From a virus, in IMG/VR virus record IMGVR_UViG_3300045955_000077, positions 1 through 42,767 of that record: a stretch of 42,767 nt of DNA; one strand, given 5' to 3'. Below the pieces are notes generated by a model, which saw nothing but the letters and a program-made list of their open reading frames with translations, had not been told where the DNA came from and did no database searches. Shown here piece by piece: positions 1 through 42,767 of this stretch; positions within the stretch are counted from its first letter, which is position 1, and every line of letters begins with the position of its first letter. Both the position numbers and the translations under genes were made by a program.

Positions 1-132
1 GTAGCCCCCGTCACCGCCATCACCCCCGTAGCCACCGTCACCGTTCCCGTCGCCTCCGCAGCAGCGCAGCGGCACCCATTGGATTTCCGCTGGCATGAAG
101 CCGAGCGCGCCCAACGGGTCAAAGCGCTGCAT
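1..132 (-). CDS. N-terminal 44 residues of giant Gly-rich repeat/M15 peptidase protein (continues at 42767)
   Basis: The ATG at 132 overlaps the TGA of the preceding gene (TGATG). The first 23 residues are ordinary (MQRFDPLGALGFMPAEIQW, then VPLR), followed by two cysteines and Gly-rich units of the GGD/GGY type that run off base 1. The 132 bases make exactly 44 codons, and the frame from base 42767 is the same Gly-rich frame that reaches the methionine at 42440. Read on a circle the gene is 44 + 109 + 1299 = 1452 codons. The join is inferred from frame and composition. A gap or collapsed repeat at the contig ends cannot be excluded. Function is discussed at 38541-42767. Confidence 0.8.
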   Translation of the reverse strand, partial: MQRFDPLGALGFMPAEIQWVPLRCCGGDGNGDGGYGGDGGDGGY

Positions 133-494
133 CACAATTCCTTGCTCATGCGAATGCCGTCCTCACGAAAGCCGGTGAAGGCCTTGAGCCAGCCGCGCCG
201 GCCGCTGATGGTGATGCGCGTGCAGCCGTGTGCGCGTGCGAACGCCTCGACCTGTGGCTGGAACGCGACGATCTCGTCGAGATCACCGCCCGCCAGCCAC
301 CAGTGGCAGGATCGCAATTGCGTGCGCGCGCGATTGATCTCGAGGATGACCGCGGCATTGGGCAGCGGGAAAAAGTACGCCCGCCCGCTCGCGATCAGCT
401 CCCACACATGCGCGCGCTCGTGGGTGTGGCCGTAGCGCTCGATCGACGCCTCGAGCCACGGCCAGCAGCGCTCGAATTGCTCGCGAAGCTTGGT
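132..494 (-). CDS. Conserved phage protein, paralogue of the gene at 21490-21855; start codon unclear
   Basis: The C-terminal half (WLAGGDLDEI, then CTRITISGRRGW and GYR/GFRE motifs) matches the gene at 21490-21855 (WLAGGDLTEL, CTRVSIAGRRGW). The match extends upstream: the frame reads REQFERCWPWLEAS where the paralogue has KFEHAWPYLAAA. That part lies before the first usable start, a GTG at 407, and I see no ATG, GTG or TTG in frame near 494. The frame is open far upstream, one base back from the preceding 62-residue gene, whose TAA is at 494-496. Options are a non-standard start, a -1 frameshift fusion, or a sequencing indel. The fold may be acetyltransferase-like, but that is a guess. Function unknown; a virion or packaging role is inferred from position only. 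Confidence 0.7.
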   Translation of the reverse strand, partial: TKLREQFERCWPWLEASIERYGHTHERAHVWELIASGRAYFFPLPNAAVILEINRARTQLRSCHWWLAGGDLDEIVAFQPQVEAFARAHGCTRITISGRRGWLKAFTGFREDGIRMSKEL

Positions 495-682
495 TACCTG
501 GGACGTGCCGGGGGTTTGGGGCGCCCCATTGCCGTCCCCATGCGAGGGCGCGGCACACCGCCCATCCGGTCGGCGCGCGCGGCCGCCTTGCCGCGATCGT
601 AGCCCATCACGTAGTTGCGCACCCAGGCCTGGGTGGCGACCGGTGTTGCCGGCGGCTTGCCGCTACTCTTGCCCTTTGCCAC
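494..682 (-). CDS. Small basic hypothetical protein (62 aa)
   Basis: GTG start at 682 with GGAGG about seven bases upstream, overlapping the end of the previous gene by 20 bases. The protein is Lys/Arg/Pro-rich with a central segment (AWVRNYVMGYDRGKAAA) that could be an amphipathic helix, and a Pro/Arg tail (RPKPPARPR). I do not recognise a family. It belongs to the run of small late genes upstream of the giant protein and TerL. The next conserved reading frame begins exactly around its stop codon but in the -1 frame, so a fused product is conceivable; I found no classical slippery heptamer in the required register. Confidence 0.6.
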   Translation of the reverse strand: MAKGKSSGKPPATPVATQAWVRNYVMGYDRGKAAARADRMGGVPRPRMGTAMGRPKPPARPR

Positions 683-854
683 CTTTGGCCTCCACCGGCT
701 GAACGGACGGACCGGTCCGCTGATAATACTCCAGGGTCGTCAGAAACGTATTCCAGTGGTTCATGTTGCGCAGATAGTGCTCCATCTGCGCTGCATTGGG
801 CGAATCGGACTGCCCGGGCGGAATATCCGGCGGCGCCTTTGGTTCACTGGCCAT
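663..854 (-). CDS. Small hypothetical protein (63 aa)
   Basis: The ATG at 854 shares its A with the TGA of the previous gene; a GTG three bases earlier is possible. The N-terminus is Pro-rich (ASEPKAPPDIPPG), then an amphipathic stretch AQMEHYLRNMNHWNTFL and a Gly/Lys tail. The segment AQMEHYLRNMNHW resembles EQMERFLKNRGLWHEL in the preceding gene (854-1249), so the two neighbours seem to share a short module, perhaps from an old duplication. Function unknown. Confidence 0.65.
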   Translation of the reverse strand: MASEPKAPPDIPPGQSDSPNAAQMEHYLRNMNHWNTFLTTLEYYQRTGPSVQPVEAKGGKGQE

Positions 855-1249
855 CACGCCGCCTCAGTACCGGTTCGGGCCGCCTTGCGCACCGCGTCCT
901 GCCGCGCGACCTCGTCGGCCTGCACGCAGTACACGTGCAGCTCGTGCCACAGCCCGCGGTTCTTCAAAAACCGCTCCATCTGCTCGGCGCTCGGGGAAGC
1001 CGCCTCGCATTTCTCATGGGTCACCTCGACCTGCGGATAGTGCGACTCCGACTCCGGAAACGCCTCCGAGGTGTTGATGATGGCCGACTTGTAGGTCGCC
1101 CCTTCGATTGCTGCTGAGACGGGCGGGGACGCCCTTTCGCCTGCCGCTTTGGCCCCTGATGCTGCCACCGCCGTATCCTCCACCCAGCCCTCCTCGTCCT
1201 CGTCGGAATCGTCGTAGCTCACGCCGCCACGCCTGGCTTTCTTGGCCAT
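854..1249 (-). CDS. Acidic/basic hypothetical protein, first gene after the late leader (131 aa)
   Basis: Start ATG at 1249 preceded by a strong GGAGGAG site six bases away; a GTG at 1252 is less likely. The N-terminus is basic (AKKARRGG), followed by a very acidic stretch DDSDEDEEGW, an Ala-rich linker and a C-terminal module SAEQMERFLKNRGLWHEL that is echoed in the next gene. A copy of the genome's dispersed hairpin (1118-1138) lies inside the coding sequence, giving the peptide RASPPVSA. It is the first gene after a 545-base non-coding region, so a late promoter upstream is likely. No family recognised. Confidence 0.7.
   Translation of the reverse strand: MAKKARRGGVSYDDSDEDEEGWVEDTAVAASGAKAAGERASPPVSAAIEGATYKSAIINTSEAFPESESHYPQVEVTHEKCEAASPSAEQMERFLKNRGLWHELHVYCVQADEVARQDAVRKAARTGTEAA
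1118..1138 (-). repeat. Dispersed hairpin element, copy 1 (inside a CDS)
   Basis: Stem GGGCG (1121-1125) pairs with CGCCC (1130-1134) around loop GGGA, with flanking GAC and TTTCG as in the other copies. On the minus strand it reads CGAAAGGGCGTCCCCGCCCG, the same orientation as the gene it sits in. Confidence 0.6.
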
Positions 1250-1399
1250 CACACTCCTCCTCCCGCTCCATAACCAAATGGAATAGTAACTATGCCAGAC
1301 CCCAATAATCTTTCTGGAATATTTTTTTGAACCAATGCAAAAAACCCCTGCAGCACAGGCACTTCCTGCCTAAAAACCCACTAGTAGCTGTCAACCTAA

Positions 1400-1421
1400 A
1401 TATTAGGACAATTCCTCCATT
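1400..1421 (-). promoter_or_regulatory. Operator-like half site with -10-like TAATAT
   Basis: TTAGGAC at 1403-1409 is a perfect left arm of the operator seen at 7610 and 8017. The right arm after five bases (CTCCATT) matches only partly. On the minus strand the same bases give TAATAT (1405-1400), a possible -10 box pointing at the late genes, but no good -35 box is visible. Confidence 0.35.
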
Positions 1422-1564
1422 TAATCAGCACCTTAGCAGACAAGCCCAGACGCCACCGTAAATCACCGGAAAATATCACTCACCACCCCCTACCGTAACC
1501 CATAGGCACCAGAAAACATAAGGGGACCCTCTCAGCAGACACCAACGGGGTCCCACTCAGAACC

Positions 1565-1627
1565 GGGTCCCATCCATCGGCTTACCCCACAGACGGGGGG
1601 ATGGGACCCAAGTACCCTCGCCGATGG
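1565..1627. other. Two interleaved inverted repeats, pseudoknot-like
   Basis: Arm A, GGGTCCCATCC at 1565-1575, pairs perfectly with GGATGGGACCC at 1599-1609. Arm B, CCATCGGC at 1574-1581, pairs perfectly with GCCGATGG at 1620-1627. The order A-left, B-left, A-right, B-right, with a two-base overlap between the left arms, means the two stems either compete or form a pseudoknot. It could act in the late leader RNA or as a DNA site. Confidence 0.6.
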
Positions 1628-1797
1628 AACCAGAAAAACCGGGGTGCCCGGGGGGTGAAAACCTACCCCCCCCTCCCCCTCGCTCAGTCTGCCCTGGCTG
1701 GTCTTGCCCTAGCCGCCAGACCGGACAGGACAGCGACCACAACGTAGCGATATCAGTGGCTTAGCTGCTAACTCGCGCTCATGGGCAATGAGCGAGA

Positions 1798-2130
1798 CTA
1801 GTTGACCTTAGGCTCTATCGGTACTGCCGTACCTTCGATCTGAGATGTTTGAGGCATCGGATCGATCACTACCCGCTCGATGCGCTCCAGCTGCAGTCTC
1901 AACTCGTTCTGAGCGGTTATCTGCTGGCCTGGCTTGCCATCGAGCCGGTCGGCCACCTCGTTGATGGCGGTCAGGTTGCCCTGGGCGGCCTGGTCGAGGA
2001 GCTGGCAGGCTATATCTCGCAGGATGTTACGTTTCGGGCCGTTAGTGCCGTTGAGTGCTGCGGCGATTTCCATTCTGAGTGCTTCGCGAAAAGGCTTGTC
2101 TTTCCACGGTCCTCTGGTAGCGCCTGGCAT
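1798..2130 (-). CDS. Small-terminase-like protein (DUF5681-like), 110 aa
   Basis: Sequence features are PWKDKPFREALRMEIAAA, then LRDIACQLLDQAAQGNLTAI followed by NEVADRLDGKPGQ. These match a family of about 100-residue phage proteins with a DUF5681-like core (basic start, helical middle, EVADRxDGKP signature) that are often found near terminase genes. A DNA-recognition role in packaging is therefore plausible but not proven. It is on the late strand, downstream of the 45-residue gene at 2198-2335 and upstream of the non-coding region at 1250-1797. No clear Shine-Dalgarno site precedes the ATG at 2130. Confidence 0.7.
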   Translation of the reverse strand: MPGATRGPWKDKPFREALRMEIAAALNGTNGPKRNILRDIACQLLDQAAQGNLTAINEVADRLDGKPGQQITAQNELRLQLERIERVVIDPMPQTSQIEGTAVPIEPKVN

Positions 2131-2197
2131 ACGCTTTACTACTGTGTTGTTTCGGTTATTGAATTCTGGTTGCGCATTGTGGCAATTATGTCACGGT

Positions 2198-2335
2198 TCA
2201 TTTAGCTTTACGCTTGGCTTTTCCTGCCACGCTCATAGCGATGGCGATTGCTTGACGGCGTGGTTTGCCGTGCTTGATCTCAGTGCGGATATTTTGACTG
2301 ATTGTCCTGGGTGATTTGCCGCGTTTGAGGGGCAT
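2198..2335 (-). CDS. Small conserved phage protein of the MPLKxGKS type (45 aa)
   Basis: The ATG at 2335 follows GGAG by six bases. The product starts MPLKRGKSPRTISQNIRT, then EIKHGKPRRQAIAIAMS and a Lys-rich tail. This matches a very common phage/plasmid microprotein (MPLKxGKSxxTISxNIxxEIxxGKPxxQAxAIA) of unknown function, seen beside structural and packaging genes. Its high Lys/Arg content suggests nucleic-acid binding. It is divergent from the DUF932 operon; the two share a 100-base intergenic region holding a promoter and an operator. Confidence 0.85.
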   Translation of the reverse strand: MPLKRGKSPRTISQNIRTEIKHGKPRRQAIAIAMSVAGKAKRKAK

Positions 2336-2367
2336 GGGGGTCTCCGGGAATAATTATGTTATGGGGC

Positions 2368-2396
2368 TTGACAGGCCTAGGCGTTGTGCCTATGTG
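2368..2396 (+). promoter_or_regulatory. Sigma70-type promoter for the DUF932 operon
   Basis: TTGACA at 2368-2373, a 17-base spacer, then TATGTG at 2391-2396. Transcription would start near 2403, at the left edge of the operator palindrome at 2404-2422 and about 36 bases before the ATG at 2439. Confidence 0.65.
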
Positions 2397-2403
2397 TATT
2401 CCG

Positions 2404-2422
2404 TCAGGACAAATTGTCCTCA
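2404..2422. promoter_or_regulatory. Operator palindrome
   Basis: TCAGGACAAATTGTCCTCA: AGGACAA and TTGTCCT are perfectly inverted around one base. It has the same GGAC-N5-GTCC core as the sites at 7998-8010 and 8017-8035 and sits right at the predicted start of transcription, a position typical for repression. Confidence 0.7.
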
Positions 2423-2438
2423 GCTAGGGAAACACATC

Positions 2439-3452
2439 ATGGCACACAATATCGATACCTCCAACGGACGCGACAATATCGCCTTCCTTGGATCACGCAA
2501 CGACGTCTGGCACCGGCTCGGCCAGGAAGTGGAGCAAGGCCAGTCGATCGACCAATGGGCCGCTGCCGCCGGCCTGGACTGGCAGGCAGTTAAAGTGCCG
2601 GCCTTTGCCAACGGCGAGACCATCGGGCATGGCGTGATCGAGGTGCCGGACCGGTTCTTCAACGTGCGATCCGATACCGGCCACGTGCTGGGATATTGCA
2701 GCGACCGATACGAAAACGTCCAGCCCAAGGACGTGCTGGCATGGTTCGAACGCTATATCGCGGTCGACGATCGCTTCGAGCTCGACGTTGCCGGCTCGCT
2801 GCACCAAGGCGAGATCATCTGGGCTACCGCCAAGTTCAATGGCCCCATGACCGTCGCCGGCGATACCCATGCCGCCCGCCTGCTGATGTCCACTACCTTC
2901 GACGGCAGTGGCAGTACCATCAATCAGGCCACGGTCACCCGGGTAGTCTGCAACAATACGCTTAATGCCGCCCAGTACGACAAGCGCGCGGTCATCCGTA
3001 CCCGGCACTCGACCAAGTTCAATCCGGGCAAGGTTGCCAAGGAACTGGCCGCGGTCGCCAAAGGCTTTGAGATCTACAAGGCCATGGGTGACGCGCTCGC
3101 CCAGGTCGAGCTTAGCCGCGAGCAGGTCGCCGATTTCTTCAAGGACTGTCTCGGCATCGAGCGGACCGCCAAGCACGATGACATCACCACCCGCAAGCAG
3201 AACCAGTACCTGGAAATCGCCCGCGCCTATGTCACATCGCAGGGCGAAGGCACCGGCGAGACCGCCTGGGGCGCACTCCAGGCCATCACCCGCTACGTCG
3301 ACCATGACCGGTCCGCCCGCAACGGCGACCAGACCATCGAGGCCGCCCGCTTTGCTTCCGCCCAATTCGGATCCGGCTCGCAGCTCAAGGCACAGGCGAT
3401 GGGATTATTGCTGCCCCTGATCCGCGACCGGGTGCCCGCCCTGGCGTCCTAG
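2439..3452 (+). CDS. DUF932-family phage/plasmid-like protein (337 aa)
   Basis: Matches the DUF932 (TIGR03299) family of about 330-residue proteins: an N-terminal part DVWHRLGQEV, a central CSDRYENVQP, an INQATVTRVVCNNTLNAA segment and a C-terminal AWGALQAITRYVDHD. The family is common in phages and plasmids and often lies near recombination genes; its biochemical role is not established. I chose ATG 2439 (MAHNIDTSNG) because it lies after the promoter and operator; an upstream in-frame ATG at 2316 would start before the promoter. It heads an operon with three small genes. Confidence 0.9.
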   Translation: MAHNIDTSNGRDNIAFLGSRNDVWHRLGQEVEQGQSIDQWAAAAGLDWQAVKVPAFANGETIGHGVIEVPDRFFNVRSDTGHVLGYCSDRYENVQPKDVLAWFERYIAVDDRFELDVAGSLHQGEIIWATAKFNGPMTVAGDTHAARLLMSTTFDGSGSTINQATVTRVVCNNTLNAAQYDKRAVIRTRHSTKFNPGKVAKELAAVAKGFEIYKAMGDALAQVELSREQVADFFKDCLGIERTAKHDDITTRKQNQYLEIARAYVTSQGEGTGETAWGALQAITRYVDHDRSARNGDQTIEAARFASAQFGSGSQLKAQAMGLLLPLIRDRVPALAS

Positions 3453-3492
3453 CCCAGGACGAAACCGGGGCGGGCTAAGGTGCCCGTCCCGG
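3445..3492 (+). other. Two small hairpins after the DUF932 gene
   Basis: CGTCCT (3445-3450) pairs with AGGACG (3456-3461) across the stop codon. Next, CCGGGGCGGG (3465-3474) pairs with CCCGTCCCGG (3483-3492) with one mismatch. There is no U-tract, so these may act in mRNA stability or partial attenuation rather than as a full terminator. Confidence 0.45.
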
Positions 3493-3545
3493 TCCGCCGG
3501 TCAAGCCGGTGCTGATGAGTCCACTACCAGCTAGGGAAAACCACC

Positions 3546-3893
3546 ATGCGCGACATGTTCCTCGATGCCTTGGCCACCAAGCCGGACAACAGGGTGCTTG
3601 CACCCGTCTCCATGCTAGACGGACCGCCCGTCAAGCCACCCGCCCCGCCCAAGCCCGTCAAGATGGGATCAGGCGGCGATGTGCCCAAGGCAAAGCCCGC
3701 AATGCCGGCCGCAGTGGCACCCGCCCCGGCGGCCGCCAGCAAGCCGCCGGCGCCCCAGGTCGACGATGCCACCCGCATAGCCGTCGATGCCATGGTCGCC
3801 CGCCTGCTCGAGGCCGGTGATCTGTACTGGGACGCCGAAGGCAATACCTACCGCGCCCGTCCATGCCTCTATGGCCTGGGGGGGCAGTCATGA
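3546..3893 (+). CDS. Pro/Ala-rich hypothetical protein (115 aa)
   Basis: ATG 3546 follows the leader CAGCTAGGGAAAACCACC, almost the same leader as in front of the DUF932 gene (CAGCTAGGGAAACACATC). Residues 1-15 (MRDMFLDALATKPDN) are followed by a Pro/Ala/Lys linker of about 55 residues and a C-terminal folded part (ATRIAVDAMVARLLEAGDLYWDAEGNTYRARP). A dispersed hairpin copy is embedded at 3589-3608, giving the peptide NRVLAPVSM. Its stop overlaps the next start (ATGA). No family recognised. Confidence 0.65.
   Translation: MRDMFLDALATKPDNRVLAPVSMLDGPPVKPPAPPKPVKMGSGGDVPKAKPAMPAAVAPAPAAASKPPAPQVDDATRIAVDAMVARLLEAGDLYWDAEGNTYRARPCLYGLGGQS
3589..3608 (+). repeat. Dispersed hairpin element, copy 2
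   Basis: CAACA flank, stem GGGTG (3592-3596) and CACCC (3601-3605) around a CTTG loop, then GTC. The stem differs from the GGGCG copies by a compensating C-to-T and G-to-A pair. It lies in the coding sequence of the 115-residue gene. Confidence 0.65.
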
Positions 3894-4258
3894 GCGCGCT
3901 CAATATCGGCGGCGATGACTTGATCGCGCTCGCCATCAAGCATCTCGAGGCAAACGATCACCTTGTGCTCGGACCGATCGAAAAGCAGGGTTATTACGCT
4001 TGGCAATTGAGCATGCGGGAGGCCTCAAAGGCCAAGCCGCGCAAGCCCAAGGCCGCCAAGGCCGCGGCGCCCGCCCTCAATGCCGTGGGCAAGCCGTTCT
4101 CGCCCTCCTATGATCCGGCCTACAAGATGAAATACAAAGGCGGGCGCATGGCCGCATGGAAACCCGCCACGCCCAATTTCAACGCCTATCTGGCCATCAT
4201 GCAGGCCAAGCACGGCGCTGACTGGCTGCCGTCATGGCAACGGGAGGCCACGTCATGA
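3890..4258 (+). CDS. Lys-rich hypothetical protein (122 aa)
   Basis: ATG 3890 overlaps the previous TGA. Residues 1-45 look folded (LIALAIKHLEANDHLVL, then GYYAWQLSM); a basic Ala/Lys/Pro linker follows (KAKPRKPKAAKAAAP), then a C-terminal part with MKYKGGRMAAWKPATPNF. The mix of folded ends and a basic linker suggests DNA or RNA contact, but I recognise no family. It is translationally coupled to both neighbours in the DUF932 operon. Confidence 0.65.
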   Translation: MSALNIGGDDLIALAIKHLEANDHLVLGPIEKQGYYAWQLSMREASKAKPRKPKAAKAAAPALNAVGKPFSPSYDPAYKMKYKGGRMAAWKPATPNFNAYLAIMQAKHGADWLPSWQREATS

Positions 4259-4434
4259 GCACGCTCGCCGCCTGGCTGGCACACCCGGACGCGCTCCGCC
4301 CTGAGCTGCTCGCCCTGTACTACTGGGCGATCGTCACCCCCATCCATGCGCTCAAGGCGTTCGTGGCATGGTGGCGCGGCCCGGAAATCATCCGTAACCA
4401 CGACGTCGCCGAGCAAGGCCTGCTCAGACGCTGA
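4255..4434 (+). CDS. Small hypothetical protein (59 aa)
   Basis: ATG 4255 overlaps the previous stop (ATGA). The middle is hydrophobic (LLALYYWAIVTPIHALKAFVAWW) and may be a short membrane-associated helix, followed by a charged end. Last gene before the hairpin at 4444-4476. Function unknown. Confidence 0.6.
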   Translation: MSTLAAWLAHPDALRPELLALYYWAIVTPIHALKAFVAWWRGPEIIRNHDVAEQGLLRR

Positions 4435-4443
4435 AACGCAAGA

Positions 4444-4476
4444 ACGGGGCGCCCCAGCTAGGGCACGGCGCCCCGT
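4444..4476 (+). terminator. Strong GC hairpin after the 59-aa gene
   Basis: ACGGGGCGCC (4444-4453) pairs perfectly with GGCGCCCCGT (4467-4476); the 13-base loop contains CAGCTAGGG, the same string found in the leaders of two upstream genes. No U-tract follows, so it is at best a weak terminator or an RNA-processing site. Confidence 0.45.
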
Positions 4477-4542
4477 CCCGCACGGGTCATGCCGGCCGCA
4501 GTCACGGCCGGCATTCCGCTGTCCGCAATCTATGGCACAATG

Positions 4543-4566
4543 CACAGAGCGTCCACACCCGTCTTG
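4543..4566 (+). repeat. Dispersed hairpin element, degenerate copy 3
   Basis: CACAGAGCGTCCACACCCGTC and the following TTG match copy 5 at 32925 closely in flanks and loop (TCCA), but two stem pairs are broken (GAGCG against CACCC). It lies 16 bases upstream of the HTH gene at 4582. Confidence 0.4.
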
Positions 4567-4581
4567 ACACATGGAGCGCGC

Positions 4582-4857
4582 ATGAATCTGACCGATACCC
4601 TGCAGGCACTCGCCCTGCCGCAAGCCGGCCTTGCCCGCCTGCTCCAGGTCGACGTCACTACCGTCAACCGTTGGGCGACCGGACGGCGGGACGTCCCCCG
4701 GGCAGTCATCCTGCTGCTAGGCCTGATGCATGCCCTGCAGCTATCCGCAGCCGACGTCGAGCTGCTGGCAAAACCGGAAGACCCAAAACCGGAAGACCCA
4801 AAACCGGAAGACCTGGAGCCGCAATCCCAGAACCGGACGCATGGGCTGAATGCCTAG
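4582..4857 (+). CDS. Helix-turn-helix protein with Pro/Glu/Asp repeat tail (91 aa)
   Basis: Residues 7-50 (LQALALPQAGLARLLQVD, then VTTVNRWATGRRDVPRA) form a compact XRE-like HTH with the recognition-helix pattern VTTVNRW. The next helix (VILLLGLMHAL) fits a small regulator that binds DNA as a dimer. The C-terminus carries three PEDPK repeats encoded by a 15-base tandem repeat. The gene follows hairpins rather than an obvious promoter. It could regulate its own operon; no partner can be named from sequence. Confidence 0.75.
   Translation: MNLTDTLQALALPQAGLARLLQVDVTTVNRWATGRRDVPRAVILLLGLMHALQLSAADVELLAKPEDPKPEDPKPEDLEPQSQNRTHGLNA
4771..4815 (+). repeat. 15-base tandem repeat, three units, in frame
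   Basis: AAACCGGAAGACCCA at 4771, 4786 and (last unit diverging in its final bases) 4801. Each unit adds five residues (KPEDP), so changes in copy number would keep the HTH protein in frame while altering its acidic tail. Confidence 0.85.
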
Positions 4858-4893
4858 GACATTCTGTTGCCAATAATCCAGGACAACGGTATT
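4854..4893. promoter_or_regulatory. Two operator-like half sites
   Basis: CTAGGAC (4854-4860) and CCAGGAC (4878-4884) resemble the left arm of the TTAGGAC operator and are 24 bases apart, but their right arms are poor. They lie just after the HTH gene and before its terminator. Confidence 0.25.
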
Positions 4894-4946
4894 CCTACGC
4901 ATGCCGGACGGTTGGTCCGTGGTTGTACAGTTGCGTAGCGTCCGTC

Positions 4947-4988
4947 GAGCGGGCTTCAGGCACGGCCTGAGGCCCGCTCTACGTTTTT
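4947..4988 (+). terminator. Rho-independent terminator of the DUF932 operon
   Basis: GAGCGGGC, one mismatch, TCAGGC, loop ACG, GCCTGA, mismatch, GCCCGCTC: a 14-pair stem followed by TACGTTTTT. This is a textbook intrinsic terminator on the plus strand and ends the operon that starts near 2403. Confidence 0.85.
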
Positions 4989-5449
4989 GACGCACGGCCC
5001 CGCCCCCAGCAGTAGAGCGCATTGGGGGGCAACTGTCCTAAAGGGAACGGGGCCGCTTCCGAGCCTGCCGGAACAAGACTTTCGTGCGGCCTCGACAGCA
5101 GGACAGCCGGAATTCACCAGCAAAGCAGCACCACAGCCAGATTTGACGAAAGTAGCTCAACTGTCAAATAGGAAAAGCCGGCCTAGTTAATTTTACCAGT
5201 CAAATAGCCCGCCCCCCGCAACATCTGGTACCAGTCGGCCGGTACCAATGCGGTGATGGATGCCCCTGGCGTCTATCAGCAAGGTACCCTTTTATCGGGG
5301 GGTCAGTCCGCTGGTCTGCCCTATATCCCCGGCGCAGAGGGTGCTGTGGAAAGTTACCATTAGTGCCTTGCCTGTGGGCGAGCCATGGGGATGGACATTC
5401 GCCCGGAACGGGGGTATGGTCCCGACGCCTAGCTACTACAAACTACAGG
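4989..5449. other. Convergent intergenic region with palindromes; candidate small RNA
   Basis: About 460 bases between two plus-strand terminators. No convincing gene; a 35-codon frame from ATG 5255 (MDAPGVYQQGTLLSGG) is possible. Seen here: GTCCTAA at 5035-5041 (operator half site); TTTGAC and GTCAAA inverted at about 5143-5166; TGGTACC (5226-5232) and GGTACCA (5241-5247), a perfect inverted repeat, with a third GGTACC at 5283. A weak promoter (TTGACG, 17 bases, AAATAG) near 5144-5172 would give a transcript of about 300 bases ending at 5450-5477. Confidence 0.4.
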
Positions 5450-5477
5450 AACGGCCCCTCTGGGGCCGTTTTCTTTT
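5450..5477 (+). terminator. Rho-independent terminator
   Basis: AACGGCCCC (5450-5458), loop TCT, GGGGCCGTT (5462-5470), then TTCTTTT. The U-tract is on the plus strand, yet no clear plus-strand gene lies between here and the terminator at 4947-4988, which points to an unseen plus-strand transcript. The stem may also slow minus-strand transcription leaving 5489. Confidence 0.8.
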
Positions 5478-5488
5478 GGGGCTTCTGC

Positions 5489-6079
5489 TCAATCGGCGCT
5501 CGCCGGGCAACCTCGCCCCACCTTCTGCAAGTGCTCGTTGCGCTCGTTGCGCAACCACCTGCCCGCACGCCACACGCCACGCCCGCCAATGTAAATCCGC
5601 ATGTGCCGAATCTCACCACCGGCCGCCGACGCATGCACGGGCTCCATGATGAACGCATATACGCAACCATTCAAGGGCTCAGTGAGATATTCCACCGGGA
5701 CATCCACGCCTGCAAATTCCAGGACAATCGCGCGCACCGACTGATCGATCCGGTTCATGACTGTGCGATCCGAGCAGCGCTCACGCTGCCCGATCGCCCA
5801 CAACGGCGCCCCCATCGCCCACGCCAGCAGCCGCCGCCAGGCCTGCCCCCCATGCTCGCGCTTGAGCCACGCCAGCCACGGCTCCACCAGCTCGGACTGG
5901 CTCACATCGCGCGCGCTCGGCCGAAACCGCCGCACCGCCGCCGGCGCCCAGCCATAGGCCTCGCGCACGTCATGCACGATGTGCATCGATTGCCGCGCCC
6001 AGCCCCGATAGCGCGCATCCGGATCGCTCAACGCCCCCATGGTCAGAATCGCCTGGCGGATGATCTCGCGCACCGCCAT
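5489..6079 (-). CDS. DUF6362-like phage protein (196 aa)
   Basis: Contains an AYGWAPAAVRRFRPSARDVSQ segment, then PWLAWLKREHGGQAWRRLLAWAMGAPLWAIG and RCSDRTVMNRIDQSVRAIV. This order (AYGW, WL.WL, repeated Trp, then a sigma-like HTH CSDRTVMNRID) matches the DUF6362-type proteins of alphaproteobacterial phages, which sit near replication and regulatory genes. The HTH suggests DNA binding, perhaps antitermination or regulation. The start ATG 6079 lies 7 bases after the previous stop; ATG 6136 would overlap the upstream gene. Last gene of the early minus operon. Confidence 0.7.
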   Translation of the reverse strand: MAVREIIRQAILTMGALSDPDARYRGWARQSMHIVHDVREAYGWAPAAVRRFRPSARDVSQSELVEPWLAWLKREHGGQAWRRLLAWAMGAPLWAIGQRERCSDRTVMNRIDQSVRAIVLEFAGVDVPVEYLTEPLNGCVYAFIMEPVHASAAGGEIRHMRIYIGGRGVWRAGRWLRNERNEHLQKVGRGCPASAD

Positions 6080-6086
6080 CAATAAT

Positions 6087-6344
6087 TCAGTCCGTACCGC
6101 CGGTGAATGACCGTTGCGGGGTGGACCCTCCAGCAACCCAACCCTCCCGACGCTGCCAACCCTCGATCGCCCGATTTACCCGGACCTTGAATTCTTCCTC
6201 GGCAATCACAATCGCAATGATGGGGGCGGTAACCGCACGCGCAGGGTCAATCCCCAGCGCAGTACAGCGAGCAATGAACACCAGGTCGGCCAGCCGACCA
6301 AGCGCCGCACAATGCTCCGCATCGCCCATTTCAGTCAAGGCCAA
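6087..6344 (-). CDS. Hypothetical protein (85 aa)
   Basis: ATG 6344, six bases after the previous gene's end. A helical N-terminus (MALTEMGDAEHCAALGRLAD) leads to CTALGIDPARAVTAP, a hydrophobic run PIIAIVIAEEEF, and a charged C-terminus (KVRVNRAIEGWQRREGW). Not recognised. It belongs to the early minus operon between the 59-residue gene and the DUF6362-like gene. Confidence 0.65.
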   Translation of the reverse strand: MALTEMGDAEHCAALGRLADLVFIARCTALGIDPARAVTAPIIAIVIAEEEFKVRVNRAIEGWQRREGWVAGGSTPQRSFTGGTD

Positions 6345-6350
6345 TCAGTC

Positions 6351-6530
6351 CTAGCGCCGGTCGCCCATGCGCGTGCGCGGATCGGCATCCTGCACCCACT
6401 TGAACGGCACCCATAGCCCGCGCTCGTCCTCGCGCCAGAACCGCGACTCGCGCTCGCACCGCTCCCTGATCGCCGCATATTGCGGCGCATCGAACGGCAC
6501 CAGACAATTGCCCGGATCGGGCGGCCTCAC
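6351..6530 (-). CDS. Small hypothetical protein (59 aa), GTG start overlapping upstream stop
   Basis: GTG 6530 overlaps the previous TGA (GTGA). The product reads PPDPGNCLVPFDAPQYAAI, then CERESRFWREDERGLWVPF and ends KWVQDADPRTRMGDRR. Natural composition and perfect coupling support it. Similar short phage proteins with a DAPQYAAIRER-like core occur next to nuclease genes, but I cannot name a family with certainty. Confidence 0.65.
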   Translation of the reverse strand: MRPPDPGNCLVPFDAPQYAAIRERCERESRFWREDERGLWVPFKWVQDADPRTRMGDRR

Positions 6531-6934
6531 AGAAGCTCGCCGGGCGGCCACCGAGTTGGAAACCTCCACCCGCCCCGCTTGTCCCTCGGGTAATCCATGC
6601 CCCTCGTGCGCTTCCCGTAGGCGTCCCATGCCTCCAGCTCCTTCGAACCAAATCGCGCGTAATACCCCGGCGCCGCGCCGTTGCCGTTGCCGGCTACCGG
6701 CGCAAAGCCCTCCCAGAACCGGCCGTTGAGCCAGCCCTGCGCATGCTTGCGGTAATGATCGTCGCGCCCGCTCCACGCGCACGCCTGCGCCGGCAACGTC
6801 GCCAGCGCCGCCGCCCGATCGGCCGCGGTCAACTTGCTCCAGGCCCGGAAGGCGTCCGGCTTGGACATGCCGGCCTTGGCGCGCGGATACTCCCGCCAGA
6901 ACTGCTCGAAAGCCTCGCTGTAGACGCGCTTCAT
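6527..6934 (-). CDS. Replication-associated-like phage protein (135 aa)
   Basis: The N-terminus SEAFEQFWREYPRAKAGM, then a RAWSKLTAADRAAAL segment and HYRKHAQGWLNGRFWEG. The pattern FxxFWxxYPR followed by a Lys/Ala helix and a WLNxxxWE motif is typical of the C-terminal part of phage O/DnaT-like replication proteins and of short stand-alone proteins related to them. Here only that part exists, with no DNA-binding N-terminal domain. Its start overlaps the end of the VRR-NUC gene. Confidence 0.65.
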   Translation of the reverse strand: MKRVYSEAFEQFWREYPRAKAGMSKPDAFRAWSKLTAADRAAALATLPAQACAWSGRDDHYRKHAQGWLNGRFWEGFAPVAGNGNGAAPGYYARFGSKELEAWDAYGKRTRGMDYPRDKRGGWRFPTRWPPGELL

Positions 6935-7353
6935 TGCATTTCGATCCCGCTGCGCACCGCACCCCAGCTCAACAGAATCGCGAACGCGCCCTTGAGATCA
7001 TGCGCAATCGCAAACCGATAGCCGTTGAGCGAGCACCACAATTGAAAGCCCGCCTGCGCCTCGCTCAGTTGCCCGCCCTGGCGCTTGAGCTCAAGAAAAT
7101 GCGCGCGCGGATTCTGCCCATAGCGCGGCGGCAGCAAGATGAAATCCGGCCAGCCAGGCTGCACCCCCATCCGCTTAAGCCGCGCCCCGGTCACCGGCGA
7201 GCGCTGCTCGCCATGCCCGATATGGGTCCACGCCCAGTTGGGCGCCGCCCACCGCCGCAGCACGTCCGCCACCGCGCACTGCGTGCGGAACTCGAGCGGC
7301 GGCAGCAGCTTGGTGCGCTGGCGCTTGCCTCGGAGATGCAACTGCGCAGTCAC
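6931..7353 (-). CDS. VRR-NUC domain nuclease (140 aa)
   Basis: The VRR-NUC core of the PD-(D/E)XK superfamily is visible: an N-terminal helix around FRTQCAVADVLRRW, then GVQPGWPDFILLPP with the catalytic Asp, and HFLELKRQGGQLSEAQ with the E-x-K pair. Stand-alone VRR-NUC proteins of this size are common in phages and cut branched or structured DNA. The neighbouring replication-like gene supports a role in DNA processing. Length is normal. The C-terminal AIAHDLKGAFAILLSW is typical of the family. Confidence 0.85.
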   Translation of the reverse strand: MTAQLHLRGKRQRTKLLPPLEFRTQCAVADVLRRWAAPNWAWTHIGHGEQRSPVTGARLKRMGVQPGWPDFILLPPRYGQNPRAHFLELKRQGGQLSEAQAGFQLWCSLNGYRFAIAHDLKGAFAILLSWGAVRSGIEMQ

Positions 7354-7365
7354 TGATTTTATCCA

Positions 7366-7599
7366 TCACATCTGCGCGGAACGCCGCCGCCGCGGCCGCG
7401 CGGCCAGCAGCCGGGCCATCAGCGACGATGTGACCGCGGCCGATTCCGCCGGCGGGGAACGGGCTACCGCCTCCCAATATTGGGCCGGGATACGATCACG
7501 CTGACGCCACTTGCGCACTGACTCCACCGGTGCCCCTACGTCCAGCGCCATGGCGGTCGGACTGGGCCACAGATCCACAATCTGACGGAACGACCTCAT
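7366..7599 (-). CDS. Cro-like HTH regulator (77 aa)
   Basis: IVDLWPSPTAMALDVGAPV, then ESVRKWRQRDRIPAQYWEAVA: an HTH with the sequence pattern V..VRKWR..D.IPAQYW known from Cro-like regulators of alphaproteobacterial phages. A basic tail (RLLAARPRRRRSAQM) follows. Start ATG 7599 (MRSFRQIV) was chosen because the -10 box at 7612-7607 places transcription start at about 7600, implying a leaderless message, as for lambda cI from its maintenance promoter. It is divergent from the XRE gene at 7685, forming the likely lysis-lysogeny switch. Confidence 0.8.
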   Translation of the reverse strand: MRSFRQIVDLWPSPTAMALDVGAPVESVRKWRQRDRIPAQYWEAVARSPPAESAAVTSSLMARLLAARPRRRRSAQM

Positions 7600-7606
7600 G
7601 CTGATT

Positions 7607-7635
7607 AAATTAGGACAAAAAGTTCTTGTATTCAA
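7607..7635 (-). promoter_or_regulatory. Promoter of the minus early operon, predicted leaderless
   Basis: On the minus strand: -35 TTGAAT (7635-7630), 17-base spacer, -10 TAATTT (7612-7607). Six to seven bases downstream is the ATG at 7599. The spacer holds the operator TTAGGAC-N5-GTTCTTG. Confidence 0.65.
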
Positions 7636-7651
7636 GAGCAAAGTGTCCCAT
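7610..7651. promoter_or_regulatory. Tandem operator pair between the divergent regulators
   Basis: First site TTAGGACAAAAAGTTCTTG (7610-7628, centre 7619). Second, weaker site CAAGAGC-AAAGT-GTCCCAT (7633-7651, centre 7642). Their centres are 23 bases apart, close to the 22-base spacing of the pair at 7995-8035, which fits two dimers on the same DNA face. Confidence 0.55.
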
Positions 7652-7684
7652 GACAACGCTTCGCAGCATGGCATTAGTACCGCC

Positions 7685-7990
7685 ATGGCTGACAAGTTGT
7701 CCGAGAGTGAGCAAAAGCTGGCATTTATCAATCGGGTGCGGACTGCCCGCATGGCAAGGTTCCCCACCCAGCGGCCGATGTTGACAATTCTGGATATCGA
7801 ACAAGGTACTTATAAGTGGTACGAAAGCCGTACCCCGCTGCCGCACCGCTACATCCCCAAATTCTGCGCTGCCACCGGCGTATCGATCGAATGGCTGCTG
7901 ACTGGCGAGGGTCCAGGCCCGATTGCAGCCGAATCGCCTGTCAGAAAACGCGGGCGACCACGCAAGCTGCGGCACGACCACGCCGCATGA
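7685..7990 (+). CDS. XRE-family repressor-like regulator (101 aa)
   Basis: Helical N-terminus with RVRTARMARFPTQRP, then LDIEQGTYKWYESRTPLP and IPKFCAATGVSIEWLLTGEGP. The ending F/I-C-AATGVSIEWLLTGEGP is the hallmark of phage CI-type HTH domains. A basic tail KRGRPRKLRHDH follows in place of a protease-sensitive dimerisation domain, so this is a short repressor or a second Cro. Start ATG 7685 (MADKLSE) is preferred over 7598, which would translate through the operators. It points toward the early plus operon and lies between the two operator pairs. Confidence 0.8.
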   Translation: MADKLSESEQKLAFINRVRTARMARFPTQRPMLTILDIEQGTYKWYESRTPLPHRYIPKFCAATGVSIEWLLTGEGPGPIAAESPVRKRGRPRKLRHDHAA

Positions 7991-7994
7991 TTTA

Positions 7995-8035
7995 AGTGGA
8001 CATATAGTCCTTGACATTAGGACAGTTTGTTCTAA
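7995..8035. promoter_or_regulatory. Tandem operator pair before the early plus operon
   Basis: Site one: GGACATATAGTCC (7998-8010, perfect palindrome, centre 8004). Site two: TTAGGACAGTTTGTTCTAA (8017-8035, arms differ at one pair, centre 8026). The centres are 22 bases apart. Site two fills the spacer of the promoter at 8011-8038. Confidence 0.75.
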
Positions 8036-8038
8036 TAT
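8011..8038 (+). promoter_or_regulatory. Strong early rightward promoter
   Basis: TTGACA at 8011-8016, 16-base spacer and TAATAT at 8033-8038 (or TATAAC at 8036-8041 with a 19-base spacer). It should drive the ERF-YqaJ-integrase operon. A bound repressor at 8017-8035 would block it directly. Confidence 0.75.
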
Positions 8039-8064
8039 AACTCCCCTATTAAGGGGAGTATTAA

Positions 8065-8239
8065 ATGCCTGCGCGCCGAGACCGCCTGGACGCCGACCGC
8101 TGCTGGGCCACCCGCTCGCGGCGCATGTGGCGCCCGCGCTGGCGCAGCATGCCCGGCAACACTGCCGAATTCCCCGACGATCCCCGCCGGCCGGTCTCCG
8201 GCATCAGCCGACCACCCCAACAGAGGGAGAACCACCGTC
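8065..8239 (+). other. Early leader with possible Arg-rich reading frame
   Basis: ATG 8065 has a good upstream GGGGAG and begins MPARRDRLDADRCW; the frame stays open to 8658, running through better genes in other frames and ending with the small membrane protein at 8551-8658. The Arg/His-rich middle looks like an out-of-frame shadow. Either a short leader peptide is made here or the segment is untranslated. I do not call a firm gene. Confidence 0.3.
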
Positions 8240-8362
8240 ATGAGAATGCTGCTTGTCGCCCTGCTGCTGCTCGCCGCAGCAGGCACCACCGCGATCGCCC
8301 AGAAATGCCAGTACGTGAGCTGCACCACGGTCGCCGGCATCACCAACTGCGTCTGCTACTGA
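8240..8362 (+). CDS. Tiny secreted Cys-containing peptide (40 aa)
   Basis: ATG 8240 has GAGGGAGA upstream. It encodes a signal-peptide-like start (MRMLLVALLLLAAAGTTAIA, with an AIA-Q cleavage pattern) and a mature part of about 20 residues, QKCQYVSCTTVAGITNCVCY, holding four cysteines. If exported, the cysteines could form two disulphides in the periplasm. Early expression suggests superinfection exclusion or envelope modification, but that is inference. It is too short for ordinary gene finders. Confidence 0.65.
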   Translation: MRMLLVALLLLAAAGTTAIAQKCQYVSCTTVAGITNCVCY

Positions 8363-8377
8363 GAGGGATGGGGCGCC

Positions 8378-8554
8378 GTGCTCAGGCTTGGCGATCTGCT
8401 CACCATGAGGTCCGCACTGCGGTTCGCCCTGGAGCGCGGCGCCCCGTTCACCCATCACCCGGCAGATTTCGAGCACACGGTTTTCGTCGAGAACCAAGTG
8501 GCCCGGCTGATCCAGGCACGCGAGCAGATGCCGCCATGGCCGAAGGACGAATGA
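8378..8554 (+). CDS. Small hypothetical protein (58 aa)
   Basis: GTG 8378 with GAGAGGGA upstream. Sequence MLRLGDLLTMRSALRFALERG, then PFTHHPADFEHTVFVENQVA and QAREQMPPWPKDE. Composition is natural, and its TGA overlaps the ATG of the next gene. No family recognised; probably a small cytosolic helical protein of the early operon. Confidence 0.6.
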   Translation: MLRLGDLLTMRSALRFALERGAPFTHHPADFEHTVFVENQVARLIQAREQMPPWPKDE

Positions 8555-8658
8555 TGATCCGCGACATCGCCATTGAACTCGCTGCCCTGTCTGCGCTGGC
8601 GCTGTTTGTGGCCACGCTGATCGTATGGGCGGCCATCATCCGGGGTCTCGTCATATGA
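8551..8658 (+). CDS. Single-span membrane microprotein (34-35 aa)
   Basis: ATG 8551 (or 8554). Charged start MMIRDIAIE, then a membrane segment of about 22 residues (LSALALFVATLIVWAAIIRG). The stop overlaps the ERF start (ATATGA). A small inner-membrane protein in the early operon; function unknown. Confidence 0.6.
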   Translation: MMIRDIAIELAALSALALFVATLIVWAAIIRGLVI

Positions 8659-9428
8659 CCGAGCCGGCAATCGTGTCGTCACCGGTAGCGTTACGCTTGG
8701 CAGCCATTACGCCAATGGACATGCTCGACCGCGCTATTGCAACCGGCGCCTCGATCGATGTGCTCGAAAAGCTGATGGGGCTCCAGGAACGCTGGGAGCG
8801 CAATCAGGCCAAGCGGGCATTCGACAATGCGCTGGCCGACGCCAAAGCCAAATTCCCGATTATCCGGAAATCACGGCAAGTCGAATATCCCAACCGCACC
8901 GGCGGTCGCACCGGCTACAGCTACGAGGATCTGGCCGACATCGCCCGGGCGATCGACGAGCCACTGGCCGAGCATGGCCTGTCCTATCGATTCCGCACGG
9001 CCTCACCACCCGGCGAGCGCGTATCGGTAACCTGCATTGTAAGCCACCGGGACGGTCACAGCGAGGAGAACACCCTTAGCGACAATCCGGACACATCCGG
9101 CGCCAAGAACTCGGTGCAGGCCATAGGGTCGATCGTCACCTACTTGCAGCGCTATACGCTCAAGGCAGCACTCGGGCTTGCCGCCGCGGTCGACGACGAT
9201 GCGCAAAGCCACAACAGCAAGCCACCTGAACCGGCAAGCCTGCTGATCACGCCGGCTCAAGTGGAAACCCTCAAGACGGCGCTGGAGATTGCCGACGTCG
9301 CCACAGAGGAATTCCTGCAGCGTGGCTCGATCTCCGATTTATCCGAGCTGCGCGCCGATCGTTATGAGGCCGCGCTGAAATGGATCCAATCTAGACGTGA
9401 GAGCGGCGATGGAGCAGCGCAGTCCTGA
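8655..9428 (+). CDS. ERF-family single-strand annealing protein (257 aa)
   Basis: Typical ERF features: MDMLDRAIATGASIDVLEKL, then NQAKRAFDNALADAKAKFP, GYSYEDLADIARAIDEPL and GSIVTYLQRYTLKAALGLAA with the family's YxxRYxL-type end. Residues 1-180 form the annealing core; the C-terminal part (ITPAQVETLKTALEIA and EAALKWIQSR) is a helical module common to these proteins. It anneals complementary strands during phage recombination, and the adjacent YqaJ exonuclease is the expected partner. Start ATG 8655 overlaps the previous stop. Confidence 0.9.
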   Translation: MTEPAIVSSPVALRLAAITPMDMLDRAIATGASIDVLEKLMGLQERWERNQAKRAFDNALADAKAKFPIIRKSRQVEYPNRTGGRTGYSYEDLADIARAIDEPLAEHGLSYRFRTASPPGERVSVTCIVSHRDGHSEENTLSDNPDTSGAKNSVQAIGSIVTYLQRYTLKAALGLAAAVDDDAQSHNSKPPEPASLLITPAQVETLKTALEIADVATEEFLQRGSISDLSELRADRYEAALKWIQSRRESGDGAAQS

Positions 9429-10032
9429 GTGGTATGCGGCCCGGCTGGGCAAATGGACCGGCAGCCGGGTGGCCGACGCCACCGCCATGCTGCGCGGCGG
9501 CGGATGGGGCGCCTCGCGCGAGCGCTACATGGGCGAGCTGATCGCCGAGCGGCTGACCGGCGTGCCGATGAAAAACCATGTCACTCCCGAAATGCAGTGG
9601 GGCATCGATCAGGAGGCGGACGCCAAGGCCGCCTATATGGCCCACAATTTTTGCATCATCCAGGACGTCGGGTTCATCGAGCACCCGCGCATTCCCATGT
9701 CGGGAACCAGCCCAGACGGCCTGATCGACGACGACGGTCAGGTCGAGATCAAGTGCCCGCTGACGTCGACGCATCTCGACACCCTGCTGGGCGAGACGTT
9801 CCCCGAGCGCTATTTCAAGCAGGTGCAATGGGGCATGGCGGTAACAGGACGCAGATGGTGCGACTGGGTGTCGTTCGATCCGCGCATGCCGCCGCGGATG
9901 CAGCTCTATGTGCTGCGGGTAAATCGTGACGACGCCATCATTGGCGTGCTCGAAAAGCACTGCATCCAGTTCCTCAAAGAGCTGGCCGACAAGATCGCCG
10001 AGCTCGAGATCAAGTATGGGCGGGCGGCATGA
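9409..10032 (+). CDS. YqaJ/lambda-exonuclease-like nuclease (207 aa)
   Basis: The N-terminal RSPEWYAARLGKWTGSR is the diagnostic YqaJ motif; the catalytic set follows as an E in MQWGIDQEADAKAAY, SGTSPDGLIDDDGQVEIK (Asp and E-x-K), and FKQVQWGMAVTG. It degrades one strand of duplex ends 5' to 3', giving substrate for ERF. The start ATG 9409 overlaps the ERF end by 20 bases, indicating coupled synthesis. Length is normal for the family. An ATG at 9397 is a weaker alternative. Confidence 0.92.
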   Translation: MEQRSPEWYAARLGKWTGSRVADATAMLRGGGWGASRERYMGELIAERLTGVPMKNHVTPEMQWGIDQEADAKAAYMAHNFCIIQDVGFIEHPRIPMSGTSPDGLIDDDGQVEIKCPLTSTHLDTLLGETFPERYFKQVQWGMAVTGRRWCDWVSFDPRMPPRMQLYVLRVNRDDAIIGVLEKHCIQFLKELADKIAELEIKYGRAA

Positions 10033-10529
10033 CTCCGTTCCTGGCCATATGGGACGGCGAGAATTTTGAGCCAGTCCGGCAGCATCGCAAGCTGGTCGAG
10101 GCCGAGCACACAACCGGCCGGCTGTATCGGCTGGCGGAAGCCTACGACCGCAGCATGGCCTCGCACCGGGGGTATTTCGCCGAAATCACCGATCGGTGGG
10201 CCAGCTTGCCGGAACAGTACGATGGAGAGTGGCCGAGTCCTGATCACCTGCGCAAATGGGCGCTGATCAAGACCGGCTTCTGCCACATCACAACTACGCC
10301 ATGCAAGTCGCGCGCGGAGGCCGAGCGCATCGCGGCACACATCCGCCGCCGCGATACTTACGCCGTGGTCTGGATCCGCGACAACGTCGTGCATGACGCC
10401 GTGGCCAAGTCGCAATCCATGACCGGCATGAACCGAGCAGAGTTCCAGGAAAGCAAAACCAAGGTCCTGCAATATCTGTCGGAGTTGATGGGCATCCCAG
10501 AGCAGAAACTAGCGGAGACAGGGACATGA
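10029..10529 (+). CDS. Conserved phage protein, DUF1367-like (166 aa)
   Basis: Central signature RSMASHRGYFAEITDRWASLP, read in two parts as RSMASHRGYF and AEITDRWASLP, then SPDHLRKWALIKTGFCH and AAHIRRRDTYAVVW. The RNxxxHRxFFAxxxxAWxNLPE-type arrangement plus a LRKWALIKTG segment is seen in DUF1367-like proteins encoded beside phage recombination genes. The C-terminal helix MNRAEFQESKTKVLQYLSE is common in the group. Role unknown, perhaps in recombination. Coupled to YqaJ by ATGA. Confidence 0.65.
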   Translation: MTPFLAIWDGENFEPVRQHRKLVEAEHTTGRLYRLAEAYDRSMASHRGYFAEITDRWASLPEQYDGEWPSPDHLRKWALIKTGFCHITTTPCKSRAEAERIAAHIRRRDTYAVVWIRDNVVHDAVAKSQSMTGMNRAEFQESKTKVLQYLSELMGIPEQKLAETGT

Positions 10530-10927
10530 GCAAGTTCATTCCGGATATGAAGGGACTGGCGCGGGAGCTAGAGGGCGGCAGCCAATTTGGTCAGGCAGCC
10601 AATTTGATGCCGTTTGCGCCGCCGACCGTGCGCAAGCAGCAGCAGCCTCCACTTATCGAGCAGATCAGGTCTTTCGCCGAGCTAAAGATGAAAGCAATCG
10701 ACGACCTGATGACTGACTGCAGGCAGCGATTAGCCAGTCTTGAAAGATTGGGACAGAGTCGACGCAATGAGATCGAGGCGACAACCAATGAATTGGTCAA
10801 GCAACTGACTGGCTGGAAAGACGAGATCGACGAACTGACGTTGCGCCTGGAAAAACCCAGGGAAGCAGAGGCGGATATGGATGCTGTCGCCTCCATCGCC
10901 GAGCAGGAGCACGGGCAACCGCGATGA
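10526..10927 (+). CDS. Coiled-coil hypothetical protein (133 aa)
   Basis: Residues 45-120 are a long heptad-like stretch (LIEQIRSFAELKMKAIDDLM, then RQRLASLERLGQSRRNEIEA and ELTLRLEKPREAEADMD), most likely a coiled coil. The N-terminus MSKFIPDMKGLARELEGG is helical. Coupled to the previous gene by an ATGA overlap. No enzyme motif; a structural or accessory role in the early DNA-processing complex is a guess. Confidence 0.65.
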   Translation: MSKFIPDMKGLARELEGGSQFGQAANLMPFAPPTVRKQQQPPLIEQIRSFAELKMKAIDDLMTDCRQRLASLERLGQSRRNEIEATTNELVKQLTGWKDEIDELTLRLEKPREAEADMDAVASIAEQEHGQPR

Positions 10928-10945
10928 CTGATGGAGAGCGCGACA

Positions 10946-11284
10946 ATGACTGACATCACGGAGCGGCTGCGCGGGTGGCGTGAGGTGCCGGGAATGACGT
11001 GCCCGCCATTCTTGGGCGAGGCCGCCGACGAGATCGAGCGGCTGCGCCGGGCCGACGAATGGCACCGCACAACAATAGCAGAGCGAGATGCGGAGATTGA
11101 GCGGCTGCGCGAGCGCATCGCCGAGCTTGAGGATCCGCACTATCTCAAGAGCCTGCACGCCGAGATCGAGCGGATGAGGGCCGCGCTGCGCCAGATCGTA
11201 ACCGAGGCCGATAGTGACGACGGGCTGACGGCGTGGGACGGCGCGGACATCGCACGCCGCGCTCTTTGGGGAAAAGCGCCGTGA
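10946..11284 (+). CDS. Coiled-coil protein with shared C-terminal module, copy A (112 aa)
   Basis: N-terminus MTDITERLRGWREVPGM, then ADEIERLRRADEWHRTT and a Glu/Arg/Leu coiled coil with repeated EIERLR units. The last 28 residues (LRQIVTEADSDDGLTAWDG followed by ADIARRAL) are nearly identical to the end of the protein at 13791-14171. Start ATG 10946 has GGAGAG upstream; ATG 10931 is less likely. Function unknown. The shared module suggests both bind the same partner. Confidence 0.7.
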   Translation: MTDITERLRGWREVPGMTCPPFLGEAADEIERLRRADEWHRTTIAERDAEIERLRERIAELEDPHYLKSLHAEIERMRAALRQIVTEADSDDGLTAWDGADIARRALWGKAP

Positions 11285-11481
11285 AACGCCCGTCCGATGC
11301 AAATGCCCTGACCGCCGTTCTGGCTTGGGAACGGTGCCAGGAAATGGCCGCGCGCTCGCCTGATCAGATTGTGCGCGATGCATGGTTGAGGGACGCCGAG
11401 AAGGCTTGGGAAATTATGCAGCGTTGGCTTGGTGAGCCCGCGCATACCTCTAAAGAGAGCAAACCAGATGCCAAACCCTGA
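11281..11481 (+). CDS. Small hypothetical protein (66 aa)
   Basis: GTG 11281 overlaps the previous TGA (GTGA). Sequence MKRPSDANALTAVLAWERCQ, then SPDQIVRDAWLRDAEKAWEI and a Lys-rich end. Helical and natural in composition; not recognised. The region just before it, AAACGCCCGTCC, resembles half of the dispersed hairpin but lacks the stem. Confidence 0.6.
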   Translation: MKRPSDANALTAVLAWERCQEMAARSPDQIVRDAWLRDAEKAWEIMQRWLGEPAHTSKESKPDAKP

Positions 11482-11668
11482 CGGAACGCGCACCCGCAAC
11501 GAGCACCGCCGCGAGCTTATCCATCGCATGATGACCCACATTCACAACGGCGTGGACCCTGACGAAGCCCTGACGCGGGCCGCAACCGAGCACAGAGAGA
11601 TAATCGAGCGCGAAGGTGCAGAGAAGATCGCCGAGGTCATGAAATTTCTCGGTATAAAGTCGCACTGA
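11468..11668 (+). CDS. Small hypothetical protein (66 aa)
   Basis: ATG 11468 overlaps the previous gene by 14 bases; AGAGAGCAAA upstream is a fair ribosome site. MPNPDGTRTRNEHRRELIH, then THIHNGVDPDEALTRAATE and a helical end KIAEVMKFLGIKSH. Acidic helix-rich protein, no family recognised. Confidence 0.6.
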   Translation: MPNPDGTRTRNEHRRELIHRMMTHIHNGVDPDEALTRAATEHREIIEREGAEKIAEVMKFLGIKSH

Positions 11669-11670
11669 AA

Positions 11671-11757
11671 ATGATGGAAATCGTCTTCATCTTTCTGGTG
11701 TGGGGGGCGCTCTGTGGCCTGATCGGATTTCTGGCCAGCCGCGCTCTAAAGCCTTGA
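11671..11757 (+). CDS. Membrane microprotein (28 aa)
   Basis: ATG 11671 follows the previous stop by two bases (TGAAAATG). It encodes MMEIVFIFLVWGALCGLIG, then FLASRALKP: almost entirely one membrane helix with a positive end. A similar SRAL ending occurs in a frame at 14581 (GISRALAG). Function unknown. Confidence 0.5.
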   Translation: MMEIVFIFLVWGALCGLIGFLASRALKP

Positions 11758-11770
11758 GGGCGGATGCTCC

Positions 11771-11959
11771 ATGCAGCAGAGACGACTGGTCTACGACAGG
11801 AGACGGGCGCACTGCTGGGAGTGCGGACCACCGGAGCCGGACGGCTGCTCGACAACCTGCATGTTGTGGGATGGGCATCAGGGCGAACACGAGTGGACGC
11901 GGGACGACGGGATCAGGATCACCTTTGCTCCCGCGCTCAACCCTACGGAGCGCGAATGA
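11771..11959 (+). CDS. Small Cys/His-rich protein, possible zinc binder (62 aa)
   Basis: RRRAHCWECGPPEPDGCSTT, then CMLWDGHQGEHEW: CxxC, further Cys residues and an HxxxH pair fit a small zinc ribbon or knuckle. The ending RITFAPALNPTERE is unremarkable. Its stop overlaps the next ATG. Likely a small regulatory or nucleic-acid-binding protein; no family can be named. Confidence 0.6.
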   Translation: MQQRRLVYDRRRAHCWECGPPEPDGCSTTCMLWDGHQGEHEWTRDDGIRITFAPALNPTERE

Positions 11960-12219
11960 CGCCCGAATTGCAGGCCGAGCTTGAGGGACAAATTCAGCAG
12001 GTTGAGAAAACTCTGCGAAAGGCGCTCAAATATTGGTGTGAGACGATGATCGAAAACACGCGACTAATCGGGAGCCTCAAGATCATTGCGGGCATGGCCG
12101 ATGCCGCCCGCTTGACATTCGACGACAATGAGCTTCGCCAGCAGTTGGAACTGATCCGCGACACCGCACGCAATGTCGCGCTTGGGTCCACACTCAAGCC
12201 CGATCAAAGAGATGAATGA
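11956..12219 (+). CDS. Helical hypothetical protein (87 aa)
   Basis: ATG 11956, ATGA overlap with the previous gene. MTPELQAELEGQIQQVEKT, then LRKALKYWCETMIENTRLIG and helical segments to the end (ELRQQLELIRDTARNVAL). Predicted all-helical, perhaps coiled coil. Overlaps the excisionase-like gene start by 8 bases. Unknown function. Confidence 0.6.
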   Translation: MTPELQAELEGQIQQVEKTLRKALKYWCETMIENTRLIGSLKIIAGMADAARLTFDDNELRQQLELIRDTARNVALGSTLKPDQRDE

Positions 12220-12427
12220 CGCCCTCTACATCACCGATGCTGAACTTATCCGGCGACTAGGTGTCCCGGAGAAGACAGCGCGCGTGGTGATCCGGGAGCT
12301 CGAAGCAAAAAACGGTTTCCCCAGGAAACAAGAATTGTGGGGAGGACGGCGTTACTGGCCGGCCGTGAAGGCGTATCTTGACCGGATGAACGGCGTAGGA
12401 GGGACCGATGCATCCAAAGGTCGATAA
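12212..12427 (+). CDS. Excisionase-like winged-helix protein (71 aa)
   Basis: MNDALYITDAELIRRLGVPE, then KTARVVIRELEAKNGFPRK and GGRRYWPAVKAYLDRMNG. The order (ITDAELIRRLGV..KTARVVI, a basic loop and a W..VKAYLD helix) fits a MerR/Xis-like wHTH. Its place immediately before, and overlapping, the integrase is where a recombination directionality factor is expected. Start ATG 12212 is preferred to 12173. Family assignment is by pattern, not search. Confidence 0.7.
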   Translation: MNDALYITDAELIRRLGVPEKTARVVIRELEAKNGFPRKQELWGGRRYWPAVKAYLDRMNGVGGTDASKGR

Positions 12428-13613
12428 TGCCCCTGGACTGACGTGGCGCGAGCGCGCGAGCGGCTGGGAAGCCCGCTGGAGGCCTCGGACGGACCTAGTG
12501 CGGCGAGGATACCCGGCGACCCCGCAACGTCTATGGGCGGGTGCCGAATTGACCGACACCGACCGTGCTTGGATTTCCGACCGCTGCAATGCCCTGCAAG
12601 CCGAAATGTTGGTGTGGGGTCGCGGCGGCTTGCCAGTGGTTTCCGCCACCTTTGACGGCACGCTCAAGACCCTGGCCGCCTGCTACCGATCCGACCCGGA
12701 CAGCGCATACAGCAAGAAGCGGTACAAGACGCGCCTGAACTATGACCACCTGATCGGGCGGCTGGTGAAGGACTACGGCCACGAGGAGGTGCGGGAGTTG
12801 AAGGCCCGCACGCTGCTGCGCTGGCACGAGGCGTGGGGTTCTGGCGGGCGGGTGGCCATGGCTCACGCCCTGATCCGAATGCTGCGGACCATTATCGGCT
12901 TCGGCTCGACGTTCCTCGAGGACACGGAATGCCAGCGGGTTCAGGCGATCCTCGGCAACATGAAATTCAAGATGGCCCCTCCCCGCTCCGAGCGGTTGAC
13001 GGCTGCCCAGGCTGACGCCATCCGGGCCAAGGCGCACGAGAAAGGCATCCACAGCCTCGCCCTCGCCCAGGCGATTCAATTCGAGTGCATGTTGCGCCAG
13101 AAGGACGTGATCGGGGAGTGGGTGCCCCTGTCCGAGCCTGGAGCCTCAGAGGTGATCGTCGGCGGCCGCAAATGGCTCCGTGGCATCCGGTGGAGCCAGA
13201 TCGACGGAAACCTCATCCTGCGCCATGTCACCTCCAAGAAGGGCAAGGAGGTGGTGATCGACCTGAAGCTGGCCCCGATGGTCATGGAGGAGATGGGCCG
13301 GATCGAGATGCCCAGCAGCGGGCCGGTGATCGTCTCCGAGACACGCGCCCGCCCCTACGACGCCCATGAGTTCCGGTACGAGTGGCGGAAGATCGCCAAA
13401 CTTGCCGGCGTCCCCGCCCACGTCTTCAACATGGACAGCAGGGCCGGCGCGATCAGCGAGGCGACCGACGCCGGGGCCGAGCTGGAGCACGTCCGGCACG
13501 CGGCCACCCATTCGGACATCTCCATGACCCAGCGGTACAGCCGGGCCGGCGAGGAGAAGACCGCGAAGGTGATGCGGTTGAGGGTCAAGCACCGCGGGAG
13601 AGACACGGCGTGA
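12408..13613 (+). CDS. int: Tyrosine-type phage integrase (401 aa)
   Basis: N-terminus GLTWRERASGWEARWRPRTD resembles alphaproteobacterial prophage integrases. The catalytic domain shows Arg I in FECMLRQKDVIGEW, Lys in HVTSKKGKEVV, Arg II in NMDSRAGAISEATDAG, His in VRHAATHSDISM and the nucleophile Tyr in TQRYSRAG. The usual first His of the HxxR box is Met here (MDSR), a tolerated change in this subgroup. The core-binding domain lies at about residues 85-190. It would integrate the phage at attB; the attP candidate begins 7 bases after its stop. Confidence 0.93.
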   Translation: MHPKVDNAPGLTWRERASGWEARWRPRTDLVRRGYPATPQRLWAGAELTDTDRAWISDRCNALQAEMLVWGRGGLPVVSATFDGTLKTLAACYRSDPDSAYSKKRYKTRLNYDHLIGRLVKDYGHEEVRELKARTLLRWHEAWGSGGRVAMAHALIRMLRTIIGFGSTFLEDTECQRVQAILGNMKFKMAPPRSERLTAAQADAIRAKAHEKGIHSLALAQAIQFECMLRQKDVIGEWVPLSEPGASEVIVGGRKWLRGIRWSQIDGNLILRHVTSKKGKEVVIDLKLAPMVMEEMGRIEMPSSGPVIVSETRARPYDAHEFRYEWRKIAKLAGVPAHVFNMDSRAGAISEATDAGAELEHVRHAATHSDISMTQRYSRAGEEKTAKVMRLRVKHRGRDTA

Positions 13614-13619
13614 ACAACA

Positions 13620-13726
13620 TGACGCCCCATGACGCCCCGGAGCGTTACAATGATTGAGAAAATTTTGCTACCTCACTCTCCGGTGATCGGCCTCAAAGGC
13701 TTGCTGGGGCGTCAATGTGGGCGTCA
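13620..13726. other. Candidate attP with opposed paired arm sites
   Basis: Directly after int: TGACGCCCC at 13620-13628 and 13630-13638 (10-base step), then inverted GGGGCGTCA at 13706-13714 and TGGGCGTCA at 13718-13726 (12-base step). Between them is a 67-base segment with an AT-rich centre GAGAAAATTTTGCTACC (about 13656-13672). Paired direct arm sites on each side, inverted relative to each other, around an AT-rich core match the organisation of attP sites of tyrosine integrases. The core itself is not identified. Confidence 0.6.
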
Positions 13727-13790
13727 ACGGAAACGGAAATTGCCGCATAGGGCGGCGTAGAGGCGCTCTTGGGCGCTGAGTGAGGATGCG

Positions 13791-14171
13791 ATGACGGACA
13801 ACATCGTGCGTTTGCTGCGGCAGGCGTCATTCAACCCGGACGACTACCGGGCGCGGGCCGCCGACGAGATCGAGCGGTTGCGGCTCGACGCCAGAGCATA
13901 CGCCAACGTGATGTTGAGCGAGGAAAACGACGCCCTAATTGAGGACAATAAGCTATTGCGCGCCGAGATCGAGCGGCTGCGCTCGAAGGTGGACGAACTG
14001 GAGGACGTGGATCGCAATTTGCATGACATGCGGGTGGCGCGGGATGGGGAGATCGAGCGCTTGCGAACCGCGCTGCAACAGATCGTCACCGAGGCCGACA
14101 GCGACGACGGCCTAACCGCGTGGGACGGGGCCGACATCGCCCGCCGCGCTCTTGGCGCTATGCCTCAATGA
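13791..14171 (+). CDS. Coiled-coil protein with shared C-terminal module, copy B (126 aa)
   Basis: MTDNIVRLLRQASFNPDDYR, then ADEIERLRLDARAYANVMLS and a long coiled coil (LIEDNKLLRAEIERLRSKV). The C-terminal 28 residues (LQQIVTEADSDDGLTAWDG and ADIARRALG) match copy A at 10946-11284, with similar DNA. The two copies are direct repeats on either side of the excisionase-integrase block. ATG 13791 has GAGGATGCG upstream. Function unknown. Confidence 0.7.
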   Translation: MTDNIVRLLRQASFNPDDYRARAADEIERLRLDARAYANVMLSEENDALIEDNKLLRAEIERLRSKVDELEDVDRNLHDMRVARDGEIERLRTALQQIVTEADSDDGLTAWDGADIARRALGAMPQ

Positions 14172-14194
14172 GGGTTGAGAATAGGAGGATACCA

Positions 14195-14293
14195 ATGGCG
14201 TATAGGTGTCATTGCGGCCTCATGTGGGGCGTAGAGGTGTGGCTGGCTGACGGCACTATTCTGCTGTTGTCGGCGCCGATTCCGCGATCATAG
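14195..14293 (+). CDS. Microprotein with CxC start (32 aa)
   Basis: AGGAGG lies five to six bases upstream of ATG 14195, the best ribosome site in this area. Product MAYRCHCGLMWGVEVWLADG and then TILLLSAPIPRS. The CHC pair near the N-terminus could bind metal. No family known. Confidence 0.5.
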   Translation: MAYRCHCGLMWGVEVWLADGTILLLSAPIPRS

Positions 14294-14305
14294 GCGAGTG
14301 GGACA

Positions 14306-14333
14306 TTGTACATCGTTGTACATCGTTGTACCA
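14306..14333 (+). repeat. Short iteron-like direct repeats
   Basis: TTGTACATCG at 14306-14315 and 14316-14325, then TTGTACCA at 14326-14333. Exact 10-base period, one helical turn. They lie about 40 bases before the gene at 14371 and could be a regulator site. Confidence 0.7.
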
Positions 14334-14370
14334 ATTCTTGGTGGCTTGCGGCGCATATAAGGCGGGAGCG

Positions 14371-14565
14371 ATGACCGATAACCACTGGCTCGATCTGGCA
14401 GACGCTATCGAGCGGCGCCTGCTGGACGGCCGACGCCACTACACCCTGCGCGGAGCGCAATTGGATTGGGTGATCGAGGCGCTACATCGAGCCCGCGATG
14501 CCGTGCGTGAGGAGGACATGCGTGCCTTTGCCCGCGACGTGCGCACCCTACAGGAGCAAGACTGA
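14371..14565 (+). CDS. Small hypothetical protein (64 aa)
   Basis: ATG 14371 with GGGAG upstream. MTDNHWLDLADAIERRLLD, then HYTLRGAQLDWVIEALHRAR and a charged helical end (EEDMRAFARDVRTLQEQD). The start MTDNHW resembles MTDNIV of the gene at 13791. Last well-supported gene of the early plus operon. Preceded by the TTGTACATCG repeats, so possibly under separate control. Confidence 0.6.
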   Translation: MTDNHWLDLADAIERRLLDGRRHYTLRGAQLDWVIEALHRARDAVREEDMRAFARDVRTLQEQD

Positions 14566-14650
14566 TTGACCTGGGAACTGATGATGGTCGTGGCGATCGT
14601 CGGAATCAGCCGCGCTCTTGCGGGAACAGCGCAAAGACGGAGAGTAGGGC

Positions 14651-14851
14651 ATGGCATGGAAGATACTCGTCGGCCGGGAGATCGTGAACTCGCCGCCGCC
14701 GGACGTCATCGTCCCGCGAAAGCACGAAATTCATGATGCCGGCGGTGGCCACCCTGTTACGTTTGGCCAATCGATCTTACCACTGCCCTGCCCTGGTATG
14801 CATCGCTCGATCAGGATCATCGCCCGCTCGTGCTGGCGGGCCGAGAGTTGA
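14651..14851 (+). CDS. Possible small protein, convergent overlap with holin-like gene
   Basis: ATG 14651 follows GGAGAGTAGGG. The first 30 residues (MAWKILVGREIVNSPPPDVI and VPRKHEIHDA) look natural, but the rest is antisense to the end of the minus-strand gene at 14731-15006. A second frame from ATG 14581 (MMVVAIVGISRALAG) overlaps it and may encode a membrane peptide instead. I keep this as a low-confidence call. Confidence 0.3.
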   Translation: MAWKILVGREIVNSPPPDVIVPRKHEIHDAGGGHPVTFGQSILPLPCPGMHRSIRIIARSCWRAES

Positions 14852-15006
14852 CCAAGGAACCACATTCCGCCGCCGATCCCGAGCACATTGAGGATAATCA
14901 GCGCCAGGGCGAGCGGCTGGGCTTTGAGGCCGCCGATCACGCTTTCGGCGACGTTCCCGACCGCTTGCAACATATTGGTCGGCGGCGGGCGCGGCGGCTC
15001 GCTCAT
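14731..15006 (-). CDS. Single-span membrane protein of the lysis cassette, holin-like (91 aa)
   Basis: After a Pro-rich start (MSEPPRPPPTNMLQAVGNVA) and a GLKAQP segment comes one membrane helix (LALALIILNVLGIGGGMWFL), then a charged C-terminus. It follows the endolysin with an ATGA overlap. Single-span proteins here may be holins or inner-membrane spanins; there is no lipoprotein partner in sight. Last gene of the late operon, convergent with the early plus operon. No terminator with a U-tract is visible between them. Confidence 0.65.
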   Translation of the reverse strand: MSEPPRPPPTNMLQAVGNVAESVIGGLKAQPLALALIILNVLGIGGGMWFLGQLSARQHERAMILIERCIPGQGSGKIDWPNVTGWPPPAS

Positions 15007-16520
15007 GGCTGGGTGATCTGATACTTGCGCAGGATGTCAGCAATCACTGGCTCGATCGCATCGACAATCTCGGCAGCCACCAGCTCAGGCGAGACACTAT
15101 CCGGCGGCTCCGGCTCCGGCGGCTCGATGGCATCGATGTTCTCAAGGTCAACCAGCAGCTCGTAAGCCTCCTGCCGCAGCTCGACCTCCCGGCGATTGAT
15201 CGGCCCCCAGTGCTGGCGCAGATAGCGCAGGCCAATGGCGGTGAACTCGGCATGAAATTGCGGGTAGGTCTTGGACATGGCCTGATACATGGCGCCATTG
15301 CCCGAGCCATAGCAGGACCATTCGCTATCCGATCCAGTAACCCCGACCGTAAACTCCATCCGCATGCCCTGGCTGCTGTCCTCGCTCCCCCAGCGATCGA
15401 ACAGGGCGCGCATCTGTGAGTTGGCGCCATTGGCATTCCAACTGGTCTGGAACAGCCCTGCCTCCGCAGTATCGGCCGACGTGTTGGACGCGCTCATGTC
15501 GCGTCCCTCGCAGAACCGCCCCGAACTCTCCCGCATGCCGAGCCCAATCAAGACCGCGAATAGCGCCCGTAGCCGCTCGTCGGCGCTGCCCAGCGGCCAG
15601 CCGGCGTCGTCAATCTCCTCCTCCAGCCACGCCAAGGCGTCCTTGTCGGACGATCCGAGCGAGGCTCCCATCGGCTTGACCACATCGTCAGTCAGCCGCC
15701 GGTTGAACACCGAGTGATAGACCAGCGCCATGCCCTGCACGTAGCCGGTCGGCGCCTTGCCGCGATCGCGCCAACCGACCTCGGCCAGATCGGAGTTGCG
15801 TGCCAAATCGCACACCGCCTGTCCGGTAGGTGTCAGCGGGCCACCCTCATACAGCGCCTCCCAGCTATTCGGGCCGATGACGCCGTCGATCTCCAGGCTC
15901 TTGGCGCGCTGGAAGGTCCGGGTGGCGGCATCGGTTGCCGGCCCAAACTCGCCGTCAGTATCCAGGCCGCCGATCAAGCGCTGCGCCTCGCTGACTGCCG
16001 GCCCCTCGTCGCCCTGCTCGATGGTCGGCATCTCGTCCGGGCCTGGCTGCGGCACCGGTACATCGGCCGGCCAACGCGCCCCCAGAAAGCCGGAACTATA
16101 GGTCTGCACGTTCACTGCATCCGACTGGTTGCCCCCCCGACACTTGTAGGAGCCGTTGGTGGCTTCCTCGAGCAGCGTGACGTGGCCGCCACCCTCGCGA
16201 GTGAATACCATGACGCAGCCTTGGATCGGCATGCAGGGCTGCCCCCAATTGAGCCAGCTCTGCGCCCATAGGAACTTGTCGGTATCGCCCGCCGGTCCGA
16301 ATTGCGGTTTGATATCGTTGGCAGCCATTACATAGGCCACCGTCAGCCCGCACCAAGCGATCGAATCGTGAGTGTACTGATCGCAATAGGACTCCATTTC
16401 CTGGTATTTCTGACCGATGTAGTCGGCCGCCGCCAATATCTTGGGGTTGTCGGCCTCGCCCGGCGCCTCGGTGGTACCGGTGATGGTTCGCATGGTCAGC
16501 AGCCAGGGAGGCTCACTCAT
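15003..16520 (-). CDS. Multidomain endolysin: amidase/CHAP-like, PG-binding and lysozyme-like domains (505 aa)
   Basis: Residues 20-150 match the TIGR02594/CHAP-like cysteine amidase fold (SIAWCGLTVAYVMAAN with the catalytic Cys, later GGGHVTLLEEATNG with the His). Residues 165-225 are a PG_binding_1 domain (GPAVSEAQRLIGG, then DGEFGPATDAATRTFQRAK). Residues 240-440 contain GMRESSGRFCEGRDMSASN and AEAGLFQTSWNANG, a lysozyme/transglycosylase-like domain with the likely catalytic Glu in MRESSG. An acidic Pro/Glu linker and C-terminal helices follow. Two cutting activities plus a binding domain is large for an endolysin. It overlaps its neighbours by 4-8 bases. Confidence 0.85.
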   Translation of the reverse strand: MSEPPWLLTMRTITGTTEAPGEADNPKILAAADYIGQKYQEMESYCDQYTHDSIAWCGLTVAYVMAANDIKPQFGPAGDTDKFLWAQSWLNWGQPCMPIQGCVMVFTREGGGHVTLLEEATNGSYKCRGGNQSDAVNVQTYSSGFLGARWPADVPVPQPGPDEMPTIEQGDEGPAVSEAQRLIGGLDTDGEFGPATDAATRTFQRAKSLEIDGVIGPNSWEALYEGGPLTPTGQAVCDLARNSDLAEVGWRDRGKAPTGYVQGMALVYHSVFNRRLTDDVVKPMGASLGSSDKDALAWLEEEIDDAGWPLGSADERLRALFAVLIGLGMRESSGRFCEGRDMSASNTSADTAEAGLFQTSWNANGANSQMRALFDRWGSEDSSQGMRMEFTVGVTGSDSEWSCYGSGNGAMYQAMSKTYPQFHAEFTAIGLRYLRQHWGPINRREVELRQEAYELLVDLENIDAIEPPEPEPPDSVSPELVAAEIVDAIEPVIADILRKYQITQP

Positions 16521-16695
16521 CGATGAATTCCATCATTTTGGCGCGCGCCAGCCGCGCGTTTGCAAGCCCGCGGCAGAACCGCTCGAAACTGGCATCGCCC
16601 CAGTCGGTAATGGCAATGCCGACCAGCTTGGCGATGTGCTCCGTGAAGCCCACATCAATGCCATGCCGCAGCAGCGCCGGCTCGTCGTCACCCAC
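16513..16695 (-). CDS. Small late protein (60 aa)
   Basis: GTG 16695, with GAGGAAGG upstream, overlaps the previous gene. MGDDEPALLRHGIDVGFTEH, then AKLVGIAITDWGDASFERFC and RGLANARLARAKMMEFIDE. Predicted helical and soluble. Its end overlaps the endolysin start. Not recognised; position suggests a lysis or late accessory protein. Confidence 0.6.
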   Translation of the reverse strand: MGDDEPALLRHGIDVGFTEHIAKLVGIAITDWGDASFERFCRGLANARLARAKMMEFIDE

Positions 16696-16879
16696 GACCG
16701 CCTTCCTCGTCGTCATCATCGTCGCGGCGCTTGTCGCGGTCGCGCTGCGCAATGATTTTCAGCTTGGTGTCCGGTACACTCTCCAAGAACAATCGGGCTT
16801 CCTCGGCCGCCTCCTTGTTGGCGAACTCCTGCGACCAGATGCCGGCCGACGATGCAGCGATCACGACAAAGCGCGCCAT
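16688..16879 (-). CDS. Small hypothetical protein with acidic tail (63 aa)
   Basis: ATG 16879. The first 45 residues (MARFVVIAASSAGIWSQEF, then ANKEAAEEARLFLESVPDT) look like a small alpha/beta fold; the end (RDKRRDDDDDEEGGRG) is strongly charged. It overlaps both neighbours in the lysis cassette. Unknown function. Confidence 0.65.
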   Translation of the reverse strand: MARFVVIAASSAGIWSQEFANKEAAEEARLFLESVPDTKLKIIAQRDRDKRRDDDDDEEGGRG

Positions 16880-17109
16880 CCCATTCCTCCCTCGGTTAGT
16901 CCAAATTTCAGCTTGCCGCCCATGATGCCGGCGAATTGCAACAGCAGGACGATCGCGATCAGGCAGCCGACCACGATGATGATGGTGCGCGCCACCTGCT
17001 GGAACGGCCCCAGCATCGGAACATGATCGACGATGTAGATCAGCAGCCAGAAGACGACGCCAAGGACAACGAGTTGGATAACAAGCGTGATCAGGCTCTC
17101 AACGCTCAT
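16861..17109 (-). CDS. Two-span membrane protein, likely holin (82 aa)
   Basis: Two membrane segments: LITLVIQLVVLGVVFWLLIY (residues 6-25) and TIIIVVGCLIAIVLLLQFAG (about 42-61), with a Pro-containing turn HVPMLGPFQ between them. This arrangement and the sequence start MSVESLITLVI match a small Thivi_2564-type membrane protein family found in phages. Two spans, under 90 residues and directly upstream of the endolysin group fit a class II holin. Confidence 0.75.
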   Translation of the reverse strand: MSVESLITLVIQLVVLGVVFWLLIYIVDHVPMLGPFQQVARTIIIVVGCLIAIVLLLQFAGIMGGKLKFGLTEGGMGWRALS

Positions 17110-17163
17110 CGCAGCCTCCTGTGGCTGTGCGTGGCTATCTGGCTGGTGGTTCCGCCGCCGACG

Positions 17164-18624
17164 TCACTCGTCCTCATCGGAGCGTGCGGGCTTGGTTCCC
17201 TGTATCGATCGCAATAGCTCATTCACGCTGACGCTGATGTCAGCATCCTTGAGATTGTTCGAAAGATTGCGACCCGCCAGAATCAGCCGCGACATGTTTC
17301 TTGCATTCGGACCTATCTGTATCTGCTCAACGGCTTTCTCAAAATCGGCAATCGGCCCCATCATTCTTCTGGCAAGCGGGGAATTCGACCGGATCAGCTC
17401 ACTCAATCTCTCGGCATCTCTGGCTGCCAGTGACACCCCTAAGCGGTTCATGGCAAAGCCTGCAACAGGGGCCGCTATGCCCGGAAGGCCGAGCGCAAGG
17501 CCGCCTGCTGTGCTGGCGGCAACCGATCCCAATCCGCCGCCACCGCCGAGAAGATTGGCAATCCATCTGTTTACCTTTTCCAAGGGTTCACCCCCGGAGG
17601 CAAACTTGACGATCTCGGCACGCTCCGCTTCCGTCAGATTGCGTGACTTGTTGCTCTGCAGGAATTGCCGCGCATTCTGTCGCAACTTGTTCTGCAGGTT
17701 CAGTCCGCTGTGCTCGCCGCCGGCCTGCAGCTCGGCAATGGCCGTGCGTTCGTTCAGCGCCTTGGCGAGCATCGCCCTGGAATAGTTGGCCCGCCCCTCC
17801 TGCATGACACGCTGTGCGGCCTGCGCATCGCCCGCCAGGACATCCTCGGCTGGTATTGTGGAGGAAAGCCAGTCATCCAGCTTTCGCTTGGCCATCCCGG
17901 CAGCAACCGCATCCTCGGTATCGCCTTTTGCTATGCGTCCCAGCAGGCGCCTGGCAGAGTCCACGTTCTGCATCGTCAGCGGTTCATCGACTGCAGTGAG
18001 CTTGTCGAGGATCTTGAAGGTTCGTGGGGCAATATTCTCGTCAAGCCATTCGACCGCCATCTCAGCTTTTGCTGCCCCAACAGGCTCGGCTACGGCTCCC
18101 TCCCGCAGCCTGACTGCTGCGGTTACCGGGGATTTCTTGGCAGTTTGATATGCGCCGATCAATTCCTGGACAGTAGGTGCCGCTGCCTCGGAAACAGCAG
18201 CGGTTCGCGCACCTCCCGGAATTGGGATTCGCTTTGGGATCGGCAATGCAAGGCTGGCGGCAAATTCCGAGTATTCTTTCGGGATCTTTCCACCGGTCAG
18301 TTGCTCTACCGGCTCGCCGACTGCAGTGCGCAGTGCCGCATTGATCGGGGAAGACACATAGCCGAGACCGCCGAGCGCCGCCTTTCCAAGACCGCGAACG
18401 ACGGCAGGCAGGTCCTCGTCGGACGTGAAACTCTTGCCCCTTAACTGCTTGGCACCCTCGACTAGTGTTTCATATCCCTCACGCTGGAAATCACGGTAAT
18501 GCCCGAGATAACCCTTGCGGTCAGTGCGTGGCATTTCCGGATCAAGCGTAAAGCCTTCGGGAAGTGTTCCTCTCGATCGGCCTGGTTCCGGATCAAGCAC
18601 AAAGCCTTCGGGAAGTTCTTTCAC
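17164..18624 (-). CDS. Internal virion / DNA-ejection protein (486 aa)
   Basis: GTG start at 18624 overlaps the previous TGA. The N-terminus has two LPEGFxLDPE repeats (ELPEGFVLDPE and TLPEGFTLDPE), a motif common in large podovirus internal proteins. The rest is mainly helical, with a Gly/Ala-rich segment (LLGGGGGLGSVAASTAGGLALG) that could insert in membranes, as ejection proteins do. It follows the amidase-bearing protein. I see no enzyme motif. Assignment rests on motif, size and gene order. Confidence 0.65.
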   Translation of the reverse strand: MKELPEGFVLDPEPGRSRGTLPEGFTLDPEMPRTDRKGYLGHYRDFQREGYETLVEGAKQLRGKSFTSDEDLPAVVRGLGKAALGGLGYVSSPINAALRTAVGEPVEQLTGGKIPKEYSEFAASLALPIPKRIPIPGGARTAAVSEAAAPTVQELIGAYQTAKKSPVTAAVRLREGAVAEPVGAAKAEMAVEWLDENIAPRTFKILDKLTAVDEPLTMQNVDSARRLLGRIAKGDTEDAVAAGMAKRKLDDWLSSTIPAEDVLAGDAQAAQRVMQEGRANYSRAMLAKALNERTAIAELQAGGEHSGLNLQNKLRQNARQFLQSNKSRNLTEAERAEIVKFASGGEPLEKVNRWIANLLGGGGGLGSVAASTAGGLALGLPGIAAPVAGFAMNRLGVSLAARDAERLSELIRSNSPLARRMMGPIADFEKAVEQIQIGPNARNMSRLILAGRNLSNNLKDADISVSVNELLRSIQGTKPARSDEDE

Positions 18625-20255
18625 TGCTCAACCCATTCGCCACCGCGGAATATAAGTTTCTTTCCTCCAGGGCCGGTAGCAGTCTGCCCCTCTTTGTATT
18701 TCGGTTCCGATTGCCCAGCAGAGCCACCGCCATCACCCGCAGGCCGCCCGCGCCCGGCCTGGGCGACCTCCGCGATGGTTTCCAATTCCCGCTGCAGTTG
18801 ATCCAACTTGGATATTTGATCTTCTTTCGTATCCCATGGATGGAATTGATAACGCCGGGCGTAATTCTGCGCTTCTGCAATTGCCATTCCGGCGCCCGTC
18901 AAGCCGCGCACCAAGGCGTCGGCGCCGCTGTCGATCTGCCTGCGCAATTCACCTTCCTTGCCGCGCCCCATCCAGGCACGAAGCGATCCGCTAGGTGAAC
19001 TTATCTCACCTTTCTCAAGGCGCTCGCGGATGCTTGGCATCTGCCCAAGGAATGATTTGGCAAGGCCGATACGTCCGGCAAATTCCGCTGGCAGTTTCTC
19101 GGCAGGCCCACCTTTGATAGCTGTCACGCCTTTGGATGGATCGTTCTCATCTACCCATAAATACCCAGCCGGAGCATTCCTGGCTTTGTCCGTCGCCTTT
19201 CCTGATTGTTTCTCCAGGAATTCCGCATGTCGGAGCAGCGCATTCCTTCCGCTCTCCGTCATGCTTTCCCCATATTGCTGCAGAGCCCCCATTACTCCCT
19301 CTGCTCCAGGGTTGGCCTGCATGTGCCTCCAGGCATCGGCATAGGCTTTTCTTTGCGCAACGCCTTGGTCAATGCCGCGCATTTCCTCGCGTTCGCGCAG
19401 ACTCATTCCGCGCTCCGCCATATCCTGCTGCTGCCGCTTGTAGAAGTCCTCGCGTGCCCGTTCCTGCTCCGCCAACTGCATCCTCTGTGCGCGCGCCAGC
19501 ATGTCGTCCGGGTTGAGGTTGGAATAGGGCGACAGTCCCTTCAGGATCTGCGCGATATAGGCCTGCGCCATCGGGTTGCCCAGCATGCCGAGCAGGCCGC
19601 CGCCGCCCTGCTGCTGGCGTGGCGCAAGGCCGTCGAGGATGTCCATTCGTGAGCCTCCCATCAGGCCGGCATAATTCCGATTGATCCGATTCTGGTCATC
19701 GCGCTGGCGTTGCTCACGCTGGCGATCGAGATCGGCCTGGGTGGTGAATTCCGACATGGCCGCAGTCGGATCGGTCTGCGGGCGCAACTGGCCGCGGATG
19801 GCGTCGACCGCGGTCATGCCCTCGCGCGGATCCTTGTGCGGGTTGACCTCGCCGTGGCCGAACACGCTGCCCGGCCCATGGCCGCGCGTTGCCGCAAATG
19901 CCTGCCCGACCGCGATCTGCTGTGGGGTCAGGTCGTCCTCGTCGGTGCCGACAAAGCCAACCCCGATGGTGTTGCGGTTGGAAAGCCCCAGCCCCGGCCC
20001 CTGCCCGGGCCGCATGTGGGCGCCAAAGCCGCCTTCCGGAATATTGGGGTTGCGGATCAGTCGACCGTCGCGGTCGATGAAATAGTCGTAGCCCAATAGC
20101 CCACGGCCAAACAGGGTCTTCTGCGCACCGCCCAGGCTGGCGCCGCCGGTGTGGTGGAAGATCATCGCATCGCGGTCCCGCTTGCGCGGGTTGAGCAGAT
20201 CCCTGATCCAGTCAGTCGACTCCAGCTCGTAGGGCAGGAAATCTTCCGGGTCCAT
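18621..20255 (-). CDS. Virion-associated N-acetylmuramoyl-L-alanine amidase fused to an internal virion protein (544 aa)
   Basis: Residues 25-180 are an Amidase_2 domain: IFHHTGGAS with the first zinc His, GYDYFIDRDGRLIRNP, NTIGVGFVG, and FGHGEVNPHKDPREG with the second His and Asp. The remaining two thirds are Gln/Arg-rich and helical (RDDQNRINRNYAGLMGG, REDFYKRQQQDMAERG), like an ejection protein. It would open the cell wall locally during DNA entry, distinct from the endolysin. The ATG at 20255 overlaps the previous stop. Confidence 0.85.
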   Translation of the reverse strand: MDPEDFLPYELESTDWIRDLLNPRKRDRDAMIFHHTGGASLGGAQKTLFGRGLLGYDYFIDRDGRLIRNPNIPEGGFGAHMRPGQGPGLGLSNRNTIGVGFVGTDEDDLTPQQIAVGQAFAATRGHGPGSVFGHGEVNPHKDPREGMTAVDAIRGQLRPQTDPTAAMSEFTTQADLDRQREQRQRDDQNRINRNYAGLMGGSRMDILDGLAPRQQQGGGGLLGMLGNPMAQAYIAQILKGLSPYSNLNPDDMLARAQRMQLAEQERAREDFYKRQQQDMAERGMSLREREEMRGIDQGVAQRKAYADAWRHMQANPGAEGVMGALQQYGESMTESGRNALLRHAEFLEKQSGKATDKARNAPAGYLWVDENDPSKGVTAIKGGPAEKLPAEFAGRIGLAKSFLGQMPSIRERLEKGEISSPSGSLRAWMGRGKEGELRRQIDSGADALVRGLTGAGMAIAEAQNYARRYQFHPWDTKEDQISKLDQLQRELETIAEVAQAGRGRPAGDGGGSAGQSEPKYKEGQTATGPGGKKLIFRGGEWVEQ

Positions 20256-21493
20256 CAGCGTACCGCCAAGCCGTAGTCGACCCAGTCATAGCCATCGACG
20301 ACATGCACGGCCTGCGGCCTGATCCTGCGCACGTCATCCGACATCAGCCCCACCTGCGACACGCCGCTGCCGATGAAATTAAAGCTGTAGATTGGCAGGC
20401 CATTAGGCAGCCGTCCGATCCGCTCGATGTTCTCCTTCAGCCGCCGATCGGAGAATGCCCCGAGCAGCCCCAGCCCGCCGCTGATGATCGAGCCGATGTC
20501 CAGCGGTTTCTGTTGCGTGGTGGTCGAGGTGCTGCTCTGCGGGACCGCCATCGGCGTGACCGACAGCAATTGCTGCAGCCGGGTGAACGGCAGGTCGAGC
20601 GACTGCTGTCCGATCTGGCGCTGCTGGCCGCCCAGCATATTGAGCATGGCCGCGGTGTTGAGCTGGTTGTTGAGGTTCTGGGTGTTCAATTGCCCCTGCA
20701 GACCGAGCGCAGTGAGGTAGCGGTTGGCCTCGGCAATCGAGGCCTGGGTGCCCAGTTGGGCGTTGGCGATCGAGGCCTGTTGGCCGAGCTGGGCATTGGC
20801 CAGCCCGGCCTGCGTGCCAAGCTGCGCGTTGAGTGCGGCGATCTGGTTGGCCATCTGGGCATTGGTCAGTGCGGTCTGCTGGCGCCGGTCGGCGTTCTGC
20901 GAGGCCAGTCCGGACGCCACCTGCCAGCCGGCGTGCAGCATGTTGCCGGCGGTCGTGCCCAGCGTGTCCCTATAATTGCGGTCGGCCAGCATCCGCATCA
21001 CCGCCTCGCGGCTGCCGCCGTACATGTGGCTCGCGGCTGACTGTGCGCCGATGCCGGATTGCACCTCGGCCTGCTGTTTCTTGAGCCGCTCGAGCACGGG
21101 ATTGAGTGCCGTGTCGATATAGGGGTTCATGAATGGCGAGATTTCCCCGGGCGCCAGTTGCTGGGCAGTTGCCTTTTCTGCGGAAGCCTGCTGAGCGCTT
21201 GCCGAGAACGGGTTGACTGCGGCCTGCGAGGCGGCAATGGACGGGCCGCCCAGTGGGTTGGGATAGGCCAGATTGCTGCCGGTGAACACCGCCGCCTGAT
21301 TGGCAAGGTCGCTGGCGAGGCTCTGGTCGGGCGTAAGCCCCATCACTCCATACTCCGGCGCCCCCATCGCGAATTGCGGGGCGGTGAGCATCTGCGCGAT
21401 GCCCATCAAGTATTCCTGCCCCTGCTGGATATGCGGCGGCAGGCTCGACGTGGTGGAGGTGGTTTGCGTCGGCCCCTGCTTCAGGAAACTCAT
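20255..21493 (-). CDS. Ejection-type virion protein with C-terminal S74 chaperone-like domain (412 aa)
   Basis: ATG 21493 (MSFLKQGPTQTT); earlier starts would overlap the previous gene. The middle has tandem ANAQLGxQAx repeats (ANAQLGQQASI, ANAQLGTQASI) and is otherwise Gln/Ala-rich, as in phage pilot proteins. The end FSDRRLKENIERIGRLPNG, then YSFNFIG and QVGLMSDDVRRIRPQAV matches the Peptidase_S74 intramolecular chaperone, best known from tail spikes. Here it caps a short non-fibre protein. The SDRRLK start of the domain is clear, but the domain is short, so self-cleavage is uncertain. Confidence 0.8.
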   Translation of the reverse strand: MSFLKQGPTQTTSTTSSLPPHIQQGQEYLMGIAQMLTAPQFAMGAPEYGVMGLTPDQSLASDLANQAAVFTGSNLAYPNPLGGPSIAASQAAVNPFSASAQQASAEKATAQQLAPGEISPFMNPYIDTALNPVLERLKKQQAEVQSGIGAQSAASHMYGGSREAVMRMLADRNYRDTLGTTAGNMLHAGWQVASGLASQNADRRQQTALTNAQMANQIAALNAQLGTQAGLANAQLGQQASIANAQLGTQASIAEANRYLTALGLQGQLNTQNLNNQLNTAAMLNMLGGQQRQIGQQSLDLPFTRLQQLLSVTPMAVPQSSTSTTTQQKPLDIGSIISGGLGLLGAFSDRRLKENIERIGRLPNGLPIYSFNFIGSGVSQVGLMSDDVRRIRPQAVHVVDGYDWVDYGLAVR

Positions 21494-21855
21494 GTTAGCT
21501 CCTTCACCAGCATGACCCCGGTCTCGCGATAGCCGGGCAGCGCCCGATGCCATCCGCGACGGCCGGCAATGCTGACGCGCGTGCAGCCGATTTCCTTGCC
21601 CCAGGCGGCAACCACCGGCTCATAGTCCCGCAACTCGGTCAGGTCCCCGCCGGCCAGCCAGAACCGCACCTCTTTCAGCCCGGTTGGAAAGGTCTCGATT
21701 GATGTCAGGATGGCAGAGTGTGGTAGCGGATGCAGTTGTGCCTTGCAGTCCTTGATCTGCTGCCAGATATCCTCTTTGGAGTGGGTCTTGCCGTAGCGCA
21801 GGATGGCCGCCGCCAGATAGGGCCAGGCGTGCTCGAACTTGGCTTCCGGGCTCAT
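21490..21855 (-). CDS. Conserved phage protein, paralogue of 132-494 (121 aa)
   Basis: ATG 21855 overlaps the previous TGA. MSPEAKFEHAWPYLAAAIL, then WLAGGDLTELRDYEPVVAA and CTRVSIAGRRGWHRAL. The WLAGGD and GRRGW motifs and the closing GYRE occur in the same order in the protein encoded at 132-494. Such proteins recur in podovirus structural modules; some resemble N-acetyltransferases weakly, but no acetyl-CoA loop is obvious. This copy has a clean start and end and defines the expected length of the broken-looking first copy. Confidence 0.75.
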   Translation of the reverse strand: MSPEAKFEHAWPYLAAAILRYGKTHSKEDIWQQIKDCKAQLHPLPHSAILTSIETFPTGLKEVRFWLAGGDLTELRDYEPVVAAWGKEIGCTRVSIAGRRGWHRALPGYRETGVMLVKELT

Positions 21856-24023
21856 CGCCGCTCCCGTTCCGACATCACCTCGAGCCCTACGATCCCCAGC
21901 CGCCAATAGGTCGGGCTTTCAAACGAGGCCCATTTGGATTTGATCTGCCGGGCCGTTAGCCGGAAATCCACCGCGCGGTCGCCTGGCGCAATCAAATGGG
22001 GTCCATTGATCTGGGTGTTCAGTTGCCCTTGCGGGGCGCGCTTGCCGGTGATCGTCCAGTTGATGTGACCAACCTGCGCCTCGATGTCCGGATAGTAACG
22101 CCGCACGCCAAGCCAGCGGTCGCCAGCCTCGGCAGTGGCATAGCCGGTTTCCAAGAACGGTAGTTCTCCTTCCGGCATCTCATTGCCGGTTTCGTGGAAC
22201 CAGAGATTGCCATCGAGATCGATTGCCAGTGGATGCTGGTACACGCTGGCGCGGGTGAAGCAGGTGCGGACCATGGTGCCGAATGACCACGGGTTGCCCT
22301 GCTCCATGAAATTGTAGAGCGCATACCGGCTGATCTCGTTGCCGTCGTCGGTGTGGGCATAATGGAACCAGCACTCGCCATACTCGGTATTCAGCCACGC
22401 GAAGGTCTTGTTCTCCTGGAATTCCTTGATCTTGCCGACATAGCGATCCTTGATCGGGCATTCGATGGGCAGCACCTGCGCGCCGTCGAACACATGGAAG
22501 CCCTTGATGCCTGCCCAGAATGCCCGGTTGTTGTGGACTGCTATGGCTTGCGGTCCGATGCAGCCGCAGGCCTGCGCAATGAGTGCCACCGCATAGCCCT
22601 GGGTAGTGAACTGCGCCAGATAGGCGCCGTCGTCTGACAGCAGCAGGTTGCGCTCGCCGACCGCCCGCCCGCAGACCGCAAACGATCCCTTGCCCAATGT
22701 GGTTTCGCCGGCAATGTTGTCGGTCGAGGTGACCCATTCGCGATAGTTGTCCTGCGCCGACCAGCGATAGAGCAGCGGATTGAAATCACCGTCGTGCTCG
22801 ACTGACCCCAGCACGTTGAGGATGTGATTGCCGTCGACGAATAAGCTGTAGTTCTTCTGTGGCGCCTCGTTGATGACGTGGGCGGTCGCCAGCAGGGTAA
22901 TCGACACGTTATCGATTGCCACGTCATCGTTCGAGGTGCTGCTGGCGTCCGCAATGAACATCAGCTCTTGCGGATCAGCCGGGCAGACAAACCGGAAAGT
23001 GTAGGTGCGCAGTGCCTGAGCGTTGCCGGCGGCGCCCTGGATCTGTGGGAAGATGTCGACGGTGTCGATCTGTACCCGGAAGACGTTGACCGCACTCTGG
23101 AAGGTCACCAGTTGGAACGACAGGGTGTAGGTCTTGCCGGCCTCCAGGTGGCTGATGTCCTGGGTCAGATTGCTGAGCGTGGTGCCGGTATGGATCGCGG
23201 TGCCACCGGAGAACGCCCAGCCGGTGCCGGCCGTCCATCCGGTCAGACTGCTGGCAAAGGTGCCGTTGGTTAGCTGCTCGTCCTGCTCGTCGGTCGCTGA
23301 TGGCTGCCAATAGAATATCGGACTGCCGTCCGAAAAGCAGAACACCGCGTTCTCGCCGAAATTATCAATCGACGGTATGCGGGCACGGTCCTCGACTGCA
23401 TCGCCGACCCCGTCTGCCAGACCATCGCGGAAGGCTACCGTGCAGGTGAATGGCCGGCTGACGTTGATATTGGCGGTGTCGCCGACCGTGATGGTGAAGC
23501 TGGTCGGGGTGACGGCGGTGATGGTGTAACTGGTGTTGAGCGCTTCCGGGGTGGCATCCTCGTTGATCACCCCGGAAAGCGTCACCACATCGCCGACATT
23601 GAGGAAATGCAGCGAGGCCTCGCCGGTGGTGTTGTTCGAGGGATCGTAGATCATCCAATTGACGGTCAATTGGGTGTTGGTGGTTCCGGCCACCAGGGCG
23701 CCGCTGCCAAGCCAGACGTCCTTCCAGTTGGGCGTTATGTCGGCGCGGGTGCCGTTGTGCCAAGCGTTGACCGCATTCTCGCTCGCCGCCACCGTGATCT
23801 GATGACCGTCCAGATCGGCATAGACATGGATGGCGCGCGCCACCCCGGAGGTCATGGGCAGCGCATCAGGGAAGGCCGTGCAGCCGCGGATGGTTTCCCA
23901 CCGCCCGCCGCGGCTGCGGGTCTTGTCCATCGAGATCGCGTGCAGCTTGGCAGCAAGGTCGGTGTCGTCGCTCAAGGCTCCCGGGATCAGCGGGAGTTCG
24001 ATGGTCTTGGCGCGTCTAGCCAC
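21852..24023 (-). CDS. P22 gp10-like tail stabilisation/accessory protein with jelly-roll insert (723 aa)
   Basis: The C-terminal half (FVDGNHILNVLG, RNLLLSDDGAYLAQFTTQG, AFWAGIKGFHVFDG, NLWFHETGNEMPEG) has the repeated short strands of the P22 gp10-like tail hub/stabilisation family. Residues 250-380 look like a carbohydrate-binding-type beta sandwich insert (LTNGTFASSLTGWTAGTGW, then ISHLEAGKTYTLSFQL). It should close the tail channel under the portal and adaptor. The preceding protein at 24016 overlaps its start by 8 bases. Family assignment is by pattern. Confidence 0.75.
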   Translation of the reverse strand: MARRAKTIELPLIPGALSDDTDLAAKLHAISMDKTRSRGGRWETIRGCTAFPDALPMTSGVARAIHVYADLDGHQITVAASENAVNAWHNGTRADITPNWKDVWLGSGALVAGTTNTQLTVNWMIYDPSNNTTGEASLHFLNVGDVVTLSGVINEDATPEALNTSYTITAVTPTSFTITVGDTANINVSRPFTCTVAFRDGLADGVGDAVEDRARIPSIDNFGENAVFCFSDGSPIFYWQPSATDEQDEQLTNGTFASSLTGWTAGTGWAFSGGTAIHTGTTLSNLTQDISHLEAGKTYTLSFQLVTFQSAVNVFRVQIDTVDIFPQIQGAAGNAQALRTYTFRFVCPADPQELMFIADASSTSNDDVAIDNVSITLLATAHVINEAPQKNYSLFVDGNHILNVLGSVEHDGDFNPLLYRWSAQDNYREWVTSTDNIAGETTLGKGSFAVCGRAVGERNLLLSDDGAYLAQFTTQGYAVALIAQACGCIGPQAIAVHNNRAFWAGIKGFHVFDGAQVLPIECPIKDRYVGKIKEFQENKTFAWLNTEYGECWFHYAHTDDGNEISRYALYNFMEQGNPWSFGTMVRTCFTRASVYQHPLAIDLDGNLWFHETGNEMPEGELPFLETGYATAEAGDRWLGVRRYYPDIEAQVGHINWTITGKRAPQGQLNTQINGPHLIAPGDRAVDFRLTARQIKSKWASFESPTYWRLGIVGLEVMSERERR

Positions 24024-24837
24024 GACGTACCGTCGATCCGAACGGCGACACGCCGAACGAGGAGGCTTGCTGCATGGCCTGTTGCGGCGTCATGTTCTGC
24101 GGGTTCTGGATGCCCATGCTGTTGAGCAGGCCCCACACATCGCCCGGCATGGCGGTAGAGCGCAGCGCCTCCGGAATGACCCCGCCATAGAAGCGGTTGC
24201 CCATCATCTGATTGTAGGCCAACTGGCGGAACGGATCGGTCGGCACATTCTCGGTCGGCAGGGGTGGCGGTCCGGCCGGCACACCACCATTGCCATTGCC
24301 ATCGCCCCCCGGTCGATCCCAATCTCTACCACCGCGGCCGCTTCGACCACCTTGGCGGCTGCGCCAACTTCCATAGTTGCCGCCGTGCGACCCGAGATAG
24401 CTGTTCCTGCGGTTTTGCCACCAGCCGGTCGGCTTGCTCAATCCAAGTGGATGGACGGGGCTGGGCGGCGGCTGTGACGGAAACGGCCCGCCAGTGGTGG
24501 GCGGTGGCGCGGTCGTGTCAGCCGGTGGCGGCGCCCAATTGGGGTCCGCAAACGGACCATAGGGGGCATAGCCACTTGTGGCGGGTGGCGGTTCAGTCAC
24601 AGGTGGCGGCGCAGTTGGATCGCCTGCCGGCGGTGGCACCCAGTTGGGATCGGCGAATGGTCCAGTGGGTGGCGGCACCCAATTGGGATCGGCATAGGGA
24701 CCAGTAGGCGCATAAGGAGGCGGATCTTGCGCTATGTTCATCGGCATGCCGGTAATCGGATTGATTGGCTGCCCGGTTTTTGTAGAAAGATATGTTCCAT
24801 CCTCCGTTACGGAGTAGCCTTTGCCACCAATGCCCAT
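24016..24837 (-). CDS. Pro/Gly-rich repeat virion protein (273 aa)
   Basis: MGIGGKGYSVTEDGTYLST, then PINPITGMPMNI and several repeats of the type GPFADPNWVPPP (three to four copies, residues 45-110). A Gly/Arg-rich segment follows, then a folded end (NQMMGNRFYGGVIPEALRS, QNPQNMTPQQAMQQASSFG). The PITGMP string resembles the DPVTGMP, EITGLP and PVTGFP units of the giant protein at 38541-42767. Probably a flexible linker-type tail or fibre component. No family recognised. Confidence 0.65.
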   Translation of the reverse strand: MGIGGKGYSVTEDGTYLSTKTGQPINPITGMPMNIAQDPPPYAPTGPYADPNWVPPPTGPFADPNWVPPPAGDPTAPPPVTEPPPATSGYAPYGPFADPNWAPPPADTTAPPPTTGGPFPSQPPPSPVHPLGLSKPTGWWQNRRNSYLGSHGGNYGSWRSRQGGRSGRGGRDWDRPGGDGNGNGGVPAGPPPLPTENVPTDPFRQLAYNQMMGNRFYGGVIPEALRSTAMPGDVWGLLNSMGIQNPQNMTPQQAMQQASSFGVSPFGSTVRRG

Positions 24838-25754
24838 TACTGATCTCCGAAGCCAAAAACCGAGATAATGTCAGGACTGTCAGGGTCGCGTGACGTTCCG
24901 CTGCGGTCTTGTGCGGCGACCCGAAAGGTGCCAGCCGCAATCGAAACCGCATTATAGGTCAGCAATCCGCCAACCGAACTGAACCCTCCGAACGCCATTG
25001 GCGCCCAGTTGGCCGACGAGAAATCGGTGGCGATAGTCACTGTCCAGTCACCCGTGCTGTTCTTGCTGATGCTGGTTACGTTGTAGGACGCAGCAACCGT
25101 TCCCGCCGCGTTGAACCGTACCCAGAACTTGGCCGCCGCAGGGTGATAGTGCTGCCGGCCAGGAGTGACTGCCAGCGTCGTGCTGCTCGCCGCCTCCATT
25201 TCGGACCGGTCTGCAATCTCGATGGGACCAGCCGCGGTATCGGACGCCGGCCCCGCCAGCGTCGTGGCTGCGCTGACAGTCAGATCCGCCGACAGGTTCA
25301 GCGTCCGATTGGCATCGCCGGTGGTGACCGTCAGTGTGCGGTCGGCCGTAAGATCGGACCCCGGCTTGACGATCAGATCGTGGCTGGCGTTGGTATCAAG
25401 CAGATGTAATCCAGTGTTAGGTACCGTGATATCGGTGGCGATGACCGGGCTGGTGAAGGTGCCGCCGGTCACTACCGGAGTGGCAATGGTTGGCGTGGTC
25501 AGGGTCGCGGTCACAATGGTCGGCGAGGTATCGAACACCACTAGACCGGTGCCGGTTTCATCGGTCAGCAATGCCGCTAGCTGCGCGGAGGTGGTTGGCC
25601 CCATGCCGCTGAGATCATCACCACGGAACACAACCTTGGAGTTGATCTCCTCAGTCTGCCGCTGAATGGCGGTTTCGGTGTTGCGGAATGCCAAGCCGGT
25701 CGGCTGATCCAGCCAGAACGACTGCGCTATCGAGGGCTTTTCGATGGTTGGCAT
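24837..25754 (-). CDS. Fibre-like structural protein (305 aa)
   Basis: Contains TSAQLAALLTDETGTGLVV followed by FDTSPTIVTATLTTPTIAT, a string typical of phage tail or head fibre shafts, and repeated Thr/Val/Pro units (TPTIATPVVTGGTFTSPVI). The C-terminal part (HYHPAAAKFWVRFNAAGTV, YNVTSISKNSTGDWTVTI) looks like a small beta domain seen at fibre tips. Probably host-binding or decoration. Stop overlaps the next gene start by one base. Confidence 0.75.
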   Translation of the reverse strand: MPTIEKPSIAQSFWLDQPTGLAFRNTETAIQRQTEEINSKVVFRGDDLSGMGPTTSAQLAALLTDETGTGLVVFDTSPTIVTATLTTPTIATPVVTGGTFTSPVIATDITVPNTGLHLLDTNASHDLIVKPGSDLTADRTLTVTTGDANRTLNLSADLTVSAATTLAGPASDTAAGPIEIADRSEMEAASSTTLAVTPGRQHYHPAAAKFWVRFNAAGTVAASYNVTSISKNSTGDWTVTIATDFSSANWAPMAFGGFSSVGGLLTYNAVSIAAGTFRVAAQDRSGTSRDPDSPDIISVFGFGDQ

Positions 25755-25757
25755 GGT

Positions 25758-26108
25758 TCACGCAAACAGCGATGGCTGCACGACGAGGTGGCCGTTGGCC
25801 TGGGTGAGCACCAGGTTGCCGGACGTGATGCAGCGGAACTCCCACAGGTAGCGGCTCGATGGTATGACCCCGGCATCGGTCTGATTGGTCGGGGTAATGC
25901 GCAGCATGCACTCCCCATCGGTGCCGCTGGTCACGATGAAGCCGTCGCCCTCGGCGCGGGTCATCAACACCGTGCCATCCAGGTCAGCCAGCCGGAACCG
26001 CAGTTGCGATCCGGTGATGTCGATCGGCGTGCCATCGCCGTCCTCCACCGTGAAAGCAAAGGTCCAGTCCTCGGTGTAGACGAAATCCACGTCGATCCTG
26101 GTGCTCAT
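25758..26108 (-). CDS. Beta-sandwich structural protein, BppU-N-like (116 aa)
   Basis: ATG 26108 overlaps the previous TGA. VDFVYTEDWTFAFTVEDGDG, then PIDITGSQLRFRLADLDG and GECMLRITPTNQTDAG and YLWEFRCI. The order of strands resembles the N-terminal baseplate/fibre domains of the BppU type that use an ITG.xLxFRL segment. It may join the fibres to the tail. Good coding character; name is tentative. Confidence 0.65.
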   Translation of the reverse strand: MSTRIDVDFVYTEDWTFAFTVEDGDGTPIDITGSQLRFRLADLDGTVLMTRAEGDGFIVTSGTDGECMLRITPTNQTDAGVIPSSRYLWEFRCITSGNLVLTQANGHLVVQPSLFA

Positions 26109-26641
26109 AGCGGGGGCGGCCTGCAGGTTATCCGGCGGCCGGATCCGCGGCCGCGAATGGTGTACTTGCCGAACGTCGAGCCGGCGATGAAGGCTTCCGC
26201 AGTGAACTCTTGCATATTGATGTTGGCCTGCAATTGAACCAGCACGAGAGTGGTGCAGGTCGAGGTGAAGGCAGCAATGGTTGGTTCTGCGACCAGTGCC
26301 CACCCCGGCAGCACCGTGGCCGTCGAGGTGAAGGCGGCAATGGTCGGATTGGCTTCTAATGTAGCCGGTGCAACCGCCTCGGCCGTCGAGGTAAAGGCGT
26401 CAATCGTAATATCGGCCGTCGCAACCGCTGGAACCGTGGCCGTAGCCGTCGAGGTGAAAGCCTCGATGGTCGGATTGCTGACGATGTAAAGCGTTTGCTG
26501 CGCCGCAATGCCGCGATAGGCGAATGCTACATGCTGCCAGTCGGCACTGTTGAGCGAGCTATCGGGTACAGGTAATTTGGCGCGCCAAGGCGAGCCCGGC
26601 AGGATGGCCGATGAACGCTTGTCCCTCGTGTCGATGGCCAT
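26105..26641 (-). CDS. Repeat structural protein with 21-residue PTIxAFTSTA units (178 aa)
   Basis: Five near-tandem units of about 21 residues: NPTIEAFTSTATATVPAV, DITIDAFTSTAEAVAPAT, NPTIAAFTSTATVLPGWA, EPTIAAFTSTCTTLVLVQ and a diverged NINMQEFTAEAF. This periodicity suggests a small beta-solenoid or shaft. The flanks are ordinary: MAIDTRDKRSSAILPGSPWR and a basic end. It overlaps the next gene by 4 bases. Probably a fibre or decoration component. Confidence 0.7.
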   Translation of the reverse strand: MAIDTRDKRSSAILPGSPWRAKLPVPDSSLNSADWQHVAFAYRGIAAQQTLYIVSNPTIEAFTSTATATVPAVATADITIDAFTSTAEAVAPATLEANPTIAAFTSTATVLPGWALVAEPTIAAFTSTCTTLVLVQLQANINMQEFTAEAFIAGSTFGKYTIRGRGSGRRITCRPPPL

Positions 26642-26645
26642 GCCA

Positions 26646-27740
26646 TTATGCGCCGGTGCTCAATTCGCCACGCGAGAAGGTAGTTCCGTCATCTGAAACC
26701 ACCGCCTCGTGGTCCTTGGTGGTGGTGTCGTCCGCATATACCGCAAACTCGGATGAAGTCTGGGTGATCTTGTTGCGCGCCAACTTGTAGAGGAAGCCGA
26801 TCTTGTATTGCAGGGTGACGTTGACCCCTGGAGTGCCCTGCGCTGGCTCGGTGTAGGTGTCGACGTTCAGACAGTCCACCACCTCGGCATTGAGTGCCGT
26901 GGCGATCTCGGTGACGGCGCTGGTCGCCAAGGCGCCGGAGGTGATGCTGTCGGTGGCAAAGGCGCTCGATGTGAGGAAGCCGGAAGCCACTGCGGTCGAG
27001 GTCAATGCGCCAGAGGCAAACGAGGCCGATGTGATAACGCCGGTGCCCAGCGTGGCCGGCACGCTGCCGCTTGACAGGTTGATCTCGCCGGTGCCGGTGC
27101 CGACCTTTTGCGTGCAAACTGGGTAGCCGTCCGAATGGGTGTCGGCAGTCGGCTTGCCCAGCCAGCCGACGTTGTTAACGCTCTCCGGACAGAGCAGATC
27201 GAAGGTGGTCGAGGACGACGGGTTGGTGCCCCAGTTGGCTTCGACGGTCGCCACCTTGGTCGATCCGACATAGCTGATGATCTTGCGGGTTTGGCCCTCG
27301 ACGTTGGATGGCGTGTTATTGGAACACTGCACATACATGCCGGCATAGGCGTTGTCTTTGGCCGATGCACCACTGTCCAGTGTGATGGTGGCAGAACCGC
27401 CGGCCTGCGCCGTCCCGGAGCGCAGGACAAACATGCGCTTGGGATAAAGCGTGAGCACCGTGGTTTTCATGCCGGCGGTGGCCGATTTGGCAATCACCAC
27501 CGTACATTTCGAGGTCATTTCGGTCTTGGTCAGATCGAGGTAGTACACGCCAGAACCGGTCGCCACCTCGGTCATTTCATTGGTGCAGTCGGCAAAGGTA
27601 GCGCCGTCAATGCTGCGCTCGCTGTCAGGCGTGCTTGCGCCGGTGACCAGATCGCCATCGGCATCGAGCAACGGGAAATAGACCCGATAGCGTCCGGCAT
27701 AGATCGGGAATTCATGAGCGTCACCCGCCGCAATGGTCAT
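26646..27740 (-). CDS. Tail-fibre-like structural protein (364 aa)
   Basis: FPIYAGRYRVYFPLLDADGD, then CTNEMTEVATGSGVYYLDLT and an Ala/Ser/Thr-rich middle with repeated SAFAT/SGALTSTAVASG units. The C-terminus (GVNVTLQYKIGFLYKLARN, then DDTTTKDHEAVVSDDG) is a pattern I associate with phage fibre or receptor-binding neighbours. Strongly beta-type composition. Function in adsorption is inferred. Confidence 0.65.
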   Translation of the reverse strand: MTIAAGDAHEFPIYAGRYRVYFPLLDADGDLVTGASTPDSERSIDGATFADCTNEMTEVATGSGVYYLDLTKTEMTSKCTVVIAKSATAGMKTTVLTLYPKRMFVLRSGTAQAGGSATITLDSGASAKDNAYAGMYVQCSNNTPSNVEGQTRKIISYVGSTKVATVEANWGTNPSSSTTFDLLCPESVNNVGWLGKPTADTHSDGYPVCTQKVGTGTGEINLSSGSVPATLGTGVITSASFASGALTSTAVASGFLTSSAFATDSITSGALATSAVTEIATALNAEVVDCLNVDTYTEPAQGTPGVNVTLQYKIGFLYKLARNKITQTSSEFAVYADDTTTKDHEAVVSDDGTTFSRGELSTGA

Positions 27741-27741
27741 T

Positions 27742-28536
27742 TTAAGCCCTCACCAGTCCGCGCGCCGGCAGAAGCAGGCCGCTCAATGCTTGACGCCAGA
27801 CTTTCACGCTGCCGCGTCCCTGATTGCCTCGGAAATCGTGCGAATGGCGCACGCCGCCCATGCGCTTGGCGGCTGGATGGCCGGGAGGGCTACCGCCCTC
27901 GAAACTGGCGAGCAGGATATAGAGTGTACTAGTGCCGCCGGCCCATGTCGAAGTGACCGTGCCGGAGAAGCTCGACGTAACCTCGCGTTGGGCAAAAGCG
28001 ACATTGCGCGCGCCTCCATCCTCGGTCGGCTCGGCCATCTCCGTAAATGAGCTGTCGATGCTGTGTGTAACGGCGCTAATGAGCTGATTTCCACACAACG
28101 CAACGCAGAACCCGTTGGTCGGAATATCGATTGAGGCACCGATGCTTGCAGCAGAGCCAGTAGTATCTCCAGCCGCCCCAGTATCTTGCGCAGTCCCGGA
28201 GGTCATGTTGACCGTCCAGTAGCCCATGAAGCAGCCTCCAGGCGAGCTGCCGCCGGTAACGACGATGTCCGCCGTCGTGCCCGTAGGGACATTGGCAATA
28301 GCGATTGCTCCGTCCAGATTATTGCCAAGGCTCAACCCGCTGCCGTTGACAATTGAGGTAGCGGCAATTCCACCGATGGTACTGACCGTGGCGGCGTTTC
28401 CTGAGCCGATCTGCGCCGCGACGATCACCCAGCGGTCGGACGCGGCGGTGCCTATATCTTTTGCGGAAAACGTGTATGAAGTCGCATCGGCGGCATCCAG
28501 CGATGCGCTTTTCCAAGTCAGGTTGGAATAGGCCAC
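27742..28536 (-). CDS. Structural protein with beta-rich repeat composition (264 aa)
   Basis: MAYSNLTWKSASLDAADATS, then ASDRWVIVAAQIGSGNAATV and SSFSGTVTSTWAGGTSTLYI. This layout (opening strand, SDRWVIV.., long Gly/Thr/Ala strands, then YILLASFEG) is found in small phage receptor-binding or decoration proteins. The C-terminal 45 residues (HPAAKRMGGVRHSHDFRGN and so on) differ in composition and may be a flexible basic tail. Unknown function. Confidence 0.65.
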   Translation of the reverse strand: MAYSNLTWKSASLDAADATSYTFSAKDIGTAASDRWVIVAAQIGSGNAATVSTIGGIAATSIVNGSGLSLGNNLDGAIAIANVPTGTTADIVVTGGSSPGGCFMGYWTVNMTSGTAQDTGAAGDTTGSAASIGASIDIPTNGFCVALCGNQLISAVTHSIDSSFTEMAEPTEDGGARNVAFAQREVTSSFSGTVTSTWAGGTSTLYILLASFEGGSPPGHPAAKRMGGVRHSHDFRGNQGRGSVKVWRQALSGLLLPARGLVRA

Positions 28537-28829
28537 TAGCCCACCCGCTCGGTCAGTTGCTTGCCGTCGTTGGATTTGAGATCGCCCAGCATAGCGGCTA
28601 CCGCATTAGCTACCAATTGCTGCACAATCTGCCCGTTGCCGGCCGGCACACCAAACAGGGCTTCCAGATCGGTAAAGGTGGTGTCGATCCAGTTGTGATC
28701 CATGATCTCCTTGATCTCGATGCCACGCTCCAGTGCCTGCCGGTAGGTATTGATGAAGGTCAGCAGCATCTGCGCATGCGTGGCGTTGACGTTGTTGCGC
28801 TCGATCTTGATGTAGTTGCGCTGCGCCAT
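28536..28829 (-). CDS. Small helical virion-region protein (97 aa)
   Basis: MAQRNYIKIERNNVNATHAQ, then LLTFINTYRQALERGIEIKE and ALFGVPAGNGQIVQQLVANA. Helical with a G-rich turn. The stop overlaps the next start by one base. Resembles short proteins encoded beside fibre genes in related phages; no domain name can be given. Confidence 0.65.
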   Translation of the reverse strand: MAQRNYIKIERNNVNATHAQMLLTFINTYRQALERGIEIKEIMDHNWIDTTFTDLEALFGVPAGNGQIVQQLVANAVAAMLGDLKSNDGKQLTERVG

Positions 28830-28830
28830 C

Positions 28831-29241
28831 TTAGGCCCCCGGTGCGTTGATCGTGAAAGCCGTGATGTTCACCTGCTGGCCGGCAGTGACAGAGGTGTTG
28901 TCCACCGTCATGTCGCCGCCGCCGCCGGTGGCGGTGATGGTGCCCTGCATGCCGCACACCGTGCCGCCGCTGTCGTACAGCCGGAAATGACCCAGCGTGC
29001 CACTGTTGTCGGCGCTGGTGTCCGACAGCGGCAGGCTGGAGAACGCCTTGGCGCCGGACGCTGCTGCTGCCATGTAATCGGAGGCAAGGTTATAGGTAGC
29101 GATCACCGTGCCGCTGTCGGCGGTGGCGCAGGTGGCGGGCGGTGATCCACTGCGCAGCCGCAGGATGGCCGACGTGCCGATGGTGCTTTCGATGGTGTCC
29201 AGCATGGCGTTGCGGACTGCCGTGGAGAATTTCAGGGACAT
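28831..29241 (-). CDS. Conserved structural protein (136 aa)
   Basis: ATG 29241 with TGGAGC upstream, just after hairpin copy 4. MSLKFSTAVRNAMLDTIES, then ILRLRSGSPPATCATADSG and LPLSDTSADNSGTLGHFRLY. This pattern (AVRNAMLDTIE, LRxRSGxPPA, GHFRLYD) is common in phage proteins located between adaptor and fibre genes and thought to be virion components. Beta-rich C-terminus ends NITAFTINAPGA. Confidence 0.75.
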   Translation of the reverse strand: MSLKFSTAVRNAMLDTIESTIGTSAILRLRSGSPPATCATADSGTVIATYNLASDYMAAAASGAKAFSSLPLSDTSADNSGTLGHFRLYDSGGTVCGMQGTITATGGGGDMTVDNTSVTAGQQVNITAFTINAPGA

Positions 29242-29254
29242 TTTTTAGCTCCAG

Positions 29255-29276
29255 GACGGGCGTGAACGCCCTTTTG
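29255..29276 (-). repeat. Dispersed hairpin element, copy 4 (intergenic)
   Basis: Stem GGGCG (29258-29262) and CGCCC (29267-29271) around TGAA (TTCA on the minus strand). Minus strand reads CAAAAGGGCGTTCACGCCCG then TCC. It fills the gap between the adaptor gene and the gene at 28831-29241. Confidence 0.75.
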
Positions 29277-29888
29277 TTAGGGTGTAGCTCCTTTGATGCG
29301 TGCCGCCACCTTGTGGTAGCGCCCGGTAATGTCGGATTGCCGCAACAGCGCGATCGCCTCGTTGCGCAGCGTGCCCCAGGTCTGAATGCGCTGATCGTCG
29401 TCGAGGAACGGCGCGGCATGCAGAAGCGCACCGTACAGATAGCCGTCGGAGCAGGCGGACAGCAGCCAGTTGCCGGCTGGATTTTCAGCCAGCGGCGGGA
29501 TCCTGGCGTAGTACAGCATGATCAGATCGGACGAGCACACCGGGCGGGTGTAGATGCTCGAGCCGGAGATGTAGAAGAACCACGGATCGGTGGCGGCCTG
29601 ATCGGTGTACTTGGTGAATGCCCAATCCGGATCGGTGGCCTCCAGCGAGCGCAACGGGCTGGCGTCGGCATAGACGTGCCGCCATGCCAGATAGTCGTCA
29701 GGCAAAGCCCCTACCCCATCGGTCAGGGTAATAGTGTCCTGCGCCTCCATCTGCCGCACCCGTAGCTCATGGTTGAAATTGCTTTCCGCCATGGCAATGA
29801 AATCGGGAATGCGGCCGGCCAGATCGGTGCGGTCCCACAGCCAGTTGGCGACCGATTCCTGCAATTGGGCGTAGTTGGACAGTGCCAT
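29277..29888 (-). CDS. Head-tail adaptor-like protein (203 aa)
   Basis: ALSNYAQLQESVANWLWDRT, then DLAGRIPDFIAMAESNFN and HELRVRQMEAQDTITLTDG, ALPDDYLAWRHVYADA, and LMLYYARIPPLAENPAGNWL-type ending. The sequence Y..LQ.SVA.WL.RTDL....PDFIA.AE..FNR.LR is diagnostic for the phage adaptor family also found in SU10-like phages. It should attach below the portal. The length is normal. ATGA-type overlap with the previous gene. Confidence 0.85.
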   Translation of the reverse strand: MALSNYAQLQESVANWLWDRTDLAGRIPDFIAMAESNFNHELRVRQMEAQDTITLTDGVGALPDDYLAWRHVYADASPLRSLEATDPDWAFTKYTDQAATDPWFFYISGSSIYTRPVCSSDLIMLYYARIPPLAENPAGNWLLSACSDGYLYGALLHAAPFLDDDQRIQTWGTLRNEAIALLRQSDITGRYHKVAARIKGATP

Positions 29889-30223
29889 CAGAACTTTCCG
29901 TCAGTGGCGCGCAGCCATGCCCAGTCCGGATCGCGCAGTTTCTTCATGATGATCCGCTTGATGCCGTAGGGTGACATCAACTCCTTGTAGGCCGCCCGCG
30001 CATTGGGGCCGTGCCAGTCCATTTCCTCGGACAGCCATTTCTCGATGATCACACAGGGGATATCGGCGATCATGCGCAGCGAGCCGGCGCGCTTCTGCGG
30101 CTCGTTCTGCAGCCGCTTGTTGCGATCGACGATGTCCTCGCAGTCCTGCCAGCGCTTGAATGCGACTGTGCCGGTGACCGGATCCCTTATTGGAATGGTC
30201 CTGATCTCACTCGCTTCGGTCAT
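29888..30223 (-). CDS. Conserved head-region protein (111 aa)
   Basis: ATG 30223 overlaps the previous TGA. MTEASEIRTIPIRDPVTGT, then RWQDCEDIVDRNKRLQNEPQ, MIADIPCVIIEKWLSEE and IIMKKLRDPDWAWLRATDGK. The DIPxxIIEKWLxEE and LRDPDWAWLRTxxGK strings are typical of a small conserved protein encoded between the capsid and adaptor genes of podoviruses. Its role is unknown, perhaps a head-completion protein. Confidence 0.75.
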   Translation of the reverse strand: MTEASEIRTIPIRDPVTGTVAFKRWQDCEDIVDRNKRLQNEPQKRAGSLRMIADIPCVIIEKWLSEEMDWHGPNARAAYKELMSPYGIKRIIMKKLRDPDWAWLRATDGKF

Positions 30224-30495
30224 ACACACTCCGTGATCGAGACCACTCCGGCCGTGCCGGCCTGCAGGAAGGCGATCTTCTGCCCGGGGGTGACGGCAAA
30301 GTATTCGGTGCAGGTGGCCCCCAACTGTGCGCTGCTGCTGGTCGCGGTGGGGTTGGAGCCGATCTCGAAGAATGCCGGCTGTGCTCCGGTTGCGACCCGG
30401 ATCACCCGGCATTGCGCGCTGAAGGCAGCCGACTGCTGCGATGAGCCCGACATGGTGAAATTGGCGTTGGTGCCAAGTCTGTATGCCTGCGGCAT
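30220..30495 (-). CDS. Head decoration-like protein (91 aa)
   Basis: ATG 30495. MPQAYRLGTNANFTMSGSS, then FSAQCRVIRVATGAQPAFF and YFAVTPGQKIAFLQAGTA and SITECV. All-beta, with a spacing (RVIRV.ATG.qPAFfeIG.nPTA) that recurs in small capsid-associated proteins next to SU10-type capsids. Starts before 30495 are unlikely. Overlaps the next gene by 4 bases. Confidence 0.7.
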   Translation of the reverse strand: MPQAYRLGTNANFTMSGSSQQSAAFSAQCRVIRVATGAQPAFFEIGSNPTATSSSAQLGATCTEYFAVTPGQKIAFLQAGTAGVVSITECV

Positions 30496-30499
30496 TGCT

Positions 30500-30862
30500 T
30501 CAGGTCCTGATGACGATGAAGAACTCGACGGTGGCCGCACCGGTCGACTCGCCACCGTTGACCACGGTGATCAGGTCGCCGGGGTTGACCCCGACCTGCG
30601 CGCCGCTGAACACCACGTCGTCGGTGGTGCCGGCGGCTGAGCCGGACACCGCCACCGTGCAGGTGCCGGTCACCGCCACGGCATTCTTCTGGATCGACCA
30701 GGTGCTGTCGGTGCCGGTGATGGCGCCGCCAATCACTGAGTAGCCGCGCTTAAGCGTACCCTTGACCGGCGAGCAGATATAGGCGTTGCCGGCGGTGCCG
30801 ATATCGGTCAGGCGGGCCTGCAGCACCACCTCGTTGAACGGCGAAGAAGACGGAACAGGCAT
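30500..30862 (-). CDS. Small beta-rich structural protein, possible capsid decoration (120 aa)
   Basis: ATG 30862 has GGAGG upstream. MPVPSSSPFNEVVLQARLT, then YICSPVKGTLKRGYSVIGG and TWSIQKNAVAVTGTCTVAVS, with a closing GAATVEFFIVIRT. The strand pattern and the position immediately after the major capsid gene fit a decoration protein. A hairpin with U-run (30878-30910) separates it from the capsid gene. Confidence 0.7.
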   Translation of the reverse strand: MPVPSSSPFNEVVLQARLTDIGTAGNAYICSPVKGTLKRGYSVIGGAITGTDSTWSIQKNAVAVTGTCTVAVSGSAAGTTDDVVFSGAQVGVNPGDLITVVNGGESTGAATVEFFIVIRT

Positions 30863-30877
30863 GGGATTGCCTCCATG

Positions 30878-30910
30878 AAAAAGCGGAGGGGCCGGGCCAC
30901 GACCCCCCCC
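30878..30910 (-). terminator. Possible attenuator/terminator after the capsid gene
   Basis: On the minus strand a run of G (30910-30903) can pair with CCCTCC (about 30890-30885), followed by GC and TTTTTC (30882-30877). The stem is GC-rich but includes wobble pairs. It may reduce expression of genes downstream of the capsid gene. Confidence 0.45.
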
Positions 30911-30928
30911 AAGTTGGGCTAGGGATAG

Positions 30929-31882
30929 CTACGACGTGGTGAGATCTGCCACCAATCCGGAGGCCTTCTCGTTGCTGGCCTCCAGGCAGTACTCCGACAG
31001 GATCTGCCGGCGATCGCTGTCGCCGGTCTTGGCCAGCGGGATCGAGATCATCTTGCGGCCGGGCAGATAGCACAGCTTCCACATGTCCATCTGCAGGACC
31101 AGGCAATCGCGGGTCCGCATGAAGCGGTTGGCCTTGACCGCCAGCTCGCCCCAGTCGCTTTCGTAGACCGTCACCGTGGCGGTGATCTTCTTGGTGCGCG
31201 CTTCCTCCAGCGGGGTGGCCCGCCCGGTGAAGGACGAGAACACCTGCTTGTTGAAGCCGCCGACCATGATGGTGTCCGGCTTGCCGCCCTGCTCCCAGAT
31301 CGATTGCAGGACGGTTTTCAGTTGCGCCTCGGTGAAGGCGCGTTGCGTGCCGTCGCCGCGCGCATCGGTGCCATCGATCGGCGAGGGTGACGAGCCGGTG
31401 GCTCCGAAATCGTCGTTGGTGGCGATCCACGCCAGCACCGACGCGGTGAGCCGGGCGGTGGCCGCCGCACCGACGTTCTTGGCGGTATTGCTCCCGACCA
31501 GGGTCAGCTCGATGTCGCGCTTGAGCTCCAGGCCCTTCAGGATCTCCTGATACTCGAGCTCGTTGTCGCGGCCGGCGTGCTCCACCGCCAACTGCGAGCC
31601 GGTGACGCGCGCCACCTTGTCGCTGATCTGGCAGATGTTGCCCAGCCGCACGGTCGGGGTGACCGCGTCGGTGGTGGCGTCATCGCCTTCCAGCACCGCA
31701 TTGGCGGCCGCAGCAGCCAGTGCCTGGGTTTGCCATTCGTGATTAATGGCGGTGGCGGTGCCGGTCTCGATCCCCGACGTGAACGGACATTCGGTCGGGT
31801 CGATCCGGTAGATCTTGTCGATCAGGTCCTCGCGGTTGCCGATCGCCAGGTAGGTGGTGAAGGTATCAGCGGGTAGCGTCAT
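30929..31882 (-). CDS. Major capsid protein, SU10/DUF5309 type (317 aa)
   Basis: TTYLAIGNREDLIDKIYRID, then PTECPFTSGIETGTATAINHE and LGNICQISDKVARVTGSQLA; later GKPDTIMVGGFNKQVFSSF and DRRQILSEYCLEASNEKA. The start (REDL.D.IY.IdPTE.PF.S.I..), the N-x-CQI-S-D-x-VxV-SG segment and the MVG.FNKQ.fSSF string are hallmarks of the SU10 major capsid family (HK97 fold). Length is typical. It follows the scaffold gene with a 3-base gap. Confidence 0.9.
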   Translation of the reverse strand: MTLPADTFTTYLAIGNREDLIDKIYRIDPTECPFTSGIETGTATAINHEWQTQALAAAAANAVLEGDDATTDAVTPTVRLGNICQISDKVARVTGSQLAVEHAGRDNELEYQEILKGLELKRDIELTLVGSNTAKNVGAAATARLTASVLAWIATNDDFGATGSSPSPIDGTDARGDGTQRAFTEAQLKTVLQSIWEQGGKPDTIMVGGFNKQVFSSFTGRATPLEEARTKKITATVTVYESDWGELAVKANRFMRTRDCLVLQMDMWKLCYLPGRKMISIPLAKTGDSDRRQILSEYCLEASNEKASGLVADLTTS

Positions 31883-31885
31883 GAC

Positions 31886-32902
31886 TTACCTCTTGAGCGA
31901 GGCGGCGCGCTCTGCGGCGAGCAGGCGGGCGGCATCGCGAACCGCGCTGGAGCGGCCGGCGTCAGCCGACTGATCGAACGCTTTTTGATAGGGAGCAATC
32001 TGCGCAGCCTGCCGCTCGGCGCTGGACGCGCGGCGTCCAGGGCTTTGCACCGGCGGCATCGGTTGGGCGGCCTTGGCTTTCTCGGCCAGCTTCGCCCTGG
32101 AGGCCTGGAACTTGTCCCATTTCATCGCCTTGTCTATGATGTTGAACAGCCGATGATCGCGAACCGAAGCCACCTCCTGCGGCGAGTAGCCGTTGGCGAC
32201 TCCGAATTGCTGAACATCCTGGGTGTACTTGGCGACCTTGGCCGGATCCCTTAGCTCCGGCCGGAGCGCCAGCAACTTCTGCTGCTCCTGGGCAAGATGA
32301 TAGGCCTGCTGCTGCTGGCGCTTGGCACGCTCAGCGCGTTGGATTTCGCCGCGCTGATGTTGCAAGGCCCGCAACTTGTCCTGCTGGGCGTCGTATTCCG
32401 CCTTTTTCTCCTGCCAGGCGAAGAAGTCCTGCTTGCGCAGATCGTCGCTGGGAGGAGGCGGCATGAAATGCGACACCACTGCGATCGCCTGATCGATGGC
32501 TTGCGCATATTGCTGGGTGTTGGCCTGGAATTGCCGCCATTGCGCATCCATGTTGCGCCGCTGGTCGGCAAGTTCCTGGGTCTTCCTGGTGTAGTCGGCT
32601 TCGCGGAGTTGTCCCCGTCGCCATTCCGCCACCTCGTCGAGCGTGGCCTCGTAGCCGTCCGACAGACGGATACGGGGCTGCTCCGGTGGCGGCGCTTCGG
32701 GTTCTCCGGAATCCTCCAACGTCTCCAGGTCGCTTGCATCGGGCGCGTCATCAACCGGCTCGGGCGAGGCCGGAGGTGTAGGCCGCTGCTGTGGTGCAGC
32801 CTGTTCCGGCTCTTTCCGTTCCGCAACCAGTTGCCTGACCGCGTCCTGTACTGACAAAGATCCTGCAATCCCGCCGGTGGGCGGGGTGTTGCCGTCGCTC
32901 AT
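31886..32902 (-). CDS. Capsid scaffold protein (338 aa)
   Basis: Acidic, Gln-rich and coiled-coil throughout, directly before the capsid gene: QDAVRQLVAERKEPEQAAP, then SDGYEATLDEVAEWRRGQL and READYTRKTQELADQRRN, with AKAMKWDKFQASRAKLAEK-type helices near the end. The segment SDGYEATLDEVAEWRRGxLREADYTRKTQEL is diagnostic for phage scaffold-like proteins of this module. The ATG at 32902 has GAGAGGT upstream, after hairpin copy 5. Confidence 0.85.
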   Translation of the reverse strand: MSDGNTPPTGGIAGSLSVQDAVRQLVAERKEPEQAAPQQRPTPPASPEPVDDAPDASDLETLEDSGEPEAPPPEQPRIRLSDGYEATLDEVAEWRRGQLREADYTRKTQELADQRRNMDAQWRQFQANTQQYAQAIDQAIAVVSHFMPPPPSDDLRKQDFFAWQEKKAEYDAQQDKLRALQHQRGEIQRAERAKRQQQQAYHLAQEQQKLLALRPELRDPAKVAKYTQDVQQFGVANGYSPQEVASVRDHRLFNIIDKAMKWDKFQASRAKLAEKAKAAQPMPPVQSPGRRASSAERQAAQIAPYQKAFDQSADAGRSSAVRDAARLLAAERAASLKR

Positions 32903-32924
32903 GTCGGATACCTCTCGTTTACAA

Positions 32925-32946
32925 GACGGGCGTGGACGCCCTGTTG
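32925..32946 (-). repeat. Dispersed hairpin element, copy 5 (intergenic)
   Basis: Stem GGGCG (32928-32932) and CGCCC (32937-32941) around TGGA (TCCA on the minus strand), flanked by AACA and GTCTTG on that strand. It lies 20 bases before the scaffold start and directly after the stop of the 80-residue gene. Confidence 0.75.
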
Positions 32947-32947
32947 T

Positions 32948-33190
32948 TTAGACAACCGCTTTCGGGCGCACCGATTGCTTGCTGTCGATGATTGCCATCT
33001 CCAGAAGCTGGACGATGCCGCGCACCACCTTGACGTGGTCGGCCGCCAGCCTGCGCTTGGTGTCGTCCTGCGCACCAAGCATCTCCTCGATCGCGCCGTG
33101 CTCGATGGCCTTCACGGCACGCTGGAACGCCATGTTGTTGAGAACCGACTGCGCTTCGCGGGCCAGTGCCTGCTTTTCCTCGGGGGTCAT
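32948..33190 (-). CDS. Small conserved head-module protein (80 aa)
   Basis: ATG 33190 shares a base with the previous TGA. MTPEEKQALAREAQSVLNN, then FQRAVKAIEHGAIEEMLGAQ, HVKVVRGIVQLLEMAIIDS. Strongly helical. Proteins with MTPEEKxxLAxxAxxxLxNxAFxxAV are frequent between portal and scaffold genes in podoviruses. Exact role unknown. Confidence 0.75.
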   Translation of the reverse strand: MTPEEKQALAREAQSVLNNMAFQRAVKAIEHGAIEEMLGAQDDTKRRLAADHVKVVRGIVQLLEMAIIDSKQSVRPKAVV

Positions 33191-33828
33191 CACCAGAATC
33201 CGAACGGTCCACGATAGCCGGCATCTTCCGGCAACGGTTGCAGCGGATTGCCGGCCCGATCCGTGGCCGGACGGCCATCCGGGCCAAACAATCCGTAGGC
33301 ATTGAATGGTCCTTTCACGATGGTCCGGCCATCCCCCAGGGTCTGCAGCACCTCGCCTCGTGGACTGATGTTGGCCGTGTCCGAGAAGCCGCCCCCGGGG
33401 CTGCCGCTGCTCGGCGCGACAAACGGAGAGCTGGGCAACAGTTCCATGCCGGGAGACAAATTGGAGAAGATCGATTTGAGCTGCTCGATCTGCTCGGGGG
33501 TGAGGTTGCCAAAGTTTTCCAGCAGTCCGCCGGTCGCCTGATTGGCCAACTCGGCCGGCGAGCGGTACATGAACTCCTGGTTCTGCTGCGCGGTGTTGGG
33601 CGTGAAATTTGGAAAGCCCGACGTCAACGCCAGCGGATTGAGCACGCCCGGCATATTGTTGAGGCCTTGCCGGAATCCAGCGCTCTGCTGCGCGACCTGC
33701 CGCCAGTAGGCTTCGCCCTCCGGAGAAATGGTCGGCCAATGCTGGTAGCCGTAGTTCTTCGGCCCGGTATCGGGGTTGTAAACCCCGGTCTGCGGATTGA
33801 GTGCGAGCGATTCCAGCAATCCAGGCAT
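33190..33828 (-). CDS. Head-module hypothetical protein starting MPGLLESL (212 aa)
   Basis: ATG 33828 with TAGGAGGAG upstream. MPGLLESLALNPQTGVYNP, then TISPEGEAYWRQVAQQSAGF and FGNLTPEQIEQLKSIFSNLS, ending DAGYRGPFGFW. The first eight residues are the same as in the protein at 36532-36978. Pro/Gly-rich with a helix in the middle; probably a virion or assembly protein. No family recognised. Confidence 0.7.
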   Translation of the reverse strand: MPGLLESLALNPQTGVYNPDTGPKNYGYQHWPTISPEGEAYWRQVAQQSAGFRQGLNNMPGVLNPLALTSGFPNFTPNTAQQNQEFMYRSPAELANQATGGLLENFGNLTPEQIEQLKSIFSNLSPGMELLPSSPFVAPSSGSPGGGFSDTANISPRGEVLQTLGDGRTIVKGPFNAYGLFGPDGRPATDRAGNPLQPLPEDAGYRGPFGFW

Positions 33829-33836
33829 TGCTCCTC

Positions 33837-33968
33837 CTAGCCCAGCAGCAGCAGCAATTGGGTGATCTCGTCGTCGTCCTGCGCCTGCCGGGCGCGCGCT
33901 TTATCCAGTTTGCGATCCAGCAGTTGGCGGGTGCGCTGCAGCAGTTGCTCGCGCTCAGCGTTTTCCAT
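33837..33968 (-). CDS. Coiled-coil microprotein (43 aa)
   Basis: ATG 33968 lies inside the end of the portal C-terminal gene (14-base overlap). MENAEREQLLQRTRQLLDR, then KLDKARARQAQDDDEITQL and LLLLG. A short charged helix with a Leu end. Small proteins of this kind often follow the portal gene; function unknown. Confidence 0.65.
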   Translation of the reverse strand: MENAEREQLLQRTRQLLDRKLDKARARQAQDDDEITQLLLLLG

Positions 33969-35931
33969 TGACTTTTCTTGCCCGCAGGCTGCCGGTCTTG
34001 GGGTCCTTGACGATCTCGGTCTCGGCATTGATCGCCTGCGCCAGTTGCGTCATCGCCTCGGTCAGGCCAGCATAAACCCGTTCGTTGGATTGCTCCGAGC
34101 GTCCGCTGCCGTTCGCTGCCAGCTTCATCTCGTGCGACTGCTGATCACGGACCGATGCCGCAGTATTCTCGGTCATCTTGAATTCGTGCTCCTGCTGCTT
34201 CAATCCGGCATTGATCAGTGCCAGCTCGCGATCCAGCTCGAACTTGCGCTCGGCCAGCATGATGTCCGCGGCCACCTTGCGATTATTAGTCTCGATGTCG
34301 GCCTGCGCCTGCACCGCCTCGCGCTCAAACCGCTGCTCCATAGCGCGGCGGTCCAATTCCGCCTTGTTGGCATCGCGCTGCTGCTCGCCGCGCAGTTTGA
34401 GGATTTCGATCTGCTGGTCGCCCTGCATCTTGAGGGCGGCAATGCGCTCCTCCGACTGGGTCTTGGCGTTGGTCATCATCATGTCGGCCTCGGCCTTCTG
34501 CTGCTCGGGCGATTTCTTGCCCTGCTTCATCACCTGGCCGGCCTGCATCAATTGCTGGTCGTTGAACTCGGGGAAATACTGCTCGGGGTTCTTCAAGCCG
34601 GCCGATTCCGCCATCTTGCGGTAGGTAGCGAAGATATGGCCGAGATTGAGGATCGGGTTGAACGGGTCGCCGACGTGCTGCAGGAACAGTTCCTGCTTCT
34701 GCGCCACCGCGTTGAGGATGGCGACGTCGCGATCGCGCGAGCCGGCGCCGAGCCCGACGTTGATCGACACGTCCATCTCGGCATTCCAGCCCCGCGGGTC
34801 CATCTCCACCCATTCGTTGCGCAGCTTGATCATCTTGGGGGCGCGCTGGTTGTTGCAGAAGATTTCCAGCAGGCAGCGGAACAGCCGTTTGAGCCCGCCG
34901 GCCTCGGCGATGTTGCGCGCGTAGGTCTCGACCTTGGAGTGCTTGACGTCCTGGGTGATGTTGGCGGCGGTGGCGGTCTGGTTCTGCAGCGCCTGCGGGT
35001 CGAGCGCCATGGTCTGCCGCCCGATGCCGGTGCGCTTCTCGGCCGCCATATCGAGGTATTCCAGCATCGGGAACGATTCCTTGAAGATCGGCGGGATGGT
35101 CAGGATGTTGACCGCGTTGGCGGCATCGCCGCGCGACCACACCGTGTCGCCGATGCCGAACGACACCAGCACGTCCGGATTGATGATGTCGGTATGCCGC
35201 GCCACCTGCCGCGGGTTGTTGACCTGATAGACATTGTTGAGCATCTGCCGGAGCACAGTGGTCTTGATCCGCTGGATGTCGTAGAGATCGTCGAACAGCG
35301 AGCGTCCACGCCGCCGATGTGGCATCGGGTTGGGCACGATGTCGGTATAGGGCAGCATGCCGCCCCATGGCTCGTTGGAGAGAAGCTCGCGCGAGCCGGC
35401 CTCGCCGATCATGCAGACCTGCCGCCATTCGGCGACGTCGGTCTCGTAGGCTACTTTGACATACAACTCGTATTTCTCGATCTGGTCCTGGCTCGGGTCG
35501 CGGTTGGATTCGGCGGCATAATTGCGCTGCCGCGACATCTGCTCGCTGCTGCGCGAGGCTCCCGCGCCGAACGACGGGGCCTCGAGGATCAGCTTGCGCT
35601 TGTCGGGATATTCGATCAGCAGGTCGGATCTGGTCGGGCGCGCGACGTCGCCGCAGAACCGCACCCGTGCCTCGTCGAGCACGGTGGCTTCCGGATCGAT
35701 CAGGAAATCATCGAGCGGCACCGGCTCGACCCGCGCCTGGCCGGACTTGATGCAGCGCTTGATCTTGACGTCGATCATCTTGATCGGCATCGGCGGCATC
35801 TGCAGCAGCGGATCGACCACCATGGGTGTGGACGGCATCGATGGCGGCTGCTGCGGAGCGGGCGGGGCCGGCATCGGTCCGGGGGTGGGCTGCTGCGGTC
35901 CTGCCGGACCGAACGAATAGGGGTCGGACAT
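33955..35931 (-). CDS. Portal protein, C-terminal part of a split portal (658 aa)
   Basis: After a Pro-rich start (residues 1-45) the sequence enters the portal at IDVKIKRCIKSGQARVEPVP, then LDDFLIDPEATVLDEARV, SLFDDLYDIQRIKTTVLRQM and NNVYQVNNPRQVARH, with the stem/wing parts around INPDVLVSFGIGDTVW. Residues 450-620 are a long Gln/Glu/Lys coiled coil, as in large podovirus portals (barrel). The N-terminal wing is encoded by the separate gene just upstream (35931-36551), whose TGA overlaps this ATG (TGATG). The portal ring is the DNA gate and docking site for TerL. Confidence 0.9.
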   Translation of the reverse strand: MSDPYSFGPAGPQQPTPGPMPAPPAPQQPPSMPSTPMVVDPLLQMPPMPIKMIDVKIKRCIKSGQARVEPVPLDDFLIDPEATVLDEARVRFCGDVARPTRSDLLIEYPDKRKLILEAPSFGAGASRSSEQMSRQRNYAAESNRDPSQDQIEKYELYVKVAYETDVAEWRQVCMIGEAGSRELLSNEPWGGMLPYTDIVPNPMPHRRRGRSLFDDLYDIQRIKTTVLRQMLNNVYQVNNPRQVARHTDIINPDVLVSFGIGDTVWSRGDAANAVNILTIPPIFKESFPMLEYLDMAAEKRTGIGRQTMALDPQALQNQTATAANITQDVKHSKVETYARNIAEAGGLKRLFRCLLEIFCNNQRAPKMIKLRNEWVEMDPRGWNAEMDVSINVGLGAGSRDRDVAILNAVAQKQELFLQHVGDPFNPILNLGHIFATYRKMAESAGLKNPEQYFPEFNDQQLMQAGQVMKQGKKSPEQQKAEADMMMTNAKTQSEERIAALKMQGDQQIEILKLRGEQQRDANKAELDRRAMEQRFEREAVQAQADIETNNRKVAADIMLAERKFELDRELALINAGLKQQEHEFKMTENTAASVRDQQSHEMKLAANGSGRSEQSNERVYAGLTEAMTQLAQAINAETEIVKDPKTGSLRARKVNGKR

Positions 35932-36551
35932 CAGTAGGCGGCTCCGGCGGTTCTCGTTTCCACCCCGGTCTCGGCGGCAGTCGGCTTGTCCTTGTCGGCT
36001 TCTGGATCGATCTCCTGCCCATCAGGACCCACGTAGTACTCTCTTTTCTCCAGCACCTCCTCGACGGTCTCGTCGTCGAGCAGCATCAGGTATTCCTCCT
36101 CCGAGAGACCGGTCAGGACCTCGGTGCGATATTCCGGGGCTTTCTCCCAAAAGTGCTTGATCACCGCGTTGCCGTGCAGCAAGGCGTCATGGAAGCTCGA
36201 ATGCAGCACCGAATAGCCGCGGCATTCGTTCATGAATTCGTAGTTGATGCCATCGGTGGCCTGCTTGGCCATGCCCTCGTCGTCCTGGGTGCGCGGCTCG
36301 TAGATGCCGATCCGGTCGGAGGCCAGGAACACCCGCAACAGCCCGGGCAGCACGCCTTCCAGGGCGTCGGCCACGTCGGGCGACACTACCTCCGACTTGC
36401 CGGGCTCGGACGGCAGGTCGACGCGCCCCTCGTAGAAATCGATCGCCTTGGTGCGCCGGCCGGCGTCCTCGCCGGTATCGGCATTGCGCGCGTCCTGGAT
36501 CCAGCCGTCACACAGCACGGCCAGCTCGCGGTCAGTCATTCCTTTCGCCAT
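35931..36551 (-). CDS. Portal protein, N-terminal part of a split portal (206 aa)
   Basis: DRELAVLCDGWIQDARNADT, then IDFYEGRVDLPSEPGKSEV and VSPDVADALEGVLPGLLRVF, QATDGINYEFMNECRGYSV, FHDALLHGNAVIKHFWEKA. These are the standard N-terminal portal motifs (F.G.LP..PGRS.VVSPDVADA.E..LP.LLRIF; DALL.gNAVIKhfWE). It ends with an acidic low-complexity tail at the point where the next gene's Pro-rich N-terminus begins. In related phages one long gene covers both. Coupled re-initiation at TGATG would give equal amounts. Confidence 0.88.
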   Translation of the reverse strand: MAKGMTDRELAVLCDGWIQDARNADTGEDAGRRTKAIDFYEGRVDLPSEPGKSEVVSPDVADALEGVLPGLLRVFLASDRIGIYEPRTQDDEGMAKQATDGINYEFMNECRGYSVLHSSFHDALLHGNAVIKHFWEKAPEYRTEVLTGLSEEEYLMLLDDETVEEVLEKREYYVGPDGQEIDPEADKDKPTAAETGVETRTAGAAY

Positions 36552-36978
36552 CGTCCTTCCTCAGGAACTTGCGCAATGTTTCACGTGCACGCCTAGCGGC
36601 GGCACGCACGTCGGCACCGGCGGCTTCCGGATGGCGCGCGAACGGCCCAGCGCCGCCGTAATAGACCTCGCGCCCGACCAGGTGCGGGGCGAGCGCTTCC
36701 AGTTCCGATGCCATCAGGCGGCGCGGCACCATGGCCGCCAGTCTCGCCGGCGAGGAGGCCGGCGCCATGGCGGCGAGCAGGGTGGCGGCCTCGTAGGCGG
36801 CCTGCGGGTTGCGCGGGTCGCCGGTGCCGGCGGTCTTGCCCGGCTCGTCCGGGATGTTGGGCACTGGCGGCAACGGCTCGCCCAGCGACTTGGCGGTGAG
36901 CGCCGGGGCGAGGATATCGAGGATATGTCGGGGCGTTTCCTGCTGGCGGCGCAACAGCGACTCGAGCAGGCCAGGCAT
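36532..36978 (-). CDS. Head-module hypothetical protein starting MPGLLESL (148 aa)
   Basis: MPGLLESLLRRQQETPRHIL, then PALTAKSLGEPLPPVPNIP and AAYEAATLLAAMAPASSPA; basic helical end RRARETLRKFLRKDDGERN. The first eight residues repeat those of the protein at 33190-33828. The end overlaps the portal start by 20 bases. It may be an assembly factor; no family recognised. Confidence 0.7.
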   Translation of the reverse strand: MPGLLESLLRRQQETPRHILDILAPALTAKSLGEPLPPVPNIPDEPGKTAGTGDPRNPQAAYEAATLLAAMAPASSPARLAAMVPRRLMASELEALAPHLVGREVYYGGAGPFARHPEAAGADVRAAARRARETLRKFLRKDDGERND

Positions 36979-37191
36979 TCATCCCTTCCCCAGCCGTGAG
37001 CGCCCGGCATCGGTCACCGATACTGTCCGGTCAAAGCGTTGCTCCGGCGTTTGCGCCAGCCCGCGCAACTGCACGAAACCGAGTTCCACCAGCCGATCGA
37101 GCCGATCGCCATGGCAGGTGCCGTATTCGGTCACGCCCTCGCCGTCGATCCAGGCCAGCAGGTTGTATTCCTGATCGGTCAGGTCTTTCAT
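36979..37191 (-). CDS. Small winged-helix-like protein between TerL and portal (70 aa)
   Basis: ATG 37191 has GGTGGTGG upstream; an ATG at 37230 would put hairpin copy 6 in the coding region and is less likely. MKDLTDQEYNLLAWIDGEG, then HGDRLDRLVELGFVQLRG and VSVTDAGRSRLGKG. The order helix, L..LVELGFV, then V.VTDAGR..L fits a MarR-like winged helix. It may bind DNA near packaging genes. No confident family. Confidence 0.65.
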   Translation of the reverse strand: MKDLTDQEYNLLAWIDGEGVTEYGTCHGDRLDRLVELGFVQLRGLAQTPEQRFDRTVSVTDAGRSRLGKG

Positions 37192-37199
37192 GCCACCAC

Positions 37200-37221
37200 C
37201 AAAAGGGCGTTTACGCCCGTC
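37200..37221 (+). repeat. Dispersed hairpin element, copy 6 (intergenic, opposite orientation)
   Basis: AAAAGGGCGTTTACGCCCGTC: stem GGGCG (37205-37209) and CGCCC (37214-37218) around TTTA. The consensus reads on the plus strand here, although the flanking genes are on the minus strand, so the element is found in both orientations relative to transcription. Confidence 0.75.
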
Positions 37222-37222
37222 T

Positions 37223-38500
37223 TCATGCAACCCACCGCATGTCGCGCTTCTTGTAGTTGAGGCTGTGCTGGGGCGCCTCGTATTTCACCGCCATCAGCCC
37301 GAAGGCGTCGGCCGAGTGCGACGACCAGTCGTGCTCGGGGCCGAGTCCGATATTGCGCTCCTCGTGCTTTTTCTCGTGGTAGTAGCCCAGCGCGTCACGC
37401 CCGGCTTCGGTGGCATGCTCGTCGAACCAGCAGCGTGGAAAGATCCGCCGCACCGCCTCTATTCGCTGTGCCGCCGCACCGCGTCCCAAGCTCGGCTCCG
37501 GGTCCTCGCAGTCGAAGCCGGCATCGCGCAGATGGTCGACGTAGCGCTTGCCGGTGACCGCGTTGGTGTTGAGCCCGTCGTGCGGCAGGTAGCAGGTAGC
37601 TTTCTGGTAGCCCCGCGAGCGCATCAGGTCGACGTAGTAGGCCAGCACCTGGCCCGCGCCTTCGATGTAATCCAGCACCAGAATCTGCTGGCCGACCCAT
37701 TGCACGATCCAGATCGCCATGGCGTCAGCCGTGGCACCAGCCCCTCCAAGATCGAGGAATGCACGAAGCGGTAGCAGCGGGTCGGCCACGACCTTGCCGA
37801 TTCGGCCTTCCTGCTTGGCCTGCTGGAGGTGCTTGGAGTAGTAGGCGCCCTCGAACGCCTGCGCATAGCCCCCCTCCCAGATGTGATCATAACGATCAGG
37901 GTAGCGCTCCAGGTCAAGCCGGCGCTCCTCCTCGAGCACCGCATTCCACCACGGATTGTCGCGCCAGTTGGCTTGCACGACGATGGCGTTGGACGGGCGG
38001 TCGACCCGCAGGAACTCGTCGACCGCATCGCTTTTGCGGCGCGGGTTCCAGGAGAACCAGATTTGCGAGCCGGTGTTGCGGATGGTGGGGCGCAGCAGCG
38101 CGAGCGAGCGAGCTGACAGGGTCTGCGCCTCCTCCACCCAGGCGATCCGGCAGCCTTCCAGCGATTTTATGCTCTCGGCGGTGTGGTCCTGCATGCCCTG
38201 GAACAGGATCAGCCCGTCGCCCGGGGCGGTGATGGCGTCCTTGGTGACGATGAACTCGGTGCCGAAGCCCAGCGTCTGGATTTTCTGCTCGACCAGATGC
38301 TTGGACGACTGTGCGAGGCTTTTCTGGTACTCGCGGATGCAGACGGCGCGGGTGCCGGGAATGCGCATGCACTCCTCGACCAGCAGCTCGCCGAAGAAAT
38401 GCGATTTACCGCTTCCCCGCCCACCGTAGGCGCCTTTGTAGCGGGCGTCGGCGAGCAGCGGGGTGAATACCCGCGCGGTGCCGATCTGGACTTTTTCCAT
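37223..38500 (-). CDS. terL: Terminase large subunit, PBSX/Terminase_3 type (425 aa)
   Basis: Walker A GGRGSGKS at residues 26-33, adenine/coupling segment TRAVCIREYQKSLAQSS, Walker B RIAWVEEAQ (about 118-126) with the catalytic Glu, and SWNPRRKSDAVDEF following. The nuclease domain shows RAFLDLGGAG with the first Asp near 248 and SSHSADAFGLMAVKYE with a late Asp. It hydrolyses ATP to pump DNA into the procapsid through the portal and cuts the concatemer. Start at 38500 follows hairpin copy 7. Length and motifs are complete. Confidence 0.95.
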   Translation of the reverse strand: MEKVQIGTARVFTPLLADARYKGAYGGRGSGKSHFFGELLVEECMRIPGTRAVCIREYQKSLAQSSKHLVEQKIQTLGFGTEFIVTKDAITAPGDGLILFQGMQDHTAESIKSLEGCRIAWVEEAQTLSARSLALLRPTIRNTGSQIWFSWNPRRKSDAVDEFLRVDRPSNAIVVQANWRDNPWWNAVLEEERRLDLERYPDRYDHIWEGGYAQAFEGAYYSKHLQQAKQEGRIGKVVADPLLPLRAFLDLGGAGATADAMAIWIVQWVGQQILVLDYIEGAGQVLAYYVDLMRSRGYQKATCYLPHDGLNTNAVTGKRYVDHLRDAGFDCEDPEPSLGRGAAAQRIEAVRRIFPRCWFDEHATEAGRDALGYYHEKKHEERNIGLGPEHDWSSHSADAFGLMAVKYEAPQHSLNYKKRDMRWVA

Positions 38501-38510
38501 TAAGATCTCA

Positions 38511-38533
38511 GACGGGTGTGAACACCCTGTTGT
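38511..38533 (-). repeat. Dispersed hairpin element, copy 7 (intergenic)
   Basis: Stem GGGTG (38514-38518) and CACCC (38523-38527) around TGAA (TTCA on the minus strand), flanked by AACAACA and GTCTGAG. The same compensating change (T-A in place of C-G) as copy 2. It lies between the giant gene's stop and the TerL start. Confidence 0.75.
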
Positions 38534-38540
38534 TCCCCCA

Positions 38541-41500
38541 TCAGGCCGCCATCGACACGTTGTTGTCGCGCAGCGTCTTGAGAATCAGCGCCTTGAGCGC
38601 ATTGGGCGTCATGCTGGCGAGCAGCATTGCCGGTATTCCCAGGATCGCGGACAGGTCCTGCAATTCCCGCGCGCTTTGGGCAGCCTGCTGCGTCGGCTGC
38701 TGCTGCATTGCCTGTCCGATGGTGATCCGCTGATTTCCGCCGGCCTCGAGCGCTGCGGCAATGGCGCCCAGGCCGCTCGGGGCGGCTGGAGGAGTTCCCG
38801 GCACTCCTGGCGCGGCAGGGCTGGGGGTCGAGACGGCCGTTGGAGTGCCGGGGCCGAGCGCGGCCGGGGCAGTGCGCACCGCGGGTCCGCGCGCGATATC
38901 GAAATTCGGGTCGTCGTAGGTGGTGACGGCCGGGCCACGCGCCACCTCGCGCGCGCCGGGAATGCCCAGGAAGCTCTGAAAATCGAAATCGATGGCCGGG
39001 TCCTGCATGACGCCGAAGCGGGAGGCCACCTGTTGCGCCGGCGTCGAAACGCCTTGGATAATCCCTCGGTCAGTCTTGCCGGTTGGATCGCGATCGTAGA
39101 GTGGCGTCACCAGCTCGATATCGCGACCGGGCAGTTGTGCCTCGCGCTGGAGCGGACCGACGAATTCCTCTGGCTCCGGGGTGGTCCATGGTTGCGGGCT
39201 CAGGATGGCCATGCGTGCCTGCTGGACGGTGATCGGCGAGATCATCGCGCGCGCCGCCTCCGGGTCGCGCTCGGCCAGATTGCCAACGGTGCGGGTGACC
39301 TCCTTAGCCGCCTCCGGATTGCGATCGAACATATCTCCGACTACCCGCGTCACTGCTTTGGCCAGTTCCGGATCGCGATCGTGCAGATCGGCGATGTTGC
39401 GGGCCACCTCCTTGGCTGCGTCGGGATCGCGATCGGCCAGATTGCCAACTACTCGTGCGACCTCTCTGGCGGTTTCGGGATCGCGCTCGGCGAGGTCGCC
39501 GACGGTGCGGGTGATCTCGCCCTTGACCTCTTTTGCAGCGGTCTTGATGGCGTTGATTGTATTCTGCACGGCCGTCTTGGCGGTTTCCTTGGCGGCCTCT
39601 GCGAGCGCCTTAGCGGTATTCAGCATCTGCTCATAGGGCGCTATTCCAGGAATGGCATCGAGCGCTTTTCGACCGGCCTCTCGTGCAGCGCGCTCGGCAT
39701 TCTGTCGGACATCCTTGGCATCGGGATTGGCGCGCGCTGCCCGCTCGGCAGCTTCCGCCATTGATCTTGCAATGCCCCTCATTGCCTCAACGACGTCCGA
39801 TCGGTCGCGCGCCATTCCCGGCAACTGGCTGATGGCCGCTCGCTCGGCAGATTTTGCGGTTCTGTCGAGATCCTGCCTGGTTGGCGCCGGTGCGGTACGC
39901 GCCTGCGCCTGCGCTTTTGGAGCAACAATCTCCCGCGCCATGTCCGGATCGCGCTCGGCGAGATCACCGATGGTGCGCGCGACCTCTCTGGCCGCCTCCG
40001 GATCGCGCTCGGCCAGATCGCCGACCGCGCGCACCACCTCTCTAGCGGCTTCCGGATCCAGATCCGCCAGGTTGCCGACAACCCTTGCCACTTCGCGGGC
40101 GGTTTCCGGATCGCGCTCCGCGAGTTCTCCGATCGTGCGGGCAATTTCGCGTTCATCCGGCAGGCCGGTCAGCAGCGAGGAGAGACCCGGCGAGATCGAG
40201 GGGGTTGTTGTTCCTGGACCGACGAAAGCAGCCCGCCCGGGTGGCGCCTCTTGATGCTCCAGTTCCCTGCCGGCCTGTTGCACGGTGCCGGGTAGCGGTA
40301 TTGCTGGCCGCGAGGGCGGCAATGGCACCGTGCGCGCCTGCGCTGTGCTGCGCGCCGTTGCGCGGCCGCGAGCACCGCGCGCTGTTGCAACGCCAATCGT
40401 GGGCGTGCCGGTCGCCTGAATATGCCAGGGTTCGTGCGCCATCGGAAAAGCCAGACCAAACCTAGCGGCATTGGCATGAACCCATCTGCCAAGCTCAGTA
40501 TTGGCAAAACTGCGTAGACCTTGCTGGCTAAGACTGCCAAGATCAGCGGCATCGCCGCGAACATGTGGCGCATTCGGACTAGGCCGCGCCACCATGCGCG
40601 AGTTACGGCCAGACCGCTCCCAAAGTTGACGTTGCACCTCAATATCGCGCCAACCGGAGGTAATCCCAAAGTCATTGCGCAGATGCTGCGGCATGGCATT
40701 GGCCATGCGCGTCAGTCGGTCCCGCAGCACCGGGCTCATATTTTCCCAGGACCGTTGCGCACCACGATTAGCAGCACCGCCAATCATTGGGATCGGAGTA
40801 ACTTGCTGCTGCTGCCGAATGAAATCGCGAATGGTTGGCGGACTGGTTGGGGCTTCCCCCTCCAATCCTTCCAAGCCGGTGGAACGTGATCCGGTCGGAA
40901 AGCCGCCGGGCAGGCTGGACAGCAATCCAGCCGGTTCCGCAGTTGCCGGCGTACTCGGTGCAGTCAGTGTGCCCAGAAGCCCGGTGGTCGCAGGCGCCGT
41001 CGTCGTAGCCGGTGCCGCCGTTTGTGCAGCCGCATTGACTGCCGCGGCCGCCACCGCCGGATTGGTCTGGGCCACCGCCGTGATGGCAGCCGCCGCCACC
41101 TCCGGGTTGTCCTGCGCAACGGCCGCAATGACCGCCACCGCAGTCGCTGGTGCGGTCTGCGCCAGATTGGCAATCGCGGCTACCGCGGTTTCGGGCGAGG
41201 TCTGCGCTACCGCCGCAACCTGTGCGGCCGCCTGCGCAATCTCGGCCGGCGCCTGCTGGGCAACGGCCGCCGCCTGCTGTGCAACGGTGGCTGGCGCTTC
41301 TGGCGTTGAAATAGTGGAAGGTGCCTGTTGCGCTACGGCTGCCGGCGCTTGTTGAGCAACGGTAGTCGGGGCTTCTTGTGTAACAGCCGTTGGCGCCTCC
41401 TGCGCCACTTGCGCCACAGCAGGAGCTTGCTGCGCAATGGTGGCTGGCGCTTCCTGGGTAACCTGGGTAGGGGCCTCCTGGGTTACTTGAGTAGGCGGTT

Positions 41501-42767
41501 CCTGCTGAACCTCTGGAGTGGGTGTCGGTGGTGGTGGCGGCGGCACATCCATCCACGGAACATCATATTCCGGAGGATCGAATGGATCCTTGGGCGGCGT
41601 CGACACTATCTCTACATCAATCGGCGCTGGGCTTTCCGGCGTGCCCCTTCCCGGTGCGCCAAACAGACCACCAAAAATGCCGCTGGTAATGCCCAGCCCG
41701 CCCAACCAGCCAAGTGCGGCCCGGCCGGCCTCGGTGGCCGCCAGTGCGCCCACACCCCTCGCACCCAGGGTGCCAATGCCACCAAGGATGTCCGTAGGTG
41801 AAAGCGTGTTTGGATCTGCTCTGCCCTGTGGATCAAGCAGCGAAGGCGCATAGTCCCGCAACGCCTCGATCGAGCGGTTCTCAGCCTCGCGGAAGCTCGT
41901 GGTAACAGGATCGTATGGATCAAAGGCCAGCGTGGTCGGGAAACCGGTGACCGGGTCGACGTTGAAAGTCTGGGTAGTTGGCAACCCGGTGATTTCATCA
42001 ATGTCGGGCGTTGGCCCCAGAATGCTCTGCACCTCCGGCGACAGGAACGATTGGGTGGTCGGCATGCCGGTGACCGGGTCGGTTTGCTCGCTCGGTCCGC
42101 CCAGGATGCCGCTGTACTCGTCGGCGGTGGATGGTCCTTCCCAGCCTGGGGTGCCGTAGTAGCCGGGCGCTTCCGGGCTGCCGGGATCGCCGAAATAGCC
42201 GCCCTTTCCGCCTAATCCGCCGCTTTCGCCGTAGCCGCCCTTTCCGCCTAATCCGCCGCTTTCGCCGTAGCCGCCTTTGCCACCTTCATAGCCGGTGGTG
42301 CCACCCTTGCCGCCCAAGCCGCTGGTTTCACCGTAGCCGCCCTTGCCGCCCAGGTCGCCACCGAGTGCTCCGGTGTCACCGCCCAGGCCGCCGCCCAGGC
42401 CGCCATCATAGCCGCCGCCTTTACCGCCCTCGGAGCCCATACCTCCGAAGCCTTCGCCTCCACCGCCTTTGCCGCCTCCGGCATCACCGCCATAGCCTCC
42501 GGCATCGCCGCCGGTCCCTAACCCGCCGCCATCTCCTCCATAGCCGCCGTAGCCGCCTGACCCCCCGTCACCCCCGCCATAACCGCCAGTTCCCCCATCA
42601 CCGCCATATCCGGAGCCTTCCCCGCCGTATCCCCCGCCTGCCCCATATCCGGAGCCGCCGTCGCTGCCGTCTCCGTATCCGGCGCCGTAGCCCTCGCCGG
42701 CTCCTATGCCGCCGCCATATCCGGAGCCTTCGCCGCCGAAGCCCTCGCCCCCGTAACCCTCGCCTCC
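38541..42767 (-). CDS. Giant multi-repeat virion-type protein with M15/VanY peptidase (C-terminal 1408 of 1452 residues)
   Basis: Continues from 132-1. Numbering from Met 42440: residues 1-90 (plus 109 residues before it) are Gly-rich units such as GGLGGKGGYGES; 118-170 hold three PVTGMPTTQSF-like units; 300-500 are Pro/Ala/Gln repeats including four 15-residue units (TSPETAVAAIANLAQ type). At about 561-680 lies an M15/VanY peptidase: ITSGWRDIEVQRQLWERSG, PHVRGDAADLGS (HxxGxAxD zinc motif) and HEPWHIQA. Then come two blocks (four and five units) of 18-residue DPEAAREVARTVGDLAER repeats separated by a helical part. Probably a virion peptidoglycan peptidase, but its location next to TerL is unusual. 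Confidence 0.8.
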   Translation of the reverse strand, partial: GGEGYGGEGFGGEGSGYGGGIGAGEGYGAGYGDGSDGGSGYGAGGGYGGEGSGYGGDGGTGGYGGGDGGSGGYGGYGGDGGGLGTGGDAGGYGGDAGGGKGGGGEGFGGMGSEGGKGGGYDGGLGGGLGGDTGALGGDLGGKGGYGETSGLGGKGGTTGYEGGKGGYGESGGLGGKGGYGESGGLGGKGGYFGDPGSPEAPGYYGTPGWEGPSTADEYSGILGGPSEQTDPVTGMPTTQSFLSPEVQSILGPTPDIDEITGLPTTQTFNVDPVTGFPTTLAFDPYDPVTTSFREAENRSIEALRDYAPSLLDPQGRADPNTLSPTDILGGIGTLGARGVGALAATEAGRAALGWLGGLGITSGIFGGLFGAPGRGTPESPAPIDVEIVSTPPKDPFDPPEYDVPWMDVPPPPPPTPTPEVQQEPPTQVTQEAPTQVTQEAPATIAQQAPAVAQVAQEAPTAVTQEAPTTVAQQAPAAVAQQAPSTISTPEAPATVAQQAAAVAQQAPAEIAQAAAQVAAVAQTSPETAVAAIANLAQTAPATAVAVIAAVAQDNPEVAAAAITAVAQTNPAVAAAAVNAAAQTAAPATTTAPATTGLLGTLTAPSTPATAEPAGLLSSLPGGFPTGSRSTGLEGLEGEAPTSPPTIRDFIRQQQQVTPIPMIGGAANRGAQRSWENMSPVLRDRLTRMANAMPQHLRNDFGITSGWRDIEVQRQLWERSGRNSRMVARPSPNAPHVRGDAADLGSLSQQGLRSFANTELGRWVHANAARFGLAFPMAHEPWHIQATGTPTIGVATARGARGRATARSTAQARTVPLPPSRPAIPLPGTVQQAGRELEHQEAPPGRAAFVGPGTTTPSISPGLSSLLTGLPDEREIARTIGELAERDPETAREVARVVGNLADLDPEAAREVVRAVGDLAERDPEAAREVARTIGDLAERDPDMAREIVAPKAQAQARTAPAPTRQDLDRTAKSAERAAISQLPGMARDRSDVVEAMRGIARSMAEAAERAARANPDAKDVRQNAERAAREAGRKALDAIPGIAPYEQMLNTAKALAEAAKETAKTAVQNTINAIKTAAKEVKGEITRTVGDLAERDPETAREVARVVGNLADRDPDAAKEVARNIADLHDRDPELAKAVTRVVGDMFDRNPEAAKEVTRTVGNLAERDPEAARAMISPITVQQARMAILSPQPWTTPEPEEFVGPLQREAQLPGRDIELVTPLYDRDPTGKTDRGIIQGVSTPAQQVASRFGVMQDPAIDFDFQSFLGIPGAREVARGPAVTTYDDPNFDIARGPAVRTAPAALGPGTPTAVSTPSPAAPGVPGTPPAAPSGLGAIAAALEAGGNQRITIGQAMQQQPTQQAAQSARELQDLSAILGIPAMLLASMTPNALKALILKTLRDNNVSMAA
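42170..42767 (-). repeat. Gly-rich coding repeats at the contig end
   Basis: Imperfect 9- to 12-base coding units giving GGYGG, GGDGG, GGEG and GSGYG strings on the minus strand, with the same type at 1-80. Exact local duplications occur, for example CCGCCCTTTCCGCCTAATCC at about 42199 and again near 42235. Such repeats hinder assembly, which explains why the contig was opened here. Confidence 0.85.

Follow-up and report, generated by a model that had tools for sequence, protein, structure and literature searches.

The window, by which we mean the whole 42,767-base virus record that was analysed, belongs to a podovirus-like phage. Its portal, TerL, scaffold and major head genes lie on the minus strand; the plus strand encodes a phage integrase and an ERF recombinase. 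The presence of the ERF recombinase (8625-9428) and tyrosine integrase (12408-13613) genes indicates that the phage is probably temperate. Just upstream of TerL, the product of the gene at 38541-42440 is 1299 residues long, has Gly-rich repeats (42162-42753) and gives partial matches to endolysin and tape-measure proteins; elsewhere, two 105-nt stretches (11162-11266 and 14049-14153) are 85% identical and are possibly paralogous small genes. A motif scan combined with a covariance model identified six copies of a short tetraloop hairpin in the window, given here with one further candidate:

29252..29276, minus strand: hairpin copy CAAAA-GGGCG-TTCA-CGCCC-GTCCTG
32922..32946, minus strand: hairpin copy CAACA-GGGCG-TCCA-CGCCC-GTCTTG
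38508..38532, minus strand: hairpin copy CAACA-GGGTG-TTCA-CACCC-GTCTGA
37200..37224, plus strand: hairpin copy CAAAA-GGGCG-TTTA-CGCCC-GTCTTC
3587..3611, plus strand: hairpin copy CAACA-GGGTG-CTTG-CACCC-GTCTCC
1115..1139, minus strand: hairpin copy CGAAA-GGGCG-TCCC-CGCCC-GTCTCA
4542..4563, plus strand: degenerate candidate with two broken pairs, not a member of the family

Four copies occupy gaps between late genes, three of them in the sense orientation, 0-8 nt past a stop codon and 10-22 nt ahead of the next ATG. The copy at 29252..29276 follows the stop of the 29277-29888 virion gene with no intervening nucleotide and precedes the ATG of the 28831-29241 gene by 13 nt; that at 32922..32946 lies 1 nt past a stop and 22 nt ahead of the scaffold gene (31886-32902); and that at 38508..38532 lies 8 nt past the stop of the 38541-42440 gene and 10 nt ahead of TerL (37223-38500). 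The fourth (37200..37224) is in the antisense orientation relative to the late genes and separates the TerL stop from the start codon of the following gene. The two remaining copies lie within coding sequence: one inside the small ORF 3546-3893, where it encodes the peptide NRVLAPV, and the other in a minus-strand ORF, where it encodes ERASPPV in a low-complexity linker, both in the KRAFTPV reading frame. The initial annotation had described seven copies in both orientations, four of them in late-gene gaps and others adding RAFTPV-like peptides to coding sequences. The orientations and placements were borne out, and six copies were recovered at E <= 2.1e-6 each by a covariance model built from an alignment of phage copies that itself includes those of the window; the copy at 4542, which had no match to the model at E < 5, was dropped.

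The recurrence of this hairpin exceeds chance. Allowing up to three mismatches, the full motif occurs 7 times in the window against 0.39 expected, a count that 0 of 100 shuffles reached; for perfect GGGYG-N4-CRCCC hairpins the count is 8, with 1.0 expected from shuffles. Inverted repeats are plentiful in DNA such as this 63% GC genome and could in principle recur fortuitously, but that explanation, to which we assign a negligible probability, is refuted by the shuffle controls, by identical 22-mers across unrelated genomes and by reversed-pattern controls that returned zero in phages. Thermodynamic folding of the window joints was no better than that of shuffles (z -0.2 to -1.5), and folding energy alone therefore provides no evidence.

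The stems had also been reported to covary. Among the window's own copies, a single pair type covaries (C-G to T-A); other phages supply the strong stem covariation. An alignment of copies, A1, scored 0.437 for covariation against 0.137 when shuffled, but it was selected for pairing, and searches that require pairing are biased towards it. The fair test is provided by stem-free scans, which left the three inner pairs free to avoid selecting paired stems. The CRAAAGNNNGNNNNCNNNCGTCTTG scan returned 93 distinct places, with complete pairing in 15 of them where shuffles gave 2.8 (maximum 8 of 2000), and with AAGNNNGTTYACNNNCGTCTT 41 of 88 places were fully paired against 7.3 (maximum 15), comprising nine stem types. 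Scanning 27 whole phage records with AGNNNGYYYRCNNNCGTCTK, most of them picked because a copy had already been found there, gave 35 places, every one fully paired (reversed control, 0), and eight stems: GGGCG, GCGCG, GGGTG, GGCTG, GGCCG, GGACG, GGTTG and GGATG. One phage carries four copies with four different stems. In host genomes, the same scan returned chiefly GGGCG and GCGCG together with many one-sided departures. The ratio of compensated to uncompensated departures from these two common stems was 16:0 in phages versus 3:18 in hosts (p = 9e-8; the counts were taken manually from the scan listings and cover 34 of the 35 phage places).

Across the eight stem types, GTC is invariant and the flanks are nearly so. 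This combination of conserved, asymmetric flanks and loop with stems that vary freely and are always paired shows, at the level of sequence, that recognition or selection acts on the folded hairpin, which we infer to be the unit recognised during spread as well. The element consists of a 25-nt core, extended to about 36 nt in its host form: CRAMA, a 5-bp stem, a YYYR loop, the complementary strand and GTCTT, often followed by CGxGRGMTA.

The element is proposed to spread both in Hyphomicrobiales chromosomes and in phages. The host form (about 36 bp; CAAAAGGGCGTTCACGCCCGTCTTCGACGGGCTATG in aligned host copies) is dispersed in Xanthobacteraceae and other Hyphomicrobiales, with up to 232 loose matches per genome. 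Its commonest version was found in 96 stretches of a species-genome scan, several per genome and nearly all from Xanthobacteraceae, Afipia, Pseudolabrys and other Hyphomicrobiales, and an 18-mer was present in 38 of 150 genomes of one family, patchily and in at most 28 copies (reversed control pattern, 0). Most host copies lie in the loop of a larger palindrome, such as REPs of the CGTC type. Three types of outer palindrome were found: GATGGCCGGGA...CCCGGCCATGAC, whose empty form GATGGCCGGGACAAGCCCGGCCATGAC occurs dozens of times per genome and also beside filled sites; CCCTCCCC...GGGGAGGG; and GTCATTGCGAGG...CGACGAAGCAATCC. An outer stem score of at least 7 was reached by 79 of 101 host copies, as against 10 of 597 random positions and 1 of 27 viral-contig copies. 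Host and phage copies form one family, which in hosts sits in the loops of REPs and other palindromes. In one host locus (L188) the nesting has three layers, a GCGCG sister element lying inside a GTCATTGCGAGG...GCAATCC repeat that in turn holds a GGGCG element. Mobilisation by a RAYT was considered and rejected, as the Y1 transposase (Y1_Tnp, PF01797) was missing from 6 of 8 element-rich hosts, with a match in the other 2, bearing in mind that MAGs may be incomplete.

The core also occurs in many unrelated uncultivated phage contigs, which are metagenomic and may in some cases be host sequence; isolated phages gave chance-level matches only, and plasmids none. In these contigs it takes a bare form in late-gene gaps, stop-CRAMA-stem-YYYR-stem-GTCTT-Shine-Dalgarno-ATG, typically 0-4 nt past the stop and 10-24 nt ahead of the start. 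The genes directly upstream are recurrently those for major head proteins (phrog_9953, phrog_371, phrog_3437 and phrog_334); others are a tail gene and an endolysin, the latter with a large-terminase-like ORF following. The tail of the element often runs on as GTCTTCGYGAGATA..ATG, so that the element itself supplies a ribosome-site-like stretch. Between genes of the same direction, about 25 intergenic copies are sense and 7 antisense (p = 0.002), a count based on heuristic gene calls of which a few were corrected by hand. In phages, most copies sit at gene joints and some lie in frame within coding sequence. At the joints they would act at the RNA level as an intercistronic hairpin, placed after the stop of a structural gene and before the next ribosome site; the 3' end of the upstream message, in many cases a capsid one, would thereby be protected or defined, and expression of the next gene kept separate.

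Copies of the element are gained and lost at gene joints, as homologous filled and empty sites show. Flanks were compared at four such sites. In the first, TACT is followed by AAAGGCTG...AGAGATAGAGC and then ATG, where relatives have the overlapping TACTGATG; in the second, a TAATG overlap has been opened in G545/G556; the third is the MCP joint of L506 compared with that of L492, with 97% upstream identity; and the fourth is an in-frame gain of 27 nt inside a coding sequence. Within the phrog_9953 head-protein clade, the joint after the head gene is filled in five loci and is only a short gap in most others; the head genes of two filled loci and one empty locus (L452, L453 and L454) share 83-86% nucleotide identity. 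Lack of conservation in close relatives had been named in advance as grounds for refuting the family, and it was observed in part: among relatives whose MCP is 65-73% identical to that of the window phage, the homologous gaps have no element, although one of them, L036, carries a tandem antisense pair of copies upstream of its MCP gene. Such absence refutes a conserved essential element, but does not refute a mobile one.

Palindromes seem to land, or to be retained, repeatedly at the joint after the major head gene. In L035 and L036 the MCP gene is followed by a long-stem version whose flanks are the same, and the hairpins of other relatives at this joint include a CGTC REP (L046, 1153 onward) and a terminator-like structure (L037). 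L044/L045, L041 and L048 are further relatives with other hairpins, host-like repeats included, after the major head gene. This use of different hairpins at one post-MCP joint supports the view that phages most likely keep the hairpin because it protects or ends the upstream message. The canonical terminator-like hairpin in L037, the GC stem with flanking A's, an antisense reading that ends in TTTTG, and a consensus scanner that flags several sites might all suggest that the copies are ordinary intrinsic terminators or attenuators. We regard this as improbable: in the sense orientation the stem is followed by the invariant GTCTT and no U run, the stem is only 5 bp, and folding at the window sites did not surpass that of shuffled sequence. 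The intrinsic-terminator signature of a GC stem plus U run is thus absent in sense and present in part in antisense.

Patchy presence, both orientations, tandem copies and in-frame insertions into coding sequence are also what would be expected of a purely selfish, REP- or RPE-like mobile palindrome. Phage copies would then be recent, neutral insertions, paired because they are young and because the machinery needs a hairpin, consistent with the decay and broken stems of host copies. We consider this account rather unlikely. It is opposed by the 25:7 sense bias and by the position after a stop and before a Shine-Dalgarno site, which recurs after four unrelated capsid families. It is also opposed by L452, L453 and L485, in which a rare CTCG loop is shared at the post-head joint and the stem differs by a compensated pair.

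Another proposal is that the hairpin is a cis-acting RNA, a processing or binding site for a host protein or RNase that contacts the CRAMA and GTCTT flanks. Placement at mRNA joints and the constancy of GTC and the flanks over eight stem types agree with it. However, antisense copies have the same flanks, close relatives manage without the element, and most host copies lie inside REP palindromes, with the bare pattern bearing a GTCTTG tail found in 0 of 397 genomes of the order. We consider a dedicated RNA site possible but doubtful.

The initial annotation had offered a protein-binding RNA, a processing site or a REP-like mobile palindrome, and the last is best supported, given a host family nested in REP loops, both orientations, tandem copies and filled and empty phage sites. 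Some role in RNA is probable as well, since phage stems remain paired and the sense orientation accounts for 25 of 32 intergenic copies. On balance, we favor, with some reserve, a REP-class mobile palindrome that phages acquired and have retained as an mRNA hairpin between cistrons. Some observations stand against this reading. Antisense copies make up about one fifth of those between phage genes, and their flanks are just as conserved, where a purely mRNA-level role predicts otherwise; some phages have no element at joints that are filled in close relatives, so it is not needed there. Neither a target-site duplication nor a mobilising enzyme was identified for the element. A new class of structure-recognised hairpin that moves between bacteria and their phages by novel machinery, inserting a ready-made joint of stop codon, hairpin and Shine-Dalgarno site, is a speculative extension that we think improbable.

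The element has the general features of REPs, being a short, dispersed, many-copy palindrome with a conserved flank and a variable complementary stem. Its behavior is REP-like, but it has no GTAG tag, in most hosts tested no RAYT, and not the stem length of CGTC REPs. CGTC-tagged REPs are short palindromes of Alphaproteobacteria, partly intragenic, with 8-9 bp stems, loops of 4-5 and a 5' CGTC tag, and the class was reported without a dedicated transposase (Di Nocera et al. 2013, PMC3733652). Insertion of REPs into other palindromes was noted for them (PMC3733652), and the outer host palindromes of our element resemble them. The element itself sits inside such REPs and differs from them, having neither the 5' CGTC tag nor a stem of 8-9 bp but a variable 5-bp stem, a YYYR loop and conservation of both flanks, and occurring also in phages. 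REPs of the GTAG/RAYT type similarly have a conserved unpaired flank and a variable paired stem and are dispersed; the GTAG tag is absent from the element consensus, and the Y1 transposase is missing from most element-rich hosts, as noted above. Br-REP1 and Br-REP2, the REPs of Bradyrhizobium, belong to a neighboring bacterial group but differ in their published consensus sequences (PMC5082802).

Searches of Rfam gave 0 matches at the gathering threshold and a lone chance match to another stretch, and in the literature searched we found no paper with KRAFTPV, the core 14-mer or a counterpart element. Together with the isolated-phage and plasmid searches and the REP-like behavior, this suggests a novel variant within the known REP class. 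A hammerhead-like CGAAA...GUC core was dropped on inspection, as it had no CUGAUGA strand, was in the wrong register and occurred as CAAAA/CAACA variants. REPs have mostly been studied as chromosomal repeats, and here the same hairpin family occurs in hosts, with decaying stems, and in phages, where stems are always paired. Phages may thus be carriers in the spread of REPs that have no known transposase, and the natural pairs of filled and empty sites allow tests of both mobility and RNA role.

Phage T4 has stable CUUCGG tetraloop hairpins between its genes. The element is likewise a tetraloop hairpin between phage genes, but its flanks and loop class recur in bacteria and in unrelated phages, and its copies are gained as well as lost. 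Rickettsia palindromic elements (RPE) resemble it in mode of insertion: they are palindromes inserted in frame in protein-coding genes, as is a minority of copies of our element, in the single frame xRxFTPV; the element differs in lying mainly at gene joints and in phages. Tandem copies with 31-33 nt spacing were seen at L181 (a host locus), G007:C12:14-103, L227, L241 and L004, and the tandem unit of L181 reads in one frame as KRAFTPVFNGD.

Follow-up and report, generated by a model that had tools for sequence, protein, structure and literature searches.

A phage portal subunit that is probably built from two coupled chains, divided at the tip of a predicted β-hairpin

The portal gene of the phage studied here is divided into two genes sharing a single base, and the portal subunit is very probably a real two-chain protein whose chains are produced in a coupled manner, pair through a β-hairpin and form a ring; the ring itself is inferred, with neither proteomics nor a model of the complex behind it. 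The sequence analysed, referred to as the window, is the entire IMG/VR virus record IMGVR_UViG_3300045955_000077 (42,767 bases). Chain 1 (P0001) and chain 2 (P0002) are the products of genes 1 and 2, and labels such as L001–L323 denote related loci. Reading along the minus strand, the large terminase gene is followed by two small genes that match no PHROG at E 0.01, gene 1, gene 2, further small genes and the genes for the scaffold and the major capsid protein. Two different late-region proteins of the window (36532–36978 and 33190–33828, both on the minus strand) begin with MPGLLESL and have no PHROG match at E 0.01, and an open frame of more than 1400 codons (38541–42767, minus strand), rich in Gly/Ala/Pro repeats, runs off the window. 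The features relevant to the portal are the following.

37223–38500, minus strand: terminase large subunit, given for context (phrog_3717, 4e-49)
35931–36551, minus strand: gene 1, portal N-terminal chain of 206 residues (P0001; PF23899 4–171 of 593, phrog_1216 10–193 of 714)
35934–36011, minus strand: low-complexity tail of chain 1, approximately residues 181–206, beyond the end of the Pfam match at residue 180
35942–35945, minus strand: GGAG, Shine-Dalgarno-like, 10 nt upstream of the ATG and within the end of gene 1 (from the sequence)
35929–35933, minus strand: TGATG, in which chain 1 stops and chain 2 starts, with one base in common (read directly from the sequence)
33955–35931, minus strand: gene 2, portal C-terminal chain of 658 residues (P0002; PF23899 171–592 of 593, phrog_1216 198–701 of 714; model resembling the Pa223, SU10 and PaP3 portals)
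35782–35931, minus strand: Pro/Met-rich leader of chain 2, approximately residues 1–50, with low pLDDT (Pfam match from residue 33, PHROG match from residue 52)
31886–32902, minus strand: head scaffolding protein, given for context (phrog_3927, 2e-45)
30929–31882, minus strand: major capsid protein, given for context (phrog_1328, 6e-99)

Both chains match the same two portal profiles in adjoining segments, chain 1 covering positions 10–193 (5e-31) and chain 2 positions 198–701 (4e-85) of PHROG 1216, 'portal protein' (length 714), with a corresponding division of Pfam PF23899 (length 593) into 4–171 (4e-46) and 171–592 (3e-121). The two chains therefore tile one portal without loss, as expected from the preliminary description, in which a portal was divided over genes of 206 and 658 codons joined by TGATG. 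Its allocation of wing and N-terminal motifs to the first gene and of clip, stem and barrel to the second needs correction: chain 1 comprises only about the first 170 portal residues, and chain 2 the whole remainder of the profile. At the junction, gene 1 ends in TGA and gene 2 begins with ATG, the two codons overlapping in the A at 35931; this ATG is the earliest ATG, GTG or TTG in the gene 2 frame past the preceding stop. The C-terminal tail of chain 1 is of mixed acidic composition and chain 2 begins with about 50 Pro/Met-rich residues, so that the low-complexity flanks, acidic on one side and Pro-rich on the other, are as described earlier. Taken alone, the GGAG of the window is weak, with a duplex energy of −5.8 kcal/mol that is equalled by 29% of control positions. 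The test of full-length PF23899/phrog_1216 membership is met jointly over both chains and the criterion for stop–start coupling (an overlapping TGATG or TAATG) by the TGATG, whereas the usual criterion of a single polypeptide, which lies outside the profile definition, is not, since there are two ORFs with a 1-nt overlap. The window portal is thus a variant of the SU10/LUZ24-type family.

The split gene pair is real and not an error. This judgement does not rest on the earlier argument against a simple indel joining the frames, which is wrong: ahead of its ATG, gene 2 has a further 90 nt of open frame. It rests instead on a switch in codon usage, on an identical contig and on relatives with the same break, and together these uphold the view of a genuine, coupled split within a linker. 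Scoring of codon usage, with four other window genes as the training set, gives preference to frame 1 ahead of the junction and to frame 2 beyond it, the crossing falling at 35936–35906; the last 30 codons of gene 1 score +17.7 in their own frame versus −12.6 in the other, and in gene 2 the opening 50 codons score +13.9 versus −30.8. A second contig, IMGVR_UViG_3300045945_000023, is 100% identical over its 16,863 nt (window 25863–42725), and it may be inferred that the two contigs probably come from different assemblies.

Relatives were gathered by scans with the terminase, the capsid protein and the portal chains, yielding 323 loci, of which 189 contained both portal halves by profile, in one frame in 139 cases and in two frames in 50. 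The 134 loci without both halves were left out; when ten whole genomes from among these seemingly incomplete loci were searched, a chain 1 match in an open frame was found in all ten. The window and its twin contig account for five of the 50 split loci, some contigs were fetched twice, and L221 was dropped because it is broken at a different place. After de-replication by clustering at 93% identity, 27 of 135 portals are split, all at one loop, with the break lying between the two profile halves. The search for relatives with the same split, recommended in the preliminary description, thus returned many, most of them with the 1-nt overlap: among 22 close stop–start junctions (21 loci and the isolate ppBeUSDA76-2, some near-relatives included), 18 overlap by one base, the window among them, one shares four bases and one abuts. 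In the remaining two, L103 and L130, the second start lies 32 or 20 bases ahead of the end of gene 1; they lack a stop–start overlap, could stem from sequencing errors or from recent damage, and were retained in the counts as weak cases. Across the 22 rows, the purine-rich stretch upstream of the second start pairs with the ribosome better than controls do (Wilcoxon p 5e-5; the rows are not independent). A continuous gene with the same linker had been named as an observation that would refute the split. This condition is fulfilled by half. Continuous relatives do exist, two of them with Pro-rich linkers (100 residues in L121 and 134 in L120), but the same loop measures 4–176 residues (median 18) in the 139 continuous members and is therefore naturally hypervariable even where unsplit, and the finding is read accordingly and not as a sign of an artefact. 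The split relatives are related soil phages, environmental contigs and Bradyrhizobium prophages among them. Genomes of the BTAi1 genus contain the N-terminal half in 22 of 117 cases, 18 times in a frame of 192–243 residues and three times in a frame of 713–756 residues, with one ambiguous case. Searches with the window's own chains for closer relatives of its portal returned only the twin contig and distant portals of about 30% identity; its split lineage has a single known representative, the twin contig being identical.

The position of the break was located on a predicted structure. The fused relative L063, modelled from 40 sequences with a mean pLDDT of 82 and a pTM of 0.70, has its best fold matches in the portals of Pa223 (9nwm, E 1e-40), SU10 (7z44) and PaP3 (7sxk), and the split site falls in the turn between strands 160–174 and 177–202, at the tip of a long β-hairpin; in the solved PaP3 portal (7sxk_b) the cut maps between residues 167 and 182. 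Chain 2 modelled alone gave a poor model (pLDDT 72, pTM 0.46), the fold matches of which are still portals (9nwm, E 5e-18). Its first 50 residues and the partner strand are unstructured, with pLDDT values of 43–59 over the first five blocks of ten residues. An unformed partner strand in lone chain 2 would be expected if chain 1 were needed, weak as this model is. The predictions suggest that the two chains pair through the hairpin and form one subunit, an inference made without a model of the complex.

Both halves are, as judged from dN/dS, under strong constraint in the split relatives: in 14 pairs, values are 0.03–0.16 for chain 1 and 0.06–0.17 for chain 2. A split portal also occurs in a Bradyrhizobium isolate, ppBeUSDA76-2 (OP596614), with chains of 184 and 553 residues, a TGATG and a break at the same loop. 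In its annotation, chain 1 is a 'hypothetical protein' and chain 2, with 553 codons, is unannotated (L324:5992–7653), which exemplifies how a two-chain portal is missed by annotation. A table in PMC10127595 gives it as ppUSDA76Be-2 (OP596614), a short-tailed phage (podophage) whose head measures 57 nm and whose tail measures 38 nm; the link between the isolate and the podophage particle rests on this table, and the word 'portal' is absent from the main text of the paper. No report of two portal bands or of a two-chain ring was found in the titles, abstract openings and selected passages searched.

Several other explanations were weighed against a true two-chain subunit. A sequencing or assembly indel in an ordinary single-chain gene could make such a break by a single-base error within the 90 nt in which the gene 2 frame is open ahead of its ATG, and nine named single-chain relatives are all continuous. 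It is nevertheless extremely unlikely, as codon usage changes frame at the stop–start and nowhere else, the second contig is identical, and the one-base overlap recurs in 18 of 22 close junctions, including that of an isolated phage. Programmed −1 frameshifting at the overlap, by which some or all of the portal would be joined, agrees with the frame of gene 2, which is −1 relative to gene 1 in members with a one-base overlap. Yet inspection by eye of the 90-nt shared stretch of the window revealed no XXXYYYZ slippery heptamer, the second frame of L107 is open only 3 nt ahead of its ATG and so leaves no room for a frameshift, and several relatives carry whole genes between the halves; very little weight is therefore given to this mechanism.

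Rejoining of the halves by RNA or protein splicing, through a group I intron or an intein as for other fragmented phage genes, recalls the gut 'Jug' phages, for which the portal gene is counted with the fragmented and/or divergent marker genes and many genes are interrupted by group I introns (PMC12363816). In the window, by contrast, no sequence lies between the halves, and neither the window nor ten insert-carrying loci has an Rfam match at gathering score. The tail of chain 1 has only about 26 residues, which is too short for half an intein, and splicing can practically be set aside. The split might, lastly, mark a defective prophage or a dying gene. Partial second copies of a portal half in some Bradyrhizobium loci are of the kind seen in decaying or rearranging elements, but the low dN/dS of both halves in split relatives (0.03–0.17), the open capsid, scaffold and terminase genes of the window and the one relative reported to form particles (PMC10127595) make decay very unlikely.

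In the two-chain reading that is preferred here, ribosomes finishing chain 1 would restart at the overlapping ATG, a reinitiation that is inferred, with the purine-rich stretch in the final codons of gene 1 aiding the restart; by inference, restart at the overlap would yield both chains jointly and in constant proportion. Because the break is placed at the tip of a long β-hairpin, the chains are inferred to fold as one subunit, in which the final strand of chain 1 would pair with the first strand of chain 2. Portals have twelve-fold symmetry. Twelve chain pairs would thus form the ring, with the low-complexity tails of both chains unattached where the loop used to be; C12 is given in the title of the Pa223 portal entry 9nwm. 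Because the loop tolerates added sequence, it is proposed that splitting has recurred there and that genes have later lodged between the halves.

Inserts at the seam range from coupled cistrons of 61 residues to about 7 kb, the latter being the gap between the halves in the Bradyrhizobium prophage L348. Of 12 loci examined, four (L020, L021, L053 and L193) have a small gene in the gap that overlaps each of its neighbours by one base; in the other eight, coupling is one-sided, different or absent. Inserts with varied front ends terminate in a common C-terminal peptide, GGLLGxIQDYxR, in 17 of 32 loci scanned, some from the same genome, and proteins with this ending lie between the halves in the Bradyrhizobium prophages L347–L351, L353, L176, L183, L187 and L190. 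Within 59 kb of BTAi1 the peptide occurs in two of 359 ORFs, both inside the portal gap, and in none of the reversed proteins. One of two inserts tried against PHROGs, a protein with this peptide, contains a transglycosylase domain; Pfam gave only weak DUF6973 matches for two of ten inserted proteins, PADLOC no match for the six tried and NCBIfam none for the four tried. It is conceivable, though doubtful, that the seam serves as a loading port, with cargo genes in the gap and the Bradyrhizobium GGLLGxIQDYxR proteins docking on the portal and travelling in the particle. Partial second copies of portal halves lie near the main ones (L348:2337–3110, L349:1276–1500, L352:6624–7202, and in L265 and L252), and look as if inserts had arrived by recombination between portal copies.

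The splits do not appear to share one history. Thirteen partial portals were removed before the first tree was made. A tree of 71 rows requires seven changes between split and single, the minimum forced by its starred branches. A main split clade, made up of environmental contigs and prophages of Bradyrhizobium, unites the majority of split members and contains L178 as an apparent re-fusion. A single origin of all splits was rejected (AU p 0.00017), as was, in a smaller tree, the grouping of the window with the main split clade (AU p 0.0007); both groupings were chosen with knowledge of an initial tree, and long branches are involved. Early trees placed the window beside L063 via two long branches, a position that was abandoned when nine added named phages shifted it to Rhizobium phages, where its portal groups with the continuous portals of RHph_N3_2 and RHph_I1_23. 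The capsid protein and terminase of the window are about 70% identical to their split-clade counterparts. At a capsid identity of 70–75%, portal identity has a median of 58% and a minimum of 49% in other pairs, against 31% in the 12 pairs involving the window. An exchange of the portal gene is suggested by this discrepancy, and the simplest reading of the sequence comparisons is that the portal gene of the window was exchanged and split independently.

The portal, a ring protein by which DNA passes into and out of the head, ranks with the most conserved machinery of tailed phages, and the solved relatives encountered consist of one chain. If the two-chain reading is true, the ring can assemble from two chains, with a recurrent cut at one hairpin tip that is also found in an isolate reported as a particle. 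The split would show where the portal subunit tolerates insertions, and a natural two-piece portal would lend itself to labelling, swapping and assembly experiments. A second idea open to test is that accessory genes insert at the seam.

The literature searched, which comprised titles, the starts of abstracts and selected passages and left most subscription journals outside, yielded no description of a portal divided in this way. The nearest case in it is the portal gene of the Jug phages (PMC12363816), which resembles that of the window in being counted among fragmented and/or divergent markers. It differs in its setting of group I introns and endonuclease insertions, the window having a stop–start overlap with nothing in between. 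The portals of SU10, LUZ24 and PaP3 (PF23899, phrog_1216; 7z44, 7sxk, 9nwm) are like that of the window in whole-profile sequence, in predicted fold and in genomic location, with the large terminase gene on one side and the scaffold and capsid genes on the other, but the matched solved examples are single chains whereas the window portal consists of two. The nearest named relatives, the portals of the Rhizobium phages RHph_N3_2 (41% identity over 553 columns) and RHph_I1_23, are likewise encoded, unlike that of the window, by one continuous gene with a 21-residue linker. In contrast, ppBeUSDA76-2 has a TGATG-split portal at the same loop as the window but belongs to a different portal lineage.
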